Shown here: positions 1 to 64,000 of the stretch, in pieces | Layout: each line of letters starts with the position of its first letter | Numbering within the stretch: position 1 is the stretch's first letter | From: Microbacterium sp. TNHR37B | Lineage (GTDB): Bacteria; Actinomycetota; Actinomycetes; Actinomycetales; Microbacteriaceae | Length of the DNA stretch: 64,000 nucleotides | Direction: 5' to 3' | Assembly (NCBI RefSeq): GCF_001620065.1 | Contig: NZ_LQGV01000001.1 | Span: forward strand, 682,001 to 746,000 | Program-made: the position numbers and the translations under genes | The notes under the pieces: model-generated | What the model was told of the DNA's origin: nothing | The model's database searches: none | Seen by the model: only the letters and a program-made list of their open reading frames with translations

Positions 1-26
1 GGGCTGCTGACTTCGCCGGATCCCGC

Positions 27-1310
27 TCAGCGGCGGGCGTAGGGCGCAAGCACGACGGTCGCGGCGACGAGGACGAGCGCGACCATCGCGAGCCCGCCGT
101 AGTCGATCGCGCTCAGCAGCACCCCCGCGATCACCGCGCCCACCGCAGCGCTCGAGGTCATGAGCGTATCGCTGAGCCCCTGCCGGCGCGGTCGGCGTAG
201 CGTCTCGGTGCTCTCGGTGAGGAGAGCCGCCCCGGCCACCGTCGCCGCGCTCCAGCCGAGGCCGAGGAGGAAGAGCGCCACGAGCACCGCCATCGGCTCG
301 TTCGGGGCGACGGCCGCCGTCACGAGGGAGGCCGCCAAGATCGCCTGACCGAGGAGCACCGTCGCGATCCGCCCCCATCGGTCGGCGAGCATGCCGAAGA
401 CCGGCGAGAGGCCGTACATCCCGAAGACGTGGAGCGCGATGGTCACCCCGACGATGAGCGTCACGTGCTCGGGCGCCAGGTGCGACAAGTGCACCGGCGT
501 CATCGCCATGACCGACGCCATGACCACGTGCGAGGCGGACACCGCGAACATCGCGTAGCGCGCGGCGACGGGCCGATCGACCTCCACGACATGTTCCCGA
601 CGCGCTTCGCCCGTGCGCGCCAGCTGCTGCGCCGTCAAGAGCGGGTCGGGCCGAAGCGCGACGAGGTAGAGCACGAGCGCCAGGATCTGCGCGACGATCG
701 AGAACGCGTAGGCACCGGTCAGCGGCGGCATGCCGATGGCGGCACCGAGCGCTTCCCCCGGCGTGAGCATGAGCGGACCGGCGACGCCGCCGACCGTCGT
801 GGCCCACACCACGGTGCCGAGGTCGCGCCCCCGCCGCGAGGTCGTGGCCAGGTCGGTCGCCGCGAACCTCGACTGCAGGTTCCCGGCGTTTCCCGCGCCG
901 ATCAGGATCACGCCGAGCAGCAGCAGCGGGAAGACGCGCGCCGCCGCCGCGCTGATCACCACCGCGATCCCGATGAGCGCGAACAGGTTGCCGAGCGTGA
1001 GCGCCCGCCGCCGGCCGAAGCGAGCAGCCAGCCGCGACAGCGGAATCGCGCACAGCGCCGCGCCCAGGGTCACGGACGCCGTCGCCCAGCCCGAGAGCGC
1101 TTCGTTGCCGGAGATGTCCGACGCCAGGAGCGCGCCGAGCGAGATCGTCGCCCCGAAGGCGATCCCGCCGAGCACCTGACCAACGGCGAGGACACCGACG
1201 GTGCGGCGCTGGAGACGGGCGATCGCCTCGGAGTGCTGTTCTGCCGGGGCGGGCGTGGTCACACGTCCGTCCGGCGTGTCGTCGCGATCCGCCGCGGCGG
1301 CCTCACGCAT
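27..1310 (-). CDS. MFS transporter
   Basis: This 427-residue integral membrane protein has the 12-helix pattern of the major facilitator superfamily. The loop [10 protein letters not shown] after helix 2 and the loop [10 protein letters not shown] in the second half are the two copies of the MFS signature. The N terminus (about 35 residues) is hydrophilic and cytoplasmic. It probably exports a small molecule by proton antiport. The substrate cannot be read from the sequence. Its start overlaps the end of the upstream hydrolase gene by 8 bp, so the two are probably co-transcribed. Confidence 0.85.
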
Positions 1311-2070
1311 TGCGTGCGGTGTTGCGCAGCACGCCGATCCCGCCGATCTCCACCTCGACGGTGTCTCCCGCCTCGAACGGTCCGACGCCGGCGGGGGTGC
1401 CGGTGAGGATCACGTCGCCGGGAAGCAGCGTGAACGCGGCCGACGCGTACGCGATGATCTCGGCCACCGAGTGGACCATGTCGGAGAGCGGGCCGTCCTG
1501 CCGCACCTCGCCGTTGACGCGCGACACGATGCGAGCCCCGCCGGTGAGGTCGAACTCCGTCTCGATGACCGGTCCGAGCGGGCAGAAGGTGTCGAAGCCC
1601 TTCGCGCGCGCCCACTGCCCGTCGGAGCGCTGCAGGTCGCGGGCGGTCACGTCGTTGGCGACGGTGTAGCCGAAGACGCGCCCGAGGGCGTCGTCGACCG
1701 ACACGTCCTTCGTCACGCGCCCCATGACGACGGCGAGCTCGCCCTCGAAGTCCGTCCGCTCCGACTGACGGGGCCGGACGATCACGTCGCCCGGGCCGAT
1801 CACCGACGTGTTGGGCTTGAGGAAGAGGAGCGGCTCGGCCGGGGCCTCGCCTCCCATCTCGGCGGCGTGGTCGCGGTAGTTCTTGCCGACGCACACCACC
1901 TTCGAACGCGGGATCACCGGGGCCAGCAGCGTGACCTCGGAGACCGGGATCCGCTCCCCCGTCGTGTCGAACCCACTGAACAGCGGATCCCCGGCGAGCA
2001 CGACGACCTCGCCTTCGTCGATGACCCCGAAACGGATCTTCTCGTCGTGGCTGAAACGCGCGATCTGCAT
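1303..2070 (-). CDS. fumarylacetoacetate hydrolase family protein
   Basis: A 255-residue protein of the FAH superfamily. It has the family core [15 protein letters not shown] near residue 60, the metal-ligand region [11 protein letters not shown] near 115, and the C-terminal [14 protein letters not shown] signature. Members are Mg-dependent hydrolases, isomerases or decarboxylases of beta-diketo or 2-oxo acids. The exact substrate is unknown. The gene follows ilvE after 3 bp and is followed by an overlapping MFS gene. A FAH gene next to leuB/ilvE is common in actinobacteria. It is distinct from the fucose-pathway FAH gene at 10761-11630. Confidence 0.85.
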
Positions 2071-2073
2071 GAC

Positions 2074-3174
2074 TCAGGCGTCCAGACGCAGCAGCCAGCC
2101 GTGCGTGTCTTCGGCGCGACCGTACTGGATGTCGGTGAGGTGCTGGCGGAGCTCCAGCGCGAGCGTGCCGGTGGGCTGAGCGTCTTCGAAGCCCTTGCCC
2201 TTGAGGGTGCCGATCGGGGCGACGACGGCGGCGGTGCCGCACGCGAACACCTCGACGATGTCTCCGGAGGCCACTCCCTCGCGCCACTCCGACAGCGGCA
2301 CCCGGCGCTCCTCCACGGCGTGACCGCGGTCGCGGGCCAGCTGCAGGAGGGAGTCGCGCGTGATGCCCTCCAGGATCGAGTCGGACTGCGGGGTGACGAG
2401 GGTGCCGTCCTTGTAGACGAAGACGATGTTCATCCCGCCGAGCTCTTCGACGTCGCCGTCCTGATCCAGGAAGACCACCTGGTCGCAGCCCTGCTCGTAG
2501 GCCTCGGCCTGGGGCAGGAGGCTCGCCGCGTAGTTGCCGCCGGTCTTGGCTGCGCCCGTTCCGCCCTTGCCGGCCCGCGCGTAGTCCTCGCTGAGCCAGA
2601 TCGAGACCGGCTTCGCGCCCCCCTTGAAGTAGGCGGCGACGGGGCTGGCGATGAGGTAGTAAGCCACCTTGTTCGCCGGGCGGACGCCGAGGAAGGCCTC
2701 CTTGGCGAACATGAAGGGGCGCAGGTACAGGCTCTGGTCGGCCCCTGAGGGAACCCAGTCACCGTCGACGGCGATCAGCTCCCGCAGGGACTGGATGAAG
2801 TACTCGACGGGCAGCTCCGGGAGGGCCAGCCGGCGGGCGCTGCGCTGCAGGCGCCGCCCGTTCTGGTCGGGACGGAACGTGTGGATCGAGCCGTCGGCAT
2901 GCCGGTAAGCCTTGATGCCCTCGAAGATCTCCTGACCGTAGTGGAGCACCGCGGCCGCGGGGTCGAGCGAGATGGGGCCGTAGGGCTGCACGCGGGGACG
3001 GTGCCATCCGCCGCGCGCCGACCAGCAGATGTCGACCATGTGATCGGTGAAGGTGGTGCCGAAGACCGGATCGCGCAGCAGCTCTTCCCGGGCGGCGGGC
3101 GAGACCGCGGCCAGGTTCTTGGTGACGGCGAACTCGAGCGGAGCGAGCGCGTTCTCGGAGTCGATGAGAGTCAT
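2074..3174 (-). CDS. ilvE: branched-chain amino acid aminotransferase
   Basis: Class IV PLP-dependent aminotransferase, 366 residues, catalysing the last step of valine, leucine and isoleucine synthesis. The motif EIFEGIKAYR, the PLP-lysine segment AAKTGGNYAASL and the EELGGMNIVFVYKDG block are typical of bacterial IlvE. I chose the ATG at 3174 because an AGGA lies 7 nt before it. The ATG at 3192 adds six residues but has no ribosome binding site. The gene lies 36 bp after leuB on the same strand. Confidence 0.93.
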   Translation of the reverse strand: MTLIDSENALAPLEFAVTKNLAAVSPAAREELLRDPVFGTTFTDHMVDICWSARGGWHRPRVQPYGPISLDPAAAVLHYGQEIFEGIKAYRHADGSIHTFRPDQNGRRLQRSARRLALPELPVEYFIQSLRELIAVDGDWVPSGADQSLYLRPFMFAKEAFLGVRPANKVAYYLIASPVAAYFKGGAKPVSIWLSEDYARAGKGGTGAAKTGGNYAASLLPQAEAYEQGCDQVVFLDQDGDVEELGGMNIVFVYKDGTLVTPQSDSILEGITRDSLLQLARDRGHAVEERRVPLSEWREGVASGDIVEVFACGTAAVVAPIGTLKGKGFEDAQPTGTLALELRQHLTDIQYGRAEDTHGWLLRLDA

Positions 3175-3228
3175 GTGGATGTCCTGTTCCATGCGCGAGG
3201 TCGACGGGCGTCGGCAGGTGAGTCCAGG

Positions 3229-4293
3229 TTACGCCTGGAGCCGCGCGACGATCGCGTCGCCGATCTGGGCGGTCGTTCGAGCGTCCGACCCCCGCGTCGC
3301 GATGTCGTCCTCCACCGCGCGGGTGACGCGGAGGGCCAGGTCTGCCAGCCCGAGGTGGTCGAGCAGGAGCGAGACGGAGAGGATCGCGGCCGTGGGGTCG
3401 GCCTTCTGCTGTCCTGCGATGTCGGGCGCCGAGCCGTGCACGGGTTCGAACATCGAGGGGAAGGCGCCGTCGGGGTTGATGTTCCCCGAAGCGGCGAGAC
3501 CGATGCCTCCGGTGACTGCACCGGCCAAATCCGTGAGGATGTCGCCGAAGAGGTTGTCGGTGACGATCACATCGAAACGGCTCGGGTTCGTGACCAGGAA
3601 GATGGTTGCCGCGTCGACGTGCAGATAGTCTACGGCCACGTCGGGGTACTCAGACGCCAGCGCGTCGACGATCCGCTTCCACATCCCGCCGGCGTGCACG
3701 AGCACATTGGTCTTGTGGACGAGCGTCAACCGGCCCCGTCGGCGCTGCGCCTGCGCGAAGGCGAACCGGACGACGCGCTCGATCCCGAACGCCGTGTTGA
3801 CGCTCGTCTCGTTCGCCACCTCGTGCGGCGTGCCGACCCGGATCGCGCCGCCGTTGCCGACGTACGGTCCTTCCGTGCCTTCGCGCACGACGACGAAGTC
3901 CACCTCACCCGGGTCACGCAGCGGTCCGGGGACTCCGGGGTACAGCGTGGACGGCCGCAGGTTGACGTAGTGGTCGAGCTCGAACCGCAGCTTCAGGAGC
4001 AACCCGCGCTCGATGTTGGCGTGGGCGAGGCGGGGATCGCCGGGAACCCCGCCGACGGCTCCGAGGAGGATCGCGTCGTGACCCTTGATCGCCTGCAGGT
4101 CGTCCTCGGTGAGGGTGTCACCGGTCTCCAGATAGCGTCCCGCCCCGAGCGAGAACCGCGTGCTGGCGATGTCGACGCCGGTGCCGGAGGTGACTGCCGC
4201 CAACACCTTCTCCGCCTCGGTGACGACCTCGGGGCCGATCCCGTCGCCGGGAATGACGGCCAGTCGGATGGTGCGTGCGGCAGCGCTCGACAT
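3229..4293 (-). CDS. leuB: 3-isopropylmalate dehydrogenase
   Basis: A 354-residue NAD-dependent beta-decarboxylating dehydrogenase of leucine synthesis. It begins with [10 protein letters not shown] and contains the [13 protein letters not shown] substrate loop, [13 protein letters not shown] (metal-binding aspartates) and the [13 protein letters not shown] nucleotide-binding motif. Homoisocitrate or tartrate dehydrogenases share the fold, but the adjacent ilvE supports LeuB. A GAGGAG-type site precedes the ATG. Confidence 0.94.
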
Positions 4294-4353
4294 TGCTCTC
4301 CTCGTGAGGGGTGAAGGGGCCCCGCGGACACCCCAGGAGCGACGCCGCCGGCG

Positions 4354-5901
4354 TCAGTGCTCCGCGCGGGTGCTGCGGGTGCCTCCCAGCGTAGTGGCCG
4401 CGATGACGGCGGCGATCGCGACGAGCACGGCGCCGATGACGGCGGTGGTCCCGACGCCCGCGTCGAAGGCATGGGCCGCCGCGGTGCGCAGCTCGGCGGC
4501 GACCTCGGCCGGCAGCTGGCTCGAGACCGCAACAGCGCCCGCGAGGGTCTCCCGGGCTGCGTCCGCGGCGTGCGCCGGGAGCCCGTCGGGCAGCACGAGG
4601 CCGCTGCGATACGCCGCAGCGAGGATGCCACCGAGCACGGCGGTGCCGAGCACGGCGCCCACCTCGTACGCGGTCTCCGAGACGGCGCTGGCGGCCCCCG
4701 CCTTCGCGGGTGGCGCACTGGCGAGAACGAGGTCGTTCGACACGGTCTCGGCCGCACCGATCCCGACGCCCAGCAGGATGAAGGCCCCGACGAGCATCGC
4801 CAGCGCTCCTCCGCCCACCGCCGCGGGCACCAGGAGGTACGCCGTCACGGAGAACAGCAGCGCGACGGGCACCACGATGCGCGGGGCGACGCGCCGTGAG
4901 ATCGGCACGACGAGCAGCCCCGCCACGATCATCGCCACCATGCCGGGAACGAGCGCGAGGCCCGCCTGCATCGGCGGCAGGCCGACGATCAGCTGCAGGT
5001 GCTGCGCGACGAAGTAGAGGAATCCGACGAGCGCGATGACGCTCAGGAGGTTCACCAGGAGCGCGCCGCTGAAGGTCCCCTGGCGGAAGAGGCGCATGTC
5101 GAGCATCGGCGCCGCCGAGCTCAGCTGGCGCCGGACGAAGACGACGCCGAACGCGAGCCCGACTACCACCAGCACGACGGGGAGCACCCCGAGGCCGTGC
5201 ACGGCGAACTCCTTGATCGCGTAGACGATCGGCACCATCGTCAGCATCGACAGCAGGATGCTGACCGGATCGATGCGGCCCGGCTTCGGGTCCCGGCTCT
5301 CCGGCACGAGGATCGGGGCGAACACCAGGAGCGGCAGGAGCACGGGAACCGAGAGGAGGAACACCGAGCCCCACGCGAAGTGCTCCAGCAGGAGGCCGCC
5401 GACGATCGGACCGAGCGCGGCCCCCGCCGAGAACATCGAGGCCCAGACCGCGATCGCCAGCCGCCGTTGGTCGCGGTCGGTGAAGATGCTGCGCAGGAGC
5501 GAGAGGGTCGACGGCATGAGCATCGCCCCGAACACACCCATCCCCGCCCGCGCGGCGATGAGCCAGCCCGCCGTCGGCGCGAACGCGGCGAGCACGGAGA
5601 CGGCCGCGAACCCCACCCCGCCGATGAGGAGGAGTCGCCGGCGACCGTACCGGTCACCGAGCGTTCCCATGGTCACGAGCAACCCCGCGAGCACGAGCGG
5701 ATACGCGTCGATGATCCAGAGTTGCTCGGCGCTGCTGGGCTGCAGCTGGAGAGCGATGTCGGGCAGCGCGAAGCTCAGCACGGTGTTGTCGACCGAGACG
5801 AGCAGCACCGGGAGCATGAGGGCGACCAGGGCCGCCCAGCCGCGCCAGCCGACGCGCTTTCCTTGCGCGTCGGCGATGGCGATTTCTTCTGTAAGAGTCA
5901 T
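4354..5901 (-). CDS. DHA2 family MFS efflux transporter
   Basis: A 515-residue protein with about 14 predicted membrane helices, the layout of the EmrB/QacA drug:proton antiporters. It has the loop MGTLGDRYGRRRLL after helix 2 and the motif-C region AALGPIVGGLLLEH in helix 5. It lies divergently from a TetR regulator, with a 22-bp inverted repeat directly in front of its ATG. It is therefore probably a repressor-controlled multidrug or antiseptic exporter. It sits between leuB and serA and looks like an insertion into the amino-acid block. Confidence 0.88.
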   Translation of the reverse strand: MTLTEEIAIADAQGKRVGWRGWAALVALMLPVLLVSVDNTVLSFALPDIALQLQPSSAEQLWIIDAYPLVLAGLLVTMGTLGDRYGRRRLLLIGGVGFAAVSVLAAFAPTAGWLIAARAGMGVFGAMLMPSTLSLLRSIFTDRDQRRLAIAVWASMFSAGAALGPIVGGLLLEHFAWGSVFLLSVPVLLPLLVFAPILVPESRDPKPGRIDPVSILLSMLTMVPIVYAIKEFAVHGLGVLPVVLVVVGLAFGVVFVRRQLSSAAPMLDMRLFRQGTFSGALLVNLLSVIALVGFLYFVAQHLQLIVGLPPMQAGLALVPGMVAMIVAGLLVVPISRRVAPRIVVPVALLFSVTAYLLVPAAVGGGALAMLVGAFILLGVGIGAAETVSNDLVLASAPPAKAGAASAVSETAYEVGAVLGTAVLGGILAAAYRSGLVLPDGLPAHAADAARETLAGAVAVSSQLPAEVAAELRTAAAHAFDAGVGTTAVIGAVLVAIAAVIAATTLGGTRSTRAEH

Positions 5902-5906
5902 AGTTC

Positions 5907-5928
5907 CTATACCGTCCAGCCGGTATAG
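5907..5928. promoter_or_regulatory. probable TetR operator
   Basis: Inverted repeat CTATACCG-6 nt-CGGTATAG in the 81-bp gap between the divergent efflux pump and TetR genes. It begins 6 bp upstream of the pump ATG and overlaps a TACTAT -10-like hexamer on the pump strand. Position and symmetry fit a TetR dimer site that represses the pump and probably the regulator. Confidence 0.75.
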
Positions 5929-5982
5929 TATCAGAAGCAGAACGTCGGACGCTTCCCTTCGGGGTGGCTACGATCGGAAGAC

Positions 5983-6528
5983 ATGAGCAGACCTCCCCTC
6001 GCCCGCGAACGCGTCCTCGACGCGTACGAAGCCCTGCTCATCGCCGAGGGTGAACGGGGCGCGACGATGGACGCGATCGCCCGCCACGCCGGGGTCTCCA
6101 AGGGCGGTCTGCTCTACCACTTCGCGTCGAAGGAAGCCCTGGAAGCAGCCCTCCTCGCCCGCACCGAGGCCCTCGCCGAAGAGGACGTCGCGCTGATCCG
6201 GACCGATGCCGCCGGCCCGGTGGCCGCGTTCATGCGCTCCTCCGTGCTGAACGACTCGCCGGTCGATCGTGCGCTCATCGCCGCCACCAAGCTCGCCCAG
6301 AGCGGGAACGCCGACGCCGCCCTGGCCCTCCGCCGCGTGCGACAGCAGTGGGAGGACGTCCTGCGCCCGCACACCCGAGACGAGACCGCCCTCCAGCTCG
6401 TGATGCTCGTGAGCGACGGCCTCTACTTCAACAACGCGATCGACGACGCCGTCGTCCAGGGACCGGTCCCCCAGGGGGCGGAGATGGACGCCCTGATCGC
6501 GCTCGTCGAGTCGGCGACCCGCGGCTGA
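5983..6528 (+). CDS. TetR/AcrR family transcriptional regulator
   Basis: A 181-residue repressor with an N-terminal TetR helix-turn-helix (ARERVLDAYEALLIAEGERG through ATMDAIARHAGVSKGGLLYHF, residues about 4-47). The C-terminal ligand domain is variable. The gene is divergent from the DHA2 efflux gene and probably controls it through the repeat at 5907-5928. The inducer is unknown. Confidence 0.9.
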   Translation: MSRPPLARERVLDAYEALLIAEGERGATMDAIARHAGVSKGGLLYHFASKEALEAALLARTEALAEEDVALIRTDAAGPVAAFMRSSVLNDSPVDRALIAATKLAQSGNADAALALRRVRQQWEDVLRPHTRDETALQLVMLVSDGLYFNNAIDDAVVQGPVPQGAEMDALIALVESATRG

Positions 6529-6565
6529 CCCGCCGCTGAGCCGGAAGCCCTCCCGGCCGCGAGGT

Positions 6566-8170
6566 TCAGGACTCGGTGATCTCGATCTGGCGGAAGAGGT
6601 CGGCCTGGATCGCCGAGCGGACCTCGTCGAGCAGTTCGTCCGCGACGGGCGAGTCGACCGTCAGCACCGACAGCGCCTGCCCGCCCGCCTGGCGACGAGC
6701 GATCTGCATGCCGGCGATGTTGATCCCCGCTTCGCCGAACTTCTGGCCGTAGACGGCCACGATTCCCGGACGATCCGTGTAGAGCATCACGATGTGGTGC
6801 TTCTCGATGGGAAGCTCCAGCGGGTGGTCGTTGATGCCCACGAGCTTCTCGGTCTGCTTCGTGCCGGTGAGGGTGCCCGAGACCGACAGCTGCGATCCGT
6901 CGGAGAGCGCGCCCCGCAGCGTGATGACGTTGCGGTACTCCTCGGACTGGTCGTCGACGAGAAGCCGCGACTCGATCCCGCGCTGCTCGGCGAGGAGCGG
7001 CGCGTTGACGTACGAGACGGTCTCGCTCACGATGTTCGTGAACACGCCCTTGAGGGCCGCCAGCTTGAGGACCTTGACGTCGTACTGGTTGAGGTCGCCG
7101 TGGACCTCCACGTCGAGGCTCGTCAACGGGGAGTGCGCGAGCGCCGAGAAGATCTGTCCGAGCTTCTCCACGAGCGGGATGCCGGGCCGGACGTAGGGGT
7201 CGATGACGCCGCCCGCGACGTTCACCGCGTCGGGGACGAGCTCGCCGCCGAGGGCGAGGCGCACCGACTTGGCGACCGAGACGCCGGCCTTCTCCTGTGC
7301 CTCGTCGGTCGACGCGCCCAGGTGCGGCGTGACGAGGACGTTCGGGAGGTCGAGGAGCGCATGAGCGGTCCCGCCCGCCGCGGGCGGCTCGCTCGTGAAG
7401 ACGTCGAGTCCCGCGCCGGCGATCTCCCCGTCGATGAGGGCCACCCGGAGGGCCTCCTCGTCGATGAGCCCGCCGCGGGCGACGTTGACGATGTAGGCGG
7501 TCGGCTTCATGAGGGTGAACTGCGCCGTGGAGATCATCCCCGTGGTCTCCGGCGTCTTCGGCATGTGGATCGTCACGAAGTCGCTCTGCTGCAGGAGCTC
7601 ATCGAGCGACACCAGCTGTACGCCGAGCTGCTGCGCCCGCGCGCTCGTGACATAGGGGTCGTAGGCGACGACGTTCATCCCGAAGGCCTGCAGTCGGGCG
7701 GCGATGAGGGCACCGATGCGGCCGAGGCCGATGATCCCGAGCGTCTTCTCGAACAGCTCGACGCCGGTGTAGGCGCTCCGCTTCCACTGTCCCGCGGCCA
7801 ACGAGGCGTGCGCGGCGGGGATGCGACGTGCGAGACCCAGGATGTGGGCCACCGTCAGCTCGGCGGCGGAGACGATGTTCGAGGTCGGCGCGTTGACGAC
7901 CATGACACCCGCGGTCGTCGCCGCCTTGATGTCGACGTTGTCGAGGCCGACCCCGGCGCGCGCGATGACCTTCAGCCGCGGGGCTGCGGCGATCGCCTCG
8001 GCATCCATCTTCGTCGCCGACCGGATGAGCACGGCATCGGCGTCCGAGAGGGCCGGAAGCAGGACGGAGCGGTCGGCGCCGTCGACGTGGCGAATCTCGA
8101 AGTCGGGCCCGAGGGCGTCGATCGTGGCGGGAGAGAGTTCTTCGGCGATGAGCACGACGGGCTTGGACAC
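6566..8170 (-). CDS. serA: D-3-phosphoglycerate dehydrogenase
   Basis: First enzyme of phosphorylated serine synthesis: 3-phosphoglycerate to 3-phosphohydroxypyruvate with NAD. At about 534 residues it is the long (type 1) form found in actinobacteria: catalytic and NAD domains (GLGRIGALIAARLQAFGMNV near 150), an intervening ASB domain, and a C-terminal ACT domain (HHIVMLYTDRPGIVAVYG onward). I prefer the GTG at 8170 because GAAGG lies 9 nt before it. The TTG at 8179 has no spacing. In related actinobacteria serA normally lies close to ilvC, whereas here a fucose island separates them. Confidence 0.93.
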   Translation of the reverse strand: MSKPVVLIAEELSPATIDALGPDFEIRHVDGADRSVLLPALSDADAVLIRSATKMDAEAIAAAPRLKVIARAGVGLDNVDIKAATTAGVMVVNAPTSNIVSAAELTVAHILGLARRIPAAHASLAAGQWKRSAYTGVELFEKTLGIIGLGRIGALIAARLQAFGMNVVAYDPYVTSARAQQLGVQLVSLDELLQQSDFVTIHMPKTPETTGMISTAQFTLMKPTAYIVNVARGGLIDEEALRVALIDGEIAGAGLDVFTSEPPAAGGTAHALLDLPNVLVTPHLGASTDEAQEKAGVSVAKSVRLALGGELVPDAVNVAGGVIDPYVRPGIPLVEKLGQIFSALAHSPLTSLDVEVHGDLNQYDVKVLKLAALKGVFTNIVSETVSYVNAPLLAEQRGIESRLLVDDQSEEYRNVITLRGALSDGSQLSVSGTLTGTKQTEKLVGINDHPLELPIEKHHIVMLYTDRPGIVAVYGQKFGEAGINIAGMQIARRQAGGQALSVLTVDSPVADELLDEVRSAIQADLFRQIEITES

Positions 8171-8330
8171 GCTGGGCAACCTTCAGGGGCGTCGCGAGAG
8201 CGAGGAGCGGTGATGGAATGCCGCGCCGCACACCGTCGGGGCGTGGCAGGGCCAGCCTACCGGGCCGCGGCGCGCGCCGATGACCGTGTGACGCCGTGGC
8301 AAAGCGGGGGCACCCGCCGGGGCTGAGCGC

Positions 8331-9020
8331 TCAGGTGTCGGCGGCGGCGCGTCGCAGCCACTGTTCCACCCCGGCCACGTGCGCGGTCGCGAGCGAGGTC
8401 GCCAGCTCCACGTCTCCCGCGGCGATGGCGTCCACGATCGCCCGATGCTCGTGGAGAGTGCGCTCCACCGCGCCGTCCTGCGTCAGCCCGCGCCACACCC
8501 GCGCCCGCACGGTATGACTCGTGAGGCTCTCGACGAGGCTTGCGAGGTAGCGGTTGCCGCCGAGCGCGACGATCGCCCCGTGGAAGCGCACATCGTGTTC
8601 GACGAGAGTCTCGATGTCGGTGTCGCGCGCGACCGCCTGCAACTCCGCCTCGAGCGCGGCGACATCCTCGGGCTCTGCCCGCTGGGCGGCGGCACCCGTC
8701 GCCTGGGCCTCGAGGATCCGGCGCACCTGAAAGATCTCCAGCAGCGATGCATCGTCATGCATGTCGACGACGAACGAGATCGCCTCCAGCAGTAGTCGCG
8801 GTTCGAGGCTCGTGACGTAGGTGCCATCGCCGCGCCGCACGTCCAGCACGCGGATGACCTCGAGTGCCTTGACCGCCTCGCGCATCGAGTTGCGCGACAG
8901 CCCCAACCGCTCGGACAGCTCCTTCTCGGGGGGCAGCCGGTCTCCCGGAGCGAGCTCGCCCGACACGATCATCGCCTTGATCTTCTCGATCGCCTCATCG
9001 GTCACCGCCATGGCGTTCAT
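8331..9020 (-). CDS. GntR family (FadR subfamily) transcriptional regulator
   Basis: A 229-residue regulator with an N-terminal winged helix (DEAIEKIKAMIVSGELAPGD, then LPPEKELSERLGLSRNSMRE, residues about 6-75). The C-terminal all-helical FCD domain contains the metal-ligand pattern D..RFH near 140 and H.AIV/H.AGV near 190-215. FCD regulators commonly bind sugar acids or hydroxy-acids. It lies at the edge of the fucose island, divergent from the fuconolactonase gene. It is therefore the best candidate for the fuconate-pathway regulator that binds the ACATCGGATGT palindromes. ATG at 9020 or 9011 are both possible. Confidence 0.88.
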   Translation of the reverse strand: MNAMAVTDEAIEKIKAMIVSGELAPGDRLPPEKELSERLGLSRNSMREAVKALEVIRVLDVRRGDGTYVTSLEPRLLLEAISFVVDMHDDASLLEIFQVRRILEAQATGAAAQRAEPEDVAALEAELQAVARDTDIETLVEHDVRFHGAIVALGGNRYLASLVESLTSHTVRARVWRGLTQDGAVERTLHEHRAIVDAIAAGDVELATSLATAHVAGVEQWLRRAAADT

Positions 9021-9083
9021 CGTAGGGACAGGCCAGACATCCCACCTCCCGGCTCGCCGAGGCTCATCGGGAAGAATGGACGG

Positions 9084-9971
9084 GTGCGTATTCTCGACAG
9101 CCACCTGCATCTCTGGGATCCGGCGGCGCTCCCCTACACGTGGCTGGAGGGAAGACTCCTCCGACGTTTCGGACCCGAAGACTACCGACGCGCCCTCGAC
9201 GAAACGGCGGCGACGGACGGCGTCGCGAGGCCCGTCGCCCGCTCCGCCGTGTTCGTGCAGGCGGAGAGCGCCCCGCACCGCAGCCTCGACGAGGTGGACT
9301 TCGCCACGGCAGCCGCTGTCGAGGCGGGCATCGTCGGAATCGTCGCGCGCGCCGCCATCGAGCGCGGCGACGCGGTGGGAGACGAACTCGACGCGCTCGC
9401 CAGCCGCCCCCTCGTCGTGGGAGTGCGACGGCTCATCCAGGACGAGCCCCCGGGATTCGCGCACTCCGATGCGTTCGTCGCGGGAGCGCGTCACGTCGCC
9501 CGCCGCGGGCTGACCTTCGACGCGTGCGTCCGGTGGCACCAGCTCGACGAGGTGAGCGAGCTCGCCGTCCGGGTTCCCGACCTGCCGATCGTCGTCGATC
9601 ACCTGGGCAAGCCGCCGCTCGGCTCCGCCCCGCAGGACGTCGAGGCGCGCCTCGCGTGGGAGCGTGCGCTCCGACGGGTCGCCGCCCACCCGCAGGTGCG
9701 GTGCAAGCTCTCCGGCCTCCCCGCGGAGTCCGGCGCCGACACCGCCCCGGGCGCGTGGGAGCACGCCCTCGATGTGGCGCTGGACGCCTTCGGCCCCGAC
9801 AGGCTCCTCTTCGGCGGGGACTGGCCCGTCTCGTGGCCCCACGCCGCGTGGGAGCGCGCTGTGCGGACGTGGGCGGAGGGCCGGGTTCCGGACGCTCTTC
9901 CGGCGATCCTGGCGGCGAACGCGGAGCGCTTCTACGACGTGTCGATCAGCGACTCCCCCGCCGGGTCCTGA
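9084..9971 (+). CDS. amidohydrolase family protein, probable L-fucono-1,5-lactonase
   Basis: A 295-residue amidohydrolase-2 (COG3618-type) protein. It has the N-terminal metal motif DSHLHLWDP (HxH), a mid-chain VVDHLGKPP histidine segment and the C-terminal LLFGGDWPVSWP aspartate. COG3618 lactonases hydrolyse L-fucono- and L-rhamnonolactones. The surrounding pathway genes make L-fuconolactone the likely substrate, which would yield L-fuconate for the dehydratase at 11792. The start is GTG. Confidence 0.82.
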   Translation: MRILDSHLHLWDPAALPYTWLEGRLLRRFGPEDYRRALDETAATDGVARPVARSAVFVQAESAPHRSLDEVDFATAAAVEAGIVGIVARAAIERGDAVGDELDALASRPLVVGVRRLIQDEPPGFAHSDAFVAGARHVARRGLTFDACVRWHQLDEVSELAVRVPDLPIVVDHLGKPPLGSAPQDVEARLAWERALRRVAAHPQVRCKLSGLPAESGADTAPGAWEHALDVALDAFGPDRLLFGGDWPVSWPHAAWERAVRTWAEGRVPDALPAILAANAERFYDVSISDSPAGS

Positions 9972-10018
9972 GGGCGGAACCCGTCACAGCGCGCCGCTGA
10001 CCTCGGAGGCGGGGAAGG

Positions 10019-10771
10019 CTACTGCGGGCGCAGCCGCAGGCGCGCCATCCCGCCGTCGACCTCGATGAAGGTGCCGGTCGTGGATCCCGCGTGGGGACCG
10101 ACGAGATAGCGCACCGCAGCGGCGACCTCCTCGGCCGTCACCAAGCGCCCGTGCGGCTGGCGCTGCTCCAGCGCGGCGCGTTCGGCATGCGGGTCGGACG
10201 CCGAGGCGAGGAGCCTTCCGACCCAGGGAGTGTCGGCCGTCCCGGGATTGACCGCATTGACGCGGATGCCCTCGCGGAGGTGGTCGGCAGCCATCGCCCG
10301 CGTGAGAGAGAGCACCGCGCCCTTCGACGCGCTGTAGAGCGCCCGATCGGGAAGACCGACCGTCGCGGCGATCGACGCGATGTTGCACACCGCGGCGTGC
10401 GAAGACCGTCGCAGCCACGGAAGCGCCGCAGAGGTGACGCGCGCCATGCCGGTGACGTTCACCGAGAGCACGCGGGCCCACTCGTCGTCATCGACGGTCT
10501 CGATGCTGCCCTGGGCGCCGATCCCGGCGTTGTTCACGAGGATGTCGATGCCGCCGGACTCCGCCGCCACGGCCGCGATGGCGACCTCGATGCTCGCCCG
10601 GTCTGTGACATCCGCGGCGTAGGCATCGCATTCTGGCGCGGCGCCCTCGACCGATCGGTCCAGCACCGCCACCCGCGCCCCGGCGTCGACCAGCTCGGCG
10701 GCGATCGCCGCGCCGATGCCGGAGGCTCCGCCGGTCACCACCGCGATCCTGCCCTGCAGTTCATCGGACAT
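10019..10771 (-). CDS. SDR family oxidoreductase, probable 2-keto-3-deoxy-L-fuconate dehydrogenase
   Basis: A 250-residue classical short-chain dehydrogenase: GGASGIGAAIA cofactor motif near residue 12, VNNAGIG near 80, the catalytic serine region near 135, YSASK with the catalytic Tyr and Lys near 150, and a C-terminal IEVDGGMA. It overlaps the FAH gene by 11 bp. In the non-phosphorylative fucose pathway this oxidation at C4 precedes cleavage by the FAH enzyme. The function is assigned from context. The family is certain. Confidence 0.85.
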   Translation of the reverse strand: MSDELQGRIAVVTGGASGIGAAIAAELVDAGARVAVLDRSVEGAAPECDAYAADVTDRASIEVAIAAVAAESGGIDILVNNAGIGAQGSIETVDDDEWARVLSVNVTGMARVTSAALPWLRRSSHAAVCNIASIAATVGLPDRALYSASKGAVLSLTRAMAADHLREGIRVNAVNPGTADTPWVGRLLASASDPHAERAALEQRQPHGRLVTAEEVAAAVRYLVGPHAGSTTGTFIEVDGGMARLRLRPQ

Positions 10772-11630
10772 CTGCCTGCTCCTTCCATGAGCGGAACGTC
10801 TGACGGCCCCAGCCGAGGCCTTCCACCTCGACCTCGACCACATCGCCGTCGGCCAGATAGGGGAAGCGTCCCGAGAGGGCGACCCCCTCCGGCGTCCCGG
10901 TGAGCACGAGGTCCCCGGGGTCGAGGGTCAGATACTGCGAGAGGTGCCAGACGATGTACTCCGGGGAGAAGATCATGTCCGCCGTCGTGGAGTCCTGGCG
11001 CATGTCGCCGTTGACAAAGCTGCGGAGTCGGAGGCCCCCCGGCTCCACCTCGTCTCCGGTCACGAGCCACGGCCCGGTGGGGGTGAAGCCCGGGGCGCAC
11101 TTGCCCTTCGACCACTGGCCGCCCGAGACCGTCAACTGGAAGTCACGCTCGGAGACGTCGTTCGCCGTCACGTAGCCGGCGATGTGAGCAGCCGCGTTCG
11201 CCGGCGCATCGAGATAGGAGGCCGTGCGACCGATCACGATGCCGAGCTCCACCTCCCAGTCCGTCTTTGACGAGCCGCGCGGGATGACCACCTCGTCGAA
11301 GGGTCCGACGACGGTGTTGGGTGCCTTGAGGAACATCACCGGAAGCTCCGGCGGCGCCGATCCCGACTCCGCGGCATGAGCCGCATAGTTCATGCCGATG
11401 CAGATCACCGCGCCGGGGCGGGCGATCGGCGCCCCCACGCGAAGCTCCCCTGCCTCCGGCAGCGGCGGCAGCACGCCGCGGTCGAGCGCATCTGCGGTCC
11501 GGCCGACCGGATCATCCGCAAGGAACGCTCCCGTAACATCGGAGGTCAGCGGCCGGAGGTCATAGTGCGTTCCGTCGACGACAACGGTCGGGACCTCCTG
11601 TCCGAGCGGTCCTAGTCGGGCAAATCGCAT
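10761..11630 (-). CDS. fumarylacetoacetate hydrolase family protein, probable 2,4-diketo-3-deoxy-L-fuconate hydrolase
   Basis: A 289-residue FAH-superfamily enzyme with an N-terminal domain of about 70 residues (MRFARLGPLGQEVPTVVVDG) followed by the catalytic core. The core contains CIGMNYAAHAAESG, the WEVELGIVIGRTA metal ligands and LVLTGTPEGVA. This two-domain FAH type performs the last step of the pathway, splitting the diketo acid into pyruvate and L-lactate. It is divergent from the dehydratase operon across a shared operator. The ATG at 11630 starts a protein that matches the family N terminus. Confidence 0.83.
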   Translation of the reverse strand: MRFARLGPLGQEVPTVVVDGTHYDLRPLTSDVTGAFLADDPVGRTADALDRGVLPPLPEAGELRVGAPIARPGAVICIGMNYAAHAAESGSAPPELPVMFLKAPNTVVGPFDEVVIPRGSSKTDWEVELGIVIGRTASYLDAPANAAAHIAGYVTANDVSERDFQLTVSGGQWSKGKCAPGFTPTGPWLVTGDEVEPGGLRLRSFVNGDMRQDSTTADMIFSPEYIVWHLSQYLTLDPGDLVLTGTPEGVALSGRFPYLADGDVVEVEVEGLGWGRQTFRSWKEQADVR

Positions 11631-11689
11631 GCTTCTCCTCACGTCCGGGCCGGCAACTCCACCGGGTGCGGCGCCCGAGACGACGCCAG

Positions 11690-11717
11690 TTGACAGTATA
11701 AACATCGGATGTTTACT
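11690..11717 (+). promoter_or_regulatory. promoter of the fuconate dehydratase operon with embedded operator
   Basis: TTGACA (11690-11695) and TTTACT (11712-11717) are spaced by 16 bp and form a good sigma-70-type promoter. The spacer and -10 are occupied by the perfect palindrome TAAACATCGGATGTTTA (11699-11715). A repressor bound there would block RNA polymerase. The region also serves the divergent FAH-SDR genes. The same palindrome core recurs at 23262-23274 and 25841-25851. Confidence 0.75.
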
Positions 11718-11791
11718 GTGGGAAGCCACAACCCGCCGGACGACCCGAGACTCTCCTCGATCGCCGGAAGCCCACCGACCAGGAGTGAACC

Positions 11792-13087
11792 GTGACCCGC
11801 ATCGTCGCGCTCGATACCGCCGACATCCGCTTCCCCACGTCGGCCACGCTCGACGGTTCCGACGCGATGAACCCCGACCCCGACTACTCCGCCGCGTACG
11901 TGCGGCTCTTGACCGACGCCGACGACGGACTCGAAGGGCACGCGTTCGTCTTCACGATCGGGCGCGGCAACGATGTGCAGGTCGCCGCCATCCGCGCTCT
12001 CGAGAGCCACCTCGTCGGGCGTGAGGTCGAGCCGCTGCTCGCCGACATGGGGACGACCAACCGTGCGCTCGCGGGCGACTCGCAACTGCGGTGGCTCGGG
12101 CCGGAGAAGGGCGTGATGCACATGGCGATCGGTGCCGTCGTCAACGCCCTCTGGGATCTCAAGGCCAAGCGGGCGGGCCTGCCGCTCTGGCAGTTGCTCA
12201 GCCGCATGTCGCCGGAGGAACTGGTCGCCCTGGTCGACTTCCGACACCTCGGCAACGCTCTCTCACCCGCCGATGCACTCGCGCTCCTGGAAGCCGCAGT
12301 GCCGGGACGTGGGGCACGCGAAGCCGAGCTCCTGGCCACGGGCTATCCCGCCTACACCACCACTCCCGGATGGCTCGGCTACTCGGACGAAAAGCTCGCA
12401 CGACTGTGCCGCGAGGCCATCGCCGACGGGTTCGGGCAGATCAAGCTCAAGGTGGGCGCGGACCTCGACGACGACATCCGCCGTTTCCGCGTGGCGCGAG
12501 AAGTCTGCGGGCCCGACTTCCCCATCGCGATCGACGCGAACCAGCGCTGGGAGGTGGCGGAGGCCATCGCGTGGGTCAACGCCCTCGCCCCCTTCTCCCC
12601 CGCGTGGATCGAGGAGCCGACGAGTCCCGATGACGTGCTCGGCCACGCGGAGATCGCCCGCGGCGTCGCCCCCATCCGCGTGGCGACGGGCGAGCACGCG
12701 CACAACCGGATCATGTTCAAGCAGTTCCTCCAGGCAGATGCCCTCGCGGTGATGCAGATCGACGCCGTGCGCGTCGCCGGCGTCAACGAGAACATCGCCA
12801 ACCTGCTGCTCGCGGCGAAGTTCGGGGTGCCGGTGTGCCCGCACGCGGGAGGCGTCGGCCTCTGTGAAGCCGTGCAGCACCTCTCGATGTTCGACTTCGT
12901 CGCCCTCAGCGGCACGCGCGAAGGCCGGATGATCGAGTACGTGGATCACCTGCACGAGCACTTCGTCACCCCCACCGATGTGCGCGGCGGTGTCTACCAC
13001 GCCCCGCTCACGCCCGGGACGGGCATGGAGATGCACGCGGAGAGCCGGGCGACCTACGCGTGGACGGGGGCGCACGCCCGTGTCTGA
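11792..13087 (+). CDS. fucD: L-fuconate dehydratase
   Basis: An enolase-superfamily enzyme of 431 residues that converts L-fuconate to 2-keto-3-deoxy-L-fuconate. All active-site positions known from the Xanthomonas campestris FucD fall at the same residue numbers here: K218-x-K220 (IKLK), metal ligands D248, E274 and E301, D324, H351 and E382. This makes the functional call unusually firm. The start is GTG with GGAG upstream. The downstream aldo/keto reductase start overlaps its stop. Confidence 0.95.
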
Positions 13088-14054
13088 GCTGCGACGCACG
13101 CCGCACGGCGCGCTCCCCCGCCTCGGCTATGGGGCCGCGAATGTCGGCAACCTCTTCCGGCCGCTCACCGACGACGAGTCGTGGGACATCCTCACCGCCG
13201 CGTGGGACGCCGGGATCCGCTACTTCGACACCGCGCCTCACTACGGCCTCGGGCTGTCGGAGCGGCGCCTGGGCGCGTTCCTGCGCACCAAACCGCGCGA
13301 CGAGTACGTGCTCTCCACCAAGGTCGGACGCTTGCTGCGTCCCAATCCCGACGACGACGGCGGCCTCGATCTCGCCCACGACTTCCACGTGCCCACCACT
13401 CTCCGCCGGGAGTGGGACTTCAGCGCTGCGGGCATCCGTACGAGTCTCGACGAGTCCCGCGAGCGGCTCGGAATCGAGCGCATCGACATCGCCTATCTGC
13501 ACGATCCCGAGCGTCACGACCTCGACCTCGCCCTCGCCGAGGCCCTCCCCGCCCTCGTCGAGCTGCGCGCGGACGGAGCCGTCGGTGCGGTAGGCGTCGG
13601 ATCGATGGTCTCGGAGGCCCTCGCCGCCGCCGTCCAGGCCGCACCGCTCGACATCGTCATGATCGCCGGACGCTTCACGCTCCTGGAGCAGCCTGCGGCC
13701 CGCGAGGTCCTGCCGTCGTGCCGGGCCCGCGGAACCGGTGTCGTGGCGGCGTCGGTCTTCAACTCCGGCCTGCTCGCGAGCGCCCACCCCACCCGCGACG
13801 GCCGGTACGAGTACGGCAGCCTGCCCGACGACCTCTGGGATCGTCTGCAGCAGATCGTCGCCGTGTGCGACGCCCACGGCGTTCCCCTCCCGGCCGCGGC
13901 CGTGCAATTTCCCTTGCGCGAGGAGACGGTGCGCTCGGTCGTCGTCGGCGGCAGCCGGCCCGCACACGTCCGCCAGAGCGCGGAGTGGATGGATCTCCCC
14001 GTGCCCGAGACGCTGTGGGACGATCTGTCCGAGCGCGGCCTCATCGACGCCTGA
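13080..14054 (+). CDS. aldo/keto reductase, probable L-fucose dehydrogenase
   Basis: A 324-residue aldo/keto reductase. It shows [18 protein letters not shown] (catalytic Asp and Tyr, residues about 45-60), [12 protein letters not shown] (catalytic Lys near 80) and [10 protein letters not shown] (His). This subgroup includes D-threo-aldose 1-dehydrogenase/L-fucose dehydrogenase, which oxidises the C1 hydroxyl to the lactone. The GTG start at 13080 overlaps the fucD stop, so translation is coupled. Confidence 0.85.
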
Positions 14055-14090
14055 CCGCTCGACGCGGCTCCCCCACCCGAAAGGACCCTC

Positions 14091-14504
14091 ATGCTCGATG
14101 GCATCCATCCGCTCCTCACGGGCGAGCTCCTCTGGCACCTCGACGCGATGGGGCACTCCGACGCCGTCGTCATCGCCGATGCGCACTTCCCCGCCGCCGC
14201 CGTCGCGCGCCGGCTCGTCACCCTTCCGGGAACGTCGACGCCGGATGTGCTCGCGGCCGTCCGTACCGTGATTCCCCTCGACGACGCGCCGTCGCTCGAT
14301 CTCATGACCTCCGCCACGGGCGAGATCCTGGACATCCAGCACGAGCTGATGGAGGCGGCGGGCACGTCCGCCGAGACCACGCGCTTCGTCGATCGGTTCG
14401 ACTACTACGACCTGGCGCGCGGCGCGTTCGTCGTGATCCGCACCGGCGAGACCCGCATCTACGCCAACGCGCTGCTGCGGAAAGGCCTGGTCGGTTCGGT
14501 CTGA
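14091..14504 (+). CDS. fucU: RbsD/FucU family protein, L-fucose mutarotase
   Basis: A 137-residue member of the RbsD/FucU fold. MLDGIHPLLTGELLWHLDAMGH places the conserved substrate histidine near residue 16-22, and FVVIRTGETRIYANALLRKG is the C-terminal Arg/Tyr signature of FucU. It interconverts fucose anomers, supplying the form used by the dehydrogenase. It lies 36 bp after the aldo/keto reductase. Its stop abuts the stop of the convergent membrane-protein gene with no space between. Confidence 0.9.
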   Translation: MLDGIHPLLTGELLWHLDAMGHSDAVVIADAHFPAAAVARRLVTLPGTSTPDVLAAVRTVIPLDDAPSLDLMTSATGEILDIQHELMEAAGTSAETTRFVDRFDYYDLARGAFVVIRTGETRIYANALLRKGLVGSV

Positions 14505-14852
14505 TCAGCCGGCGCCGAGCAGAGTGGCTCCACGGACGGCCGCGTAGGCGAGGACGTTGAGCCAGAACACCGCGACCACGCCGAGTCCGATGAGCAGCAG
14601 TCCGCCGAGGAGGGTCGCCGAGCGCCGAACTCCGCCCGCGAAGGCCGCGGCGAACACGAGGATCGGGAAGAACACGGCCGACAGCAGGAGGGCCCATCCG
14701 CCGCCATTGAGGCCGAAGGTGCCCTGGGCCTGCGCGATGAGGAACGCGACGGCGTTCCAGACGGCGTAGGCGTAGAAGAGCCCGAAGAAGCCCGAGATCG
14801 TGGCGGTGAGCCAGAGCGGCGTACGGGGCCCCGGCGTGGTCGTCGTCGTCAT
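14505..14852 (-). CDS. small integral membrane protein of unknown function
   Basis: A 115-residue protein with three or four hydrophobic helices, of which SGFFGLFYAYAVWNAVAFL, LLLSAVFFPILVFAAAFAG and LLLIGLGVVAVFWLNVLAY are clear. I recognise no domain. The start overlaps the stop of the next upstream membrane protein by 4 bp, so the two form a unit, perhaps a complex. It is not obviously linked to fucose metabolism. Confidence 0.7.
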   Translation of the reverse strand: MTTTTTPGPRTPLWLTATISGFFGLFYAYAVWNAVAFLIAQAQGTFGLNGGGWALLLSAVFFPILVFAAAFAGGVRRSATLLGGLLLIGLGVVAVFWLNVLAYAAVRGATLLGAG

Positions 14853-15409
14853 GTCCCCACCGTCCCCACCAGCACGAACGGCCACGGGATCAGGACAGCC
14901 GCCCCCGCGATGAGCCAGACGAAGCGCTGCCAGAGCGACCGGCCGCGGGTGAACCACACGCTCCCGGCGAACCAGAGCGTGGGAGCGAGCACCGCCAGCC
15001 AGAGCGCCGGAAGCGCCCCCAGCGGCGGTGACAGTACGACTGCGACGTTCTGCAGGCGCATGCCGCCGACGATCCATCCCACCGTGTACAGGGCGTAGAC
15101 CCCCGCGAGCACTCCGAGCGCCACGAGGGCGACGTCGGCGCCGCGCCGAGCCCCCTCGGACTCGGAGACGACCTGCGATGTCGCGTCGACCGGAGCACTG
15201 CCCTCTCCCGTCGAATTGGGCCCTTCCGTCGAACGGCGCTCGCCCGTCGATCTGCGCACCCGCTCGCTGCCCTTGCCGACGGCCGTGAAGCCTGCCGGGA
15301 GGTCGGGGGACGCGGGCGCGGAGCGGCCGCCGTGGACCAGGGTCGGGTCGTCGTCGCCGTCCCACGAGAACGCGTCGGCCGAGCCGTCGTCGTCGCGGGG
15401 ATCTGTCAC
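14849..15409 (-). CDS. membrane protein with disordered N terminus, unknown function
   Basis: A 186-residue protein. The first 90 residues are charged and low-complexity (Asp, Ser and Gly rich). The rest holds about three membrane helices (ALVALGVLAGVYALYTVGWI, LPALWLAVLAPTLWFAG, FVWLIAGAAVLIPWPFVL). The start is GTG at 15409. It is coupled to the downstream 115-residue membrane protein. Proteins of this layout are sometimes mislabelled as DNA polymerase III subunits in actinobacteria. I see no support for that here. Confidence 0.68.
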   Translation of the reverse strand: MTDPRDDDGSADAFSWDGDDDPTLVHGGRSAPASPDLPAGFTAVGKGSERVRRSTGERRSTEGPNSTGEGSAPVDATSQVVSESEGARRGADVALVALGVLAGVYALYTVGWIVGGMRLQNVAVVLSPPLGALPALWLAVLAPTLWFAGSVWFTRGRSLWQRFVWLIAGAAVLIPWPFVLVGTVGT

Positions 15410-15431
15410 GAGGCCAGCGTAGCCGCTCCGC

Positions 15432-16160
15432 CTAGGCCCCGCGTGCGGCGGCGACCGCCTCCTCGACGACGGCACCGTCCGTGACGTCGTAGCCCTCGTC
15501 GGCGCCGCCACCGGGTCCGGAGGGCGCGCCGTCGGACACCCGTCCCCGCGCCGAGAGATGCACCGCGGGGACGCCGACCGCCACCAAAGCCGAGATGTCG
15601 GCCGGACGGACGCCACCCCCCGCCATGACCTCGAGGTCGGTGCCGGCGCGGGCGACGTACTCGCCGAGCCGCGCGATACCGTCGACGCTCCGGGAGGCGC
15701 CACCGGAGGTGAGGACGCGGGCGACACCCTCGTCGAGCAACGCGTCGAAGACGCCGTCGGGGACCGGGGAGGCGTCGATCGCCCGGTGGAAGACCACCGC
15801 CGTCTCCCCCGCGGCGTCCCGCCATCGACGGAGGGTATCGCGGTCGAGATCCCCCGCGCGGGTGAGGGCGCCGACGACGACGCCCCCGACTCCGCGCTCG
15901 ACGGCGGCGCGGATGTCGCGGCACACGACGTCGACCTCGTCGTCGTCGTAGACGAATCCTCCGGCGCGCGGGCGCACGAGGACGTTGACGCGCTCGGCAC
16001 CGATCTCTACGCACACGCGGTCGAGCACACCCACCGAGGGGGTGAGGCCGCCCACGCCGAGCGCACTGCACAGTTCCACCCGGTCGGCGCCGGTGGCCAC
16101 GGCCGTTCGCGCTCCGGCGCCATCCTGGACGGCGATCTCGACGACGACACGAGGGTTCAC
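15432..16160 (-). CDS. cutC: copper homeostasis protein CutC family
   Basis: A 242-residue TIM-barrel protein. It has EIAVQDGAGARTAVATGADRVELCSALGVGGLTPS at the N terminus, LVRPRAGGFVYDDDE near 70, VFHRAIDASPVP near 125, and GGGVRPAD near 180. All are CutC family marks. Despite the historic name, a copper role is doubtful for many members, and a hydrolase-like role in sugar metabolism would fit this location. Its GTG start overlaps the fucosidase stop by 4 bp, placing it in the fucosidase operon. Confidence 0.85.
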   Translation of the reverse strand: MNPRVVVEIAVQDGAGARTAVATGADRVELCSALGVGGLTPSVGVLDRVCVEIGAERVNVLVRPRAGGFVYDDDEVDVVCRDIRAAVERGVGGVVVGALTRAGDLDRDTLRRWRDAAGETAVVFHRAIDASPVPDGVFDALLDEGVARVLTSGGASRSVDGIARLGEYVARAGTDLEVMAGGGVRPADISALVAVGVPAVHLSARGRVSDGAPSGPGGGADEGYDVTDGAVVEEAVAAARGA

Positions 16161-17509
16161 GAGTTCACCGTATCGATACGCACCGCCACGGCGGGCTCTG
16201 CCCGCAGGCGCTCGGGGAGCTCGACCTCCCTCGTGCCGTCGGGCCGGGAGCGGACGACGGCGCTGGTCCCGTCGCTCCATGGCCGCAGCTCGCCGGAGAG
16301 GTCGGCCGGAAGCTCCACGACCCCGGGAGCAGGATCCAGCACGATCGCGTTCACCGTCGTCGCCGTCCGCGTGTAGGCACGCGGCACACCGATCGGTTCC
16401 CCCGCCCGCACCCACGGACGCGTGCCGTAGATCGCGTCTCCGTCGCGCTGGAGCCAGGCGCCGAGCTCCCGCATCGCGGCACGCTGCAGGTCCGGCAGCG
16501 ACCCGTCGGCGCGCGGACCGACATTGAGGAGGAGGTTGCCGTTCTTGCTCACCACGTCGACGAGGAGCCGCACGAGCGCAGTGCCCGAGAGCGAGTGCTC
16601 GTTCCCCTCGGCCTGGTTGAAGCCGAACGAGTACCCGAGGCCGCGCGTGGACTCCCACGGGTGACCCAGGATGTCGGGCACGTGCGTGTACTCGCGCGTG
16701 AGGAACCCATGCCGCGGCACGCCCCACCGGTCGTTGACGGCGCCGTCCGGCACCGCCTCGAGGTAACGCCGGAAGAGCGCCGCGACGGCGAACTCGTCGC
16801 CGCCCTTGCCCCCGTCCGGCCACTCGATGTCGTTCCAGAGGAGGTCCGGCCGGAATCGGTCGATCAGCTCCTCGAGCTGCGCCGCCGCGTAGCGGGAGAA
16901 CCACTCATCGGCTCGGCGGAAACGGAAGAGATCGGTGTCCGACTCGATCGGCGGGAAATCGCTGGCATGCCAGTCCAGCGCGCCGGAGAAGTAGACACCG
17001 AAGCGGGTGTCGCGCCGCCGCGTCGCGTCGTGTAGCTCGGCGATGAGGTCGCGGCCGGGTCCGCGGCGCGGCGCCGTGAACGTCGTGGTCGCGGAGTCCC
17101 ACAGGCAGAACCCGTCGTGGTGCTTCGTGGTGGGGACCACGTACCGGGCACCGGCGCTCACGAGGTCCCCGACGAAGGCGTCCGCGTCGAAGCCCGTCAC
17201 GTCCCACTCGTCGGCGAGGTCCTCGTACGTCCGGCCCGGACCGTAGAGCTCCTGATGGCGACGCCAGGTGGGGCTCCCCTCGATCCGCACCGTGTTCGCA
17301 TACCACTCGGCGTACTGATGGTGGGCGTAGGCGTCTTCCACCGGCACTCCTCCGGGCGGGTGAGGCGGGGCCCATGCGGGCAGCGAGTACAGCCCCCAGT
17401 GCACGAAGAAGCCGAGCTTGGCATCGCGGTACCACTCCGGCACCGCCATCGGCGGATAGTCCGGGGCATCGGCGCCCAGATCGGGACCGATACGGGTCTC
17501 GAAGTTCAC
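16157..17509 (-). CDS. alpha-L-fucosidase (GH29)
   Basis: A 450-residue glycoside hydrolase of family 29. AKLGFFVHWGLYSLPAW is the family N-terminal motif, TTKHHDGFCLWDS carries the substrate histidines near 129-131, and PDLLWNDIEWP places the probable nucleophile at D227. A C-terminal beta-sandwich follows. There is no signal peptide, so it probably acts on imported fucosides in the cytoplasm. It overlaps the M81 gene upstream and cutC downstream by 4 bp each. A second, different GH29 lies at 24542-25807. Confidence 0.93.
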   Translation of the reverse strand: MNFETRIGPDLGADAPDYPPMAVPEWYRDAKLGFFVHWGLYSLPAWAPPHPPGGVPVEDAYAHHQYAEWYANTVRIEGSPTWRRHQELYGPGRTYEDLADEWDVTGFDADAFVGDLVSAGARYVVPTTKHHDGFCLWDSATTTFTAPRRGPGRDLIAELHDATRRRDTRFGVYFSGALDWHASDFPPIESDTDLFRFRRADEWFSRYAAAQLEELIDRFRPDLLWNDIEWPDGGKGGDEFAVAALFRRYLEAVPDGAVNDRWGVPRHGFLTREYTHVPDILGHPWESTRGLGYSFGFNQAEGNEHSLSGTALVRLLVDVVSKNGNLLLNVGPRADGSLPDLQRAAMRELGAWLQRDGDAIYGTRPWVRAGEPIGVPRAYTRTATTVNAIVLDPAPGVVELPADLSGELRPWSDGTSAVVRSRPDGTREVELPERLRAEPAVAVRIDTVNS

Positions 17510-19098
17510 GCTGCCTCCCCCTCGCCCCGGCGCTCCACCCGAGCGGTGAGGTCGGGCCCGATCCCGGTGTCGTCGAACGGGTAGACGCCCGGGAGGAGCC
17601 GGGAGTGCCCGAGCCGCAGGAGGTCCTGGTCCACGCCACCGGGGGTGAGGGCGATGACCCAGCCCGCGGCGAGCTCATAGAGCTCCGGCTCGAGGTACCC
17701 GATCTTCACGATCACGACGTCGGCACGGGCCGGGTCCAGACCGAGCACGCGGAAGTCGTCCAGGTGGTGGAAGGGCTTGCGGCGTTCGGTGACGATCGCG
17801 TACACCGAGCCGGCGCGCACCACCACTTGGGTGCCGGCGACGGCGTCTCCGGGGGTTACGGAGAACACCTCGCCGTCGATCTCCACCGGACCGCGCGGCC
17901 GGCCGTCGACCCGCCCTCCGACCGACAAGCGGACGCGAGCTCCGGTCCCCGCGCGGGCGGCCTGCGCCACCGCGTCCGGATCGAACACCGACGCCACGAT
18001 CACGGTGCGATCGCCCCGGCTGAGGTCCGCGCGTTCGAGCAGCCGGCCGAGCGTCCAGGAGACGTCTCCCGCCCCGCCGGCGGTCGGGTTGTCACCGGAG
18101 TCGGAGATCAGGAAGGGACGCGGTGCATCCTCCGCGAGCGCCTCGTCGAGTGCGCCGTCGAGGGAATCCACCGGGCCGACGAAGGCGAAGTCGGCGCGGG
18201 CGTCCCAGAAGGCACGGCCGAGGCGCTCCGCCTGATCGCGGATGGTGGCGGTGTCGTCGCCGAGCACGACGACGGTGGCGTGGCAGCGCGGCTCGTCGGC
18301 CCACGCGTAACCGACCCAGATGGAGGCGTCGAGGACGCCCGGGAGCTCTTCGACCTCGGCAAGCGCCGCATATAGGGAGCGCGCCGGCTCGATCCGCGTG
18401 CTCGTCTTCTCGCCCGGCAGCAGCACCGGCACCCGCACCCAGGCCTTGTGCGGGCGGCGCGCCACGGGGTCCGCGCCGTCGGCGCCGCGGAGGCGGACGA
18501 GGAGGTTGTGGACCGCGCGCTCCTTCGTGTTCAGCCAGTCCTCGTGCGGGGCCATCCGATAGCACGTGAGCAGATCCGCGGCCTCGAACAGCGCCTCCGA
18601 CACGTTGCCGTGCAGATCCATGGAGGTGGAGACGAGGGTGTCGGGGCCCAGTTCAGCCCGGAGTGCCGCCGCGAGGTCCCCTTCGGCATCGTCACGCCCG
18701 ACGACGCTCATCGCGCCGTGGATGTCGAAGAAGAACCCGTCGAAGGGGCCCTCCTCGCGCACGCCCGTGATGATGTCCTGTTTGATGCGGTCGTACGTGG
18801 CAGGGTCGACCGCGCCACCGGGGAGGGAACGTCCGTGGGTGAGGGGCACCCATTCCGCGGCCTCCCGCAGCGGGGAGCCTTCGGCCAGGAAGGGGTAGTA
18901 GCCGAGAAGCTCGTCGCCGGTGCGGATGGTGAACGACTCGTCGCCGGACACGTGAGGCGAGAAGGTGCTCGACTCGATCGAGATCCCGGCGATGCCGATG
19001 CGCGGGCGGGCGAGGCCGGCGGGATGCCGCTCGGGAAGAGGGCCTTTCCATACGAGATGGGCATCGGCGCGGACGGGCGACGGGTCAGCGGGGTTCAC
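17506..19098 (-). CDS. M81 family metallopeptidase (MlrC-like)
   Basis: A 530-residue protein of the microcystinase C family. It shows IGIAGISIESSTFSPHVSGDE near the N terminus, DGFFFDIHGAM with metal-ligand residues near 140, SMDLHGNVSEALFEAADLLTCYRMAPHEDW near 180-210 and SDSGDNPTAGGAGDVS near 330. MlrC is a zinc hydrolase of linear microcystin. Most homologues, including those in sugar clusters like this one, have no known substrate. It sits between the ROK kinase (14-bp overlap) and the fucosidase (4-bp overlap). Confidence 0.85.
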   Translation of the reverse strand: MNPADPSPVRADAHLVWKGPLPERHPAGLARPRIGIAGISIESSTFSPHVSGDESFTIRTGDELLGYYPFLAEGSPLREAAEWVPLTHGRSLPGGAVDPATYDRIKQDIITGVREEGPFDGFFFDIHGAMSVVGRDDAEGDLAAALRAELGPDTLVSTSMDLHGNVSEALFEAADLLTCYRMAPHEDWLNTKERAVHNLLVRLRGADGADPVARRPHKAWVRVPVLLPGEKTSTRIEPARSLYAALAEVEELPGVLDASIWVGYAWADEPRCHATVVVLGDDTATIRDQAERLGRAFWDARADFAFVGPVDSLDGALDEALAEDAPRPFLISDSGDNPTAGGAGDVSWTLGRLLERADLSRGDRTVIVASVFDPDAVAQAARAGTGARVRLSVGGRVDGRPRGPVEIDGEVFSVTPGDAVAGTQVVVRAGSVYAIVTERRKPFHHLDDFRVLGLDPARADVVIVKIGYLEPELYELAAGWVIALTPGGVDQDLLRLGHSRLLPGVYPFDDTGIGPDLTARVERRGEGEAA

Positions 19099-20032
19099 GG
19101 ACGAGCTCGCTCTCTGTCGGGAGGGTCGGAAGGTCGGCGACGAGTGCGGCGGCGCCCAGCACGACGGCGTCGGAACGCAGCGCGCCGGGGACGATCCGCA
19201 GCGGGATGCCGGAGACGGGCGGCTGGTCGCGGAGGACTTCGTCGAGACCGGGCTCGAGGAGGTCCCATGCGGAGCTCACCCCGCCGCCGACGACGGCCAA
19301 GGGGAGATCGAGGAGAGTGGCCGCGGACACGCACGCGAGCGCGACGGCGCGGCCGGCGTCGAGGAACACGCGGCGCGCCACATCGTCGCCCGCCCGCGCC
19401 CGGGTCGCGACGACGCGGGCCGACAGCGGCGCGGAGTCGGTCGCCCGGCAGTACCGGCGCGCGATCGAGGTGCCCGACGCGAGCGTCTCCAGGTGCCCGG
19501 TGCGTCCGCACGTGCACGCGAGGTCGCCGTAGCCGGGCGTATGACCGATCTCTCCTGCCGCGCCGTGCGGGCCGTGCCAGAGGGACCCTCCGAGCAGGAG
19601 CGCCCCGCCCACACCGGTGCCGAGCATCATGCCGAGAGCGTCGCCGCTGTCGGCACTCCCCCACGCGCGCTCGCCGAGAAGGAAGGCATTGACGTCGTTC
19701 TCCACCCGCACGGGCATCCCCAGCCGGTCGGTGAGTCTCTCGCCAAGCGGATATCCCGCCCATCCGACGAAGGTCTCCGACGCGGCGCGGATCTCTCCGG
19801 TGAGCTGATCCACGACTCCGGCGGCACCCACACCGACGGCAGCGGGAGGGCCACCCATCGCAGCGAGGTCGGCCACGACCGCCGCAGCGGTCTCGGCCAT
19901 CGCGTCGCCGCCGAGACGGGCCGGGGTCTCCCGCTCGGCCCGCGCCAGGACGGTCCCCTCGCGGGAGACGAGCGCGCCGGCGGTCTTGGTCCCCCCGATG
20001 TCGATCCCGGCGATGACCCCACCCGCGGTCAT
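19085..20032 (-). CDS. ROK family sugar kinase
   Basis: A 315-residue kinase. AGIDIGGTKTAGALVSREG is the phosphate-binding motif, VENDVNAFLLGE the catalytic Asp region, and CTCGRTGHLE the ROK zinc motif in the middle. No N-terminal helix-turn-helix is present, so it is an enzyme and not a repressor. The fucose route here does not need a kinase, so it may act on another sugar released by the hydrolases. Its ATG overlaps the permease stop by 4 bp. Confidence 0.87.
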   Translation of the reverse strand: MTAGGVIAGIDIGGTKTAGALVSREGTVLARAERETPARLGGDAMAETAAAVVADLAAMGGPPAAVGVGAAGVVDQLTGEIRAASETFVGWAGYPLGERLTDRLGMPVRVENDVNAFLLGERAWGSADSGDALGMMLGTGVGGALLLGGSLWHGPHGAAGEIGHTPGYGDLACTCGRTGHLETLASGTSIARRYCRATDSAPLSARVVATRARAGDDVARRVFLDAGRAVALACVSAATLLDLPLAVVGGGVSSAWDLLEPGLDEVLRDQPPVSGIPLRIVPGALRSDAVVLGAAALVADLPTLPTESELVREPR

Positions 20033-20955
20033 CGGCCACCCAATCCGGCCATCGCGATGCCCTTGACGAGGTGCTTCTGCAGAGCGACGACGAGAAGGGT
20101 CGTGGGGATCATCGAGATGATGGCCGCCGCCATCTGGAGGTCCCATCTCGTGCCGGTGATGCCGGAGAAGCTCGCGAGGCCGACGGGGAGCGTGCCGAGC
20201 TCGGAGTAGTCCACCGTCACGATGAGCGGCCACAGGTAGCTGTTCCAGAACGAGAGGAACGTGAACACCGACAGCACCGCGACGGCCGACTTCGACAGCG
20301 GCAGGATGATCTGGAGGAAGCTTCGCAGCGGCCCCGCGCCATCCACGCGCGCCGCCTCCTCCAGCTCGAACGGGATGCCCCGGAAGAACTGGCGCATCAG
20401 GAAGGTGCCGAAGGCGGTGAAGGCGAACGGCAGGATGAGTGCCTGGTAGCTGTTGACCCAGCCGAACCACTGCATGACCTGGAACATCGGGATCACGAGC
20501 ACCTCGGCGGGCACCATGAGGGTCGCGAGGAAGAGGACGAACACGGCATCCCTCCCCTTCCAGCGGAGTCGTCCGAACGCGTAGCCGGCGGTCGTGGAGA
20601 CCACGAGCACGACGAGGGTCCCGGCGACCCCGACGAACAGGGAGTTGCCGATGTACGTCCAGAACGGGCCGTACTCGAACACGGCCGCGAAGTTGCCCCA
20701 CTTCAGCTGCGAGCCGATCAGCGTCGGCGGCATCGAGAAGATCTCCTCGTTCGGCTTGAGGGCCGAGAAGAACGCGTACACGAGGGGCGAGACGAAGATC
20801 AGTGCCGCGAGGTAGATGCTGATGTGCGCGATGACGAGGCGCACCCGCTCTCCTCGGGTGCGGACCGCGGCGGCACGGCGTCCGCCCTCGCCGCGCGCGA
20901 CGTCGTCCTCGCCGGTGACGAGGGTCCGGGTGTCGGTGACGGACTCAATGCTCAT
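20029..20955 (-). CDS. carbohydrate ABC transporter permease, MalG type
   Basis: A 308-residue inner-membrane subunit with about six helices and the EAA loop ELEEAARVDGAGPLRSFLQI (contact with the ATPase) near residue 215. It pairs with the MalF-type permease, which it follows with an 11-bp overlap. No ATPase gene is in the cluster, so a shared MsiK-type ATPase elsewhere is likely, as is usual for CUT1 systems in actinobacteria. Confidence 0.9.
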   Translation of the reverse strand: MSIESVTDTRTLVTGEDDVARGEGGRRAAAVRTRGERVRLVIAHISIYLAALIFVSPLVYAFFSALKPNEEIFSMPPTLIGSQLKWGNFAAVFEYGPFWTYIGNSLFVGVAGTLVVLVVSTTAGYAFGRLRWKGRDAVFVLFLATLMVPAEVLVIPMFQVMQWFGWVNSYQALILPFAFTAFGTFLMRQFFRGIPFELEEAARVDGAGPLRSFLQIILPLSKSAVAVLSVFTFLSFWNSYLWPLIVTVDYSELGTLPVGLASFSGITGTRWDLQMAAAIISMIPTTLLVVALQKHLVKGIAMAGLGGR

Positions 20956-21850
20956 AGTGCACCCACTTGCGCTGAGCGGCGAACTGCACGCCGGTGATGA
21001 CGATGATGATCGCGAAGAGGATCCAGGCGGCGGCCGCCGCGAGGCCGAGATCGCCGAAGGTGAACCCCTGCTCCCAGATGAACATCACGAGCGGCTTCGT
21101 GGCATTGCCGGGGCCTCCGCCGGTGAGCAGCTGCGGCTGGGCGAACACCTGCAACGACGTGATCATCGTCATGATCGTCGCGAAGAAGATCGCCGGAGAG
21201 ATCATCGGGAGCATGACGCTCCAGACGAGGCGGAAGCCGCGGGCCCCGTCGATGCTCGCCGCCTCCAGGACACTCTCCGGGAGCTGCTCCAGGGCGGCCG
21301 AGAAGATCAGCATGTTGTAGCCGAGCCCCTGCCACACGCTCATGGCGACCACCATGGCCATGGCCCAGAACGGGTCGGCGAGGAAGTTGGGAAGCGAGAT
21401 CCCGAACCACCCCTGGGCCATGCCGTTCAGGAGCCCCTGCGGCTGGAGGATCATCTTCCACACCAGCACGTTGGCCACCATCGGCACGACCACCGGGATG
21501 AAGAACAACACCCGCAGCGCCCCGCGCCCGCGGATCCGGGGGCCGAGCCCGACGGCGAGCACGAGAGACAACGCGACGCTCAACGGCACGTACAGGATCG
21601 TGTACACCGCCGAGTTGCGCAGCGCCGGCCAGAAGTCGGGACTCGCGGTGAACAGCTTCACGTAGTTGTCGACGCCGTTGAAGGAACGGTCGCCGAACGT
21701 GGGCCAGTCGAAGACGCTCATCACGATCGAGAGCCCCACCGGCACGATCGTGAACAGGGCGAGCCCCACCAGGGCGGGGCTTGCAAACCCCAGCGCCTGG
21801 CGGGACTCGACCCGCGCGAGCGATCCGCGACGTTTCGTCGTGGTCGTCAT
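20945..21850 (-). CDS. carbohydrate ABC transporter permease, MalF type
   Basis: A CUT1 permease of about 301 residues with six helices. SVLEAASIDGARGFRLVWSV near 205 is the EAA motif. The ATG at 21850 has AGAAGAG 6 nt upstream, and a second ATG at 21856 would add two residues. It lies between the binding protein (37 bp upstream) and the MalG-type subunit, forming a complete import pore. Given the fucosidases, fucosylated oligosaccharides or fucosides are the likely cargo. Confidence 0.9.
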   Translation of the reverse strand: MTTTTKRRGSLARVESRQALGFASPALVGLALFTIVPVGLSIVMSVFDWPTFGDRSFNGVDNYVKLFTASPDFWPALRNSAVYTILYVPLSVALSLVLAVGLGPRIRGRGALRVLFFIPVVVPMVANVLVWKMILQPQGLLNGMAQGWFGISLPNFLADPFWAMAMVVAMSVWQGLGYNMLIFSAALEQLPESVLEAASIDGARGFRLVWSVMLPMISPAIFFATIMTMITSLQVFAQPQLLTGGGPGNATKPLVMFIWEQGFTFGDLGLAAAAAWILFAIIIVITGVQFAAQRKWVHYEH

Positions 21851-21887
21851 TGCCATCTCTTCTGCTCGAATGCCGTCCGCGGACGAC

Positions 21888-23150
21888 TCAGTTGCCGAAC
21901 TGCGCTTGCGCGTTCTTCAGCAGTTCCGCCATCGTCATCTGGCCGTTGTAGACGCTGACGAGGTTGGGCTGGACGTAGCTGTCGATCTTCTCCCAGTTCT
22001 TCGTCATGTACAGCGGCACGGTCGTGGCGAACGCCGACTCGAACACGGTCTTGACCTGCTCGCGGTACTCCTCGTCGATCGAGTCGAAGTACAGCGGCTG
22101 CGACTCCGTGCGCGCCGGGTAGGAGCGACCCGACGAGGCGATGTAGTCCTGCGCGTCCTTGCCGAGAAGCGAGCCCATGACCTTCAGCGCCTCTTCGGGG
22201 TGGTCGCACGTGGCGGAGATCCCGTAGCCGGACCCGAGGATGGGCCCGGGGTTACCCTGAGCGCCGGCGGGAAGCGGGGCCATTCCGGCCGCGAACCCGG
22301 ACTCGTTCTTGAGGTAGCTCACCGCGTTCCACGTGCCGTCGACGGCCATGGCGGCGTTGCCGCTCGTGTACTGGTTCTCGCCCCAGCCGGTGTCCGAGGC
22401 CGACGCAACGGGCGCGGCCACACCGAGCTTGGTCACGAGGTCGGCGTACCAGGTGGCCGCTTCGACGAACGCCGGGTCGTCGATGTGAAGCGTCCCGTCC
22501 TCCGCAGCGGGCTGCGTGCTGGAGTAGGCGATCGGCATGGACATCCACTGGTATCCGCCCATGCCCATCCCGAACCCGTACTTGCCATCCGTGGTGGCAT
22601 CCTTCGCGATCGACGCGAAGTCATCGAAGGTCCAGCCGATCTCGGGCGTCTTCGCGCCCGCAGCGGTCAGGAGGTCCTGGTTGTAGTAGACGAGCATGGT
22701 GGCCACGTCGAAGGGGACGCCGTAGAGGTCGCCTTCGAAGCTGAGGATGCCGTCGGCGCCCGGGTTGAAGTCGGCGAAGTCGAGTCCCGCGGTGGCGAGG
22801 TCCTCATCGGTGAGCTTGCGGAAGCCGGACGTGAACCCTCCGAGCTGCGCACCACTCATCCCCGTCACGCACGCCATGTTGCCGCTGGCCATGTTGGTGG
22901 TGAGCTTCGTGAAGAAGTCGTTCCACGGCGCGGTCTGCAGCTTGATGACGACATCGGGATTGGCCTTCTGAGCGATCTCCACCTGCGCCTCGAGCGCGGC
23001 AGTGTCCGACTCGCTCCCCGACCACATGTCGACGACGATCGTGGGCTTGTCGCCTCCGCTCGTTCCCGGGTCGGTGGTTCCCGCGCACCCGGTCAGGACG
23101 ACCGCGACGCCGGTCGCCGCGGCGACCGCCCCCACACGCATTCTGTTCAT
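21888..23150 (-). CDS. extracellular sugar-binding lipoprotein of ABC transporter
   Basis: A 420-residue CUT1 solute-binding protein. The N terminus is a lipoprotein signal with LTGC at residues 19-22, so the mature protein is anchored outside the membrane by Cys22. The body has the usual MalE-like pattern ([20 protein letters not shown], then [15 protein letters not shown] and [11 protein letters not shown]). GGAGG lies just upstream of the ATG. The gene starts 212 bp from the divergent ROK regulator, with a copy of the fucose-island operator between them. Confidence 0.92.
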
Positions 23151-23216
23151 GTTGCCTCCTCAGGCAGTGCAGTGACTCTTTGGTTATTTCGGCCATCGAA
23201 CTAACCTTGTACTCTT

Positions 23217-23230
23217 GTGACGCAAGTCAC
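23217..23230. promoter_or_regulatory. inverted repeat upstream of the binding-protein gene
   Basis: GTGAC-GCAA-GTCAC, a perfect 5-bp arm repeat, overlaps a second one (CTTG-TGACG-CAAG, 23214-23226), 67 bp upstream of the binding-protein ATG. It differs from the ACATCGGATGT operator 32 bp away and could be the site of the ROK regulator. This is inference from position and symmetry only. Confidence 0.4.
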
Positions 23231-23251
23231 CCTGACAGATTTCGAAACCCG

Positions 23252-23280
23252 TTGCAATACGAACATCGGATGTTTATCGT
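23252..23280 (+). promoter_or_regulatory. promoter of ROK regulator with fucose-island operator in the spacer
   Basis: TTGCAA (23252-23257) and TATCGT (23275-23280) are spaced by 17 bp. The spacer ends with the palindrome AACATC-G-GATGTT (23262-23274). The layout repeats that of the fucD promoter at 11690-11717. The site lies in the divergent gap and could also control the transporter operon. Confidence 0.65.
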
Positions 23281-23362
23281 TCGGTGATGTAGCGTCACAC
23301 GATCGAAACGAAGCACCGCGGGACCCCGCCGGTGGACCTGCACGAGAACCCAGGAGTCCCTG

Positions 23363-24520
23363 ATGTCGACCGACGGCGCACCGACCACCCCCTCCGACGA
23401 CCTCCTCAATCGGCGCATCATCGACCTCATATCGCGGGGCGACGCGCGATCACGCTCCGACCTCGCCTCCCTCCTGGGCCTTGCCCCCTCGACGGTCGGC
23501 CTCCGCGTGCAGTCCCTCATCGATGCGCACCTCCTCCGCGAACGCGGCGAGGGCACGTCCCGCGGCGGGCGCCGTCCGCGGCTCCTGGAGCTCGACGGCG
23601 ACGCGGGCGTCGTCCTCACCGCCGACATCGGGGGCGGTCACGCCCGGATCGGGGTACACGGCCTCTCCGGCGCCGTCCGCGACGTGCGCACCATCCCGGT
23701 CGTGCTCGCCGACGGACCCGTCGCCACCCTCGACGCCGTCTGCGCCGTCTTCGATGAGCTCTCGCGCGGCACGATCGTCCGCGCCATCGGGGTCAGCCTC
23801 CCCGGCCCCGTCGAGACCCGGTCCGGCACGGTGCACCAGCCCTCACGGATGCCGGGATGGCCCGGCTTCAGCGTGATCGCGCACCTGTCCGAGCGCTACG
23901 GCGCCACCGTCGCCGTTGACAACGACGCCAACCTGGCGGCACTGGGCGAACACCGTGAGCAGTTCGGCCTCGGCGGGCACAGCATCACCGTCAAGGCGGG
24001 GACGGCGATCGGCAGCGGCATCATCGTCGACGGCGCGATCCACCGCGGAGCCACAGCCGCCGCCGGCGACATCACCCACACCCGGATCGACGCCTCCGCC
24101 GGGCGGCCGTGCTCGTGCGGCAACACCGGATGCCTGGAGACGGTCGCCAGTGGCGCCAGCCTCGTCCGCCAGATGCAGGAGCTGGCTCACCAGGACGTGG
24201 TTCGCACGGGAGACGTGCTCCAACTCGCCGCCGACGGCAATCCCGAGGCGACGACTCTCGTCCGCACCGCCGGCACGCACCTCGGACAGGCGCTCTCCGG
24301 CGTCGTGAACTTCTTCAACCCGCACGCGGTCTTCCTCACCGGCAGCATGAGTGCGTCGGAGCCCTTCCTCGCTGCCGTCCGCAGTCGCGTGTACGAGGCC
24401 TGCCATCCACTGGTCACCCAGCAGCTGCGCATCGAGCGCGCCCGAACGGGCGCCGATGCGATCCTGTGCGGCGCGGCCCTCTGGGCCCTCGACAACCTCG
24501 AGCTCCCCGTGGTGCGCTGA
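23363..24520 (+). CDS. ROK family transcriptional regulator
   Basis: A 385-residue protein with an N-terminal winged helix-turn-helix (LISRGDARSRSDLASLLGLA through STVGLRVQSLIDAHLLRERG, residues about 20-65). A ROK sugar-binding domain follows (ADIGGGHARIGVHG, VDNDANLAALGEHREQ, and the zinc motif CSCGNTGCLE near 250). Such proteins (NagC/XylR type) repress sugar uptake genes and respond to sugars. It is divergent from the binding-protein gene. CAGGAG lies 6 nt before the ATG. Confidence 0.9.
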   Translation: MSTDGAPTTPSDDLLNRRIIDLISRGDARSRSDLASLLGLAPSTVGLRVQSLIDAHLLRERGEGTSRGGRRPRLLELDGDAGVVLTADIGGGHARIGVHGLSGAVRDVRTIPVVLADGPVATLDAVCAVFDELSRGTIVRAIGVSLPGPVETRSGTVHQPSRMPGWPGFSVIAHLSERYGATVAVDNDANLAALGEHREQFGLGGHSITVKAGTAIGSGIIVDGAIHRGATAAAGDITHTRIDASAGRPCSCGNTGCLETVASGASLVRQMQELAHQDVVRTGDVLQLAADGNPEATTLVRTAGTHLGQALSGVVNFFNPHAVFLTGSMSASEPFLAAVRSRVYEACHPLVTQQLRIERARTGADAILCGAALWALDNLELPVVR

Positions 24521-24541
24521 CTCCCCCGCGTCCGGGCAGGC

Positions 24542-25807
24542 TCACTCCCCGCGCAGCGTGAGCTCGATCACGGGCACGACGACCTCGGGCCGCCGGATCG
24601 GCAGATGCACCGAGAGGGTTCCCGCCGGCTGGCCTGCCGGCGTCATCAGGTCGGCCTCCCGGTCGGGATCACTCACCGAGGTCCGCAGCCAGGAACCGTC
24701 ATGGAGGAGCCGCGCGAAGGAGACCTTCCCGGCCAGCCCCGGCAGGTGCACGACCCCCATCGGCCACGAGAACAGGTGGAGGAACACCCGGTTCCCCTGC
24801 CGCGTGTAGACGCCCTCCCGCGGCGCGACGAGTCCCGCGTGCCCCGCCCCGACGATCGCGTCGCGATGGAGGGCCATCCACTCGCCGATCTGCGCCAGCG
24901 TGCGCTCGTCGCGCGGAGCGATGGCGCCCCGTCCGTCCGGCCCGACGTTGAGGAGCATGTTGCCATCCATCGACACCGAGTCGGCGAGCATCTGCACCAG
25001 GAGTGCGGCGGACTTCTGGTCGTGGTTGTCGCGGTGGTATCCCCATGAGCCGTCCATCGTCTGGCAGGCCTCCCAGGTCTGGGCGACACCGTCCCGCACG
25101 AGCGGCTCGGTGGGCTGATACTGCTCGGGGGTGACGAAGTCGGCCGGGATCCCGAGGCGGTCGTTGACGAGCATGTCGGGCTGCAGCTCACGGCACATCG
25201 CGAGGAGCCCTGCGGCGTCCCAGTCCTCCGGTCCCTTGCCGGCGAGGCCGTCCCGGGTCTCCGGGTAGGTGAAGTCGAAGAACAGGTAGTCGATCGCTTC
25301 ATAGTCAGTCAGCAGCTCCCGCACCTGAGCGTGGAGGAACTCGCGATATCGCGACATGTCACGCGTCGCGTTCCGCTCGGCGATGCCGGCCTCCCCGCGA
25401 CGGGGGTGATTCCAGTCGATCGTGAAATCGGGATGGTGCCAGTCGATGAGCGAGTGGTAGAAGCCGACGCGGAGGCCCTCCTCCCGGAGCGCCTCGACGT
25501 ACTCGCGGACGAGGTCGCGACCACAGGCCTTCGGGGCGGTGAAGTCGCTCACCGCGCTGTCCCACAGGGCGAACCCGTCGTGGTGCTTGGTCGTGAGCAC
25601 GACGTAGCCCATCCCCGTGTCCGCGGCCCGGCGAGCGAGAGCGCGCGCATCGAAGCGGTCGGGGGCGAAGTGATCGAAGTACACGCGGTACTCCTCGTCG
25701 GTCAGCCGCTCGTAGTTCTGCACCCACTCGTGCCGCGCCGCGGCGCTGTAGAGACCGAAGTGCACGAACATCCCGAAGCGTGCGTGATCGAACCAGGCCT
25801 GTCTCAT
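24542..25807 (-). CDS. second alpha-L-fucosidase (GH29, short form)
   Basis: A 421-residue GH29 enzyme. It has ARFGMFVHFGLYSAAARHEW at the N terminus and LTTKHHDGFALWDS near 71-84. IDYLFFDFTYP places the probable nucleophile at D178 (WND in the other fucosidase is FFD here). It lacks a signal peptide. The two fucosidases diverge strongly in motif wording and length and may belong to different GH29 subfamilies, giving different linkage preference. It is transcribed alone, with an operator copy 34 bp upstream of its ATG. Confidence 0.91.
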   Translation of the reverse strand: MRQAWFDHARFGMFVHFGLYSAAARHEWVQNYERLTDEEYRVYFDHFAPDRFDARALARRAADTGMGYVVLTTKHHDGFALWDSAVSDFTAPKACGRDLVREYVEALREEGLRVGFYHSLIDWHHPDFTIDWNHPRRGEAGIAERNATRDMSRYREFLHAQVRELLTDYEAIDYLFFDFTYPETRDGLAGKGPEDWDAAGLLAMCRELQPDMLVNDRLGIPADFVTPEQYQPTEPLVRDGVAQTWEACQTMDGSWGYHRDNHDQKSAALLVQMLADSVSMDGNMLLNVGPDGRGAIAPRDERTLAQIGEWMALHRDAIVGAGHAGLVAPREGVYTRQGNRVFLHLFSWPMGVVHLPGLAGKVSFARLLHDGSWLRTSVSDPDREADLMTPAGQPAGTLSVHLPIRRPEVVVPVIELTLRGE

Positions 25808-25840
25808 CGCGATCCTCTCTTTGGCCCCATCTTGCCACAG

Positions 25841-25851
25841 ACATCGGATGT
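25841..25851. promoter_or_regulatory. third copy of the fucose-island operator
   Basis: ACATC-G-GATGT, identical in its 11-bp core to the sites at 11702-11712 and 23263-23273, lies 34 bp upstream of the second fucosidase start. I see no strong -35/-10 pair around it. Confidence 0.65.
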
Positions 25852-25881
25852 TTGATGCCACTGCGCGCGCGGCGGACGACG

Positions 25882-25913
25882 AGAGCCCGGACCCTTGTAA
25901 GGGTCCGGGCTCT
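25882..25913 (-). terminator. terminator downstream of ilvC
   Basis: A perfect 15-bp stem (AGAGCCCGGACCCTT at 25882-25896, its complement at 25899-25913) lies 55 bp past the ilvC stop. On the ilvC strand it lacks a long T run. The stem is strong enough to act in a high-GC host and it insulates the fucosidase promoter from the ilv operon. Confidence 0.75.
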
Positions 25914-25967
25914 GCTGGCTTACGTGAAGCCGGGCTCGGCGGGTGCGCCGAGGTCGTGTCGCCGCGA

Positions 25968-27600
<1,633 letters not shown>

Positions 27601-27601
27601 C

Positions 27602-29401
27602 TCAGGCCTCCTCGTCGAACGTCGGGGCGTGGTCGCGCGCGTACTGGATGTAGCTGTTGCTGACGCCCTGCGGCACCATGGGCCACACCATCGCGTCGGC
27701 GCTCACGACGAAGTCGAGCACCACGGGACGGTCGTTGGTCTCCAGGGCGGTGCGGATGGCCGCGTCGACGTCCTCCTCCTTCTCCACGCGCAGCGCGAGG
27801 CAGCCGTAGGCCTCGGCGAGCTTGACGAAGTCGGGAATGCGGATCGTGTCGTGGCCCGTGTTCAGGTCGGTGTTCGAGTAGCGGCCGTCATAGAAGAGCG
27901 TCTGCCACTGCCGCACCATGCCGAGCGACGAGTTGTTGATGATCGCGACCTTGATGGGGATGTTGTTGATCGCGCAGGTGGCCAGCTCCTGATTGGTCAT
28001 CTGGAAGCACCCGTCGCCATCGATCGCCCACACCACACGGTCGGGCTCGGCGACCTTGGCCCCCATCGCCGCCGGGACGGAGTAGCCCATCGTGCCCGCT
28101 CCACCGGAGTTCAGCCACGCGTTCGGGCGCTCGTACTTGATGAACTGGGCCGCCCACATCTGGTGCTGGCCGACCCCCGCGGCATAGATGCCTTCGGGAC
28201 CGGTAAGCTCGCCGATGCGGGAGATGACGTACTGCGGCGAGAGGAGACCGTCGGTCGGCTCGGCGTAACCGAGAGGGAACTCGTCCTTCAGTCCGTCCAG
28301 GAACGCCCACCACTCCGTGGTGTCGGGCTTCTGTCCGCCGGTGACCGCGCGGAAGGCCGCGTCGAGGTCGACCAGAACGTCGCGGAGGTCGCCCACGATC
28401 GGGACGTCGGCGGTGCGGATCTTGGAGATCTCGGCGGGATCGATGTCGACGTGCACGACCTTGGCGTGCGGCGCGAACAGCGCGGCCTTGCCGGTGACGC
28501 GATCATCGAAGCGGGCCCCGAGCGAGATCAGCAGATCCGCCTCCTGGAGCGAGAGCACAGCGGGCACCGTGCCGTGCATGCCCGGCATGCCGAGGTGCTG
28601 CGGGTGCGAGTCGGGGAAGGCGCCGCGCGCCATCAGCGTCGTCACGACAGGGGCCCCCGTGGCCTCGGCGAGGGCGAGCAGTTCAGAGGACGCCTGCGAG
28701 CGGATGACACCGCCACCCACGTACAGCACGGGCTTGCGAGCTTCCGCGAGCAGCTGCGCGGCGGCCTGGATCTGCTTGCCGTGAGCCTTGGTCACCGGCC
28801 GATAGCCCGGCAGATCGATCTTGGGCGGCCAGACGAACGGTACCTCGGCCTGCTGAGCATCCTTCGTGATGTCCACCAGAACGGGACCGGGACGTCCCGT
28901 CCCTGCGATCTCGTACGCGGCGGCGATCGCACCGGGGATCTCGGAGGCGTCCTTCACCAGGAAGGAGTGCTTCGTGATCGGCATCGTGATGCCCACGATG
29001 TCGGCCTCCTGGAAGGCATCGGTCCCCATCAGCGTCGAGAACACCTGGCCGGTGATGCACACCAGTGGCACGGAGTCCATGTACGCGTCGGCGATCGCGG
29101 TGACGAGGTTGGTCGCACCGGGGCCGCTCGTCGCGATGGCGACGCCGACCTTGTTCGATGCCGCGGCGTAGCCCTCGGCCGCGTGACCGGCACCCTGTTC
29201 GTGCCGCACGAGGATGTGGCGCAGGGCGGACGAGTCCATGAGGGGGTCGTAGACGGGAAGGATCGCCCCGCCCGGGAGACCGAAGACGTCGGTGACGCCC
29301 AGCAGTTCGAGCGAGCGGACGACCGCTTCAGCGCCCGTGAGGACGGGCGCCGCGTTTCCGCGCGCGGGTGGTCGGGGCACAGCAGCAGTGTCGGATGACA
29401 T
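27602..29401 (-). CDS. ilvB: acetolactate synthase large (catalytic) subunit
   Basis: A 599-residue ThDP/FAD enzyme of the first common step in branched-chain amino acid synthesis. Its N-terminal ThDP region has [11 protein letters not shown] and the catalytic glutamate in [14 protein letters not shown] (near residue 75). The FAD domain is central. The C-terminal ThDP motif is [24 protein letters not shown] (about 465-490). Its ATG lies 39 bp past the ilvD stop. Confidence 0.96.
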
Positions 29402-29440
29402 GAAAGAACCTCGAATGATCGATGACGCTGTCAGGACGGC

Positions 29441-31159
29441 CTATCCCGTCGTCGCGCCCTCCGCAGCGGAGCGCACGAGCTTCGAGTATTTGGCCAGGAC
29501 GCCACGGGTATAGCGCGGAGGAAGGGGCTCCCAGCCTTCGCGGCGGGAGCTCAGCTCAGCCTCGTCGACGAGTAGGTCGAGAGTGCGAGCCGCGATATCG
29601 ACCCGTATCAGATCACCATCGCGCACGAAGGCGATGGGACCAGCGTCCACCGCTTCGGGTGCTATGTGGCCGATGCACAGGCCGGTTGTGCCGCCTGAGA
29701 ATCGTCCGTCCGTCAAGAGTAGTACATCTTTTCCGAGCCCCGCGCCCTTGATGGCCGCGGTGATCGCGAGCATCTCGCGCATGCCCGGGCCGCCCTTGGG
29801 GCCCTCGTAGCGGATGACGACGACGCTGCCCGCCTCGATCTCGCCCGCCGCGAGTGCGTCGATCGCGCCGCGCTCCCGCTCGAAGACGCGGGCCGGGCCC
29901 TCGAAGACGGCGGCGTCGAAGCCGGCGGTCTTCACGACCGCCCCTTCCGGCGCCAGCGAGCCGTGCAGGATCGTGAGGCCGCCGGTGGCATGGATCGGGT
30001 TGTCGAAGGTGTGGATGACGGTGCCGTCGATGGGGTCGGGATCGAGATCGGCCAGGTTCTCGGCGAGGGTCTTGCCGGTCACGGTGAGCGCGTCGCCGTG
30101 GAGCAGTCCCTCGTCGAGCATCGCCTTCATGATCACGGGGATGCCGCCGTGACGGTCGACGTCGTTCATGACGTACTTGCCGAACGGCTTCATGTCCGCG
30201 ACGTGGGGAACCTTGTCGCCGATGCGGTTGAAGTCGTGGAGGCTGAGGTCGACGTCGGCCTCCCGGGCGATGGCGAGCAGGTGCAGCACGACGTTCGTCG
30301 AACCACCGAGGGCCATCGCGAGGGCGATCGCGTTCTCGAAGGCCTCCTTGGTGAGGATGTCGCGGGTGGTGATGCCCTGACGGAGGAGGTTCACGACGGC
30401 CTCGCCCGAGCGGTGGGCGAAGTAGTCGCGTCGGCGGTCGGCGGAGGGCGGCGCAGCCGACCCCGGAAGGCTGAGGCCGAGGGCCTCGGCGACGGACGCC
30501 ATGGTGTTCGCGGTGTACATGCCGCCACACGCGCCCTCGCCCGGTGCGATCGCGCATTCGATGCGCTTCAGGTCGGCCTCGCTCATCTTCCCGGCCAGGC
30601 ACGCCCCGACCGCCTCGAAGGAGTCGATGATGGTGACGTCCTTCTCGGTTCCGTCGGAGAGCTTGACCCATCCGGGCGCGATCGATCCGGCGTAGAGGAA
30701 GACGCTCGACAGATCCAGGCGTGCAGAGGCCATCAGCATGCCGGGAATCGACTTGTCGCACCCGGCGAGCAGCACGGTGCCGTCGAGGCGTTCGGCCATG
30801 ACCACCGTCTCGACCGAGTCGGCGATGACCTCCCGACTGACGAGGGAGAAGTGCATGCCCTCGTGCCCCATCGAGATGCCGTCGGACACCGAGATCGTGC
30901 CGAACTGGAGCGGATAGCCGCCGCCGGCGTGGACGCCTTCCTTGGCGCCTTGAGCCAGTCGGTCCAGGCTCAGGTTGCAGGGGGTGATCTCGTTCCAGCT
31001 CGAGGCGATTCCGATCTGGGGCTTGTCCCAGTCCTCGTCGCCCATGCCGACGGCCCGGAGCATGCCCCGGGAGGTCGTCGCCTCGATGCCGTCGGTGACG
31101 ACGCGGCTGCGGGGCTTGATGTCGATGGAGTTCTCGGGTGATGATGCGGGCGAAGGCAT
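29441..31159 (-). CDS. ilvD: dihydroxy-acid dehydratase
   Basis: A 572-residue IlvD/Edd-family dehydratase that converts dihydroxy acids to 2-keto acids for valine and isoleucine. The [Fe-S]-binding cysteines lie in [11 protein letters not shown] (about 125) and [15 protein letters not shown] (about 205). [21 protein letters not shown] is the C-terminal signature. It heads the ilv block 9 bp after otsB on the same strand. Confidence 0.95.
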
Positions 31160-31168
31160 TCTCGAAGT

Positions 31169-31942
31169 CTATTCCCGCGCGGCGCTGCGCCGGTGCGCCA
31201 CCTCACGCAGGAGCACGGCGAGTTCGTCGATCGAGGCGACGCGCAGGCGGGCGGCGGTCTCCCCGGGCCCCACCCTGATCCCGAGGTCGTCGGGGCCGAG
31301 CGAACGGATCGCGTCCTCGTCGGTGACGTCGTCGCCCGCGAACAGCACGGCCGTGGCCCCCGTCGCCTCTCGGAGACGGGCGACCGCGTCGTCCTTCCCC
31401 TCGTCGCGGAAGGCGAACTCCGTGATGGAGTGCCCCACCCGCCGGCGCCAGTGCGGAGCGCGCTCCGCCATGAGCGCGTCGATGCGCTCGTGCACCTCGG
31501 CGGCCCGCTCGGGGGCGACAAGGCGGGAGTGGACACCGAATCCGACGGCCTTCGGCTCGATCCACGCCCCATCGATGTCGGCGGCGATCTCCTCCGCCGC
31601 CGCACGCAGCTCGTCACGGAGCCCCGACTCGTCGGCGCCCGTGCGGGACGCTGCGGCCGGCGCCGACCGCAGACGCTCCGGCCACCAGAACTCGGCGCCG
31701 TGCGATCCCGCCAGCGCGATCGACGAGGCATCGTCGTGCTCGGCGATCACCCGGAGATCGGCGAGGCTCCGCCCCGACACGAAAGCCACCGTCGTCTGCG
31801 GCGTCGCCGCGAGCGCGTCGATGGCGGCCGCCGTCGTTGGCGCCATGCGCGCCTCGATCGGGACGTCCACGAGCGGGGCGAGGGTGCCGTCGAAGTCGAG
31901 CGCGACGAGGAGCTCGCGGGTGTGGATGAGTCCGTCGAGCAT
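31169..31942 (-). CDS. otsB: trehalose-6-phosphate phosphatase
   Basis: A 257-residue HAD-superfamily phosphatase. The catalytic motif LVALDFDGTLAPLVD (nucleophile Asp, residues about 11-25), FVSGRS (motif II) and LFAGDDVTDEDAI (motif IV) are all present, with a KAVGFGVHSR cap segment. It dephosphorylates the OtsA product to trehalose. The ATG overlaps the otsA TGA by 1 nt. Confidence 0.93.
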   Translation of the reverse strand: MLDGLIHTRELLVALDFDGTLAPLVDVPIEARMAPTTAAAIDALAATPQTTVAFVSGRSLADLRVIAEHDDASSIALAGSHGAEFWWPERLRSAPAAASRTGADESGLRDELRAAAEEIAADIDGAWIEPKAVGFGVHSRLVAPERAAEVHERIDALMAERAPHWRRRVGHSITEFAFRDEGKDDAVARLREATGATAVLFAGDDVTDEDAIRSLGPDDLGIRVGPGETAARLRVASIDELAVLLREVAHRRSAARE

Positions 31943-33360
31943 CACGAGCGCGCCTCGTGGACCCGGCGCAGGTCGTCGAGGAACCGACGCGACCACGCCG
32001 CCACGTCGTTGTCACGCACGCGCCGGCGGAGCGCTCGCATCCGCCGGCGCTGCTCGTCGATCGGCATCTCCACAGCGGCCATGATCGCTTCCTTGAGCCC
32101 TTCGATATCGTGCGGGTTCACCCGCACCGCCTGGGTCAGCTCGTCCGCGGCACCGGCGAACTCGCTCAGCACGAGAACGCCGCGGCCGTCCACGCGACTG
32201 GCCACGTACTCCTTGGCGACGAGGTTCATGCCGTCGCGCAAGGCCGTGACGAGCATCGCGTCAGCCGCCAGGTACAGCGCGACCATCTCCTCCCGCGGAT
32301 AGGAGTGATGGAGGTAGAGCACGGGCGTGAACCCGACGGTGCCGTGGTCTCCGTTGATGCGCCCCACCGACAGCTCGATCTCGTCACGCAACTGCATGTA
32401 CGCCGCCACACGTTCCCGGCTGGGACTGGCGACCTGCACGAGAGTGGCATCGCCGACGGCGAAGCGGCCGTCTTCGAACAGCTCCCCCACCGCCTTGAGC
32501 CGGTGCCGGATGCCCTTGGTGTAGTCGAGTCGGTCCACGCCGAGGAGGACGTAGCGCGGGTCGCCGAGCTCCGCCCGGATCTCCGCGGCACGCGCCTGGA
32601 TGTCGGGGCGGCGAGCGAGTTCCTCATACGTCTCGGTGTCGATCGAGATCGGATAGGCCCTCGCGACAGCTTGACGGGTGCCCCCACCCTCGACCGGCAC
32701 CTGGATGGAGCCCGCTTTCGTGTCGTAACCGAAGCGACGGCGCACGGCACGCGCGAAGTTACCGGCGTCGGCCACCCGCTGGAACCCGACGACGTCCGCG
32801 CCGAGGAGCCCTTCGAGCACCTGGGCACGCCAGGGAAGCTGCGAGAAGATCCCGTATGCCGGGAAGGGAATGTGGTGGAAGTATCCGATGACGAGGTCGG
32901 GCCGGGATTCCCGGAGCATCCGCGGCACGAGCTGGAGCTGGTAGTCGTGGACCCATACGGTGGCGCCGGGCGCCGCGACCGCTGCAGCCGCCTCGGCGAA
33001 CCGCCGGTTCACGCGCACGTACGCATCCCACCACGCCCGGTGGTAGGTGGGCTCTGCGATCACGTCGTGGTACAACGGCCAGATCGTGTCGTTGGAGAAG
33101 CCCTCGTAGTACTGCGCGACCTCCGCCGCGGACAACGCCACCGGGACCAGATGCACGCCATCGAAGGTGAAGGGATCCACCTCCAGGTCGGCCTGTCCGG
33201 GCCACCCGACCCACGCGCCGCCGCTGCGGCGGACGACCGGCTCGAGGGCGGTGACGAGTCCTCCCGGGGAGCGTCGCCACGGTTCCTCGTCGTCACCCGA
33301 CCTGTCCACGGGGAGTCGGTTGGCGACGACGACGAACTCGGCGGCGGGGGCGCTGGTCAC
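31942..33360 (-). CDS. otsA: alpha,alpha-trehalose-6-phosphate synthase
   Basis: A GT20 glycosyltransferase of about 472 residues that makes trehalose-6-phosphate from UDP-glucose and glucose-6-phosphate. It shows VVVANRLPVDR at the N terminus, TVWVHDYQLQLVPRMLRESRPDLVIGYFHHIPFPAYGIF near 150, VDRLDYTKGIRHRL near 265 and DGMNLVAKEYVA near 370. I place the start at the GTG at 33360, which has AGAGAGG 6 nt upstream. An ATG 13 codons earlier has no such site. Confidence 0.93.
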   Translation of the reverse strand: MTSAPAAEFVVVANRLPVDRSGDDEEPWRRSPGGLVTALEPVVRRSGGAWVGWPGQADLEVDPFTFDGVHLVPVALSAAEVAQYYEGFSNDTIWPLYHDVIAEPTYHRAWWDAYVRVNRRFAEAAAAVAAPGATVWVHDYQLQLVPRMLRESRPDLVIGYFHHIPFPAYGIFSQLPWRAQVLEGLLGADVVGFQRVADAGNFARAVRRRFGYDTKAGSIQVPVEGGGTRQAVARAYPISIDTETYEELARRPDIQARAAEIRAELGDPRYVLLGVDRLDYTKGIRHRLKAVGELFEDGRFAVGDATLVQVASPSRERVAAYMQLRDEIELSVGRINGDHGTVGFTPVLYLHHSYPREEMVALYLAADAMLVTALRDGMNLVAKEYVASRVDGRGVLVLSEFAGAADELTQAVRVNPHDIEGLKEAIMAAVEMPIDEQRRRMRALRRRVRDNDVAAWSRRFLDDLRRVHEARS

Positions 33361-33449
33361 GAAAAGCCTCTCTCCAGGTGTGTCTAGCCAGGCTAACAAC
33401 GCGATGGCAACCCCCTGCCGCTCCTTGCCGCGGACGGTAGCGTGGTGGT

Positions 33450-33704
33450 ATGCGCAAGTACGTGTTCGGCACCGGAATCATCTCTGCGATCACCAGCGGA
33501 CTGACCCTGTTGCGCGCCGCCCGCGACGACACGCCGTTCAGCTGGCGCACCGCCCTCGCATGGCTCAACTGGGCGATCACGCTCGCCCTGGCGATCGGAG
33601 CGATCGTCGACACGCGTCGTGCGTCACGGGGTGGGCTCGTGGCCCCGGACTCCCCCGTCGCGGGGCGCGAGCAGAAGCTGCTCTCGCGGCGACTGCGCGA
33701 CTGA
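33450..33704 (+). CDS. small membrane protein, unknown function
   Basis: An 84-residue protein with one or two hydrophobic segments (YVFGTGIISAITSGLTLL and TALAWLNWAITLALAIGAIV) and a charged C-terminal tail (GREQKLLSRRLRD). I recognise no family. It is a lone gene divergent from otsA. Confidence 0.6.
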   Translation: MRKYVFGTGIISAITSGLTLLRAARDDTPFSWRTALAWLNWAITLALAIGAIVDTRRASRGGLVAPDSPVAGREQKLLSRRLRD

Positions 33705-33760
33705 CCCTGGAAGTCCCGACTATCCGGGGGCGGAGAAGACCTCGACCCTCGAGGGTCTCG

Positions 33761-33883
33761 TCAGGACCTGGCGCACGTGCAGCGATCGGCGGTCGCGACA
33801 CCGGCCAGTGCCTGATCGACGTGCTCGCCGCAACCGGCCCAGGTCGTCTTGCCGCAGCTCTGGCAGCTCACGGGGTAACACAC
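33761..33883 (-). CDS. cysteine-rich mini-protein, probable zinc-binding
   Basis: A 40-residue reading frame from a GTG at 33883, with AGAGGA 9 nt upstream. A GTG at 33892 would add three residues but would touch the site. It encodes MCYPVSCQSCGKTTWAGCGE... and ends ...ATADRCTCARS. Six Cys and one His occur in the pattern C-x4-C-x2-C-x6-C...H...C-x-C, which suggests a small zinc knuckle. Short proteins of this pattern (CGKTTWAGCG) are widespread in actinobacteria with no known role. Confidence 0.65.
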   Translation of the reverse strand: MCYPVSCQSCGKTTWAGCGEHVDQALAGVATADRCTCARS

Positions 33884-33940
33884 GGATGGCACTCCTCTGT
33901 CTCGTCGGAGAAAGCCTAAGCCCGGCTGAGCGCGCCCGGG

Positions 33941-35137
33941 TCACGCGCGGAGGATCAGCGCCTCTCCCTGCCCGCCACCGCCGCAGAGCCCCACGGCGGC
34001 GACACCTCCACCCCGGCGCTGCAGCGCGTGCACGACGTGGACGACGAGTCGGCATCCGGACGCCCCGATCGGGTGGCCGATCGCGATACCGCCTCCATCG
34101 GGATTCACGACCGCCTCGGAGATGCCGAGAACCTCGCGCGACCGGACGACGACCGACCCGAACGCCTCATTGATCTCAATGAGATCCAGTTCCTCCGCGC
34201 GGAGGCCCTCCTTGGTGAGAGCCCGCTGGATCGCCCGCGCCGGCTGTTCATGGAGGGAGTTGTCGGGTCCGGCCACCTGACCAGAAGCGCCCACCGTGGC
34301 CAGCACCGGCCAGCCGCGGTCATCCGCATGGGCACGCGTGGTGAGGACGACCGCCGCCGCGCCATCGGAGATCTGCGAGGCGTTGCCCGCGGTGATCGAT
34401 CCGTCGGACGCGAAGGCGGGCCGGAGGGCCGCGAGGCTCTCGACCGTCGTCTCGGGGCGCACTCCTTCGTCGCGATCGACGGTGACCGGTTCCCCACGTC
34501 GCCGCGGAACCGTCACCGGCACGATCTCCCCGTAGAAAAGGCCGCCCGCCTGGGCAGCGGCGGCACGCTGATGCGAGAGCGCCGCCACTCGGTCCTGCTC
34601 CTCTCGCGTCACCCCGAAACGTGCGTTGGCCCGCTCGGTGGAGGCGCCCATGCTCTCGTGGTCGTACGCGTCGGTGAGGCCGTCGTATGCGAGATGGTCC
34701 AGCATCTCGACCGACCCATAGGCCCACCCGTCGCGAGAGCCCATGAGGAGGTGGGGCGCTCGCGTCATCGACTCCATTCCTCCCGCCACCACGACCGTCG
34801 CATCGCCGACGGCGATCATCCGCGCCGCATCGATCACCGCCGTCAAGCCTGACAGACAGACCTTGTTCACCGAGGACGACGGCACCTCCCAGCCGATCCC
34901 CGCCAGGCGCGCCGCCTGCCGCGCCGCGTTCTGGCCCGTACCGGCGGGCAGGACGTGGCCCATCACGACGGCATCGACGGCGTCGACGGGTACGCCTCCC
35001 TGCGCGAGCGCTCCGGCGATGGCGGCACCACCCAGCTCGGGTGCCGTCAACCCCGCGAGCTGCCCCTTCATCCTTCCCTGCGGCGTGCGGGCGGCTGCGA
35101 CGATCACGATGTCGCTGGTGACGATGTCTCCGGTCAT
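33941..35137 (-). CDS. acetyl-CoA C-acyltransferase (thiolase)
   Basis: A 398-residue thiolase. The nucleophile Cys lies in VNKVCLSGL (near residue 90). [13 protein letters not shown] carries the active-site His near 350, and [14 protein letters not shown] the second Cys near 385. Together with the CoA-transferase genes, which it overlaps by 4 bp, it could finish beta-ketoadipate degradation (PcaF) or use acetoacetate. The sequence alone does not decide. No other aromatic-pathway genes are in the window. Confidence 0.88.
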
Positions 35138-35784
35138 CGGGCGGGCTCCTCTCGAGCGTCGATCAGGGGTGGCTCCGTGGCGGCGCGTACCTCGTCGATG
35201 GTCACACCCGGCGCCGTCTCGATCAGTACGAGGCCGTCGAGACGGACGTCGATCACCGCCAGGTCGGTGATGATCCGATCGACCACCCGACGACCCGTGA
35301 GCGGCAAGGAACACGTGTCGACGATCTTCGCACTGCCGTCTCGAGCAACGTGCTCCATCACGACGATGACCCGCTCGGCGCCATGGACGAGATCCATCGC
35401 CCCGCCGGGTCCCTTCACCATCTTTCCGGGGATCATCCAGTTGGCCAGGTCCCCCTCCCGCGACACCTGCATCGCACCGAGGATCGCCGCGTCGATCTTG
35501 CCCCCGCGGATCATCCCGAAGCTCGTCGCCGAGTCGAAGAAGGACGCGCCCGGCCGCACCGTGACAGTCTCCTTCCCCGCGTTGATGAGATCCGGGTCCA
35601 CGTCGGCCTCCACGGGGTAGGGCCCGACGCCGAGAATGCCGTTCTCGGACTGGAGGACGACCGTCACGCCGGGCGGCACGTAGGCGGGCACGAGGGTGGG
35701 GAGTCCGATGCCGAGGTTCACGTAGGACCCGTCCGCCAGCTCTCGCGCGGCACGGGCAGCCATCTGCTCTCGGGACAGCGGCAT
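35134..35784 (-). CDS. 3-oxoacid/3-oxoadipate CoA-transferase subunit B
   Basis: A 216-residue beta subunit of a family I CoA-transferase. [14 protein letters not shown] contains the catalytic glutamate (near residue 48), and [26 protein letters not shown] is strongly conserved. It transfers CoA from succinyl-CoA to a 3-oxo acid. Stop-to-start spacing with subunit A is one base. SCOT and PcaJ types are not separable here. Confidence 0.88.
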
Positions 35785-35785
35785 G

Positions 35786-36559
35786 TCAGTGGCCCCTCTC
35801 CTCGCGGACGGTGCGCCGTTCGATGCGCTTGTCGACATCGGCACCTACCTCGACCACGCGGTGGACGTACACGCCGGGGAGATGGACCTCGTCCGGATCG
35901 ATCTCCCCCGCGGGAACGAGCCGCTCGACCTGGGCGATGCAGATCCGCCCGGCCATCGCCGCGAGGGGGTTGAAGTTGCGGGCCGCGCGATGGAACACGA
36001 GATTGCCGTGGGTGTCTCCGATCGCCGCGTGCACGAGGGCGAAGTCGGTGACGATCGCCTCCTCCAAGACATACTCCGCGTGCTTCCCCCCGACGGTGAA
36101 GGATCGGACATCTTTCGGCGTGGAGGCCAGCGCCACACCCCCCGCACCGTCGTACCGTTGCGGAAGTCCGCCCTCGGCGACCTGCGTGCCGATACCGGTC
36201 TGGGTGTAGAACGCCGCGATCCCCGCCCCTCCGGCGCGGAGCTTCTCGGCCAGCGTCCCCTGGGGCGTCAGCTCGAGCTCCAGCTCGCCGGAGAGGAACT
36301 GGCGCTCGAACTCCCGGTTCTCGCCCACGTACGACGAGGTCATCTTCCGGATCCGTCCCGCCGACAGGAGGATGCCGAGACCCCAGTCGTCCACACCGCA
36401 GTTGTTGCTCACCACGTGGAGCGAGTGGGTACCCCGGGCATACACGGCACGGATCAACTCCATCGGGTTTCCCGAGAGGCCGAAACCTCCGACCGCGAGC
36501 GACGCACCGTCACCGATGTCGGCCACCGCCTCCGCGGCCGAAACCACTGTCTTGTCCAC
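35786..36559 (-). CDS. 3-oxoacid/3-oxoadipate CoA-transferase subunit A
   Basis: An alpha subunit of about 257 residues: [31 protein letters not shown] at the N terminus and [16 protein letters not shown] near 60, both characteristic. Starts are possible at the GTG at 36559 (MDKTVV, matching the family N terminus), the GTG at 36568 (AGGA 7 nt before it) and the TTG at 36583. It is divergent from the IclR gene, which probably controls it. Confidence 0.87.
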
Positions 36560-36658
36560 CGTGCACACCCTCGTGTCCTGCAACCGCGTCGACCCCTCTG
36601 CCCCCGCGCTACCTCCACCTTCACCCCGCCGATGGCTCGGGGCAAGGAGGTGCTTGCG

Positions 36659-36689
36659 ATGTGGACGGACTCGCTCGTAGTGTCCACAT
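36659..36689. promoter_or_regulatory. inverted repeat overlapping the IclR gene start
   Basis: ATGTGGAC (36659-36666) and GTCCACAT (36682-36689) form a perfect 8-bp inverted repeat with 15 bp between. It overlaps a TTGCGA (36654) / TAGTGT (36678) promoter-like pair and the candidate ATGs of the regulator. It is a likely IclR dimer site for autoregulation and for the divergent CoA-transferase operon. Confidence 0.6.
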
Positions 36690-36690
36690 G

Positions 36691-37506
36691 ATGGAACACC
36701 CCACCGACTCTCCCGCCTCCCGGCGGGGCACAGCGGTGCCCGGCGCCCAAGCGATCGCTCGCGCCGCGCGCCTGCTCCGACTGGTGTCGGCCGCCGGCCC
36801 CGGGGGCCGCGCCGTCAGCGACCTCGCGCGCGAGGCAGACCTCTCCCGCTCTACGGCCCACCGCCTCCTGACGGCGCTACGCGCGGAGGGGCTCGTCGAC
36901 CAAGACGAGCGGACCGCGCACTGGCTGCCCGGGCCAGAGTTGTTCCTGATGGGATCCGCCGCCGCGCCGCGCTACGACATCTCCGGCATCGCGGGCGACA
37001 TCGTCCGCTCGCTGGCCGTGACGACCGAAGAGAGCGCGTTCCTGTCGGTGCGGCGCGGCGACGAGACGGTGTGCGTCCTCCGCGAGGAAGGCGCGTTCCC
37101 CATCCGCTCGTTCGTGCTCAGCGAAGGCGTGCGCTTTCCGCTCGGCGTCGCGTCGGCCGGGTTGGCGATCCTCTCGTTCGTCCCTCCGGACGAGGCAGAG
37201 GGCTACCTCGCACGGCATCCGGAACTGGGACAGACGTGGGGAGCGTCCCACGATGCGGAGCGTTTGCGCGCACGGTTGGCCGAGACCCGAGACCGCGGCT
37301 ACGCCGTGAACCCCGGCCTCGTCGTCGAGGGATCATGGGGAATCGCGGCGGCGGTGTTCGATCCGCTGGGCCGGCCGGAGTGGGCACTGAGCCTCACGGG
37401 CGTCGAGTTCCGGTTCGGACCCGACCGGCTACCCGCGCTGGGACGATCCCTCCTCGCTCACGCCCACCAGCTCACGACGCGGCTGCAGTCGATGCGGAGA
37501 CCGTGA
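36691..37506 (+). CDS. IclR family transcriptional regulator
   Basis: A regulator of about 271 residues. It has an N-terminal winged helix (RAARLLRLVSAAGPGGRAVSDLAREADLSRSTAHRLLTAL) and a C-terminal IclR effector domain (ESAFLSVRRGDETVCVLRE, FVLSEGVRFPLGVASAGLAIL, RGYAVNPG). IclR proteins often control aromatic-acid and oxoacid pathways. Placement next to the thiolase/CoA-transferase genes suggests a PcaR-like role. The ATG at 36691 (or 36688) may be leaderless. The GTG at 36661 is less likely because it lies within the promoter. Confidence 0.87.
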   Translation: MEHPTDSPASRRGTAVPGAQAIARAARLLRLVSAAGPGGRAVSDLAREADLSRSTAHRLLTALRAEGLVDQDERTAHWLPGPELFLMGSAAAPRYDISGIAGDIVRSLAVTTEESAFLSVRRGDETVCVLREEGAFPIRSFVLSEGVRFPLGVASAGLAILSFVPPDEAEGYLARHPELGQTWGASHDAERLRARLAETRDRGYAVNPGLVVEGSWGIAAAVFDPLGRPEWALSLTGVEFRFGPDRLPALGRSLLAHAHQLTTRLQSMRRP

Positions 37507-37539
37507 ACCCGGAGGTCGTGAGGACACGATCCGATGTAC

Positions 37540-37565
37540 ATACCGTAGTTATATACTGGCGGTAT
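37540..37565. promoter_or_regulatory. probable MarR operator
   Basis: ATACCG-14 nt-CGGTAT, an inverted repeat whose right arm runs into the MarR ATG (37564). The centre is AT-rich (TAGTTATATACT) and probably contains the -10. A bound MarR dimer would shut off its own gene and the overlapping MFS gene. Confidence 0.7.
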
Positions 37566-37995
37566 GAATCCAGCCGACGATCTTCTGCGCATCGTGATAG
37601 GGGCCAACGCCCTGACGAGAATCGCATCGACGGAGACCCGCAACGAGGCTCCTGCCGCGCAGTGGCGCACACTCTCGCTCCTGAGGACGCACGGGCCCCA
37701 GCGCGTGGGCGACCTCGCCTCGCTCAGCCGCGTCACGCAGCCCGGCATGACGCGGCTGGTTGGGCAGCTCGCCGAGGAGGGTCTGGTCGCACGATCCAGC
37801 GATCCGGCGGACTCCCGGGCCATCGTGGTTTCGATCACCGACACCGGCGCGCGGGCGCTCGAGGGATGGCTCGACCTCCTGCGCTCGTCGTGGGAGCCGC
37901 GCCTGGCGCAGCTCGACGATGCGGATCGCGCGGCGCTCGCACGAACGGCCGCCCTTCTTGAGCGCGTCGCCGCTCCCCAGGGGGTGGCTCGATGA
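37564..37995 (+). CDS. MarR family transcriptional regulator
   Basis: A 143-residue winged-helix repressor: QWRTLSLLRTHGPQRVGDLASLSRVTQPGMTRLVGQLAEEGLVARSSDPADSRAIVVSITDTG is the complete MarR DNA-binding domain including the wing. It overlaps the following MFS gene (ATGA), so the pair is an autoregulated efflux unit. The ligand is unknown. Confidence 0.92.
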   Translation: MNPADDLLRIVIGANALTRIASTETRNEAPAAQWRTLSLLRTHGPQRVGDLASLSRVTQPGMTRLVGQLAEEGLVARSSDPADSRAIVVSITDTGARALEGWLDLLRSSWEPRLAQLDDADRAALARTAALLERVAAPQGVAR

Positions 37996-39215
37996 GCCGC
38001 GCGGGCAGCAAGGTGTGGTCGCAGCCCCTCCCGGTGTGGGCGGTCGCGTTCGCCAGCGTCGTCGCCTTCATGGGTATCGGACTGGTCGATCCGATCCTCC
38101 CCGCGATCGCGGAATCTCTGGAGGCGACGCCTGTGGAGACCGAGTTGCTCTTCACGAGCTACCTCCTCGTCACCGGCCTCGCGATGCTCGTCACGAGCTG
38201 GATCTCCAGCCGCATCGGCGCGAAGGCGACGATGCTCGCCGGACTCGCACTCATCGGCGGCTTCGCGCTCCTGTGTGCGCTCGCGGGATCCGTCGAGGCG
38301 GTCATCGGCTTCCGCGCGGGCTGGGGGCTCGGGAACGCGCTGTTCATCTCCACGGCACTCGCCACGATCGTGGGGGCCGCCGCCGGCGGCAGCGCGGCAG
38401 CCATCGTCCTCTACGAGGCGGCTCTCGGACTCGGTATCGCGATCGGTCCACTCCTGGGCGGACTCCTCGGTGAACTCAGCTGGCGCGGCCCGTTCTTCGG
38501 TGTCGTCACCCTCATGGTCATCGCGCTGCTCGCCGTGTCGATCCTGCTGCGCTCCCCGTCCGAGCGGCCGCAGCCTCTCCCGCTTCTCGCGCCGCTGCGC
38601 GCCCTCCGGGTTCCGGCGCTCGCGATCCTCGCCCTGGCGGCCCTGTTCTACAACATCGGGTTCTTCATCCTGCTCGCCTTCTCGCCGTTCCCGCTGGGGT
38701 TCGGCGCTCTGGGAATCGGCTTCACGTTCTTCGGATGGGGCGTCGCCCTCGCGGTGACGAGCGTGTGGGGCGCGCCGCTCTTGCTGCGCCACGTGACGAG
38801 GACCACCGCGCTCCTGCTCCTCCTTCCGCTTCTCGCGGTGGACCTCGCAGCGGCCGCACTGTTCTCGGCGACGCCCGCGGGACTGGTCACCTGCATCGTC
38901 GTGGGCGGCCTGTTGCTCGGGTTCGTCAACACGATCCTCACGGAATCGGTCATGGAGGCCACCGATCTCCCGCGGTCCGTGGCGAGTTCCGCCTATTCGG
39001 CCGTGCGATTCCTCGGGGGTGCCGCCGCGCCGCCGCTGGCTGCTGCCCTCTGGCACGCGTTCGGCGCCGCCGTACCGTTCCTCGTCGGAGCCGTCTCGGT
39101 GCTGATCGCTGCCTCGGTGATCCTGCTCGGCCGCGGGCGACTCCGCCACATCGATCGGCGCGAGGCCGACGCGGCGGACGAGGCCGCAGCCATCGTCGCA
39201 GGCGACGCCGCCTGA
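37992..39215 (+). CDS. MFS transporter under MarR control
   Basis: A 407-residue 12-helix major facilitator. GIGLVDPILPAIAESLEATPVETELLFTSYLLVTGLAMLVTSWISSRIGAKATMLAG covers helices 1-2 and the signature loop. It is translationally coupled to the MarR gene. Efflux of a toxic compound sensed by MarR is the likely role. Confidence 0.87.
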   Translation: MSRAGSKVWSQPLPVWAVAFASVVAFMGIGLVDPILPAIAESLEATPVETELLFTSYLLVTGLAMLVTSWISSRIGAKATMLAGLALIGGFALLCALAGSVEAVIGFRAGWGLGNALFISTALATIVGAAAGGSAAAIVLYEAALGLGIAIGPLLGGLLGELSWRGPFFGVVTLMVIALLAVSILLRSPSERPQPLPLLAPLRALRVPALAILALAALFYNIGFFILLAFSPFPLGFGALGIGFTFFGWGVALAVTSVWGAPLLLRHVTRTTALLLLLPLLAVDLAAAALFSATPAGLVTCIVVGGLLLGFVNTILTESVMEATDLPRSVASSAYSAVRFLGGAAAPPLAAALWHAFGAAVPFLVGAVSVLIAASVILLGRGRLRHIDRREADAADEAAAIVAGDAA

Positions 39216-39426
39216 GGGGCCGTCACGACGAGGCCACAACGTGACACAACGGCGGATCCCGGCACGAACACGCCGTCGTCGCCGCGCGGACGGGCGGCGT
39301 GTCCGTCGCCGCGTCCGCCATTGTGCCCGCACAGCGGGCTGTCCCCGGCAGAGTCACCGGGCTGTGTCGTCGCCGCCTCCAAAACGAAGAGCTCCCGGCA
39401 CGTGATCTGCCGAGAGCTCTTCTGTG
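39216..39426. other. host flank left of the prophage, no gene
   Basis: I find no convincing coding sequence in these 211 bp between the MFS stop and the attachment core. Its only structured element is the hairpin at 39386-39422. Confidence 0.7.
39386..39422 (-). terminator. original terminator of tRNA-Lys, displaced by the prophage
   Basis: GAAGAGCTC (39386-39394) pairs with GAGCTCTTC (39414-39422), with an inner CGGCA/TGCCG stem. Read on the minus strand the hairpin is followed by CGTTTTGG. It begins 5 bp past the core that corresponds to the tRNA 3' end. Before phage insertion it would have been the tRNA-Lys terminator. The intact tRNA now lies 15.8 kb away. Confidence 0.8.
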
Positions 39427-39464
39427 GTGCACCCCCTGGGACTCGAACCCAGAACCCACTGATT
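39427..39464. repeat. attachment core, left prophage end
   Basis: 38 bp identical to 55224-55261. It corresponds to tRNA-Lys nucleotides 37-73 plus one base. At the next base (39465) it differs from the intact tRNA (C instead of A), and similarity ends a few bases later. It is the host-side remnant of the tRNA 3' half created by integration, not a functional tRNA. Confidence 0.93.
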
Positions 39465-39559
39465 CAGAGTCTGACGAGGCCGCGTTCGAGGTAGAGCACC
39501 AGTTGCTGCTGATCTCCGAGGCGATGACCGACGCCGGGGTCGACCGACCGCGCTCATAG
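39464..39559 (+). other. C-terminal extension of the viral-form repressor
   Basis: In the circular phage, the repressor frame that stops at 55263 in the lysogen would cross the core and continue here from the codon at 39464. It adds 31 residues (SESDEAAFEVEHQLLLISEA then MTDAGVDRPRS) up to a TAG at 39557-39559. The frame matches exactly, and the integrase start follows 47 bp later. In the prophage this piece has no start codon of its own. Confidence 0.8.
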
Positions 39560-39606
39560 GCTGGTTGGTCGTCCGCCGGACGGCATCCCCCCCATCAGGA
39601 GTGTCA

Positions 39607-40434
39607 TTGAAACGCGAAGTTCTCGCGCCGGCGGACTGGATCGAACCGCTCGGCGCCTACAGGGCCTGGATGACCGCGGCCCGCAAATCACCCGGCACGA
39701 TCTATCAGCACGGCTACCACCTCCGCCGGTACGCAGCAGACACGAGAGTGGGACCGTGGGCCTCTACGCTCGAGCAGCTGGTCGCGTACCTCGGCGCCCT
39801 CGAGGTCGGCGACTCCGCGCTGCGACTCAAGCGGCAGGCGCTCCGAGGCTTCTACAGCTGGGCGCGCATCGTCGGGCGAATGGACGACAATCCGGCCGCG
39901 AGTATTCCGTCCATTCGAGCCGTCCCCGGCATCCCTCGGCCTGCACCGGAGCACGCGGTGCGCGTGGGTCGGCGCAACGCCGACGCGCGCGTCCGTCTGA
40001 TGATCGAGCTCGCGGTGAACGCCGGGCTGCGCTGCTGCGAGGTCTGCAAGGTCCACACAGACGACGTGCTGCCCGATCTCGTCGGATGGTCGCTCCTTGT
40101 GCGAGGGAAGGGCAAGCGGCAGCGCACGGTGCCGCTCAGCGATGAACTCGCCCACGCGCTGCGCGACCGTGACGCCGGCTACGTGTTCCCCGGAAGGGTC
40201 GACGGGCACCTGTCCGCCGCGCGCGTCAGCGAGCTCGTGAGCGAGGCGCTGCCCCCCGGGGTAACCGCGCACCCACTGCGTCACCGATATGGCACGCGCG
40301 CCTACGAGTTGGGTGGCCGTGACATCCGGGCCGTGCAGGAACTGCTCGGGCACGCGTACGTGTCGACGACGCAGGTGTACACCTTCGTCAGCGACGAATC
40401 GAAGCGCCGCGCATCGCTCGCGGCGGCCTCGTGA
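39607..40434 (+). CDS. int: tyrosine recombinase, phage integrase
   Basis: A 275-residue tyrosine recombinase with an N-terminal SAM-like core-binding domain (residues 10-95) and a catalytic domain. The active-site set is complete: R142 (AGLRCCE), K168/K170 (RGKGKR), H222 and R225 (HPLRHRY), H249 (LLGHAYVS) and nucleophile Y258. It lies 143 bp from the left core. I chose the TTG at 39607 because AGGAG ends 5 nt before it. The GTG at 39601 overlaps that site. The C terminus is Ala-rich (RASLAAAS). Confidence 0.94.
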   Translation: MKREVLAPADWIEPLGAYRAWMTAARKSPGTIYQHGYHLRRYAADTRVGPWASTLEQLVAYLGALEVGDSALRLKRQALRGFYSWARIVGRMDDNPAASIPSIRAVPGIPRPAPEHAVRVGRRNADARVRLMIELAVNAGLRCCEVCKVHTDDVLPDLVGWSLLVRGKGKRQRTVPLSDELAHALRDRDAGYVFPGRVDGHLSAARVSELVSEALPPGVTAHPLRHRYGTRAYELGGRDIRAVQELLGHAYVSTTQVYTFVSDESKRRASLAAAS

Positions 40435-40446
40435 CATGATCGGCAC

Positions 40447-40629
40447 ATGGCACCCGATCAAGTCATCCTGCTCTCGATTGTCGCCTCTCTCGCGGGGTTC
40501 GGCGCGTTGTATGGCGTCATCCGGCTCGCCGTGACGCACGCGATCAGGTCATCGCTCTACTGGCAGCACGACGGCCGCTTTGATCGCGAGCTCGCGATCA
40601 GGCGTCGCTTTGCGGGTCGGGCTGACTGA
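40447..40629 (+). CDS. small phage membrane protein
   Basis: 60 residues with one membrane helix (ILLSIVASLAGFGALYGVIRLAV) and a basic, charged C-terminal tail. It starts 12 bp after int and ends convergently over the holin gene. No family is recognised. The position suggests lysogeny-module cargo or a second lysis component. Confidence 0.5.
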   Translation: MAPDQVILLSIVASLAGFGALYGVIRLAVTHAIRSSLYWQHDGRFDRELAIRRRFAGRAD

Positions 40630-40795
40630 GGTTGCTCGCTGCGGTTCCGAGGGCGGTCGCGGTGAGGACGGCGGCGGCGGCGGAAACCGCGACCCCGTAC
40701 TCAGGTGCTGCGACCGCAATGATCGGTGCCGCTGCGGCGCCGGCGGCGCCGGCCAGGTACAGCGCGAGTCGGATGCGCGGGTGCTTCTTGAGCAT
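40598..40795 (-). CDS. probable holin
   Basis: About 65 residues with a basic N terminus (MLKKHPRIR), two helices (LALYLAGAAGAAAAPIIAVAA and YGVAVSAAAAVLTATALGTAA) and a polar tail. This is the usual actinophage holin layout. It is the last gene of the lysis cassette after the endolysin. AAAGGA lies 6 nt before the ATG at 40795. The ATG at 40801 would have no spacing. Confidence 0.72.
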   Translation of the reverse strand: MLKKHPRIRLALYLAGAAGAAAAPIIAVAAPEYGVAVSAAAAVLTATALGTAASNLSQPDPQSDA

Positions 40796-40797
40796 GG

Positions 40798-41109
40798 TCA
40801 TTCCTTTCGTCTTGTGTTCACGGTGTCTTCGAGCTCGTCGAGCTCACGTTGGTGACGGGTGAGAGTGTCCTCGAGGCGGCCCATGCGCTCGTCGCCGGCG
40901 ACGAGTCGCCTGTTGATGAGGTCGAACCATCCCCTCGTCTCCGCGTGACGGCGGTCGAGCTCTTCGCGGAGGTTGGTGGAGTGGTCGTTCTCGACCTGGT
41001 GCTGGACGCGCTTTATCCGCCCGTTGATTCGGACGCCCTGGACGGTCACCACGGCGACGAGCACTGTCGCCGTCGCCGTGATGATCGTCTGTAGTAGCGC
41101 TTCGCTCAC
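40798..41109 (-). CDS. phage membrane-anchored coiled-coil protein (DUF2746-like)
   Basis: 103 residues: an N-terminal helix (LLQTIITATATVLVAVVTVQG) followed by a charged, heptad-like region (VENDHSTNLREELDRRHAET, then LEDTLTRHQRELDELEDTVN). Proteins of this shape follow the endolysin in many actinophages, where they are thought to assist lysis. The GTG start overlaps the endolysin stop by 4 bp. Confidence 0.65.
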   Translation of the reverse strand: MSEALLQTIITATATVLVAVVTVQGVRINGRIKRVQHQVENDHSTNLREELDRRHAETRGWFDLINRRLVAGDERMGRLEDTLTRHQRELDELEDTVNTRRKE

Positions 41110-41525
41110 TTGATCCCGAGGAAACGCTTGGAGGCGGCGGCGAGGCGGTGGCCGCGCATGCGCTGCCACTCCAGGAACGACATGCGCCGGCCGGTCTTCC
41201 GGTCGAGGATCCAGGCGTGGACGTGCGGGCCGGTTGACTTGCCGGTGTTGCCGGAGATGGCAATGCGGGTGCGCCAGAGGCGGAGCGCGTTGCGCTTGTA
41301 GAGGTCGTTGCGGGAGAGGTGCTGGACGTTGAGCGTGAAGCGCGACCCGACGAGGCGGATACCCTTCCCTCCGTCCTCGTTCGCGAACGGCTCGATGCGG
41401 CCCGTGAACGGGGCGTACAGCGCCGTCCCACTCGGCACCGCGTAGTCGGTCGCGGGGCCGCCGCCGCGGCGCTTGTGGGCGGCGGTGTCGCCGCTGATCG
41501 GGTACTCCCAGAACTGTCTGGCCAT
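41106..41525 (-). CDS. endolysin, M23 metallopeptidase type
   Basis: A 139-residue LytM/M23-like enzyme. The zinc site is read from H17 and D27 in AAHKRRGGGPATDYAVPSG and from HVH in STGPHVHAWILDRKTGR. APFTGRIEPFANEDGGKGIRL matches the beta-sheet core. It cleaves peptide cross-bridges and has no wall-binding domain. It follows the S74 tail protein by 2 bp and precedes the holin pair, so it is the lysin of this phage. Confidence 0.82.
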   Translation of the reverse strand: MARQFWEYPISGDTAAHKRRGGGPATDYAVPSGTALYAPFTGRIEPFANEDGGKGIRLVGSRFTLNVQHLSRNDLYKRNALRLWRTRIAISGNTGKSTGPHVHAWILDRKTGRRMSFLEWQRMRGHRLAAASKRFLGIK

Positions 41526-41527
41526 GG

Positions 41528-42430
41528 TCAGGCTCCCTTGGTTTCGAGGTTGGTGAGGCGGGTCTCGTGGTCTTGGATGACGGAGAGGAGGGCGAGGCTG
41601 ATGCGGTCGTAGCGGACGCCTTCGGGCTGGCCGTCGGTGCCGTAGTCGACGAGCCATTCGAGGCCGAGCTCGTCGAGCTGCTCGGCGATGAGGCCGTGCT
41701 CGATCGCTCCCGTGCGGTCGGTGTCGACGGCGACCTTGTACTGGAACTCGACGAGCTGCATCGCGAGGACGGCTTGCCGGTCGGGGGTCCAGTCGCGGAT
41801 GTTCTTCTTATAGCGCCGCGACGAGGAGACCCATCCAAGGGTGCCGTCGCTCTTGACGTAGACGTTGCGGTAGCTGCCGCTGATCGTGCGGCTGTAGACG
41901 GCGGACGACAGGTAGCCGTCTTGCGCGGCCCCGGCGATGGCAAGGATCGAGTCGTCGTTGTTGTCGACGTAGGCCTTGGTGGCGACGTGGGAGCCGGACG
42001 TGGGCGAGTCGCAGGAGAGCTTGATCCCGACGAAGTTGCCGTAGCGGAGGCGCTGCTCCAGGTCGCTGTTGAGGTCGGCGTAGACGATCGCGTTGGCTGT
42101 CGAGATGCGGCTCCACGGCAGGGTGGGGATGCGCGCGAGGTTGAACACTCCGCTCGTGATGGAGGCGGCGTCCTGATCGTGGTGGTTGATGAGGGCATCG
42201 ACGTACCACTTGTTGGCCGCGTCGTAGTCGTCGGACGGCGGCCCGAACCGTGCTCGGCCGAACGCGTCGCGCTTGACGTGCCGGTTCGCGAGGCGGTCGC
42301 TGGTGGCCTGGTAGGGGCCGGCGAGGTAGTCGCGGGTCTGATTGATGAGCGTGTCGATGGTGTTGGCCTGGGTGGTAGCGCCGTCGACCACGGCCATGCC
42401 GGCCGCTGCTGCTGCGTCTCCGATTGCCAT
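41528..42430 (-). CDS. tail fibre/spike with C-terminal S74 chaperone domain
   Basis: 300 residues. The last 100 residues contain SSSRRYKKNIRDWTPDRQAVLAMQLVEFQYK and LIAEQLDELGLEWLVDYG. This is the peptidase S74 intramolecular chaperone that helps trimers fold and then cuts itself off, normally at a Ser before the (R/K)xKxNI block. The N-terminal two thirds should attach to the virion and form a receptor-binding trimer. GGAGA precedes the ATG. Confidence 0.82.
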   Translation of the reverse strand: MAIGDAAAAAGMAVVDGATTQANTIDTLINQTRDYLAGPYQATSDRLANRHVKRDAFGRARFGPPSDDYDAANKWYVDALINHHDQDAASITSGVFNLARIPTLPWSRISTANAIVYADLNSDLEQRLRYGNFVGIKLSCDSPTSGSHVATKAYVDNNDDSILAIAGAAQDGYLSSAVYSRTISGSYRNVYVKSDGTLGWVSSSRRYKKNIRDWTPDRQAVLAMQLVEFQYKVAVDTDRTGAIEHGLIAEQLDELGLEWLVDYGTDGQPEGVRYDRISLALLSVIQDHETRLTNLETKGA

Positions 42431-42440
42431 GCTGGTCTCC

Positions 42441-42962
42441 TTAGGCGAGGGGGTATACGGCGTTGAAGCCGACCTGCGCCCCGGTGGGAAAGGTTGAGGT
42501 GCCGGGGGCGACGGTGCCGAGCCAGAGTTCGTTGCTCGCGTTGATGTAGCCGGACATGATTGCCCCGGTGAACCCGTCGTGGACGAGCGAGACGTTGATG
42601 CCCGACGCGCGCTGCCAGCCCGCCCCGAGGCCGCCCATGAGTTGGTTGACAATGTTGCCGTCGCCGCTCGGGACGGTGATCGCCGCCCCGGTGCGGGTGG
42701 CGAGGAAGCCGATGAAGGCGAGACCGCCGCGCTTCCGGCCCTGGATGTTGCTGAGGTTCCATCCGGGGGCGGACGCGATGAATCCGGTGGCGCCGGCACC
42801 GAGGGTGGTGAGGGTTTCGAGGGTCGTGAGGCGTGCTCGGTCGGCGCCGATCGCGTCGCTGACGGAGTCCTGCCCGATGTTCAGGAGGTCGCTGAACGTG
42901 TCGCGCTGGTCGTCCTCGCCGAACATCCAGACGCCGTTGGTGTCGAGGAATCCTGCTGCCAT
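42441..42962 (-). CDS. minor tail protein, probable receptor-binding
   Basis: 173 residues, Gly- and Ala-rich, with a collagen-free C-terminal beta-rich region (GAIMSGYINASNELWLGTVAPGTSTF). No domain is recognised with certainty. Its position between the tail-hub and S74 genes indicates a tail-tip or host-recognition part. Confidence 0.65.
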   Translation of the reverse strand: MAAGFLDTNGVWMFGEDDQRDTFSDLLNIGQDSVSDAIGADRARLTTLETLTTLGAGATGFIASAPGWNLSNIQGRKRGGLAFIGFLATRTGAAITVPSGDGNIVNQLMGGLGAGWQRASGINVSLVHDGFTGAIMSGYINASNELWLGTVAPGTSTFPTGAQVGFNAVYPLA

Positions 42963-42966
42963 GGGG

Positions 42967-44196
42967 TCACACTCCGATCGTGAGGGCGTCAATCACGCCG
43001 GTCAGGTTGTCGATGTAGAGGCCGTCGGGCCACAAGTCGATCGCGTTGGCGACGGCGTCGGCGCTGCCACGGGTGCGGATCGTGGCCTCGTCCTCGGGGA
43101 GACGCCACGTGACCGACTCGATGTAGCCGACCTGGGGCGTGGAGAACGGCAGGGCGGTGGTGACGCCCATGCCGGGACGGAGGGAGTAGTCCGACACCCG
43201 GGAGAGTTCGAGCACGCGGCCACGGGCGCGGAGACGGTTGAGCCAGTAGCGGGCCGCGCCCTTGCCGGGGTAGGGCACGCTGCGCTCGATCGTGACGACC
43301 TTGATCGGGTCGCCCGTGTCCGACGCCGTCTCGTAGCGGACGCGCTGCTCCCCGGTCAGGACGGTCCACTGATAGCGGACCACGACCGCATCCGCCCACA
43401 GGTCACTGTCGAGCGCGACGACGTCACGAGCCGACGTGAGGTTGTCCATCACGACGGTCTCAGGGCGGACTGCGGATCGCTCGGTGAGGGTCCAGCGGCG
43501 GCGGTGATCACACCGGACCACGAGCCCGCTTGCCTCGGCCACGTTCGCCATGTAGTCCCACGCGCTCGTCCCCGGCTCCCACACGATCGCGTCGCCCTCC
43601 GCGATCGTCGCGTCAATGCCGGGCTGGAGCGCGGCGCCGATCTTGCCGAGGGCGTAGTTGACCGTGTCGCGGACGCTCAGGGAGCCGGACGTCTCGGTGC
43701 CGGTGGACACCAGCGAGTAGCCCTGCGCGAGGACCTCGTCCGTCGCGGCGGCGAATGTGATCGTCTGCGCTTCGTGATCGATCTCCCGGTCGGTGACGGC
43801 GAGGTTGGCGCGGATGACGCTGCCGGGCCGTGCGTCGACGCCGTTCCACGGGACAAAGTACGTGGCGGTGAGCTTCGCTGGGGTGAGAGCGGGACCGAAG
43901 GCAGCGGTGATCGCGGAGACGTCGCCGCCGTAGTCGGTGGTCACCTCGGAGGCGATGACGGGGTCACCGGTCGATTCCCGAAGCTCGATGAGGAGGCGGA
44001 GGCCGCGGTTCACGCGCGGGTCGGTGAGCGCGAGCTTGGTCTCGTCCTCGATCATCGCGGCCTCCACGACGGCGTCGCCATACGGCGCCTGCGACTCGTC
44101 AAGGTTCAGTTCCGTCCTGATGTCGCCGAGGTCGACGATGCGGCCCGTAGCGGTGACGACACGGGCCAGCGTCGTGTGCGCAGAGTGCCGGGTCAC
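42967..44196 (-). CDS. minor tail protein (tail hub-like)
   Basis: 409 residues. An internal stretch (SLSVRDTVNYALGKIGAALQPG, then DAIVWEPGTSAWDYMANVAEASGLVVRCDHRRRWTL) resembles the carbohydrate-free core of baseplate-hub proteins that bind the tape measure tip. The GTG start overlaps the upstream gene stop (GTGA). The exact family is not certain. Confidence 0.68.
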   Translation of the reverse strand: MTRHSAHTTLARVVTATGRIVDLGDIRTELNLDESQAPYGDAVVEAAMIEDETKLALTDPRVNRGLRLLIELRESTGDPVIASEVTTDYGGDVSAITAAFGPALTPAKLTATYFVPWNGVDARPGSVIRANLAVTDREIDHEAQTITFAAATDEVLAQGYSLVSTGTETSGSLSVRDTVNYALGKIGAALQPGIDATIAEGDAIVWEPGTSAWDYMANVAEASGLVVRCDHRRRWTLTERSAVRPETVVMDNLTSARDVVALDSDLWADAVVVRYQWTVLTGEQRVRYETASDTGDPIKVVTIERSVPYPGKGAARYWLNRLRARGRVLELSRVSDYSLRPGMGVTTALPFSTPQVGYIESVTWRLPEDEATIRTRGSADAVANAIDLWPDGLYIDNLTGVIDALTIGV

Positions 44197-44564
44197 GACG
44201 ACACCTCCCGAAACGGCACGGTGATGCGCCACACGTTTGTAGCAGCTGGCTCCTGCGTGGCCGTGAGCTCGCGGTCGCGAGGCACGACGTACCGCATGGA
44301 CAGATCGAGCGGCTCGCTGGCGACGACGATCTCCAGCCACGTAGCGGCCCTGTGAAGGTCGAGGATGGAGGCGACTGCCTCTTGCCCCGTGACCATGAGC
44401 TCGAGGTCGCCAGATCGGCTTCCGGTCGGGCTGTGAGTCACGTCAGGGTCACCGCGACCGATGAGCTCGTGAATCCTCGCCCCGCCGGCGTAGCCGATGG
44501 TGACCGGCATGACTGTGGCCGCGGTCGCGGTCGCGCCGGTGTTCGAGGTAATGAGGATGCTCAT
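44193..44564 (-). CDS. distal tail-like protein
   Basis: A 123-residue, beta-rich protein directly after the tape measure gene (4-bp overlap). This slot usually holds the distal tail (Dit) protein that closes the tail tube. It ends WRITVPFREVSS, similar to Dit N-terminal domains. Assignment is by position. Confidence 0.55.
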   Translation of the reverse strand: MSILITSNTGATATAATVMPVTIGYAGGARIHELIGRGDPDVTHSPTGSRSGDLELMVTGQEAVASILDLHRAATWLEIVVASEPLDLSMRYVVPRDRELTATQEPAATNVWRITVPFREVSS

Positions 44565-45853
44565 ACGACCGCCCGCTTCCGGTCGCGGGTGTTGACGCTG
44601 ATGGTCGCGACCCGACTGTTGATCCGACGGACGATCCGGTCGACCTCGGCTTTCGTCTTGTCCTCGACGCCGACGTTGACACGCACGTCCTTGTCCCTGA
44701 TCCCGTAGATCTTCTTCTCGATCGCGTCAGTGTTCTGCGTGGCCTGCCCGGTCTCGGCGTCGATGTAGATCGTCGTTCCGTCCGGGAGGCTGACGACGCG
44801 ATCGCCGAACTCGTCGACCTTGCTCGTGGCGCCCTCGGTCTTATCGGCGATGTTGCGCAGCGCCTGGGAGAGGATGCCGGCGCGGGTCGAGCCTTGATCC
44901 ATCTCGTCGGTGAGCTCTCGATAGCGCGAGCTCGCGTCTGCCAGCTGATCGAGCGCTTTGGACTGCTCGTCGTACGTGAGCTCACCGGCCTCTCGAGCTC
45001 GCGTGAACGCCTCACGCTGCTCGTCGAGAGAGTCATTCACTGCCTTGATGCTCTCGGGCTGGCCAGCCTGCGCGAGCACCGCTGTCTCGATACTCACCCC
45101 CCACAGTTCGGCTGCCTCGGTGGCCTTCTTGTACTTCTCGGTGTCGGTGATGATGTCGTTGGCGCCGGCGATGATCTGGCCAGCCGTGAGCACCCGCCCG
45201 CCGGCTTCGATGAACCGGTCGGCCCACTCAGTGATCCGCTCTTGGGATGCCGCGTTGGCGGCGTCGATCTGTTCGAAAGCGCCGATGATGAGGCCGAGGC
45301 CCGCTGCGCCCGCAGCGGTCGCCGCGAGGCCGGCGATGCCGCCGAGGGCGCCCGATCCCGCGAGGCCGCCGAGGGTGTCCTGGGCGATCTGTGGGAGGTC
45401 TTGCAGGTCACCACGGAATGAACTGAAGGTCTCGCCGAGGTTGCCGCGGAGCTCGTCGGATACCTCGGCCCCTTTCTCGCCGAGTCGACCGAAGCCGTTT
45501 GAGCCGGCATCGCCGACTTTGTCGACGGCGTCCGTCGTGTCCTTCGCCGCACGTTCAGCGCCGCGCGCCTGGTCCACGAGCTCGCGGAAGGATCGGTCAA
45601 GGCGTCCGAGAGAGTCTTCCCCCTGCCGGGCGCCGGCGTCGACACCGTCTCCGAGGTCACGGGCCGCGCGCTCGGTCTTGCCCGCCTCGTCTGCGACCTC
45701 GCTTAGCTCGCGCTGGAGGTCGCGCCCGCTGGCGCCTCCGTCGCGAGCGACGTCGTCGAGTGCGTCGGCGACATCGTCGAGCGCGTTGCCGATGTCGCGC
45801 GTGCCGCGCAGCAGGTCGCGGGTGTTGGAGACGAAGTCGATCTTGATCGGCAT
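44561..45853 (-). CDS. tape measure protein
   Basis: 430 residues, mostly helical. The first 130 residues are charged heptads (LLRGTRDIGNALDDVADALD, then LQRELSEVADEAGKTERAARDLGDGV). A hydrophobic Gly/Ala segment follows (GALGGIAGLAATAAGAAGLG, then LIIGAF, about 165-195), then more helices. It is very short for the family. At the known 0.15 nm per residue it predicts a tail of about 65 nm. Confidence 0.86.
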   Translation of the reverse strand: MPIKIDFVSNTRDLLRGTRDIGNALDDVADALDDVARDGGASGRDLQRELSEVADEAGKTERAARDLGDGVDAGARQGEDSLGRLDRSFRELVDQARGAERAAKDTTDAVDKVGDAGSNGFGRLGEKGAEVSDELRGNLGETFSSFRGDLQDLPQIAQDTLGGLAGSGALGGIAGLAATAAGAAGLGLIIGAFEQIDAANAASQERITEWADRFIEAGGRVLTAGQIIAGANDIITDTEKYKKATEAAELWGVSIETAVLAQAGQPESIKAVNDSLDEQREAFTRAREAGELTYDEQSKALDQLADASSRYRELTDEMDQGSTRAGILSQALRNIADKTEGATSKVDEFGDRVVSLPDGTTIYIDAETGQATQNTDAIEKKIYGIRDKDVRVNVGVEDKTKAEVDRIVRRINSRVATISVNTRDRKRAVV

Positions 45854-46359
45854 CAGGCCACGACCTCGACGGTGTCGATCGCCTTGAACTCGTCAACGAC
45901 GCCTTTCACCCACAGGGCGACGATCCGGGTCCCGACCTCGCTCGCCGCGTCGAACGCGATCATTCCGTGCGGCCGGCGGGACCGGAACTGCCTGTTGATC
46001 GTGAGGGGCCGCGTGTAGGTGCGGCCACGTCGCGATCGCTGGCGCACGCGGACGACCTGGGTACGTGCGCCGAACTCGACGCCGGCCCACTCGTCGGCCG
46101 GCACGAGCCCTCCTGCGAGGGGTCGGCGCGAGGTTGCTGCCATGACGGATACTCCACGGTCGGATGCGGTGGCCCTGGCGCCGGCGGCGATCACTCGCTG
46201 TTCCATGCGCGTGCGCGCGCGGCGAGCGAGCTCCTGCTGCCAGATCGGGCGGAGGCGGGTGCGGGAAGATCGGTTGATCGAGAGACGGATGCCGCGGTCG
46301 GCTTGCCTGAGTGCGAGCACGGTTGCTTGGAGCTCCCGCGATTGGCGCACGTCGAGCAC
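45853..46359 (-). CDS. basic tail protein in the assembly-chaperone slot
   Basis: 168 residues, rich in Arg (about 16%), from a GTG start, between the major tail and tape measure genes. HK97-gp10-like wording (ELQATVLALRQADRGIRLSI) suggests a head-tail or tail-completion protein. Most siphophages have two chaperone frames joined by a -1 frameshift in this slot. None is seen here. Confidence 0.6.
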   Translation of the reverse strand: MLDVRQSRELQATVLALRQADRGIRLSINRSSRTRLRPIWQQELARRARTRMEQRVIAAGARATASDRGVSVMAATSRRPLAGGLVPADEWAGVEFGARTQVVRVRQRSRRGRTYTRPLTINRQFRSRRPHGMIAFDAASEVGTRIVALWVKGVVDEFKAIDTVEVVA

Positions 46360-46364
46360 GGCCC

Positions 46365-46790
46365 TTATCCCTCCGGTTCGTCAGCGAGGTAGGTGACGGC
46401 CTCGCTGCACGGCAGCGTGAGCGTCACCTCGGGGATGCCGCCCGAGCGGTTGGTGACGAGTTGGGGCTTGAGCGTCTTGAGATCGACCGAGAGCGCGAAC
46501 GTGCCGTCGTAGTGCGGGTACCAGATCAGCGTGAGCGGGGTGCCTGCGGGGCTGTCGTGGAACAGGCGCCAGAGCGAGTCGGCGTTCTCGGTGTCCTGCG
46601 CCATGGTGAGCGCGATGGTCGGGTCGCCTGGGGTCACCTCGCTGAGCGTGTTGTTGTCACCGCCCTTCCAACTGCTGCCGGTGTAGTTCGGGTTGTAGTC
46701 GATCGCGGACGTGTGCCCCTGGAACTCGTTCTCACCGATCTGCGCCTTCCAGCGCTTGGTGCTGCGGGCCGTGTTGGCGGGCGTGGTCAT
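46365..46790 (-). CDS. major tail (tube) protein
   Basis: 141 residues, beta-rich (KRWKAQIGENEFQGHTSAID, ALSVDLKTLKPQLVTNRSGGIPEVTLTLP), directly after the tail-terminator gene with a 4-bp overlap and before the tape measure region. Size and order fit the tube subunit of a small siphovirus. Confidence 0.75.
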   Translation of the reverse strand: MTTPANTARSTKRWKAQIGENEFQGHTSAIDYNPNYTGSSWKGGDNNTLSEVTPGDPTIALTMAQDTENADSLWRLFHDSPAGTPLTLIWYPHYDGTFALSVDLKTLKPQLVTNRSGGIPEVTLTLPCSEAVTYLADEPEG

Positions 46791-47200
46791 GCTGACTCCT
46801 CGAGGGTGAGTGCGCCGGAGGCGCGGATCGTGAACTGATAGGCGGGCTTCTGGTTGTCGTAGGCGTCGCGGGTCGCCGCGCCGTCCCAGACGTGAGTGGG
46901 CAGGGGCTCGAGGATGCGGATCATCGTCGCTGCGGCATCTTCGAGGAGGTCTTCGACGTCGGGGGTGTCGTCACCGCGGGAGCCGTCGACCACGACCCAG
47001 AGCATGAGCTCGACGGCGATCGGCATCCCGTTCCCGTCAGGCGACGTGTTGCCGGCGGTCATGGATCGCTGCTCGATCACGACTGCGACGGTCGTCTGCG
47101 GGTCGTCGAATGGCAGCAGGTTTACCGGGTGGGCGTGAATCTCCCACGTGTCGGGGGCATCCGGAGCGATGAGCTCCGCGAGGTCAGAACGTGCGCTCAT
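46787..47200 (-). CDS. tail terminator protein
   Basis: 137 residues: LAELIAPDAPDTWEIHAHPVNLLPFDDPQTTVAVVIEQRSM and the C-terminal YQFTIRASG match the general form of tail-terminator (gpU-like) proteins, which cap the tube before it joins the head. It lies between the connector and the major tail gene. Confidence 0.68.
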   Translation of the reverse strand: MSARSDLAELIAPDAPDTWEIHAHPVNLLPFDDPQTTVAVVIEQRSMTAGNTSPDGNGMPIAVELMLWVVVDGSRGDDTPDVEDLLEDAAATMIRILEPLPTHVWDGAATRDAYDNQKPAYQFTIRASGALTLEESA

Positions 47201-47202
47201 GG

Positions 47203-47562
47203 TCAGCCGATCAGGGAGCCGACGCGACCGCGGTCTCCGACGACTGTCCCATCGACGGTGACCGGCGACGGCACGATGAGCAGCGCCATGATCTTGCCGT
47301 CGAGGGGGCGCAGCGCGACGCTCTGTGCCTCGCTGCCGTACTCGTCGTTGACGACGCCGGCTTGCGTGGCCTGCTTGTTCGCGAGAGCTTGGAAGACGAC
47401 GCCCTGCGCGAATGACGCGGACGGTGGAGCATCGAGGGTCAGCGATAGACCCTTGACGCGAAGGCACTGCTCCCGTGCCGACGCCAGGCCGGCGGCGGTG
47501 ACGGTCACGTTGAACGATGACTTGGCCGATTCCGGCGTGTGCCATGCGGGCTCGTCAGCCAT
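47203..47562 (-). CDS. head-tail connector-type protein
   Basis: 119 residues (MADEPAWHTPESAKSSFNVT... ...DGTVVGDRGRVGSLIG). No strong domain match can be read. Position after the capsid-module gene and before the tail terminator indicates an adaptor or stopper of the neck. Confidence 0.58.
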   Translation of the reverse strand: MADEPAWHTPESAKSSFNVTVTAAGLASAREQCLRVKGLSLTLDAPPSASFAQGVVFQALANKQATQAGVVNDEYGSEAQSVALRPLDGKIMALLIVPSPVTVDGTVVGDRGRVGSLIG

Positions 47563-47633
47563 GGTTGCTCTCCCTTCGTGGTAGGGGTCGTGGGCGGGCG
47601 GGGCGCGTCTCCGCCCGCCCCACGACGTGTGTG

Positions 47634-47882
47634 TCAGTCCTCGGAGTCGCCGGCGTCGTCGGCCAAGCCCTCGAGCTCGAGGTAGGACTTCCGGCGGGCG
47701 GTGAGCTCCTTGATCTGCGCGCGCAGACCCTTGATCTGCGCGTTGATGTGCTGCGCCTTCAGCTGCGCGTACGTCGCCGGCGCGGCCGGCTTCGGGGCGG
47801 GTGCCGGCGCCGGGGCCGCTTCCGGCGTGGCGGGCGCCGGCGCCGCCGTGGCCGGCGTGGCCGGCGTGCTGTTGTCGCTCAT
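47634..47882 (-). CDS. Pro/Ala-rich head protein
   Basis: 82 residues. The first 38 are a Pro/Ala/Thr-rich low-complexity arm (PATPATAAPAPATPEAAPAP). The rest is a charged amphipathic helix (AQLKAQHINAQIKGLRAQIKEL) and an acidic end. It starts 2 bp after the capsid stop. Such a flexible arm plus coiled coil could decorate or staple the capsid, or join head and neck. The function is unknown. Confidence 0.6.
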   Translation of the reverse strand: MSDNSTPATPATAAPAPATPEAAPAPAPAPKPAAPATYAQLKAQHINAQIKGLRAQIKELTARRKSYLELEGLADDAGDSED

Positions 47883-47884
47883 GC

Positions 47885-49027
47885 TCACGCCTCCGTGATC
47901 GTGGTCTTGACGATCGCGCGGGCGTCGTTGATGAGGGTGCCGCCGTAGGCGAACCAGCCGAGGTCGATGCCACCGTTGCCGATGACCTGCGCCTCGAGCT
48001 TGACCTTCGGCGACTCGAACACGGTCGCCGCGCGCGGGTCGTACGCGGCGAATCCGCCGGCGGCGAGCTCGAAGTTCACGTCGACGTCGAACACGTCGGC
48101 GAGCGACGTCGAGCCGTCGAGCTTGACGTAGCCGGTCGAGTTGGCGATCCACGCGGGCAGGTCGGCGACCTTGAGCTCGGCGAAGTCCACGAACACGTCT
48201 TCGGCCATCCAGAACTTGGTCGGGCGGGCGCCGATCTTGCGCAGCTGAAGGTAGGCCTTCGAGAGCGCGTTGAGCAGCGACGTCGCGCCGCCGGTCAGAG
48301 CGCTCGCGCCGGCGATGAGGTCGGCGAACACTGCCTTGTCGGACACACCCTCGTAGTTGCGGTCGAGGATCGCGAACATCGACGCGATGAGGTCGGCGCT
48401 GCCGAGGTCGGCGTAGATGCGGTCGATCCGGTTGCCCTTCGCCCAGCGCGACGGGGTCTCGCTGACGGGCACCGTCACCCACTCGTCGGAGGGGATCGGC
48501 GCGAGGCCGCCGGCGTAGGGCTCGGGCGCCGGCGTCGGCTCCTGCCACTTCCAGCCCTCGATCTTGTTGGACGTGAGCGGACGGACGCCACCCAGCGACT
48601 CGATGACGGGGCGCCCCTCAGGGGTCGCCTGCCAGACCTGCCCGATGCGGTCGGGCTGCAGGAACGCTTCGCCGCCGTCGTTCGCGACGAGGGTCGGGTC
48701 GTCGGTGATCGCGTTGTTGACGGCCAGGACGAACGCGGCGATGTCGTGGTTCTCGATCGCCGGCAGGAGCTCATCGCGGATCAGCTGCTGCCGCGAGCGG
48801 GGCCGCTCTTCGGTCTGGACGGGGGCCGGCGTGGGGGCGTTCTGCGGGCCGGTGGCGTACTCGGCGGCGACGGGCTGCCCGGGCGCTGCGACGGCGGCGA
48901 CGACGGGCGCGGCCTGCGATGCAGCCGGGGCGCCCTCGATCGCGTCGAGCGATGCGATCGACGCGTCGTACTGCGCCTGGGTGATGGTGCCGGCGTTCAG
49001 GGCCGCCAGCAGCTGGGCTCGGTTCAT
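47885..49027 (-). CDS. major capsid protein from internal start (nested in fusion)
   Basis: A 380-residue product of an in-frame ATG at 49027, preceded at 5 nt by AAGGAA inside the protease part of the gene. It would consist of the scaffold-like delta segment and the HK97 shell domain without the protease. A virion needs hundreds of capsid subunits and only few proteases, so internal initiation would give the right ratio. The product is inferred from the site and not proven. Confidence 0.6.
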   Translation of the reverse strand: MNRAQLLAALNAGTITQAQYDASIASLDAIEGAPAASQAAPVVAAVAAPGQPVAAEYATGPQNAPTPAPVQTEERPRSRQQLIRDELLPAIENHDIAAFVLAVNNAITDDPTLVANDGGEAFLQPDRIGQVWQATPEGRPVIESLGGVRPLTSNKIEGWKWQEPTPAPEPYAGGLAPIPSDEWVTVPVSETPSRWAKGNRIDRIYADLGSADLIASMFAILDRNYEGVSDKAVFADLIAGASALTGGATSLLNALSKAYLQLRKIGARPTKFWMAEDVFVDFAELKVADLPAWIANSTGYVKLDGSTSLADVFDVDVNFELAAGGFAAYDPRAATVFESPKVKLEAQVIGNGGIDLGWFAYGGTLINDARAIVKTTITEA

Positions 49028-49753
49028 GAGGGTTTCCTTTTCTCGGTGGGTTGCCAGGGCGGCGGGTGCCGGTGCCGCTGCGCGGCCGGCGTGGGCGAAC
49101 ATGGACAGGTCGAATGCGGCGGGCTGCTCGGCGGGCGCAGTGCCCTCGGCGCGATCGGCGAGGCCGGCGGCGACAGCCTCGTCGGCGGAGTACCACGCTT
49201 CGGCCTTCATGACGGCGCGCCAGGCGGTCGCCTCGCCGCCGGCCTTCGTCGCGTACATGGCGGCGATGTTGTCGCTGACGCGGTCGAGGTCGTCGCCGAC
49301 CTGGCGCATGTCGTCGGCGTTGCCGATCGCGATCGTCCACGCGTCGTGGATCATCAGCTGCGCGTTCTCGCCCATCACGACCTCGTCGCCGGCGACGGCG
49401 ATGAACGAGGCTGCCGACGCGGCGAGGCCGTCGACGTGGGTGACGACGTGCGCGGGGTGCTGGCGGATCGCGTTGCGAATCGCGATGCCCTCGAAGACGT
49501 CGCCGCCGGGGCTGTTGATGTAGACCTCGAGCGTGGCGACGTCGAGCGCGCGGATCGCCGGCACGATATCCGCTGCGGCCACGTCGCCCCACATGCCGCC
49601 GATCACGCCGTAGACGTGCAGCGATGCGACGCCGCCGGCGCTCTCGAGGTTCCACGTCGGCTTGTTCTTCGCTGCCTGCGCGGCGTACTGGCCGACGCGG
49701 CGCGCGAGCTCTTCGGGGGTGACGGCGTTCAGGATGATGCGGCGCGGGGTCAT
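47885..49753 (-). CDS. head maturation protease fused to major capsid protein
   Basis: A single 622-residue frame. Residues 1-242 are a ClpP-like S14 protease: VYINSPGGDVFEGIAIRNAI, GLAASAASF with Ser113 as probable nucleophile, and MIHDAW with His136. From residue 243 an HK97-type capsid protein follows: a helical, Ala/Pro-rich delta-like domain (about 243-335), then the shell domain (LGGVRPLTSNKIEGWKWQEP and on to IDLGWFAYGGTLINDARAIV). Met243 (49027) has its own AAGGAA site, so free capsid protein is probably also made. The ATG overlaps the portal stop. Confidence 0.88.
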   Translation of the reverse strand: MTPRRIILNAVTPEELARRVGQYAAQAAKNKPTWNLESAGGVASLHVYGVIGGMWGDVAAADIVPAIRALDVATLEVYINSPGGDVFEGIAIRNAIRQHPAHVVTHVDGLAASAASFIAVAGDEVVMGENAQLMIHDAWTIAIGNADDMRQVGDDLDRVSDNIAAMYATKAGGEATAWRAVMKAEAWYSADEAVAAGLADRAEGTAPAEQPAAFDLSMFAHAGRAAAPAPAALATHREKETLMNRAQLLAALNAGTITQAQYDASIASLDAIEGAPAASQAAPVVAAVAAPGQPVAAEYATGPQNAPTPAPVQTEERPRSRQQLIRDELLPAIENHDIAAFVLAVNNAITDDPTLVANDGGEAFLQPDRIGQVWQATPEGRPVIESLGGVRPLTSNKIEGWKWQEPTPAPEPYAGGLAPIPSDEWVTVPVSETPSRWAKGNRIDRIYADLGSADLIASMFAILDRNYEGVSDKAVFADLIAGASALTGGATSLLNALSKAYLQLRKIGARPTKFWMAEDVFVDFAELKVADLPAWIANSTGYVKLDGSTSLADVFDVDVNFELAAGGFAAYDPRAATVFESPKVKLEAQVIGNGGIDLGWFAYGGTLINDARAIVKTTITEA

Positions 49754-50934
49754 GCGGTGAGCTCCTTGGTCGGCTGCCCTTCCTGGGCGTCGATGAATGA
49801 CTGGTCGATGAATCCGCCGCGCATGCCGATTTCGTACGTCTCGAATCGCGTCTTCATGTCCGGGCGGGTGAGCGAGTCGATATCGAGGTCGGTCGTCCAG
49901 CCGATCGGTGTCGTGTCGGCCATAGACAGCCGCGACGTGATGGGGGTCATGTACGTCGAGAGGAACAGGTCGATGAGCTCCCACGCCCGCGACTGCCGGT
50001 TCTGGTAGTTCAGCGTCGATCCCTCGAGCGCGACGTCGGCCGCCCAGGCGGGGATGCCGAGCGCGCGGGCGAGCTTGAGGTCCATGCGCTTCTGCGCGTC
50101 GATGAGCAGCTGCGAGTCCTGGATGCCGAGCGCCTTGACCTCGATCGTCTTGTCGGAGAATCCAGCGCCGTGCTTCGCTCGAGCTCGCCGCCACGATGCG
50201 AGCAGGTCGCCGATCTGCGCCTCGTCGAGCTGCTGATTCCCGGTGTAGTGCAGGTCGACCGAGGGCACGGGGTTCTCTTCGGCGAGCGAGGCGGCACGGT
50301 CGAGGACGATCGCGCGGCGCAGCGTGCGCTGGCCATCGTGCAGCAGACCGCCGTCCGGTGAGTCGAACTGGATCACGTCACGCGGCTCGACGGGCTTGCC
50401 CCACGCGCGAACGAGCTTGCCGTCGTTGTCGAACTCGGCGTCTTTGCGGTCGAGCAGCTTCACGCCGCCGCGCGCCGGCCAACCGTACGCGTCGCGGCGC
50501 TGGACGATCCACCACGTGCGCGGGTAGAACAGCAGCGCGTCGACAGTCCAGGTGAGCGTGGCCTCGACGGGTCGGTCGGCCTCGGGCTGCTGGAGGTAGC
50601 CCATCGCGACGGGGGCCGGCCTGCCGGCTTTGCGTGTGACCAGCTGCATGCGGCCGATGTTCGTCGCGAGGACTCGGCGCCCCTTTGCGACGACGTCGAG
50701 GCTCATCGCGGTCTTGCGGGTGATCTGGATGTTGCTCGAGTCGGCCAGGCCGTAGAGCTCGCCGACGATGTTGAGCGGGTCGCTCTCCCAGGGGGTCGCG
50801 ATCGACGCGCGGGCACCCGTTCCGCCGAGGCCGGGGGTGCCGGGGTTCGCGAGCTCACGCGCGATCGCTGCTCGCAGTCGGGTCATCAGTCCGGGCTTGT
50901 CCACGCCTGAGAACGTCGAGCCGACTCCTGACAC
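49750..50934 (-). CDS. portal protein
   Basis: About 394 residues, HK97-type portal. It shows LALARALGIPAWAADVALEGSTLNYQNRQSRAWELIDLFLSTYMTPI-like sequence near 285-325 and EVKALGIQDSQLLIDAQKRMD. It forms the dodecameric DNA gate. The first codon is uncertain: GTG at 50934 gives the longest form, while an ATG at residue 17 (MTRLRAAIA) is also possible. It overlaps the capsid fusion gene by 4 bp. Confidence 0.86.
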   Translation of the reverse strand: MSGVGSTFSGVDKPGLMTRLRAAIARELANPGTPGLGGTGARASIATPWESDPLNIVGELYGLADSSNIQITRKTAMSLDVVAKGRRVLATNIGRMQLVTRKAGRPAPVAMGYLQQPEADRPVEATLTWTVDALLFYPRTWWIVQRRDAYGWPARGGVKLLDRKDAEFDNDGKLVRAWGKPVEPRDVIQFDSPDGGLLHDGQRTLRRAIVLDRAASLAEENPVPSVDLHYTGNQQLDEAQIGDLLASWRRARAKHGAGFSDKTIEVKALGIQDSQLLIDAQKRMDLKLARALGIPAWAADVALEGSTLNYQNRQSRAWELIDLFLSTYMTPITSRLSMADTTPIGWTTDLDIDSLTRPDMKTRFETYEIGMRGGFIDQSFIDAQEGQPTKELTA

Positions 50935-50975
50935 CCGAAAGGGTCAACGCGGCGTGTCGCGATTGTTCGCCCGAC

Positions 50976-51446
50976 TCAGGGACTCCATCCCAGGAGGTCG
51001 AGCAGGTCGACCTCGACGGGCGGTGCCGCGCTGACGATCCGGAATGTGATCGGCCGCAGCGGGTCACCGACGAAGGGAAAGCACCTGTCGTCGCGCCGAT
51101 GAGGGTTCACCAGGCAGTACGACCATCCCCATAACGGCGCGAGGTCATCGCCGCGCATCCCCCGGGCGAACGCGTGATGATCGTGCTCGCTGATCGCCTC
51201 CACTCGATAGACCTCGCTCTCGAGGATGTGCCCACGCCACGGCGCCGAGTAGGTGACCAGATCACCGACCACGGGCTCGACCGGATGGGCGGATCGACGG
51301 TGCCCCTGGATCGCGATCGCGTTATGGCCACGCCGGCGCTCGTCGTCGTCGCGCCAGTCGAGTGAGTACTCGACGCCGGCAACGTCGACGGTCTCGCCGC
51401 AGTCGATGCACACGGGGGCGAGCGGCGTGTATCCGGCCCAACTCAC
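50976..51446 (-). CDS. phage protein of unknown function between terminase and portal
   Basis: 156 residues from a GTG at 51446 that overlaps the preceding stop (GTGA). An N-terminal CxxC (VCIDCGETVDVAGVEYSLDW), one further Cys pair spread through the chain, and many Trp/His are visible. I do not recognise the family. Zinc binding is possible. Confidence 0.6.
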   Translation of the reverse strand: MSWAGYTPLAPVCIDCGETVDVAGVEYSLDWRDDDERRRGHNAIAIQGHRRSAHPVEPVVGDLVTYSAPWRGHILESEVYRVEAISEHDHHAFARGMRGDDLAPLWGWSYCLVNPHRRDDRCFPFVGDPLRPITFRIVSAAPPVEVDLLDLLGWSP

Positions 51447-51658
51447 CTGTGATCCCGTCCGGTGGCTGCGGCACGTGCTCGGCTCATGCGTTGATCGCGT
51501 GCATTGCGGGCTTGGTCGTCCTCGGGGTGCGCTCGCTGCTCGTGTCGCGCGCCGACCTGCCACCCCTCGTGGGGGCTGTCCGCGAACCCACGCCACCAGG
51601 GGCAGCGGGAGCACAGAACGACGGTGCTGATCTGGGTTGAGTCGAGTCGAATGGTCAT
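51443..51658 (-). CDS. small zinc-ribbon-like phage protein
   Basis: 71 residues: VVLCSRCPWWRGFADSPHEGWQVGARHEQRAHP gives a C-x2-C ... H ... H pattern like half a zinc ribbon, followed by a strongly charged tail. Its ATG overlaps the terminase stop region by a few bases. Its coding is supported by the tight overlaps on both sides. Confidence 0.6.
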   Translation of the reverse strand: MTIRLDSTQISTVVLCSRCPWWRGFADSPHEGWQVGARHEQRAHPEDDQARNARDQRMSRARAAATGRDHR

Positions 51659-51660
51659 GT

Positions 51661-53100
51661 TCAGAACCTCGTGGCGGGCGTCCATTCGGGCGCGGATCGG
51701 TGGTCGATGAGGTACAGGCCGACCGCCGAGGCGATCGGGCCGGCTACGGGGCCGGTGGAGTCGGCGCGGCTGATGCGAACGGTGTCGTTGGTGCGCTTGA
51801 GCACCATGTGCGAGGCGCCGAGAGACAGGGTCTTCGAGCCGTCGTGGATGAGGGTCTTCTCGTCGCGGGCGGCGGTGATCCAGGAGTCGTCGGCGATGCC
51901 GCGCTCGACGCCGTTGAGCACGGTCACGGCGTCGTCGCCGAGGCGCAGCTGTAGCTCGGAAGTGATGCGGCGGGTCGGCCCGCCGTTGTCGGCGCCGAAC
52001 GCTGCCGGCCCGTAGCCGTGGAGCTCGACGAGCAGGTCGACCATCCACTGGGTGCCGGGAGCGGCGTGGATGACGCGCGTGCACGGGTTGCCCTTGTCGT
52101 CGCGCCAAGTGCCGATGACGGCGCCCATCGCGTTGTCGAGGGCAACCTCCCACGTGATCGCGACGTCGCTCCACCGTGCGCTGATCGTCGGGTCGGCGAG
52201 GTCATCCCAGTCGGGGATGAGCGGATCGCGTGCCTCAGTCCAGCGGTTGCAGTACGCGCGAATCCACGTCGCGTGGTCGATGCGCTCTTCCTCGGGCGCG
52301 CGCCCGTCGACCTTCGCCATGAGGTCGTCGACGTCTTGCGTGTGTCCGATCGCCGGGTGGAACGCGGCGATCGCCGCCGGGTCGTAGGGGTCGGCGTCGT
52401 CAGGCAGCGACGCCTCGAAGTAGGCGAACCGAGGATGCGACCCGGGCTCGTCGACCGACCGCCGGCCGATCTTCATCAGCGCCTTCATGTAGGTCGACTC
52501 GGCGGTGCCGGCGGTCGACATGAACCAGATTTGCCGGCGTCCTCGGAGGGTGATCTGCGCGGGCTCGACGCCGTCAGCGATGAGCTCTTTGCCGGCCAGC
52601 TGTGAGAGCGTCCAGATTTCGTCGACGCCGACGAGGTTCGGCGTCTTGCCGTGAATCTTCGCCGGCAGCGGAGGGAACGCCCAGACCTCGGATTTGTTCG
52701 GGAACACCATGCCGGTCTGCGCGGCGCTGCGCTTGCCGGCGACGTGCGGCGCGAGCCGGCTGCTGCCTTCGACGCGACCAATGAGCGTCTTCATGATCGT
52801 GCGGGCGTCGTCGCCGGTCTGGGCCGTGAAGTACACCCGGGCGTTGGCGAGCTCGATCGCGCGGTGGATCTGGACGGGGCCGAACAGCGTCGTTTTCCCG
52901 GACTGGCGCGGCACGGTGATGAGCACCTTCTCGTATACGTAGTTGCCGTGGTCATCGACCTCGGTCGCGACGTCCCAGACCTCCTGCTGCCAGGGCATGG
53001 GTTCCCAGCCGAGCGACCGGGCGATAGCCGCGATCGCCGCGCCGCGCGTGGCCCTCGAGGGGTCGCGCTTCGTCGCGTAGGTGAACCCTGCCCAGGTCAC
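51661..53100 (-). CDS. terminase large subunit
   Basis: 479 residues with an N-terminal ATPase and a C-terminal nuclease. Walker A is VPRQSGKTT (about 63-71) and Walker B LVGVDEIW (D160, E161). The nuclease acidic residues are read in VALDNAMGAVIG and FGADNGGP. It packages DNA into the head and cuts it. The GTG at 53100 overlaps the preceding stop (GTGA). The longer start at 53136 lies inside the upstream gene. Confidence 0.9.
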   Translation of the reverse strand: MTWAGFTYATKRDPSRATRGAAIAAIARSLGWEPMPWQQEVWDVATEVDDHGNYVYEKVLITVPRQSGKTTLFGPVQIHRAIELANARVYFTAQTGDDARTIMKTLIGRVEGSSRLAPHVAGKRSAAQTGMVFPNKSEVWAFPPLPAKIHGKTPNLVGVDEIWTLSQLAGKELIADGVEPAQITLRGRRQIWFMSTAGTAESTYMKALMKIGRRSVDEPGSHPRFAYFEASLPDDADPYDPAAIAAFHPAIGHTQDVDDLMAKVDGRAPEEERIDHATWIRAYCNRWTEARDPLIPDWDDLADPTISARWSDVAITWEVALDNAMGAVIGTWRDDKGNPCTRVIHAAPGTQWMVDLLVELHGYGPAAFGADNGGPTRRITSELQLRLGDDAVTVLNGVERGIADDSWITAARDEKTLIHDGSKTLSLGASHMVLKRTNDTVRISRADSTGPVAGPIASAVGLYLIDHRSAPEWTPATRF

Positions 53101-53417
53101 TGCTGGCTCGCTACCCAGGACTCGAGCTCCTGCCAATCGCGGTTGCCCTTGGCAGCTGCGACTTGCAGCAGCGTGAGCATTTCCTCGTGTGCACCCTTGA
53201 GCGCGTCATTCACGGTGTAGCCCTTGCTGCGCGGATCGTCGGCGATCGCTGCGCGGCGCAGGATGCTGGCGCAGATGCCGGCGTGCGTGTCGTCGATGAC
53301 GGCGAGGCGTTGGAGCTCGGCGATCGCTTTCTCGTACGACGGGAACACGGGCACGCGCGTCACTTCCGGCTCGAGGCCGGGGAGGAATTCCGATAGGTCG
53401 CTGCTGTTGTCGGTCAT
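53097..53417 (-). CDS. probable terminase small subunit
   Basis: 106 residues, acidic and helical (FPSYEKAIAELQRLAVIDDT, GYTVNDALKGAHEEMLTLLQ). It directly precedes and overlaps the large subunit, the normal place for the small subunit that recognises the packaging site. Its own motifs are too weak for a family call. Confidence 0.62.
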   Translation of the reverse strand: MTDNSSDLSEFLPGLEPEVTRVPVFPSYEKAIAELQRLAVIDDTHAGICASILRRAAIADDPRSKGYTVNDALKGAHEEMLTLLQVAAAKGNRDWQELESWVASQQ

Positions 53418-53499
53418 GTCGTGGGCTTTCGTCTAGATCGCTTTTTTCTGGGCGGGATCGGGAGAAAAGGAACGGGGCTTCGCGTGGGTGTCCTCGAAG
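53418..53499. other. gap between HNH and terminase genes, candidate packaging site
   Basis: 82 bp with no gene, between an HNH endonuclease and the terminase pair. In cos phages with an HNH protein this is where cohesive ends are cut. I see homopolymer tracts but no diagnostic motif. Confidence 0.35.
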
Positions 53500-53814
53500 T
53501 CAGCGGCTAAAAAACGCGAGGCCGCTCTCGATCGGGATGCCGACGGGACGGAGCGGCTTGCGACCTCTGGCGTAGTTGCAGCGGCGGTGCGACGGGCCGA
53601 GGTTGTCGAGGTCGTAGACCGCGCCGCCGTCAGCGCGCGGGATGATGTGGTCAGCGCTATCGCTGCCGGGTCGACCACAGTTGATGCACACGTCGCCGTA
53701 CGCAGCGAGCGTGGCGTCGACGTACTGCTGCGCCTTTCGACCACCCCATCGCTGCGGCTTGGCATCCGCCTCGGCGTAGCAGCCGGGGCCGTGGCGCAGG
53801 GCGAGCGAGCTCAT
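53500..53814 (-). CDS. HNH endonuclease
   Basis: 104 residues. CINCGRPGSDSADHIIPRADGG, DLDNLGPSHRRCNYARG form the complete HNH fold: zinc Cys pairs, catalytic DH, Asn and final His. Next to terminase genes such proteins cooperate with the large subunit in genome cutting (HK97 gp74 type). Confidence 0.88.
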   Translation of the reverse strand: MSSLALRHGPGCYAEADAKPQRWGGRKAQQYVDATLAAYGDVCINCGRPGSDSADHIIPRADGGAVYDLDNLGPSHRRCNYARGRKPLRPVGIPIESGLAFFSR

Positions 53815-53993
53815 GGCTTGACTCGCGTCTCGTAGTACGCGAGGGCGAGCAAAGCGACGACGGACGCCCAGCTGCACGAGACGAGCAGCGCGAGCACGTC
53901 GCGCGGGATCATCGTCGAGATGACGACGGTACCGATCGCGATCGCCAGCAGCGTGACCATCGCGACGAGCAGCGCGTGAGCGCGGCGACGCAT
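53811..53993 (-). CDS. small phage membrane protein
   Basis: 60 residues with two hydrophobic helices (ALLVAMVTLLAIAIGTVVIS and VLALLVSCSWASVVALLALAY). ATG at 53993 (or GTG 53996) overlaps the stop of the replication gene. The stop overlaps the HNH start by 4 bp. Function unknown. Confidence 0.58.
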   Translation of the reverse strand: MRRRAHALLVAMVTLLAIAIGTVVISTMIPRDVLALLVSCSWASVVALLALAYYETRVKP

Positions 53994-54652
53994 CACGATG
54001 CACTCCTGAGAGCGAGCGGCCTCTCGGCGCAGTGCACGCACTTGCCGTAGTGGCCGAGCTCGTGCGCGCCGTTGCGATAGTTCGCGGGGCACCGCTCATC
54101 CGACCAGCGCACGGCGCCGAGGTTATCCACAGGCGCAACCATCGTGCCCTGTGGTTGCGCTGGTACGTGATCTTTGTTCTTTACTTGGTCTTCTATAGGC
54201 GTCGGTTTGACCGACGACGGTGGAGCCGACGTCGGTTTAGCCGACGTCGGATAATCCGACGCGGTGCGGCGCGGGTTATCCACAGGCGCGAGTAGTGGTG
54301 AGGCACCGTGTTCGTCGACCCCCTCGAAGGGGTCTTGGATCACCCAGTCGTGCCCCGCCATGCGACCGTGCGCGCGGCGCTTCTGAACGCGGTGGAGGTA
54401 CCCATAACGCTCGAGTTCGCTGACCATCCGGCGCAGGGCGTCGCGCCCCTCAAGACCAGCGCCGCTGAGAGCGTCAAGGGTGATCTGATAGCTCGAGGTG
54501 TCGTGCGTCATGAGCTCGGCGAGAAGGCCCCGTGCCCCACGACTGAGGCGGCGATCGCGGAGCCACGCGTTGGGCAGCTGTGTGAAGTCTCGCTCGAAGC
54601 GCAGCTGGACGCGCGTGATCCTCGCGGACTGCGCGGTGTGCTCGGTCACCAT
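53993..54652 (-). CDS. phage replication initiator-like protein, winged helix
   Basis: 219 residues. The N-terminal 110 residues are a winged helix of the replication-initiator type (FTQLPNAWLRDRRLSRGARG, LLAELMTHDTSSYQITLDAL, GRDALRRMVSELERYGYLHR). The middle is a Pro/Ser/Thr linker with repeats (DYPTSAKPTSAPPSSVKPTP). The C terminus has a possible zinc site (CPANYRNGAHELGHYGKCVHC). The linker DNA contains two DnaA boxes and three palindromes, like lambda O with its internal origin. No helicase or polymerase gene is present, so the host machinery must be recruited. Confidence 0.7.
   Translation of the reverse strand: MVTEHTAQSARITRVQLRFERDFTQLPNAWLRDRRLSRGARGLLAELMTHDTSSYQITLDALSGAGLEGRDALRRMVSELERYGYLHRVQKRRAHGRMAGHDWVIQDPFEGVDEHGASPLLAPVDNPRRTASDYPTSAKPTSAPPSSVKPTPIEDQVKNKDHVPAQPQGTMVAPVDNLGAVRWSDERCPANYRNGAHELGHYGKCVHCAERPLALRSAS
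54123..54284. other. candidate phage replication origin
   Basis: TTATCCACA, the perfect DnaA box, occurs at 54123-54131 and 54276-54284, each followed by GGCGC. Between them are three 17-bp palindromes of the form CGTCGG-5 nt-CCGACG (54200-54216, 54230-54246, 54245-54261) and an AT-rich run (about 54167-54199, roughly two-thirds AT against a GC-rich background). All lie within the linker of the initiator gene. Confidence 0.65.
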
Positions 54653-54873
54653 TGGACGGCAAGCGCGCTGGCGAATGCACGGGCCGCGGCGGAGCCGCGG
54701 AGTGCACCCTCGGTGAGGATGACGATCAGCGTGCGCTGCTGATCGAGCGAGAGCGGTGCGAGCGCGCGCTTGTAGAGCTCGAGGCGCACCAATGGTTCGG
54801 GGTGCTCGCTGACGGTCGCGAGCTCGGTGAGCTGACGCGCGATCGCCTGGTAGTTCTCGGTGGCGGTTGCCAT
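54646..54873 (-). CDS. first gene of the lytic operon, small helical protein
   Basis: 75 residues, all-helical (AIARQLTELATVSEHPEPLVRLELYKRALAPL). It is divergent from the repressor-like gene, where a Cro is expected in related circuits. I see no clear helix-turn-helix, so the Cro role is only positional. It overlaps the replication gene by 7 bp. Confidence 0.6.
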   Translation of the reverse strand: MATATENYQAIARQLTELATVSEHPEPLVRLELYKRALAPLSLDQQRTLIVILTEGALRGSAAARAFASALAVQW

Positions 54874-54892
54874 GTCCCTGGTCTCCACTTCC

Positions 54893-54908
54893 GTATCATT
54901 TTCGATAC
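54893..54908. promoter_or_regulatory. candidate phage operator at the early lytic promoter
   Basis: GTATC-6 nt-GATAC, 20 bp upstream of the first lytic gene. On the minus strand a TTGTGG and TGTATC pair with 17-bp spacing places the -10 on the repeat. It is a probable binding site for the XRE repressor. Confidence 0.5.
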
Positions 54909-54963
54909 AGAGGGAACGGTCATGCACCACAAGCCCGCTTGTCACGATTGCGTGCGGCGTGTC

Positions 54964-54973
54964 GCAATATTGC
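54964..54973. promoter_or_regulatory. palindrome at the repressor promoter
   Basis: GCAATATTGC, a perfect 10-bp palindrome, 27 bp upstream of the repressor ATG. TAGCAT at 54988-54993 is a -10-like hexamer 6 nt before that ATG, so the repressor mRNA may be leaderless. The palindrome would lie near its -35. Confidence 0.4.
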
Positions 54974-54999
54974 CACGCTTGACGCGCTAGCATGACGGC

Positions 55000-55263
55000 A
55001 TGACCATGCTTCAGTCGCAGGCCACGACACCGGCTCAACTGCTCTCGGAGACTCGGCGCCTCTCGGGGCTCACTACGCGCGAGCTCGCCGCGCTCATCGG
55101 AGTCTCGCACTCGGCGATCGCGCGGTGGGAGCGTGGCGAGGGAGAGCCGAGCGCTTCGCAGTTCGTGCGTTGGGCGCGCGCAACAAGACAGCCCCTCGAC
55201 CAGATGATCGAGGGGCTGTCGTCGTGCACCCCCTGGGACTCGAACCCAGAACCCACTGATTAA
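55000..55263 (+). CDS. XRE-family repressor-like protein, truncated by integration
   Basis: 87 residues in the lysogen. Residues 13-70 are a Cro/C1-type helix-turn-helix (LSGLTTRELAALIGVSHSAIARWERGEGEPSASQFVRWA). Codons 76-87 (CTPWDSNPEPTD) and the TAA lie in the tRNA-derived core and its host-side neighbour. In the excised phage the frame continues through attP for 31 more residues (39464-39559), giving 118, with int directly downstream. This is the arrangement of integration-dependent immunity repressors, whose truncated prophage form is the active one. That role is inferred. Confidence 0.82.
   Translation: MTMLQSQATTPAQLLSETRRLSGLTTRELAALIGVSHSAIARWERGEGEPSASQFVRWARATRQPLDQMIEGLSSCTPWDSNPEPTD
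55187..55220 (-). terminator. phage-borne terminator for tRNA-Lys inside the repressor gene
   Basis: A perfect 13-bp stem (GACAGCCCCTCGA at 55187-55199, complement at 55208-55220) with an 8-nt loop starts 4 bp past the tRNA 3' end on the minus strand. It is followed by TTGTTG. It probably replaces the host terminator that was moved to 39386-39422. On the plus strand it encodes repressor residues 63-74 and lacks a U tract. Confidence 0.72.
55224..55261. repeat. attachment core, right prophage end
   Basis: 38 bp identical to 39427-39464. It covers tRNA-Lys nucleotides 37-73 and one flanking base, restoring a full tRNA at this end. Strand exchange probably takes place in the anticodon-loop part. 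Confidence 0.93.
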
Positions 55264-55297
55264 GAGTCAGTTGCTCTGCCGATTGAGCTAGAGGTGC
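55225..55297 (-). tRNA. tRNA-Lys (CTT)
   Basis: 73 nt folding into a standard cloverleaf: acceptor GCACCTC/GGGGTGC, D stem GCTC/GAGC, anticodon stem ACTGA/TCAGT with loop CTCTTAA (anticodon CTT), T arm CTGGG-TTCGAGT-CCCAG and discriminator A. CCA is not encoded. Its 3' half (nt 37-73) is phage-supplied. Confidence 0.96.
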
Positions 55298-55390
55298 AGG
55301 CTGTTCGCACGAGGCGAACCGAGGGTCAACGTTACCATCCCGATGCCCGCTCACGCCAATCGAGCAGGGCGGCGCCGGTATCCTGGAGCC

Positions 55391-56218
55391 GTGACCCCCG
55401 AACCCCTCGTGCGCTCCTGGAACGAACCGTTCACCGACGACCTCACGAGCGATCTCGAGCTGGCCCTGCGCATCGCGGACGCCGCCGATGCCGTGACGAT
55501 GTCCCGCTTCGACGCCGCAGACCTGTCCGTGCAGACCAAGGCCGACGCCTCGCCCGTGACAGAAGCGGACCTCGCGGCGGAACGTGCGATCCGGGACGTC
55601 CTGGCCTCCGAGCGCCCGGAGGACGGCGTGTTCGGTGAAGAGTTCGGCGCGTCGGGCGATGCGAGCCGTCAGTGGATCATCGATCCGATCGACGGCACGG
55701 CGAACTACCTCAAGGGGATCCCGATGTGGACGACGCTGATCGCCCTCGCGATCGACGGCGTGCCGCGCGTCGGGGTGGCCAGCCAGCCCGCCCTCGGTCG
55801 TCGGTGGTGGGCAGCGACGGGCCTGGGCGCCTGGACCGACGGTGATGCTGCGGGCCCGCGACGGCTCCACGTCTCGACCGTGTCGACGGTCGCGGAGTCG
55901 AGCATCAGCTTCCAGAGCATCTCGCAGTGGGACGAGGCGGGCCGCGCCGACGCCCTCGTCCGCATGAGCCGCGCCGTGTGGCGCGACCGCGGCTACGGCG
56001 ACACCTGGCCCTACATGCTGCTCGCCGAAGGGCGACTGGAGTTCGTCGCGGAGTTCGGCGTGAAGGAGTACGACATCGCTGCACTCGTTCCGATCATCAC
56101 CGAGGCGGGCGGACGCTTCACCGACATCGACGGCAACGACTCCCTGTCCTCACGATCGTCACTGGCGACGAACGGCATCCTTCATCGCGCCTTCCTCGAC
56201 CTCGTCCACGACCGCTGA
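55391..56218 (+). CDS. inositol monophosphatase family protein, possible histidinol-phosphatase
   Basis: 275 residues of the IMPase superfamily. Metal-binding motifs are read in VFGEEFG (Glu), WIIDPIDGTANYLKGIPMW (DPIDGT, near residue 98) and WPYMLLAEGRLEFVAEFGVKEYDIAALVPIITEAGG (C-terminal W/Y-D motif). Actinobacterial HisN histidinol-phosphatases have this form. No his genes are nearby. The start is GTG with GGAG upstream. Confidence 0.86.
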   Translation: MTPEPLVRSWNEPFTDDLTSDLELALRIADAADAVTMSRFDAADLSVQTKADASPVTEADLAAERAIRDVLASERPEDGVFGEEFGASGDASRQWIIDPIDGTANYLKGIPMWTTLIALAIDGVPRVGVASQPALGRRWWAATGLGAWTDGDAAGPRRLHVSTVSTVAESSISFQSISQWDEAGRADALVRMSRAVWRDRGYGDTWPYMLLAEGRLEFVAEFGVKEYDIAALVPIITEAGGRFTDIDGNDSLSSRSSLATNGILHRAFLDLVHDR

Positions 56219-56234
56219 CCTCGGAGTCCCGCCC

Positions 56235-56831
56235 ATGTCCGCACGTCTCCCCCGTCTCCTCGCTGCTCTCGGCACCTCGGCGGCCCTGGCTGCGACCCTC
56301 GTCGCGTGCAGTCCGTCATCGGCCGCACCCGCGCCCGGCGCATCGACACCCCTCGCCCCCAGCTCCCCGGCGCAGACCTCGGCGGCACCGCCTGCGCCCT
56401 CGGAGACGGCAGGCGCCGTTGATCCCGCCGACGTGACGTGTGAGAACCTCCTGCCCGCCGACCAGGTGGCAGAGCTCACCGAGCAGGGATGGACGTTCCG
56501 CGAGGACCCGTTCCTGATCGGCGACACGGAGTTCCCCGACGGCATCTCCTGCACGTGGGGTGACTTCGAGCAAGAGGTGGAGGACGACCTCCTGCTGTTC
56601 GGCTGGTCTCCGATCACCCCGGAGGAGGCGACGACGGCGCAGGCGGCGCTGGAGTCCGAAGGCTGGATCATCGAGCAGGGCGCGGAGGGCACCTACGTCA
56701 CGGAGGACCCTGACGGGGCCATCAACCGCGACGAGGACGGCTACGGAATGACCTATCTCTTCGGAGACGGCTGGGTCACCGTGTCGGACACCAAGCAGGG
56801 GCTTCTGCTCATCCAGCGCCCCGCTAGCTGA
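56235..56831 (+). CDS. lipoprotein of unknown function
   Basis: 198 residues. The N-terminal signal (LPRLLAALGTSAALAATLVACS) has the lipobox LVAC, giving a lipid-anchored Cys25. A Pro/Ala/Ser linker follows (residues 26-70). The globular part has two Cys (VTCENLLP and ISCTWGD) that could form a disulphide. No family is recognised. Confidence 0.75.
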   Translation: MSARLPRLLAALGTSAALAATLVACSPSSAAPAPGASTPLAPSSPAQTSAAPPAPSETAGAVDPADVTCENLLPADQVAELTEQGWTFREDPFLIGDTEFPDGISCTWGDFEQEVEDDLLLFGWSPITPEEATTAQAALESEGWIIEQGAEGTYVTEDPDGAINRDEDGYGMTYLFGDGWVTVSDTKQGLLLIQRPAS

Positions 56832-57165
56832 GCGGGTCGTACGCGAAGGCGCGCACCTCTTGTGCGCAGCGGCACGCACGCGCCAGGCGAGCCGCCCACG
56901 CGTGGGCCTCATCGACGGTGGGGAGTTCGAGGATCGTGTAGCCGCCGCGAAGATCGCCCGTCTTCGCGTACGGCCCCGCCGTCACGGTGCCGTCGCCCGA
57001 GACCCTCACCGGGTCGACGGTCTCGTCGATCCCCCCGCCGAACACATACACGCCGGCGTCTTTCGCCGCCTGGATCACGGCGTGGGATTCGGCAACCACG
57101 AGGTCGAAGTCCTCCGGCGGGAACTCCATGACCCCGGTCGGAAAGGAGATGAGGTACTTGGTCAT
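56824..57165 (-). CDS. YCII-related domain protein
   Basis: 113 residues with the YCII/DGPF ferredoxin-like fold: MTKYLISFPTGVMEFP, VSGDGTVTAGPYAKTGDLRGGYTILELPTVDEAHAWAARL. The TAGPYAKT(G) motif with the conserved Gly/Pro is typical. Relatives are small enzymes or sigma-factor neighbours of unclear role. It is convergent with the lipoprotein gene. Confidence 0.82.
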   Translation of the reverse strand: MTKYLISFPTGVMEFPPEDFDLVVAESHAVIQAAKDAGVYVFGGGIDETVDPVRVSGDGTVTAGPYAKTGDLRGGYTILELPTVDEAHAWAARLARACRCAQEVRAFAYDPLS

Positions 57166-57264
57166 GCGCCGATTATCGCGTCGCCTCGGCTCGACCGGTA
57201 GCGTCGAGGCCACGTCGACACGAGCCGTAAGGAGCGGCGCGGCGGCGTGAGGCACGGAGGATCC

Positions 57265-58590
57265 ATGGGCGAGTTCGACACGGTCGTCGTCGGCGCGGGG
57301 GTCGCAGGTCTCACGGCCGCCCGACTCCTGCGGCGGGCGGGCCGCTCCGTCGTGGTCGTGGAGGCGCGGGGCCGCGTGGGCGGCCGGGTCCACACCGATC
57401 GTACGGACGGGCGGATCACCGACCTCGGCGCATCGTGGATCCACGGCATCACCGACAGCCCGGTGGCCGCCGCCGCGTCGGCGTTCGGTATGCCCACGAC
57501 GGAGTTCACGGTCGGCGGCTATCAACCCGACAGTCGTCCCATCGCTCACTACGACCCGTCCGGGCATCGACTGTCGCCGTCTGCGGCGGCGAGCTACGTC
57601 ACTGACATCCACACGGTCGATGCCGCACTCGTCGACGTCATCGCCGCGTCCGCGCCGAGGGCCTCGTATCTCGAGGTCACCGAGGAGGTGATCGGTCGCC
57701 AGCCGTGGACGCCCGAACGTGCCGACCGCGTGCGCGAGTACTTCTCGCATCGCGCCGAGGAGCAGTACGGAGCGGCCATCGACGATCTGGCGGCCCACGG
57801 TCTCGACGACGACGCGATCGACGGCGACGAAGTGGTCTTCCCCGACGGTTACGACCGGCTCCCCCACCACCTCGCCGAGGGGCTGGACGTGCGCCTCGGC
57901 CATGTCGTCACGCGTATCGAATGGAGCGGCGCGGGAGCACGCGTCACGACCGCCCAGGGGATCTTCGCAGCCCGTGAGGCCATCGTCACCCTCCCGGTCG
58001 GCGTGCTGCAGTCCGGCGACGTGGCCTTCGACCCCGAGCTTCCCGATGAGGTCGCAGCTCCGCTCTCACGACTGCGCATGAACTCCTTCGAGAAGGTGTT
58101 CCTCCGGTTCCCGTCCGTCTTCTGGGACGACGACGTCTACGCCATCCGTCAGCAGGGCGCCGAAGGGGCATGGTGGCATTCCTGGTACGACCTCACGCGC
58201 CTCCACGGTGAGCCCACGCTCCTGACGTTCGCCGCCGGCCCTGCCGCGATCGGCACACGCGGATGGACGGACGACGAGGTCGCCGACTCCGTCATGGCGC
58301 AGCTCCGTCGACTCTACGGCGACGACATCCCCGCGCCCACGCGCGTCGATGTGACCGCCTGGCACGACGATCCCTTCGCGCGCGGGTCGTACGCGTATAT
58401 GACGCTCGGCTCGACCACCGACGACCATGACGCCCTCGCAACGCCGATCGGCGGCGTCCTGCACCTGGCCGGGGAGGCGACGTGGACCGACGACCCCGCC
58501 ACCGTGACGGCCGCGCTCCTCTCCGGGCACCGGGCCGCCGAACGCGTGCTCGGCCGCGAGATCGACGTGACCGGGGCCTGGGCCGACTGA
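57265..58590 (+). CDS. flavin monoamine oxidase family protein
   Basis: 441 residues, FAD-dependent amine oxidase. The FAD-binding VVVGAGVAGLTAARLLRRAG is at residues 6-25, the following GRVGGRVHTDR near 40, and the C-terminal FAD segment GGVLHLAGEATWTDDPATVTAALLSGHRAAERVL near 395-428. Substrates of the family include amines and polyamines. The ATG at 57265 has GGAGG 4 nt before it, so it is preferred to the GTG at 57247. Confidence 0.88.
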   Translation: MGEFDTVVVGAGVAGLTAARLLRRAGRSVVVVEARGRVGGRVHTDRTDGRITDLGASWIHGITDSPVAAAASAFGMPTTEFTVGGYQPDSRPIAHYDPSGHRLSPSAAASYVTDIHTVDAALVDVIAASAPRASYLEVTEEVIGRQPWTPERADRVREYFSHRAEEQYGAAIDDLAAHGLDDDAIDGDEVVFPDGYDRLPHHLAEGLDVRLGHVVTRIEWSGAGARVTTAQGIFAAREAIVTLPVGVLQSGDVAFDPELPDEVAAPLSRLRMNSFEKVFLRFPSVFWDDDVYAIRQQGAEGAWWHSWYDLTRLHGEPTLLTFAAGPAAIGTRGWTDDEVADSVMAQLRRLYGDDIPAPTRVDVTAWHDDPFARGSYAYMTLGSTTDDHDALATPIGGVLHLAGEATWTDDPATVTAALLSGHRAAERVLGREIDVTGAWAD

Positions 58591-58610
58591 CGGATCTCCC
58601 CGGGCACGAC

Positions 58611-58650
58611 GAAGCCCCTCGCCCCGGGTGAACCCGCGACGAGGGGCTTC
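58611..58650 (+). terminator. terminator between amine oxidase and tmRNA genes
   Basis: GAAGCCCCTCG (58611-58621) and CGAGGGGCTTC (58640-58650) form a perfect 11-bp stem with an 18-nt loop. It lies 20 bp past the oxidase stop and 23 bp beyond the tmRNA 3' end, so it can serve both converging units. Confidence 0.8.
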
Positions 58651-58672
58651 CTCCATCGTGACAGTGGATTCG

Positions 58673-59039
58673 TGGAGCTGGGGGGAATCGAACCCCCGTC
58701 CAACGCTGTGATACTGCGTCTTCTCCGGGCGCAGTCTGTAGAGACGTTCTGCTCGGCCCCGACCTTTGTCACAGACACCTAAGTCGACAGGCCCAGTCTG
58801 GGAAGAGTCCCGTGTGACGTCCAGACGCCGTCACACAGCAAGATTCCTAGATGACGCCAGGATCCGTGTCGGAATCACACACGGTCTGACGGACTATCGG
58901 GCTCGCTTAGGCAGCGAGGGCGAAGTCAGTGCGCTTTGCATCGGCACTTATTGGTTCGCAGAGATCGTTAACGAGATAACCCTGCATCCTCGGCCCGCTT
59001 CCCGCAGCTTCGCAGGCGCTGTCGAAACCGATCAGCCCC
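58673..59039 (-). ncRNA. ssrA: transfer-messenger RNA
   Basis: 367 nt. The 5' GGGGCUG pairs with the 3' CAGCUCC of a tRNA-Ala-like end, which has a T arm GGGGG-UUCGAUU-CCCCC and discriminator A. The 3' CCA is not encoded. The tag frame (58907-58945) reads ADAKRTDFALAA-stop, a typical actinobacterial degradation tag. tmRNA frees stalled ribosomes together with SmpB, encoded 809 bp away. Confidence 0.95.
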
Positions 59040-59165
59040 GTGAGCCTTGCGGCAGAGAACCACTGTCACGCTGTGGAGTTGTCGTGTTCCGGCACCTCGG
59101 TGCCAGAGCATTACAGCCTACAACGCTTCGCGGCCCCGCGCCATTCCGCGGCGTAGAGTCGAGGC

Positions 59166-59828
59166 ATGAGCGAGGTCATCATCACCGTCCGCGGCGAGCA
59201 CGAGACGCGCGTCGCGCCTGAACGCGCCGTCGCCCGGATCTCTGCCGTGGCTGATGGCCCCGTACGAGGCACGGTCGTCGACCGGGTGTCCGCGCTCTCC
59301 TCCCCCGTGCGCGAAGACCTCACCACCCGCGCGGAAGCAGGCTCGGTCGTGGAGTGGAGCAGCGGCCGGGTCACCGTCTGGTCCGATCGCCCCTGGAATG
59401 CCGACGGTGTGCAGCTCGACCTCGTCCACCATGCGTCCGTGGAGCTGTCGGCCACGTTCGGCGACCCCGAAGCCCTTGCGGAGTGGCTCGACACCGTCGC
59501 CCAGCGAGACGGACTTCAGGTGGGCGGTGTGGAGTGGCAGCTCTCGCCGGAGACACGGGCACGTATCGAGCGCGAAGCCGCGACCCGTGCAGTCGCCACC
59601 GCCGTCGAGCGGGCCACCGCCTACGCGCGGGCGATCGGACGCAGCTCCGTCGTCCCGCTGGAGATCGCCGACCTCGGGCTCCTGCGCGGGGCTGAGGTCG
59701 ACGCGACACCGCGCGTGTTCGCGAAGGCCGCGATGGAGATGGACGCCGCCGGATCGCCCGGCTTCGCCTTCCGCCCGGAAGAGATCGTCGTCCGCGCCGC
59801 GGTCGAGGCACGTTTTCGCGCCGAGTGA
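59166..59828 (+). CDS. SIMPL domain (DUF541) protein
   Basis: 220 residues. MSEVIITVRGEHETRVAPERAVARISAVADG and the C-terminal PGFAFRPEEIVVRAAVEARF frame a SIMPL/DUF541 domain (BP26-like fold). No signal peptide is evident, so it is cytosolic here. Function unknown. Confidence 0.8.
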   Translation: MSEVIITVRGEHETRVAPERAVARISAVADGPVRGTVVDRVSALSSPVREDLTTRAEAGSVVEWSSGRVTVWSDRPWNADGVQLDLVHHASVELSATFGDPEALAEWLDTVAQRDGLQVGGVEWQLSPETRARIEREAATRAVATAVERATAYARAIGRSSVVPLEIADLGLLRGAEVDATPRVFAKAAMEMDAAGSPGFAFRPEEIVVRAAVEARFRAE

Positions 59829-59847
59829 CCGCGCCTCGGGCCGCCGA

Positions 59848-60324
59848 TCAGTCGCCGAGGCGGTTGCGGGTGCGCATCGCGCGCTCCGCCTCGCGCTTGT
59901 CCTCACGTTCGCGGATGGTCTGCCGCTTCTCGTACTCGCGCTTGCCCTTGGCCACCGCGATCTCGACCTTGGCCCGCCCATCCGAGAAGTAGAGCTTGAG
60001 GGGCACCAGGGTGTAGCCGCCGGCCGAGATCGCGTGAGAGAGCTTGATGATCTCGTCTTTGTGGAGGAGCAGCTTGCGGGTGCGCTTGGACGCGTGATTG
60101 GTCCAATGCCCCTGCGAATACTCGGGGATGTGCACGGCGTCGAGGTAGGCCTGCCCCCCGTCGATGTAGGCGTAGCCGTCGCTCAAGTTCGCGCGCCCCT
60201 GACGGAGCGACTTCACTTCGGTCCCCGTGAGCACCAGCCCCGCCTCGTACGTCTTCTCGATGGCGTACTCGTGGCGCGCGCGACGGTTGGTCGCGACGAC
60301 CTGCTCCCCGCGTTCCCTGGGCAT
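59848..60324 (-). CDS. smpB: SsrA-binding protein
   Basis: 158 residues. It has [43 protein letters not shown] at the N terminus, [12 protein letters not shown] in the middle, and a basic tail [25 protein letters not shown] that enters the ribosomal mRNA channel. It brings tmRNA to stalled ribosomes. Confidence 0.96.
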
Positions 60325-60394
60325 GATGACTCCTCGTGTCCGATCGCCGTCGGTTCCCGAACGGGCTCGGGAGACGGCAGCCGACCAGCCTACC

Positions 60395-61309
60395 TCAGGC
60401 GCGGAGCCAGCGTCGGATCGCGAATCCGGCCGACAGTGCCGCGAGCACGAGGCCGATGAGGATGATCGCGGGAATGACGGCGGCCGCGTCGGACAGATCC
60501 ACCCAGGTGGTGATGAAGTTCACGCGCTCGCGCAGGTATCCGCGCACGCCGAACTGGATCCCGGCCAGGATCGCTCCGCCGGCCAGCAGCGAGCCGATGA
60601 AGGCGGCGAAGACGCCTTCGAGGATGAACGGGGTCTGGATGAAGCGGTTGGACGCTCCGACAAGGCGCATGATTCCGAGCTCCTTCCGCCGCGCATAGGC
60701 GGAGAGCCGGATCGTCGTCGCGATCAGCAACACGGCCGCGACCAGCATGAGGGCGGCGATGCCGACCGCGATGTAGGTGGCGACGGTGAGCGCCGTGAAC
60801 AAGGGATCGAGATACTGCATCTGGTTGATGACGGCGTCCACTCCGTCCATCGCGCCGAACGCTTCCGTGATGACGGCGGCCTGCCCCGGGTCGTTCAAGG
60901 TGACGTAGTACGTCTCGTTCATCTGGTCTTCGGTGACGAACTCGCGGTAGTCGTCTCCGTACAGGTCGAGGACGGCTTGGTAGGCATCAGCGCGCGACTC
61001 GAAGCGCACTCCCTTGACCACCGACTGCAGGGCCTCACTGTCGAGCTTCTCCTTGACGGCGGCGACCTGGTCCTCCGTGGCCACTCCGTCGACACAGGTC
61101 TTGGAGGTGGAGATCGAACTGCACAGTGAGACCGCCACCTGTGCGCGATCCACCCAGTACGAGTACATCTTCGTGATCTGGAGCTGCATGAGCATCGCGG
61201 CGCCCACGAACGTCAGCGACACGAAGGTCACGAGGATCACCGAGATCACCATCGAGGCGTTCCGACGCAGGCCCGACAGGGCCTCGCCGAGGATCAGTCC
61301 GACTCTCAC
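60395..61309 (-). CDS. ftsX: cell division protein FtsX
   Basis: 304 residues with four membrane helices and an extracellular domain between helices 1 and 2 (about residues 45-170), which activates cell-wall hydrolases. The helix 2-3 region carries [38 protein letters not shown], the FtsX/MacB signature. The GTG start overlaps the ftsE stop. Confidence 0.95.
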
Positions 61310-62331
61310 GACGTGGGCCCCACTTCGTCTTCGTCGGTGGACAGACCGAGGCGATCGGCGGCGCCGAGACCGTCGAGTCCGAGCTCCTCGAGGTCCACCG
61401 AGGGTGCCGCGATCGGAATGGGTCGTGTGCCGGGCGCAGGATCGGCCGCGGGCTGGGTGAGCGCGGGCGCGTGGCCCGCCTCGGCGGCGTTCTCGGCGGG
61501 GGCGGGGCCTGCGGTCGTCGCGGGTGCGGGTGGGATGGGCTCGGGTGGGCGGGAGGCGATCTCCCGCTGCAGCTCGAGGACGGCCGTCAGGGCGGCCGTC
61601 GCCGCGACACCCTTCTCCTCCAGGGGAGCAAGACTCGGGAGCGCCGAGGTGTCACCGTAGCCACCGTGCCGGTCGTCGCGCACCATCGCGCCGCCGCGGA
61701 GCTCGATCACTCGGCGCTGCATCTCGTTGACGAAGCCGGCCTCGTGCGTGGCCATGACGACCGTGGTGCCTCCCGCGTTGATCCGCGCGAGGAGCTGCAT
61801 GATGTCCACCGACGTCGCCGGGTCGAGATTTCCCGTCGGCTCGTCGGCGAGCAGGATCTGGGGCCGGTTCACGAGGGCCCGCGCGATGGCGACACGCTGC
61901 TGCTCACCGCCCGACAGCTCGTGGGGCAGGCGCTTGTCCTTGCCCTGGAGCCCGACCAGGGCAAGCGCCTCGGGCACGGCCTGCTGGATGAACGCGCGGG
62001 AGGAGCCGATCACCTGCAGCGTGAAGGCGACGTTCTGGAACACCGTCTTGCCGGGAAGCAGCCGGAAGTCCTGGAAGACCGATCCGATGTGACGCCGGAA
62101 GTAGGGCACCTTGCGGGTGGAGAGCGAGCGGAGGTCGCGCCCGAGCACGACGACTCGCCCCTCGCTCGGGGTGTCCTCCCGCAGGATCAGCCGGAGACAC
62201 GACGACTTCCCGGAGCCGGACGCACCGACGAGGAAGACGAACTCACCACGTTGCACCTCGAAGTCGACATCGTGCAAGGCGGGTTTGCTGGTGCCGCGAT
62301 ATCGCTTGGTGACCTGCTCGAACCGGATCAT
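61306..62331 (-). CDS. ftsE: cell division ATP-binding protein FtsE with C-terminal extension
   Basis: 341 residues. The ABC ATPase part (1-228) has Walker A GASGSGKSS, Q-loop, signature LSGGEQQRVAIARAL and Walker B ILLADEPTGNLD. Beyond it lies an unusual 110-residue Pro/Ala/Glu-rich tail ending [17 protein letters not shown], absent from standard FtsE (about 220-230 residues). It powers FtsX at the septum. Confidence 0.95.
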   Translation of the reverse strand: MIRFEQVTKRYRGTSKPALHDVDFEVQRGEFVFLVGASGSGKSSCLRLILREDTPSEGRVVVLGRDLRSLSTRKVPYFRRHIGSVFQDFRLLPGKTVFQNVAFTLQVIGSSRAFIQQAVPEALALVGLQGKDKRLPHELSGGEQQRVAIARALVNRPQILLADEPTGNLDPATSVDIMQLLARINAGGTTVVMATHEAGFVNEMQRRVIELRGGAMVRDDRHGGYGDTSALPSLAPLEEKGVAATAALTAVLELQREIASRPPEPIPPAPATTAGPAPAENAAEAGHAPALTQPAADPAPGTRPIPIAAPSVDLEELGLDGLGAADRLGLSTDEDEVGPTS

Positions 62332-62461
62332 GACCCGTCGAGCCTAAGCGCGCCGCGAGCCGTTGCCGGTCACGACACCCGCAGGAGCATGCGATCCCCG
62401 CTCGGCGCGGAGGCGGTGACGGTCTGCGTCGACCGTCTCTCCGGCTTCCGCGGACGCGGGG

Positions 62462-63574
62462 TCAGTCGTCGTCGTCCTTGCGCTTGCGCCACCGGATGCC
62501 TGCCGCGATCAGTCCGTCGAGGTCACCGTCGAAGACGGCGGCGGGGTTTCCCACCTCGTAGCCGGTGCGGAGGTCTTTCACGAGCTGCTGGCCGTAGAGG
62601 AAGTAGGAGCGCATCTGGTCGCCCCAGCTGGCGGTGATGACGCCGGCGAGCTCCTTCTTCTTGGCCGCCTCTTCTTCCTTCTGCAGGAGCATCAGGCGCG
62701 TCTGGAGCACGCGCATGGCGGCTGCGCGGTTCTGGATCTGGCTCTTCTCGTTCTGCATCGAGACGACGATGCCCGTCGGGATGTGCGTGATGCGCACGGC
62801 GGAGTCGGTGGTGTTGACCGACTGCCCACCGGGGCCCGAGGAGCGGAAGACGTCGACACGGATGTCGCCTTCGGGAACCTCCACCTCCTGGGCCTCCTCC
62901 ATGACGGGGATGACCTCGACGGCGGCGAAGCTCGTCTGGCGCTTGTCGGCGGATCCGAACGGGCTGATGCGCGCCAGGCGGTGCGTTCCCGCCTCGACCG
63001 ACAGGGTGCCGTACGCATAGGGGGCGTCGACCTCGAACGTGGCCGACTTGATGCCGGCGCCTTCGGCGTAGGAGGTGTCCATCACCTTGACGGGGTACTT
63101 GTGACGCTCGGCCCAGCGCAGGTACATGCGCAGGAGCATGTCGGCGAAGTCGGTCGCGTCGTCGCCACCGGCGCCGGAGCGGATGGTGACGACGGCGGAG
63201 CGCGCGTCGTACTCGCCGTCGAGGAGCGTCTGCACCTCGAGCTGTCCGATCGCGTCGCGGAGGTTGGCGAGCTCGGTGCGCGCCTCGGCGGCGGAGTCCT
63301 CGTCTTCCATCTCGTTCGCGAGTTCGACGAGCACCTCGAGATCGTCAAGGCGCTGGCCGATCTCGCTGACGCGCTTGAGCTCGGCCTGGCGGTGGCTCAG
63401 GGCGCTCGTGACCTTCTGCGCCTTCTCCGGGTCGTCCCAGAGATCGGGGGCGCCGGCCTCTTCGGACAGGCGGTCGATCTCGGCGCGGAGCCCTTCGACG
63501 TCGACCACCGCCTGGATGTCGGCGAAGGTGGAGCGCAGGGCCTGGATGTCGGCGGAGAGATCGAGTTCGAGCAT
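62462..63574 (-). CDS. prfB: peptide chain release factor 2
   Basis: 370 residues. GGQ loop [25 protein letters not shown] near 245-270 and the stop-codon-reading SPF motif ([14 protein letters not shown]) near 205 identify RF2, which reads UGA and UAA. The N-terminal coding is continuous, so the autoregulatory frameshift of many bacterial prfB genes is absent. Confidence 0.95.
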
Positions 63575-63599
63575 GACACTCCAGACTAACGTGGAAAGG

Positions 63600-64000
63600 G
63601 TGACCGCCGCCGACTCCCCCGACCCCATCGGGAGGATGCTGTGGCGACTCGCGCCGATGATCTACGGCCCGACCGTCCTGTTCGCGCTCGGTGAGGGCGC
63701 CCTCCTTCCCCTCCTTCCCGTCTTCGCGTCGCAGTTGGGCGCCGATGTTCCCACCGCGGCGCTCGTCGCCTCGGCCCTCGTGGTGGGTCAGCTCTGCGGC
63801 AACCTGCCGGCGGGGTGGGCCGTCGCCCGCATCGGCGAGCGAGCCGCGATGGCGATCGGCGGCGGGGTGGCGATGGCGGCCGTCGTGGGCGTGGTCTTCG
63901 CGCCCAACCTGGCGGTCCTGGCTCTGTCGGTGTTCGCGATCGGACTGAGTGCGGCGGCGTTCGGGCTCGCCCGGCACGCCTTCATGACCACGCGAGTGCC
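63600..64000 (+). CDS. MFS transporter, N-terminal part (runs off the window)
   Basis: At least 133 residues. [42 protein letters not shown] is helix 1 and [15 protein letters not shown] the helix 2-3 loop of an MFS protein. The GTG at 63600 has AAAGG directly next to it. An ATG at 63636 is also possible. The gene is divergent from prfB. Confidence 0.75.

Follow-up and report, generated by a model that had tools for sequence, protein, structure and literature searches.

The original report on integration-dependent immunity is said to be that of Broussard et al. in 2013. The system is now established, among others, in phage BPs (PMC4557955) and, with tRNA-Lys as the target, in Gordonia phages of 17 kb (PMC5559632), and an -AA tag is listed among its key features in the accessible text of PMC9934374. 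BPs and Angel are described in the accessible parts of PMC4557955 and PMC9262239 as carrying attP within rep, with a phage-only repressor tail of 33 residues and a stop codon coming from the host base beside the core, and residue 135 is stated in the former source to affect the stability of the BPs repressor. The phages of Gordonia cluster CW (McGonagall, Jeanie, GMA5 and GRU3) have an integration-dependent system and an attP of 37 bp that matches tRNA-Lys, according to the text available for PMC5559632. In Bifidobacterium, Bb423phi2 and 689b-1 also have attP within rep, with a phage-only tail of 18 residues obtained by in-silico joining (PMC6109161, accessible part). The Mycobacterium abscessus prophages MabC, MabN, MabO and MabH were reported as integration-dependent and likened to BPs, with a repressor devoid of the ssrA-like tag, and the authors presume that other degradation signals act in these prophages (PMC8092301, accessible part). 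As for Microbacterium, no report of integration-dependent immunity was found in the accessible portions of the open-licence literature (PMC7302621, PMC9030533, PMC5513430, PMC9262239, PMC6109161).

The prophage described here is located in a 64,000-nucleotide stretch of DNA from Microbacterium sp. TNHR37B, which was analysed as a whole and is hereafter called the window. Among the best 40 of the 592 integrase matches listed, identity to the integrases of small Gordonia phages and BPs-group mycobacteriophages is 42–48%, with the cluster CW phages, SallySpecial and EricDab (genomes of 15.9–17.7 kb) at 43–48% and Angel at 42%; the comparison with the Gordonia CW phages and the Microbacterium EE phages discussed below covered the integrase and the repressor. 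SallySpecial and EricDab resemble the window in having rep located before int in the same direction but differ in their C termini, with Rep ending in -SAA (-MSAA) and -WAA (-PWAA) and Int in -WAA and -AAAA, respectively, whereas Rep of the window ends in -PRS and Int in -AAAS. BPs and Angel are unlike the window in their tRNA-Arg target and larger genome, and the repressor of Angel, a relative of BPs, ends in -DKAS, which is alanine-bearing, and not in -LAA. Bb423phi2 and 689b-1 are small like the prophage of the window but have a tRNA-Met target and an ssrA-like tag (PMC6109161, accessible part). The four M. abscessus prophages share with the window the layout without such a tag, a likeness drawn from the description in the available text of PMC8092301.

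The tRNA-Lys prophage and its repressor-like gene

The features of the locus are listed in Table 1. Matches to terminase, portal, M23 and integrase were found in the prophage with Pfam and PHROGs, some of them below the Pfam cut-off.

Table 1 Positions of the features discussed in the text, with the evidence for each.
Feature	Position	Strand	Basis or remark
Prophage, 15,797 bp	39465..55261		In 3′ half of tRNA-Lys(CTT); direct repeat and length
attL core, 38 bp, host-derived tRNA-Lys 3′ end	39427..39464		Identical to 55224-55261
attR core, 38 bp, phage-supplied tRNA-Lys 3′ end	55224..55261		Identical to 39427-39464
tRNA-Lys(CTT), restored/intact	55224..55297	-	ARAGORN; attL/attR comparison; anticodon loop gives the TAA of rep
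rep, prophage form, 87 residues, XRE/HTH_3 repressor-like	55000..55263	+	HTH_3 6.2e-12; PHROG transcriptional repressor 1.3e-10
Phage-only repressor tail, 31 codons and stop, SESDEAAFEVEHQLLLISEAMTDAGVDRPRS	39464..39559	+	In-silico attP; cut from rep by integration
Tyrosine integrase	39607..40434	+	PF00589 2.2e-21; C terminus SLAAAS; alternative starts 39565, 39601
Host hairpin, presumed native terminator of tRNA-Lys, moved to the left end	39386..39422	-	Fold of 70 nt beyond the left core
Hairpin within the rep coding sequence, putative terminator of tRNA-Lys in the lysogen	55187..55220	-	z = -7.3
Small divergent gene beside rep, in the position of an early lytic/Cro-like gene	54646..54873	-	ORF list
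Candidate operator dyad GTATC-N6-GATAC	54893..54908		Inverted repeat search

According to the preliminary description of this locus, an XRE frame runs into the 38-bp core shared with tRNA-Lys and stops at a TAA with two host-side bases, and these coordinates hold: the core lies inside the repressor-like coding sequence (within 55000-55263), and the TAA takes its first base from the core and the other two from the host, so the prophage form is shortened by a stop codon from bacterial DNA. When the phage ends are rejoined in silico (...55261 to 39465...), the frame stays open for 31 more codons up to 39559 and gives 118 residues versus 87, also as described before. The rep-attP-int order of BPs, with attP within a repressor-like gene, was likewise seen, the tyrosine integrase being located 3′ of rep in the same direction with a tRNA as attB, and the earlier distance of 47 bp between 39559 and int is correct for the TTG start at 39607, which is the one nearest to the integrase homology. 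The predicted 118-residue form ends in -DRPRS without a terminal -AA, in agreement with the absence of an -LAA end noted earlier, and no C-terminal -AA tag is found on the integrase, which ends in -LAAAS. The system is family-like by architecture and yet a variant, because the -AA tag named as a feature in the accessible text of PMC9934374 is absent here. NCBIfam gave matches only below its cut-offs.

The open frame alone proves nothing, since 31 open codons also arise in 43% of cases when these 93 bases are shuffled, and at 68% of window positions. Frame openness was therefore rejected as evidence for a switch, and the case for it rests on the relatives described below.

The host side of attR, GATTAAGAGTC, corresponds to the anticodon loop of tRNA-Lys read in antisense, and the phage side of attL is GATTCAGAGTC. 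The base that opens the frame is on the phage side (GATTC, host GATTA), a single phage base turning the stop TAA into TCA. A crossover to the right of this C/A mismatch (in AGAGTC), which would close the attP frame, was also considered and rejected because it implies that the host tRNA would have had a CTG anticodon and because the C-bearing pattern GAACCCACTGATTCRGAGTC is present in only 3/366 Microbacterium genomes. In two of these (G000 and G179) it is located at an attL, and in the third (G710) two contigs have it at their ends, one of these contigs being the element of that genome.

The head of the window's rep is 45–51% identical to proteins of Efeko, Naby and BonaeVitae and 37–46% identical to the other 37 of the 40 matches listed, and in the RefSeq copies of Efeko and BonaeVitae the homologue is labelled as a transcriptional repressor. 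Efeko (L032) and Lunatic (L033), which we take to be members of cluster EE, have genomes of ~17 kb with no annotated integrase, and their rep genes end after the head, where the core would begin, at 79 and 76 residues. Biscayne, also a repressor-head match, belongs to cluster EE (PMC11749239, accessible part), and this cluster is reported in the accessible text of PMC7302621 to be lytic and to have neither integrase nor repressor; in the sequences compared here, members of the cluster carry a repressor-like head without an integrase.

The small gene next to rep has no Pfam or PHROG match. Besides the candidate operator in Table 1, further dyads are located upstream of rep at 54929-54942 and 54964-54973, and similar spaced dyads were seen by eye in several relatives, e.g. 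GATCC-N6-GGATC in L096, the same inverted repeat search giving no dyad in L034, L130 and L033. In most relatives, there is a -10-like TANNNT box ~6–7 bases before the rep ATG (by eye), the proximity of which suggests a leaderless rep transcript, and GGCGTGTC upstream of rep is common to most of the different heads, again by eye. Repressor identity is assigned by fold, position and labels only, so the XRE protein might be a Cro-like or accessory regulator with immunity encoded by another gene; this seems very unlikely given that the gene is oriented divergently to the phage genes beside it, has dyads upstream and occupies the position of the annotated immunity repressors of SallySpecial and EricDab.

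The hairpin at 55187-55220 lies within the 3′ part of the rep reading frame, and its bases would thereby have two roles, coding for the repressor and terminating tRNA-Lys transcription. By our own reading, a comparable hairpin precedes the core in 15/18 of the elements with the same layout (see the next section), with differing stem sequences and weak forms in L036, L087 and L093, and the host sides of the elements also possess a hairpin. In Efeko and Lunatic, as relatives lacking attP, no such regular hairpin was seen at the equivalent place. The phage appears, from these sequences, to bring a replacement tRNA terminator within its repressor coding sequence.

A tmRNA gene encoding the tag ADAKRTDFALAA is located at 58672-59039, ~3.4 kb from the attachment site, and the host's own ssrA tag ends in ALAA.

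Related elements with the same layout

Integrase searches yielded 21/295 Microbacterium genomes at E ≤ 1e-40 and 7/366 at 1e-75, 12/398 genomes of the family at 1e-70 and 5/396 genomes of the order at 1e-70, the genome of the window being included in each count. Out of 37 host-genome regions (the window included), 24 have resolved ends, defined as a direct repeat of tRNA-like sequence, although in the repeat of L052 no tRNA was called by ARAGORN. The ends are not resolved in the other 13 (L035, L038, L045, L047, L049, L086, L088, L092, L094 and L132-L135), among which left tails are readable in L035 and L092, and L086 and L088 show, immediately before int and near bases 1800-1900, a tRNA-like core whose anticodon is CAT, with no second copy within 20 kb.

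In 18 of the 24 resolved elements, including the window, a repressor-like frame runs through the right core and is open in the in-silico attP, where it gains 12–49 codons; the HTH character of the heads of the other elements was judged by eye. All 18 prophage forms stop no more than 6 bases from the core end, so none of these elements uses the third core frame, in which such a stop is lacking. If the three frames are taken as equal, the probability that 18/18 use one or other of the two frames leading to a stop is 0.0007, a value to be read with the elements not being independent. In L085, L090 and L091 the tRNA-Lys core is in another frame and the stop is TGA, where the phage has TGG or TGC.

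The six other resolved elements (L040, L044, L048 and L051-L053), which are excluded from the 18, show no repressor-like frame across the core, have a length of 8–15 kb and code for integrases 35–42% identical to that of the window. They sit at tRNA-Gly, tRNA-Leu or another tRNA-like sequence and are possibly satellites or other prophages.

Rep, tail and int are contiguous in the circular viral contigs L096 (16,644 bp) and L100 (16,045 bp) as well as in the contig L139, so long-form genes exist beyond in-silico joins. The window's own 118-residue form is a reconstruction, and 0/214 matches in the phage records cover 80% of it. A wider DNA pattern for attP gave no new element in viral contigs; for the 17 new loci that it yielded (L113-L129), the 2.5 kb downstream contain no match to the integrase, and these loci look like chance matches.

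Repressor tails and integrase ends

Three protein searches, the last represented by the best 120 of 169 matches, gave 122 homologues (P0002-P0123), including the window's own protein P0011 and several elements already counted above. The core-encoded peptide is present in 115 of the 122 homologues listed, the remaining seven having no core. Of these 115 proteins, 41 extend at most one residue past the core and 74 continue for at least five residues as a tail, which is the kind of split expected if one kind of gene has been sampled both as prophage and as phage.

Elements are referred to here as Microbacterium-type if their integrase is 58–65% identical to that of the window; among them, L096, L097, L100 and L102 are viral contigs with no assigned host, and L098, L099 and L101 were left out with tails cut off or not found. 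None of the 11 readable Microbacterium-type tRNA-Lys elements has a Rep tail ending in -AA, and nine of them share the motif F-W-x-[IL]-V-x-x-[LM] followed by varied C-terminal residues, the two exceptions being the window and L100. In the tRNA-Lys tails of other genera, the motif is found in 0/8 and the -AA end in 5/8, and the contrast by genus is 6/7 versus 0/8 for sequences which share descent. The FW block and the core are 2–9 codons apart, and the F and V codons show changes at their third position, a combination that fits selection on the protein, and its pN/pS of 0.53 points to only moderate constraint. In the survey, FW.[ILV]V lies wholly within the tail in 22 of the 74 tails listed, as against an average of 0.05 after shuffling of the tails. 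When the two residues before the tail are included, 24 tails have the motif and one of them ends in -AA, compared with 25 of the other 50 (Fisher 6e-5, for sequences sharing descent); 25/74 tails have neither. The tail class follows both the host genus and the phage lineage, so its association with the genus could be due to descent alone. No FW or LDVEY-like stretch was seen by eye in the Angel tail.

The integrase ends differ in parallel with the Rep tails, -AA being found in 0/11 Microbacterium-type integrases and in 8/10 from other genera, a count from which L094 and L132-L135 were dropped, two of these five ending in -AA. Only one (L049) of the 16 more distant integrases from Microbacterium genomes (L038-L053) ends in -AA, and the integrase of Angel also ends in -AGF. 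The ends observed in the Microbacterium-type integrases (L034-L037, L096, L097, L100, L102, L103 and L130) are -AAAGF, -AVGF, -ASGF, -AAAG and -AAAS. Most integrases from other genera end in -AAA or -AA.

The tail of the window matches the second tail class, LDVEYELLLIAEAV (1/2000 shuffles). A score of 47 was obtained when its stretch AAFEVEHQLLLISEAM was aligned to ASLDVEYELLLIAEAV in P0017, which is a natural long form and has a related head; 1/2000 shuffles reached this score, and the DNA read in its other two frames gave 27 and 31. The same class (LDVEYxLL...) is found in P0030, P0080, P0007 and L050 and is common across targets, since relatives of the P0017 class use tRNA-Arg-type cores. 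Judging by these alignments, the tail resembles conserved tail classes and is not incidental sequence. It might nevertheless be supposed that attP lies in rep incidentally and that both forms repress equally, with the tail being mere read-through sequence, as chance gives 31 open codons in 43–68% of cases; however, the layout in 18/24 elements, the FW count of 22/74 against 0.05 expected and the match of the window's tail to an independent class make this very improbable.

The window's tail continues for 10 residues (TDAGVDRPRS) past the conserved stretch; P0017, P0030, P0007 and L050 end shortly after it, and most related tails within two residues. These additional residues and the absence of FW would fit a switch that once worked and has decayed in this copy, the tail having lost its original end and the two forms being no longer separated. 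Such a decay is quite improbable, considering that this copy retains an intact head, core, hairpin and integrase frame as well as the creation of the stop, and that P0080 likewise runs past the conserved stretch.

AlphaFold2 models were obtained for two relatives, P0017 and P0003, one per tail class. Both contain a confident HTH head, a low-confidence core-encoded part without regular structure and a tail predicted to be helical with low confidence (pLDDT about 50–60). The conserved tails are candidate alternative degradation signals, and the main rival to this is direct inhibition, in which the tail would inactivate the phage form without proteolysis, e.g. by docking of the helix on the repressor or by an altered multimer state. 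The conserved elements are indeed hydrophobic stretches with an aromatic start and not a C-terminal tag, and both modelled tails are, at low confidence, helical behind a flexible core-encoded linker; at such confidence, however, the models give docking no support, and the long and short forms of the BPs repressor bind DNA alike, with the long form being degraded (PMC4557955, accessible part). Similar tails are carried by heads of different sequence, which suits a portable tag better, and direct inhibition is, in our view, unlikely.

The preliminary description had considered the mechanism separating the two forms as possibly new, which was too strong inasmuch as both the tRNA-Lys layout (PMC5559632) and tagless repressors (PMC8092301) are already described in the accessible texts. 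What can be retained is that the extension, resembling the conserved tail classes, could be an alternative signal.

The proposed switch and its meaning

Given the observed layout, the origin of the stop codon, the recurrence in relatives, the contiguous long forms and the conservation of tails, we propose, with a probability of roughly 0.7, that the locus is an integration-dependent immunity switch converting a predicted 118-residue phage form with a 31-residue tail into the 87-residue prophage form; repressor function, inactivity of the long form and proteolysis are what we infer from the sequences.

In the circular phage, rep and int have the same direction and are likely to form one transcript, in which rep contains the core and continues from there into the tail. 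An infecting phage would produce both proteins at the same time, Rep being held at a low level by its tail, and Int, also likely to be limited, would sometimes integrate the phage. Recombination into tRNA-Lys would restore the tRNA and put GATTAAGAG, the antisense of the anticodon loop, after the core, so that TAA would end rep in the prophage, and would also part int from the presumed promoter of rep. By analogy with BPs (PMC4557955, PMC9262239, accessible parts), the loss of the tail on integration would stabilise Rep and uncouple int. Since the tail would make the repressor of the free phage short-lived or inactive, immunity would be established only after integration. The tail of the window, with its predicted helix of the LDVEYxLL... 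class, would act as an alternative degradation signal distinct from the FWxIVxxL class.

A broader and more tentative reading, possible rather than probable, is that, in Microbacterium phages, the ssrA-like -AA code has been replaced on Rep and Int together, with a host protease or adaptor outside the ssrA pathway reading the new signals. Rep would then carry portable amphipathic helix degrons (FWxIVxxL, LDVEYxLL) and Int capped ends (-AAAGF, -AAAS).

The two conserved tail classes, each present in naturally contiguous long forms, provide concrete sequences to test. They also speak to the tagless repressors presumed to use other signals (PMC8092301, accessible part), and such short portable tails may be useful as stability tags. 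If the broader reading is true, a second proteolysis code, presumed before but not identified, would set lysogeny in these phages.
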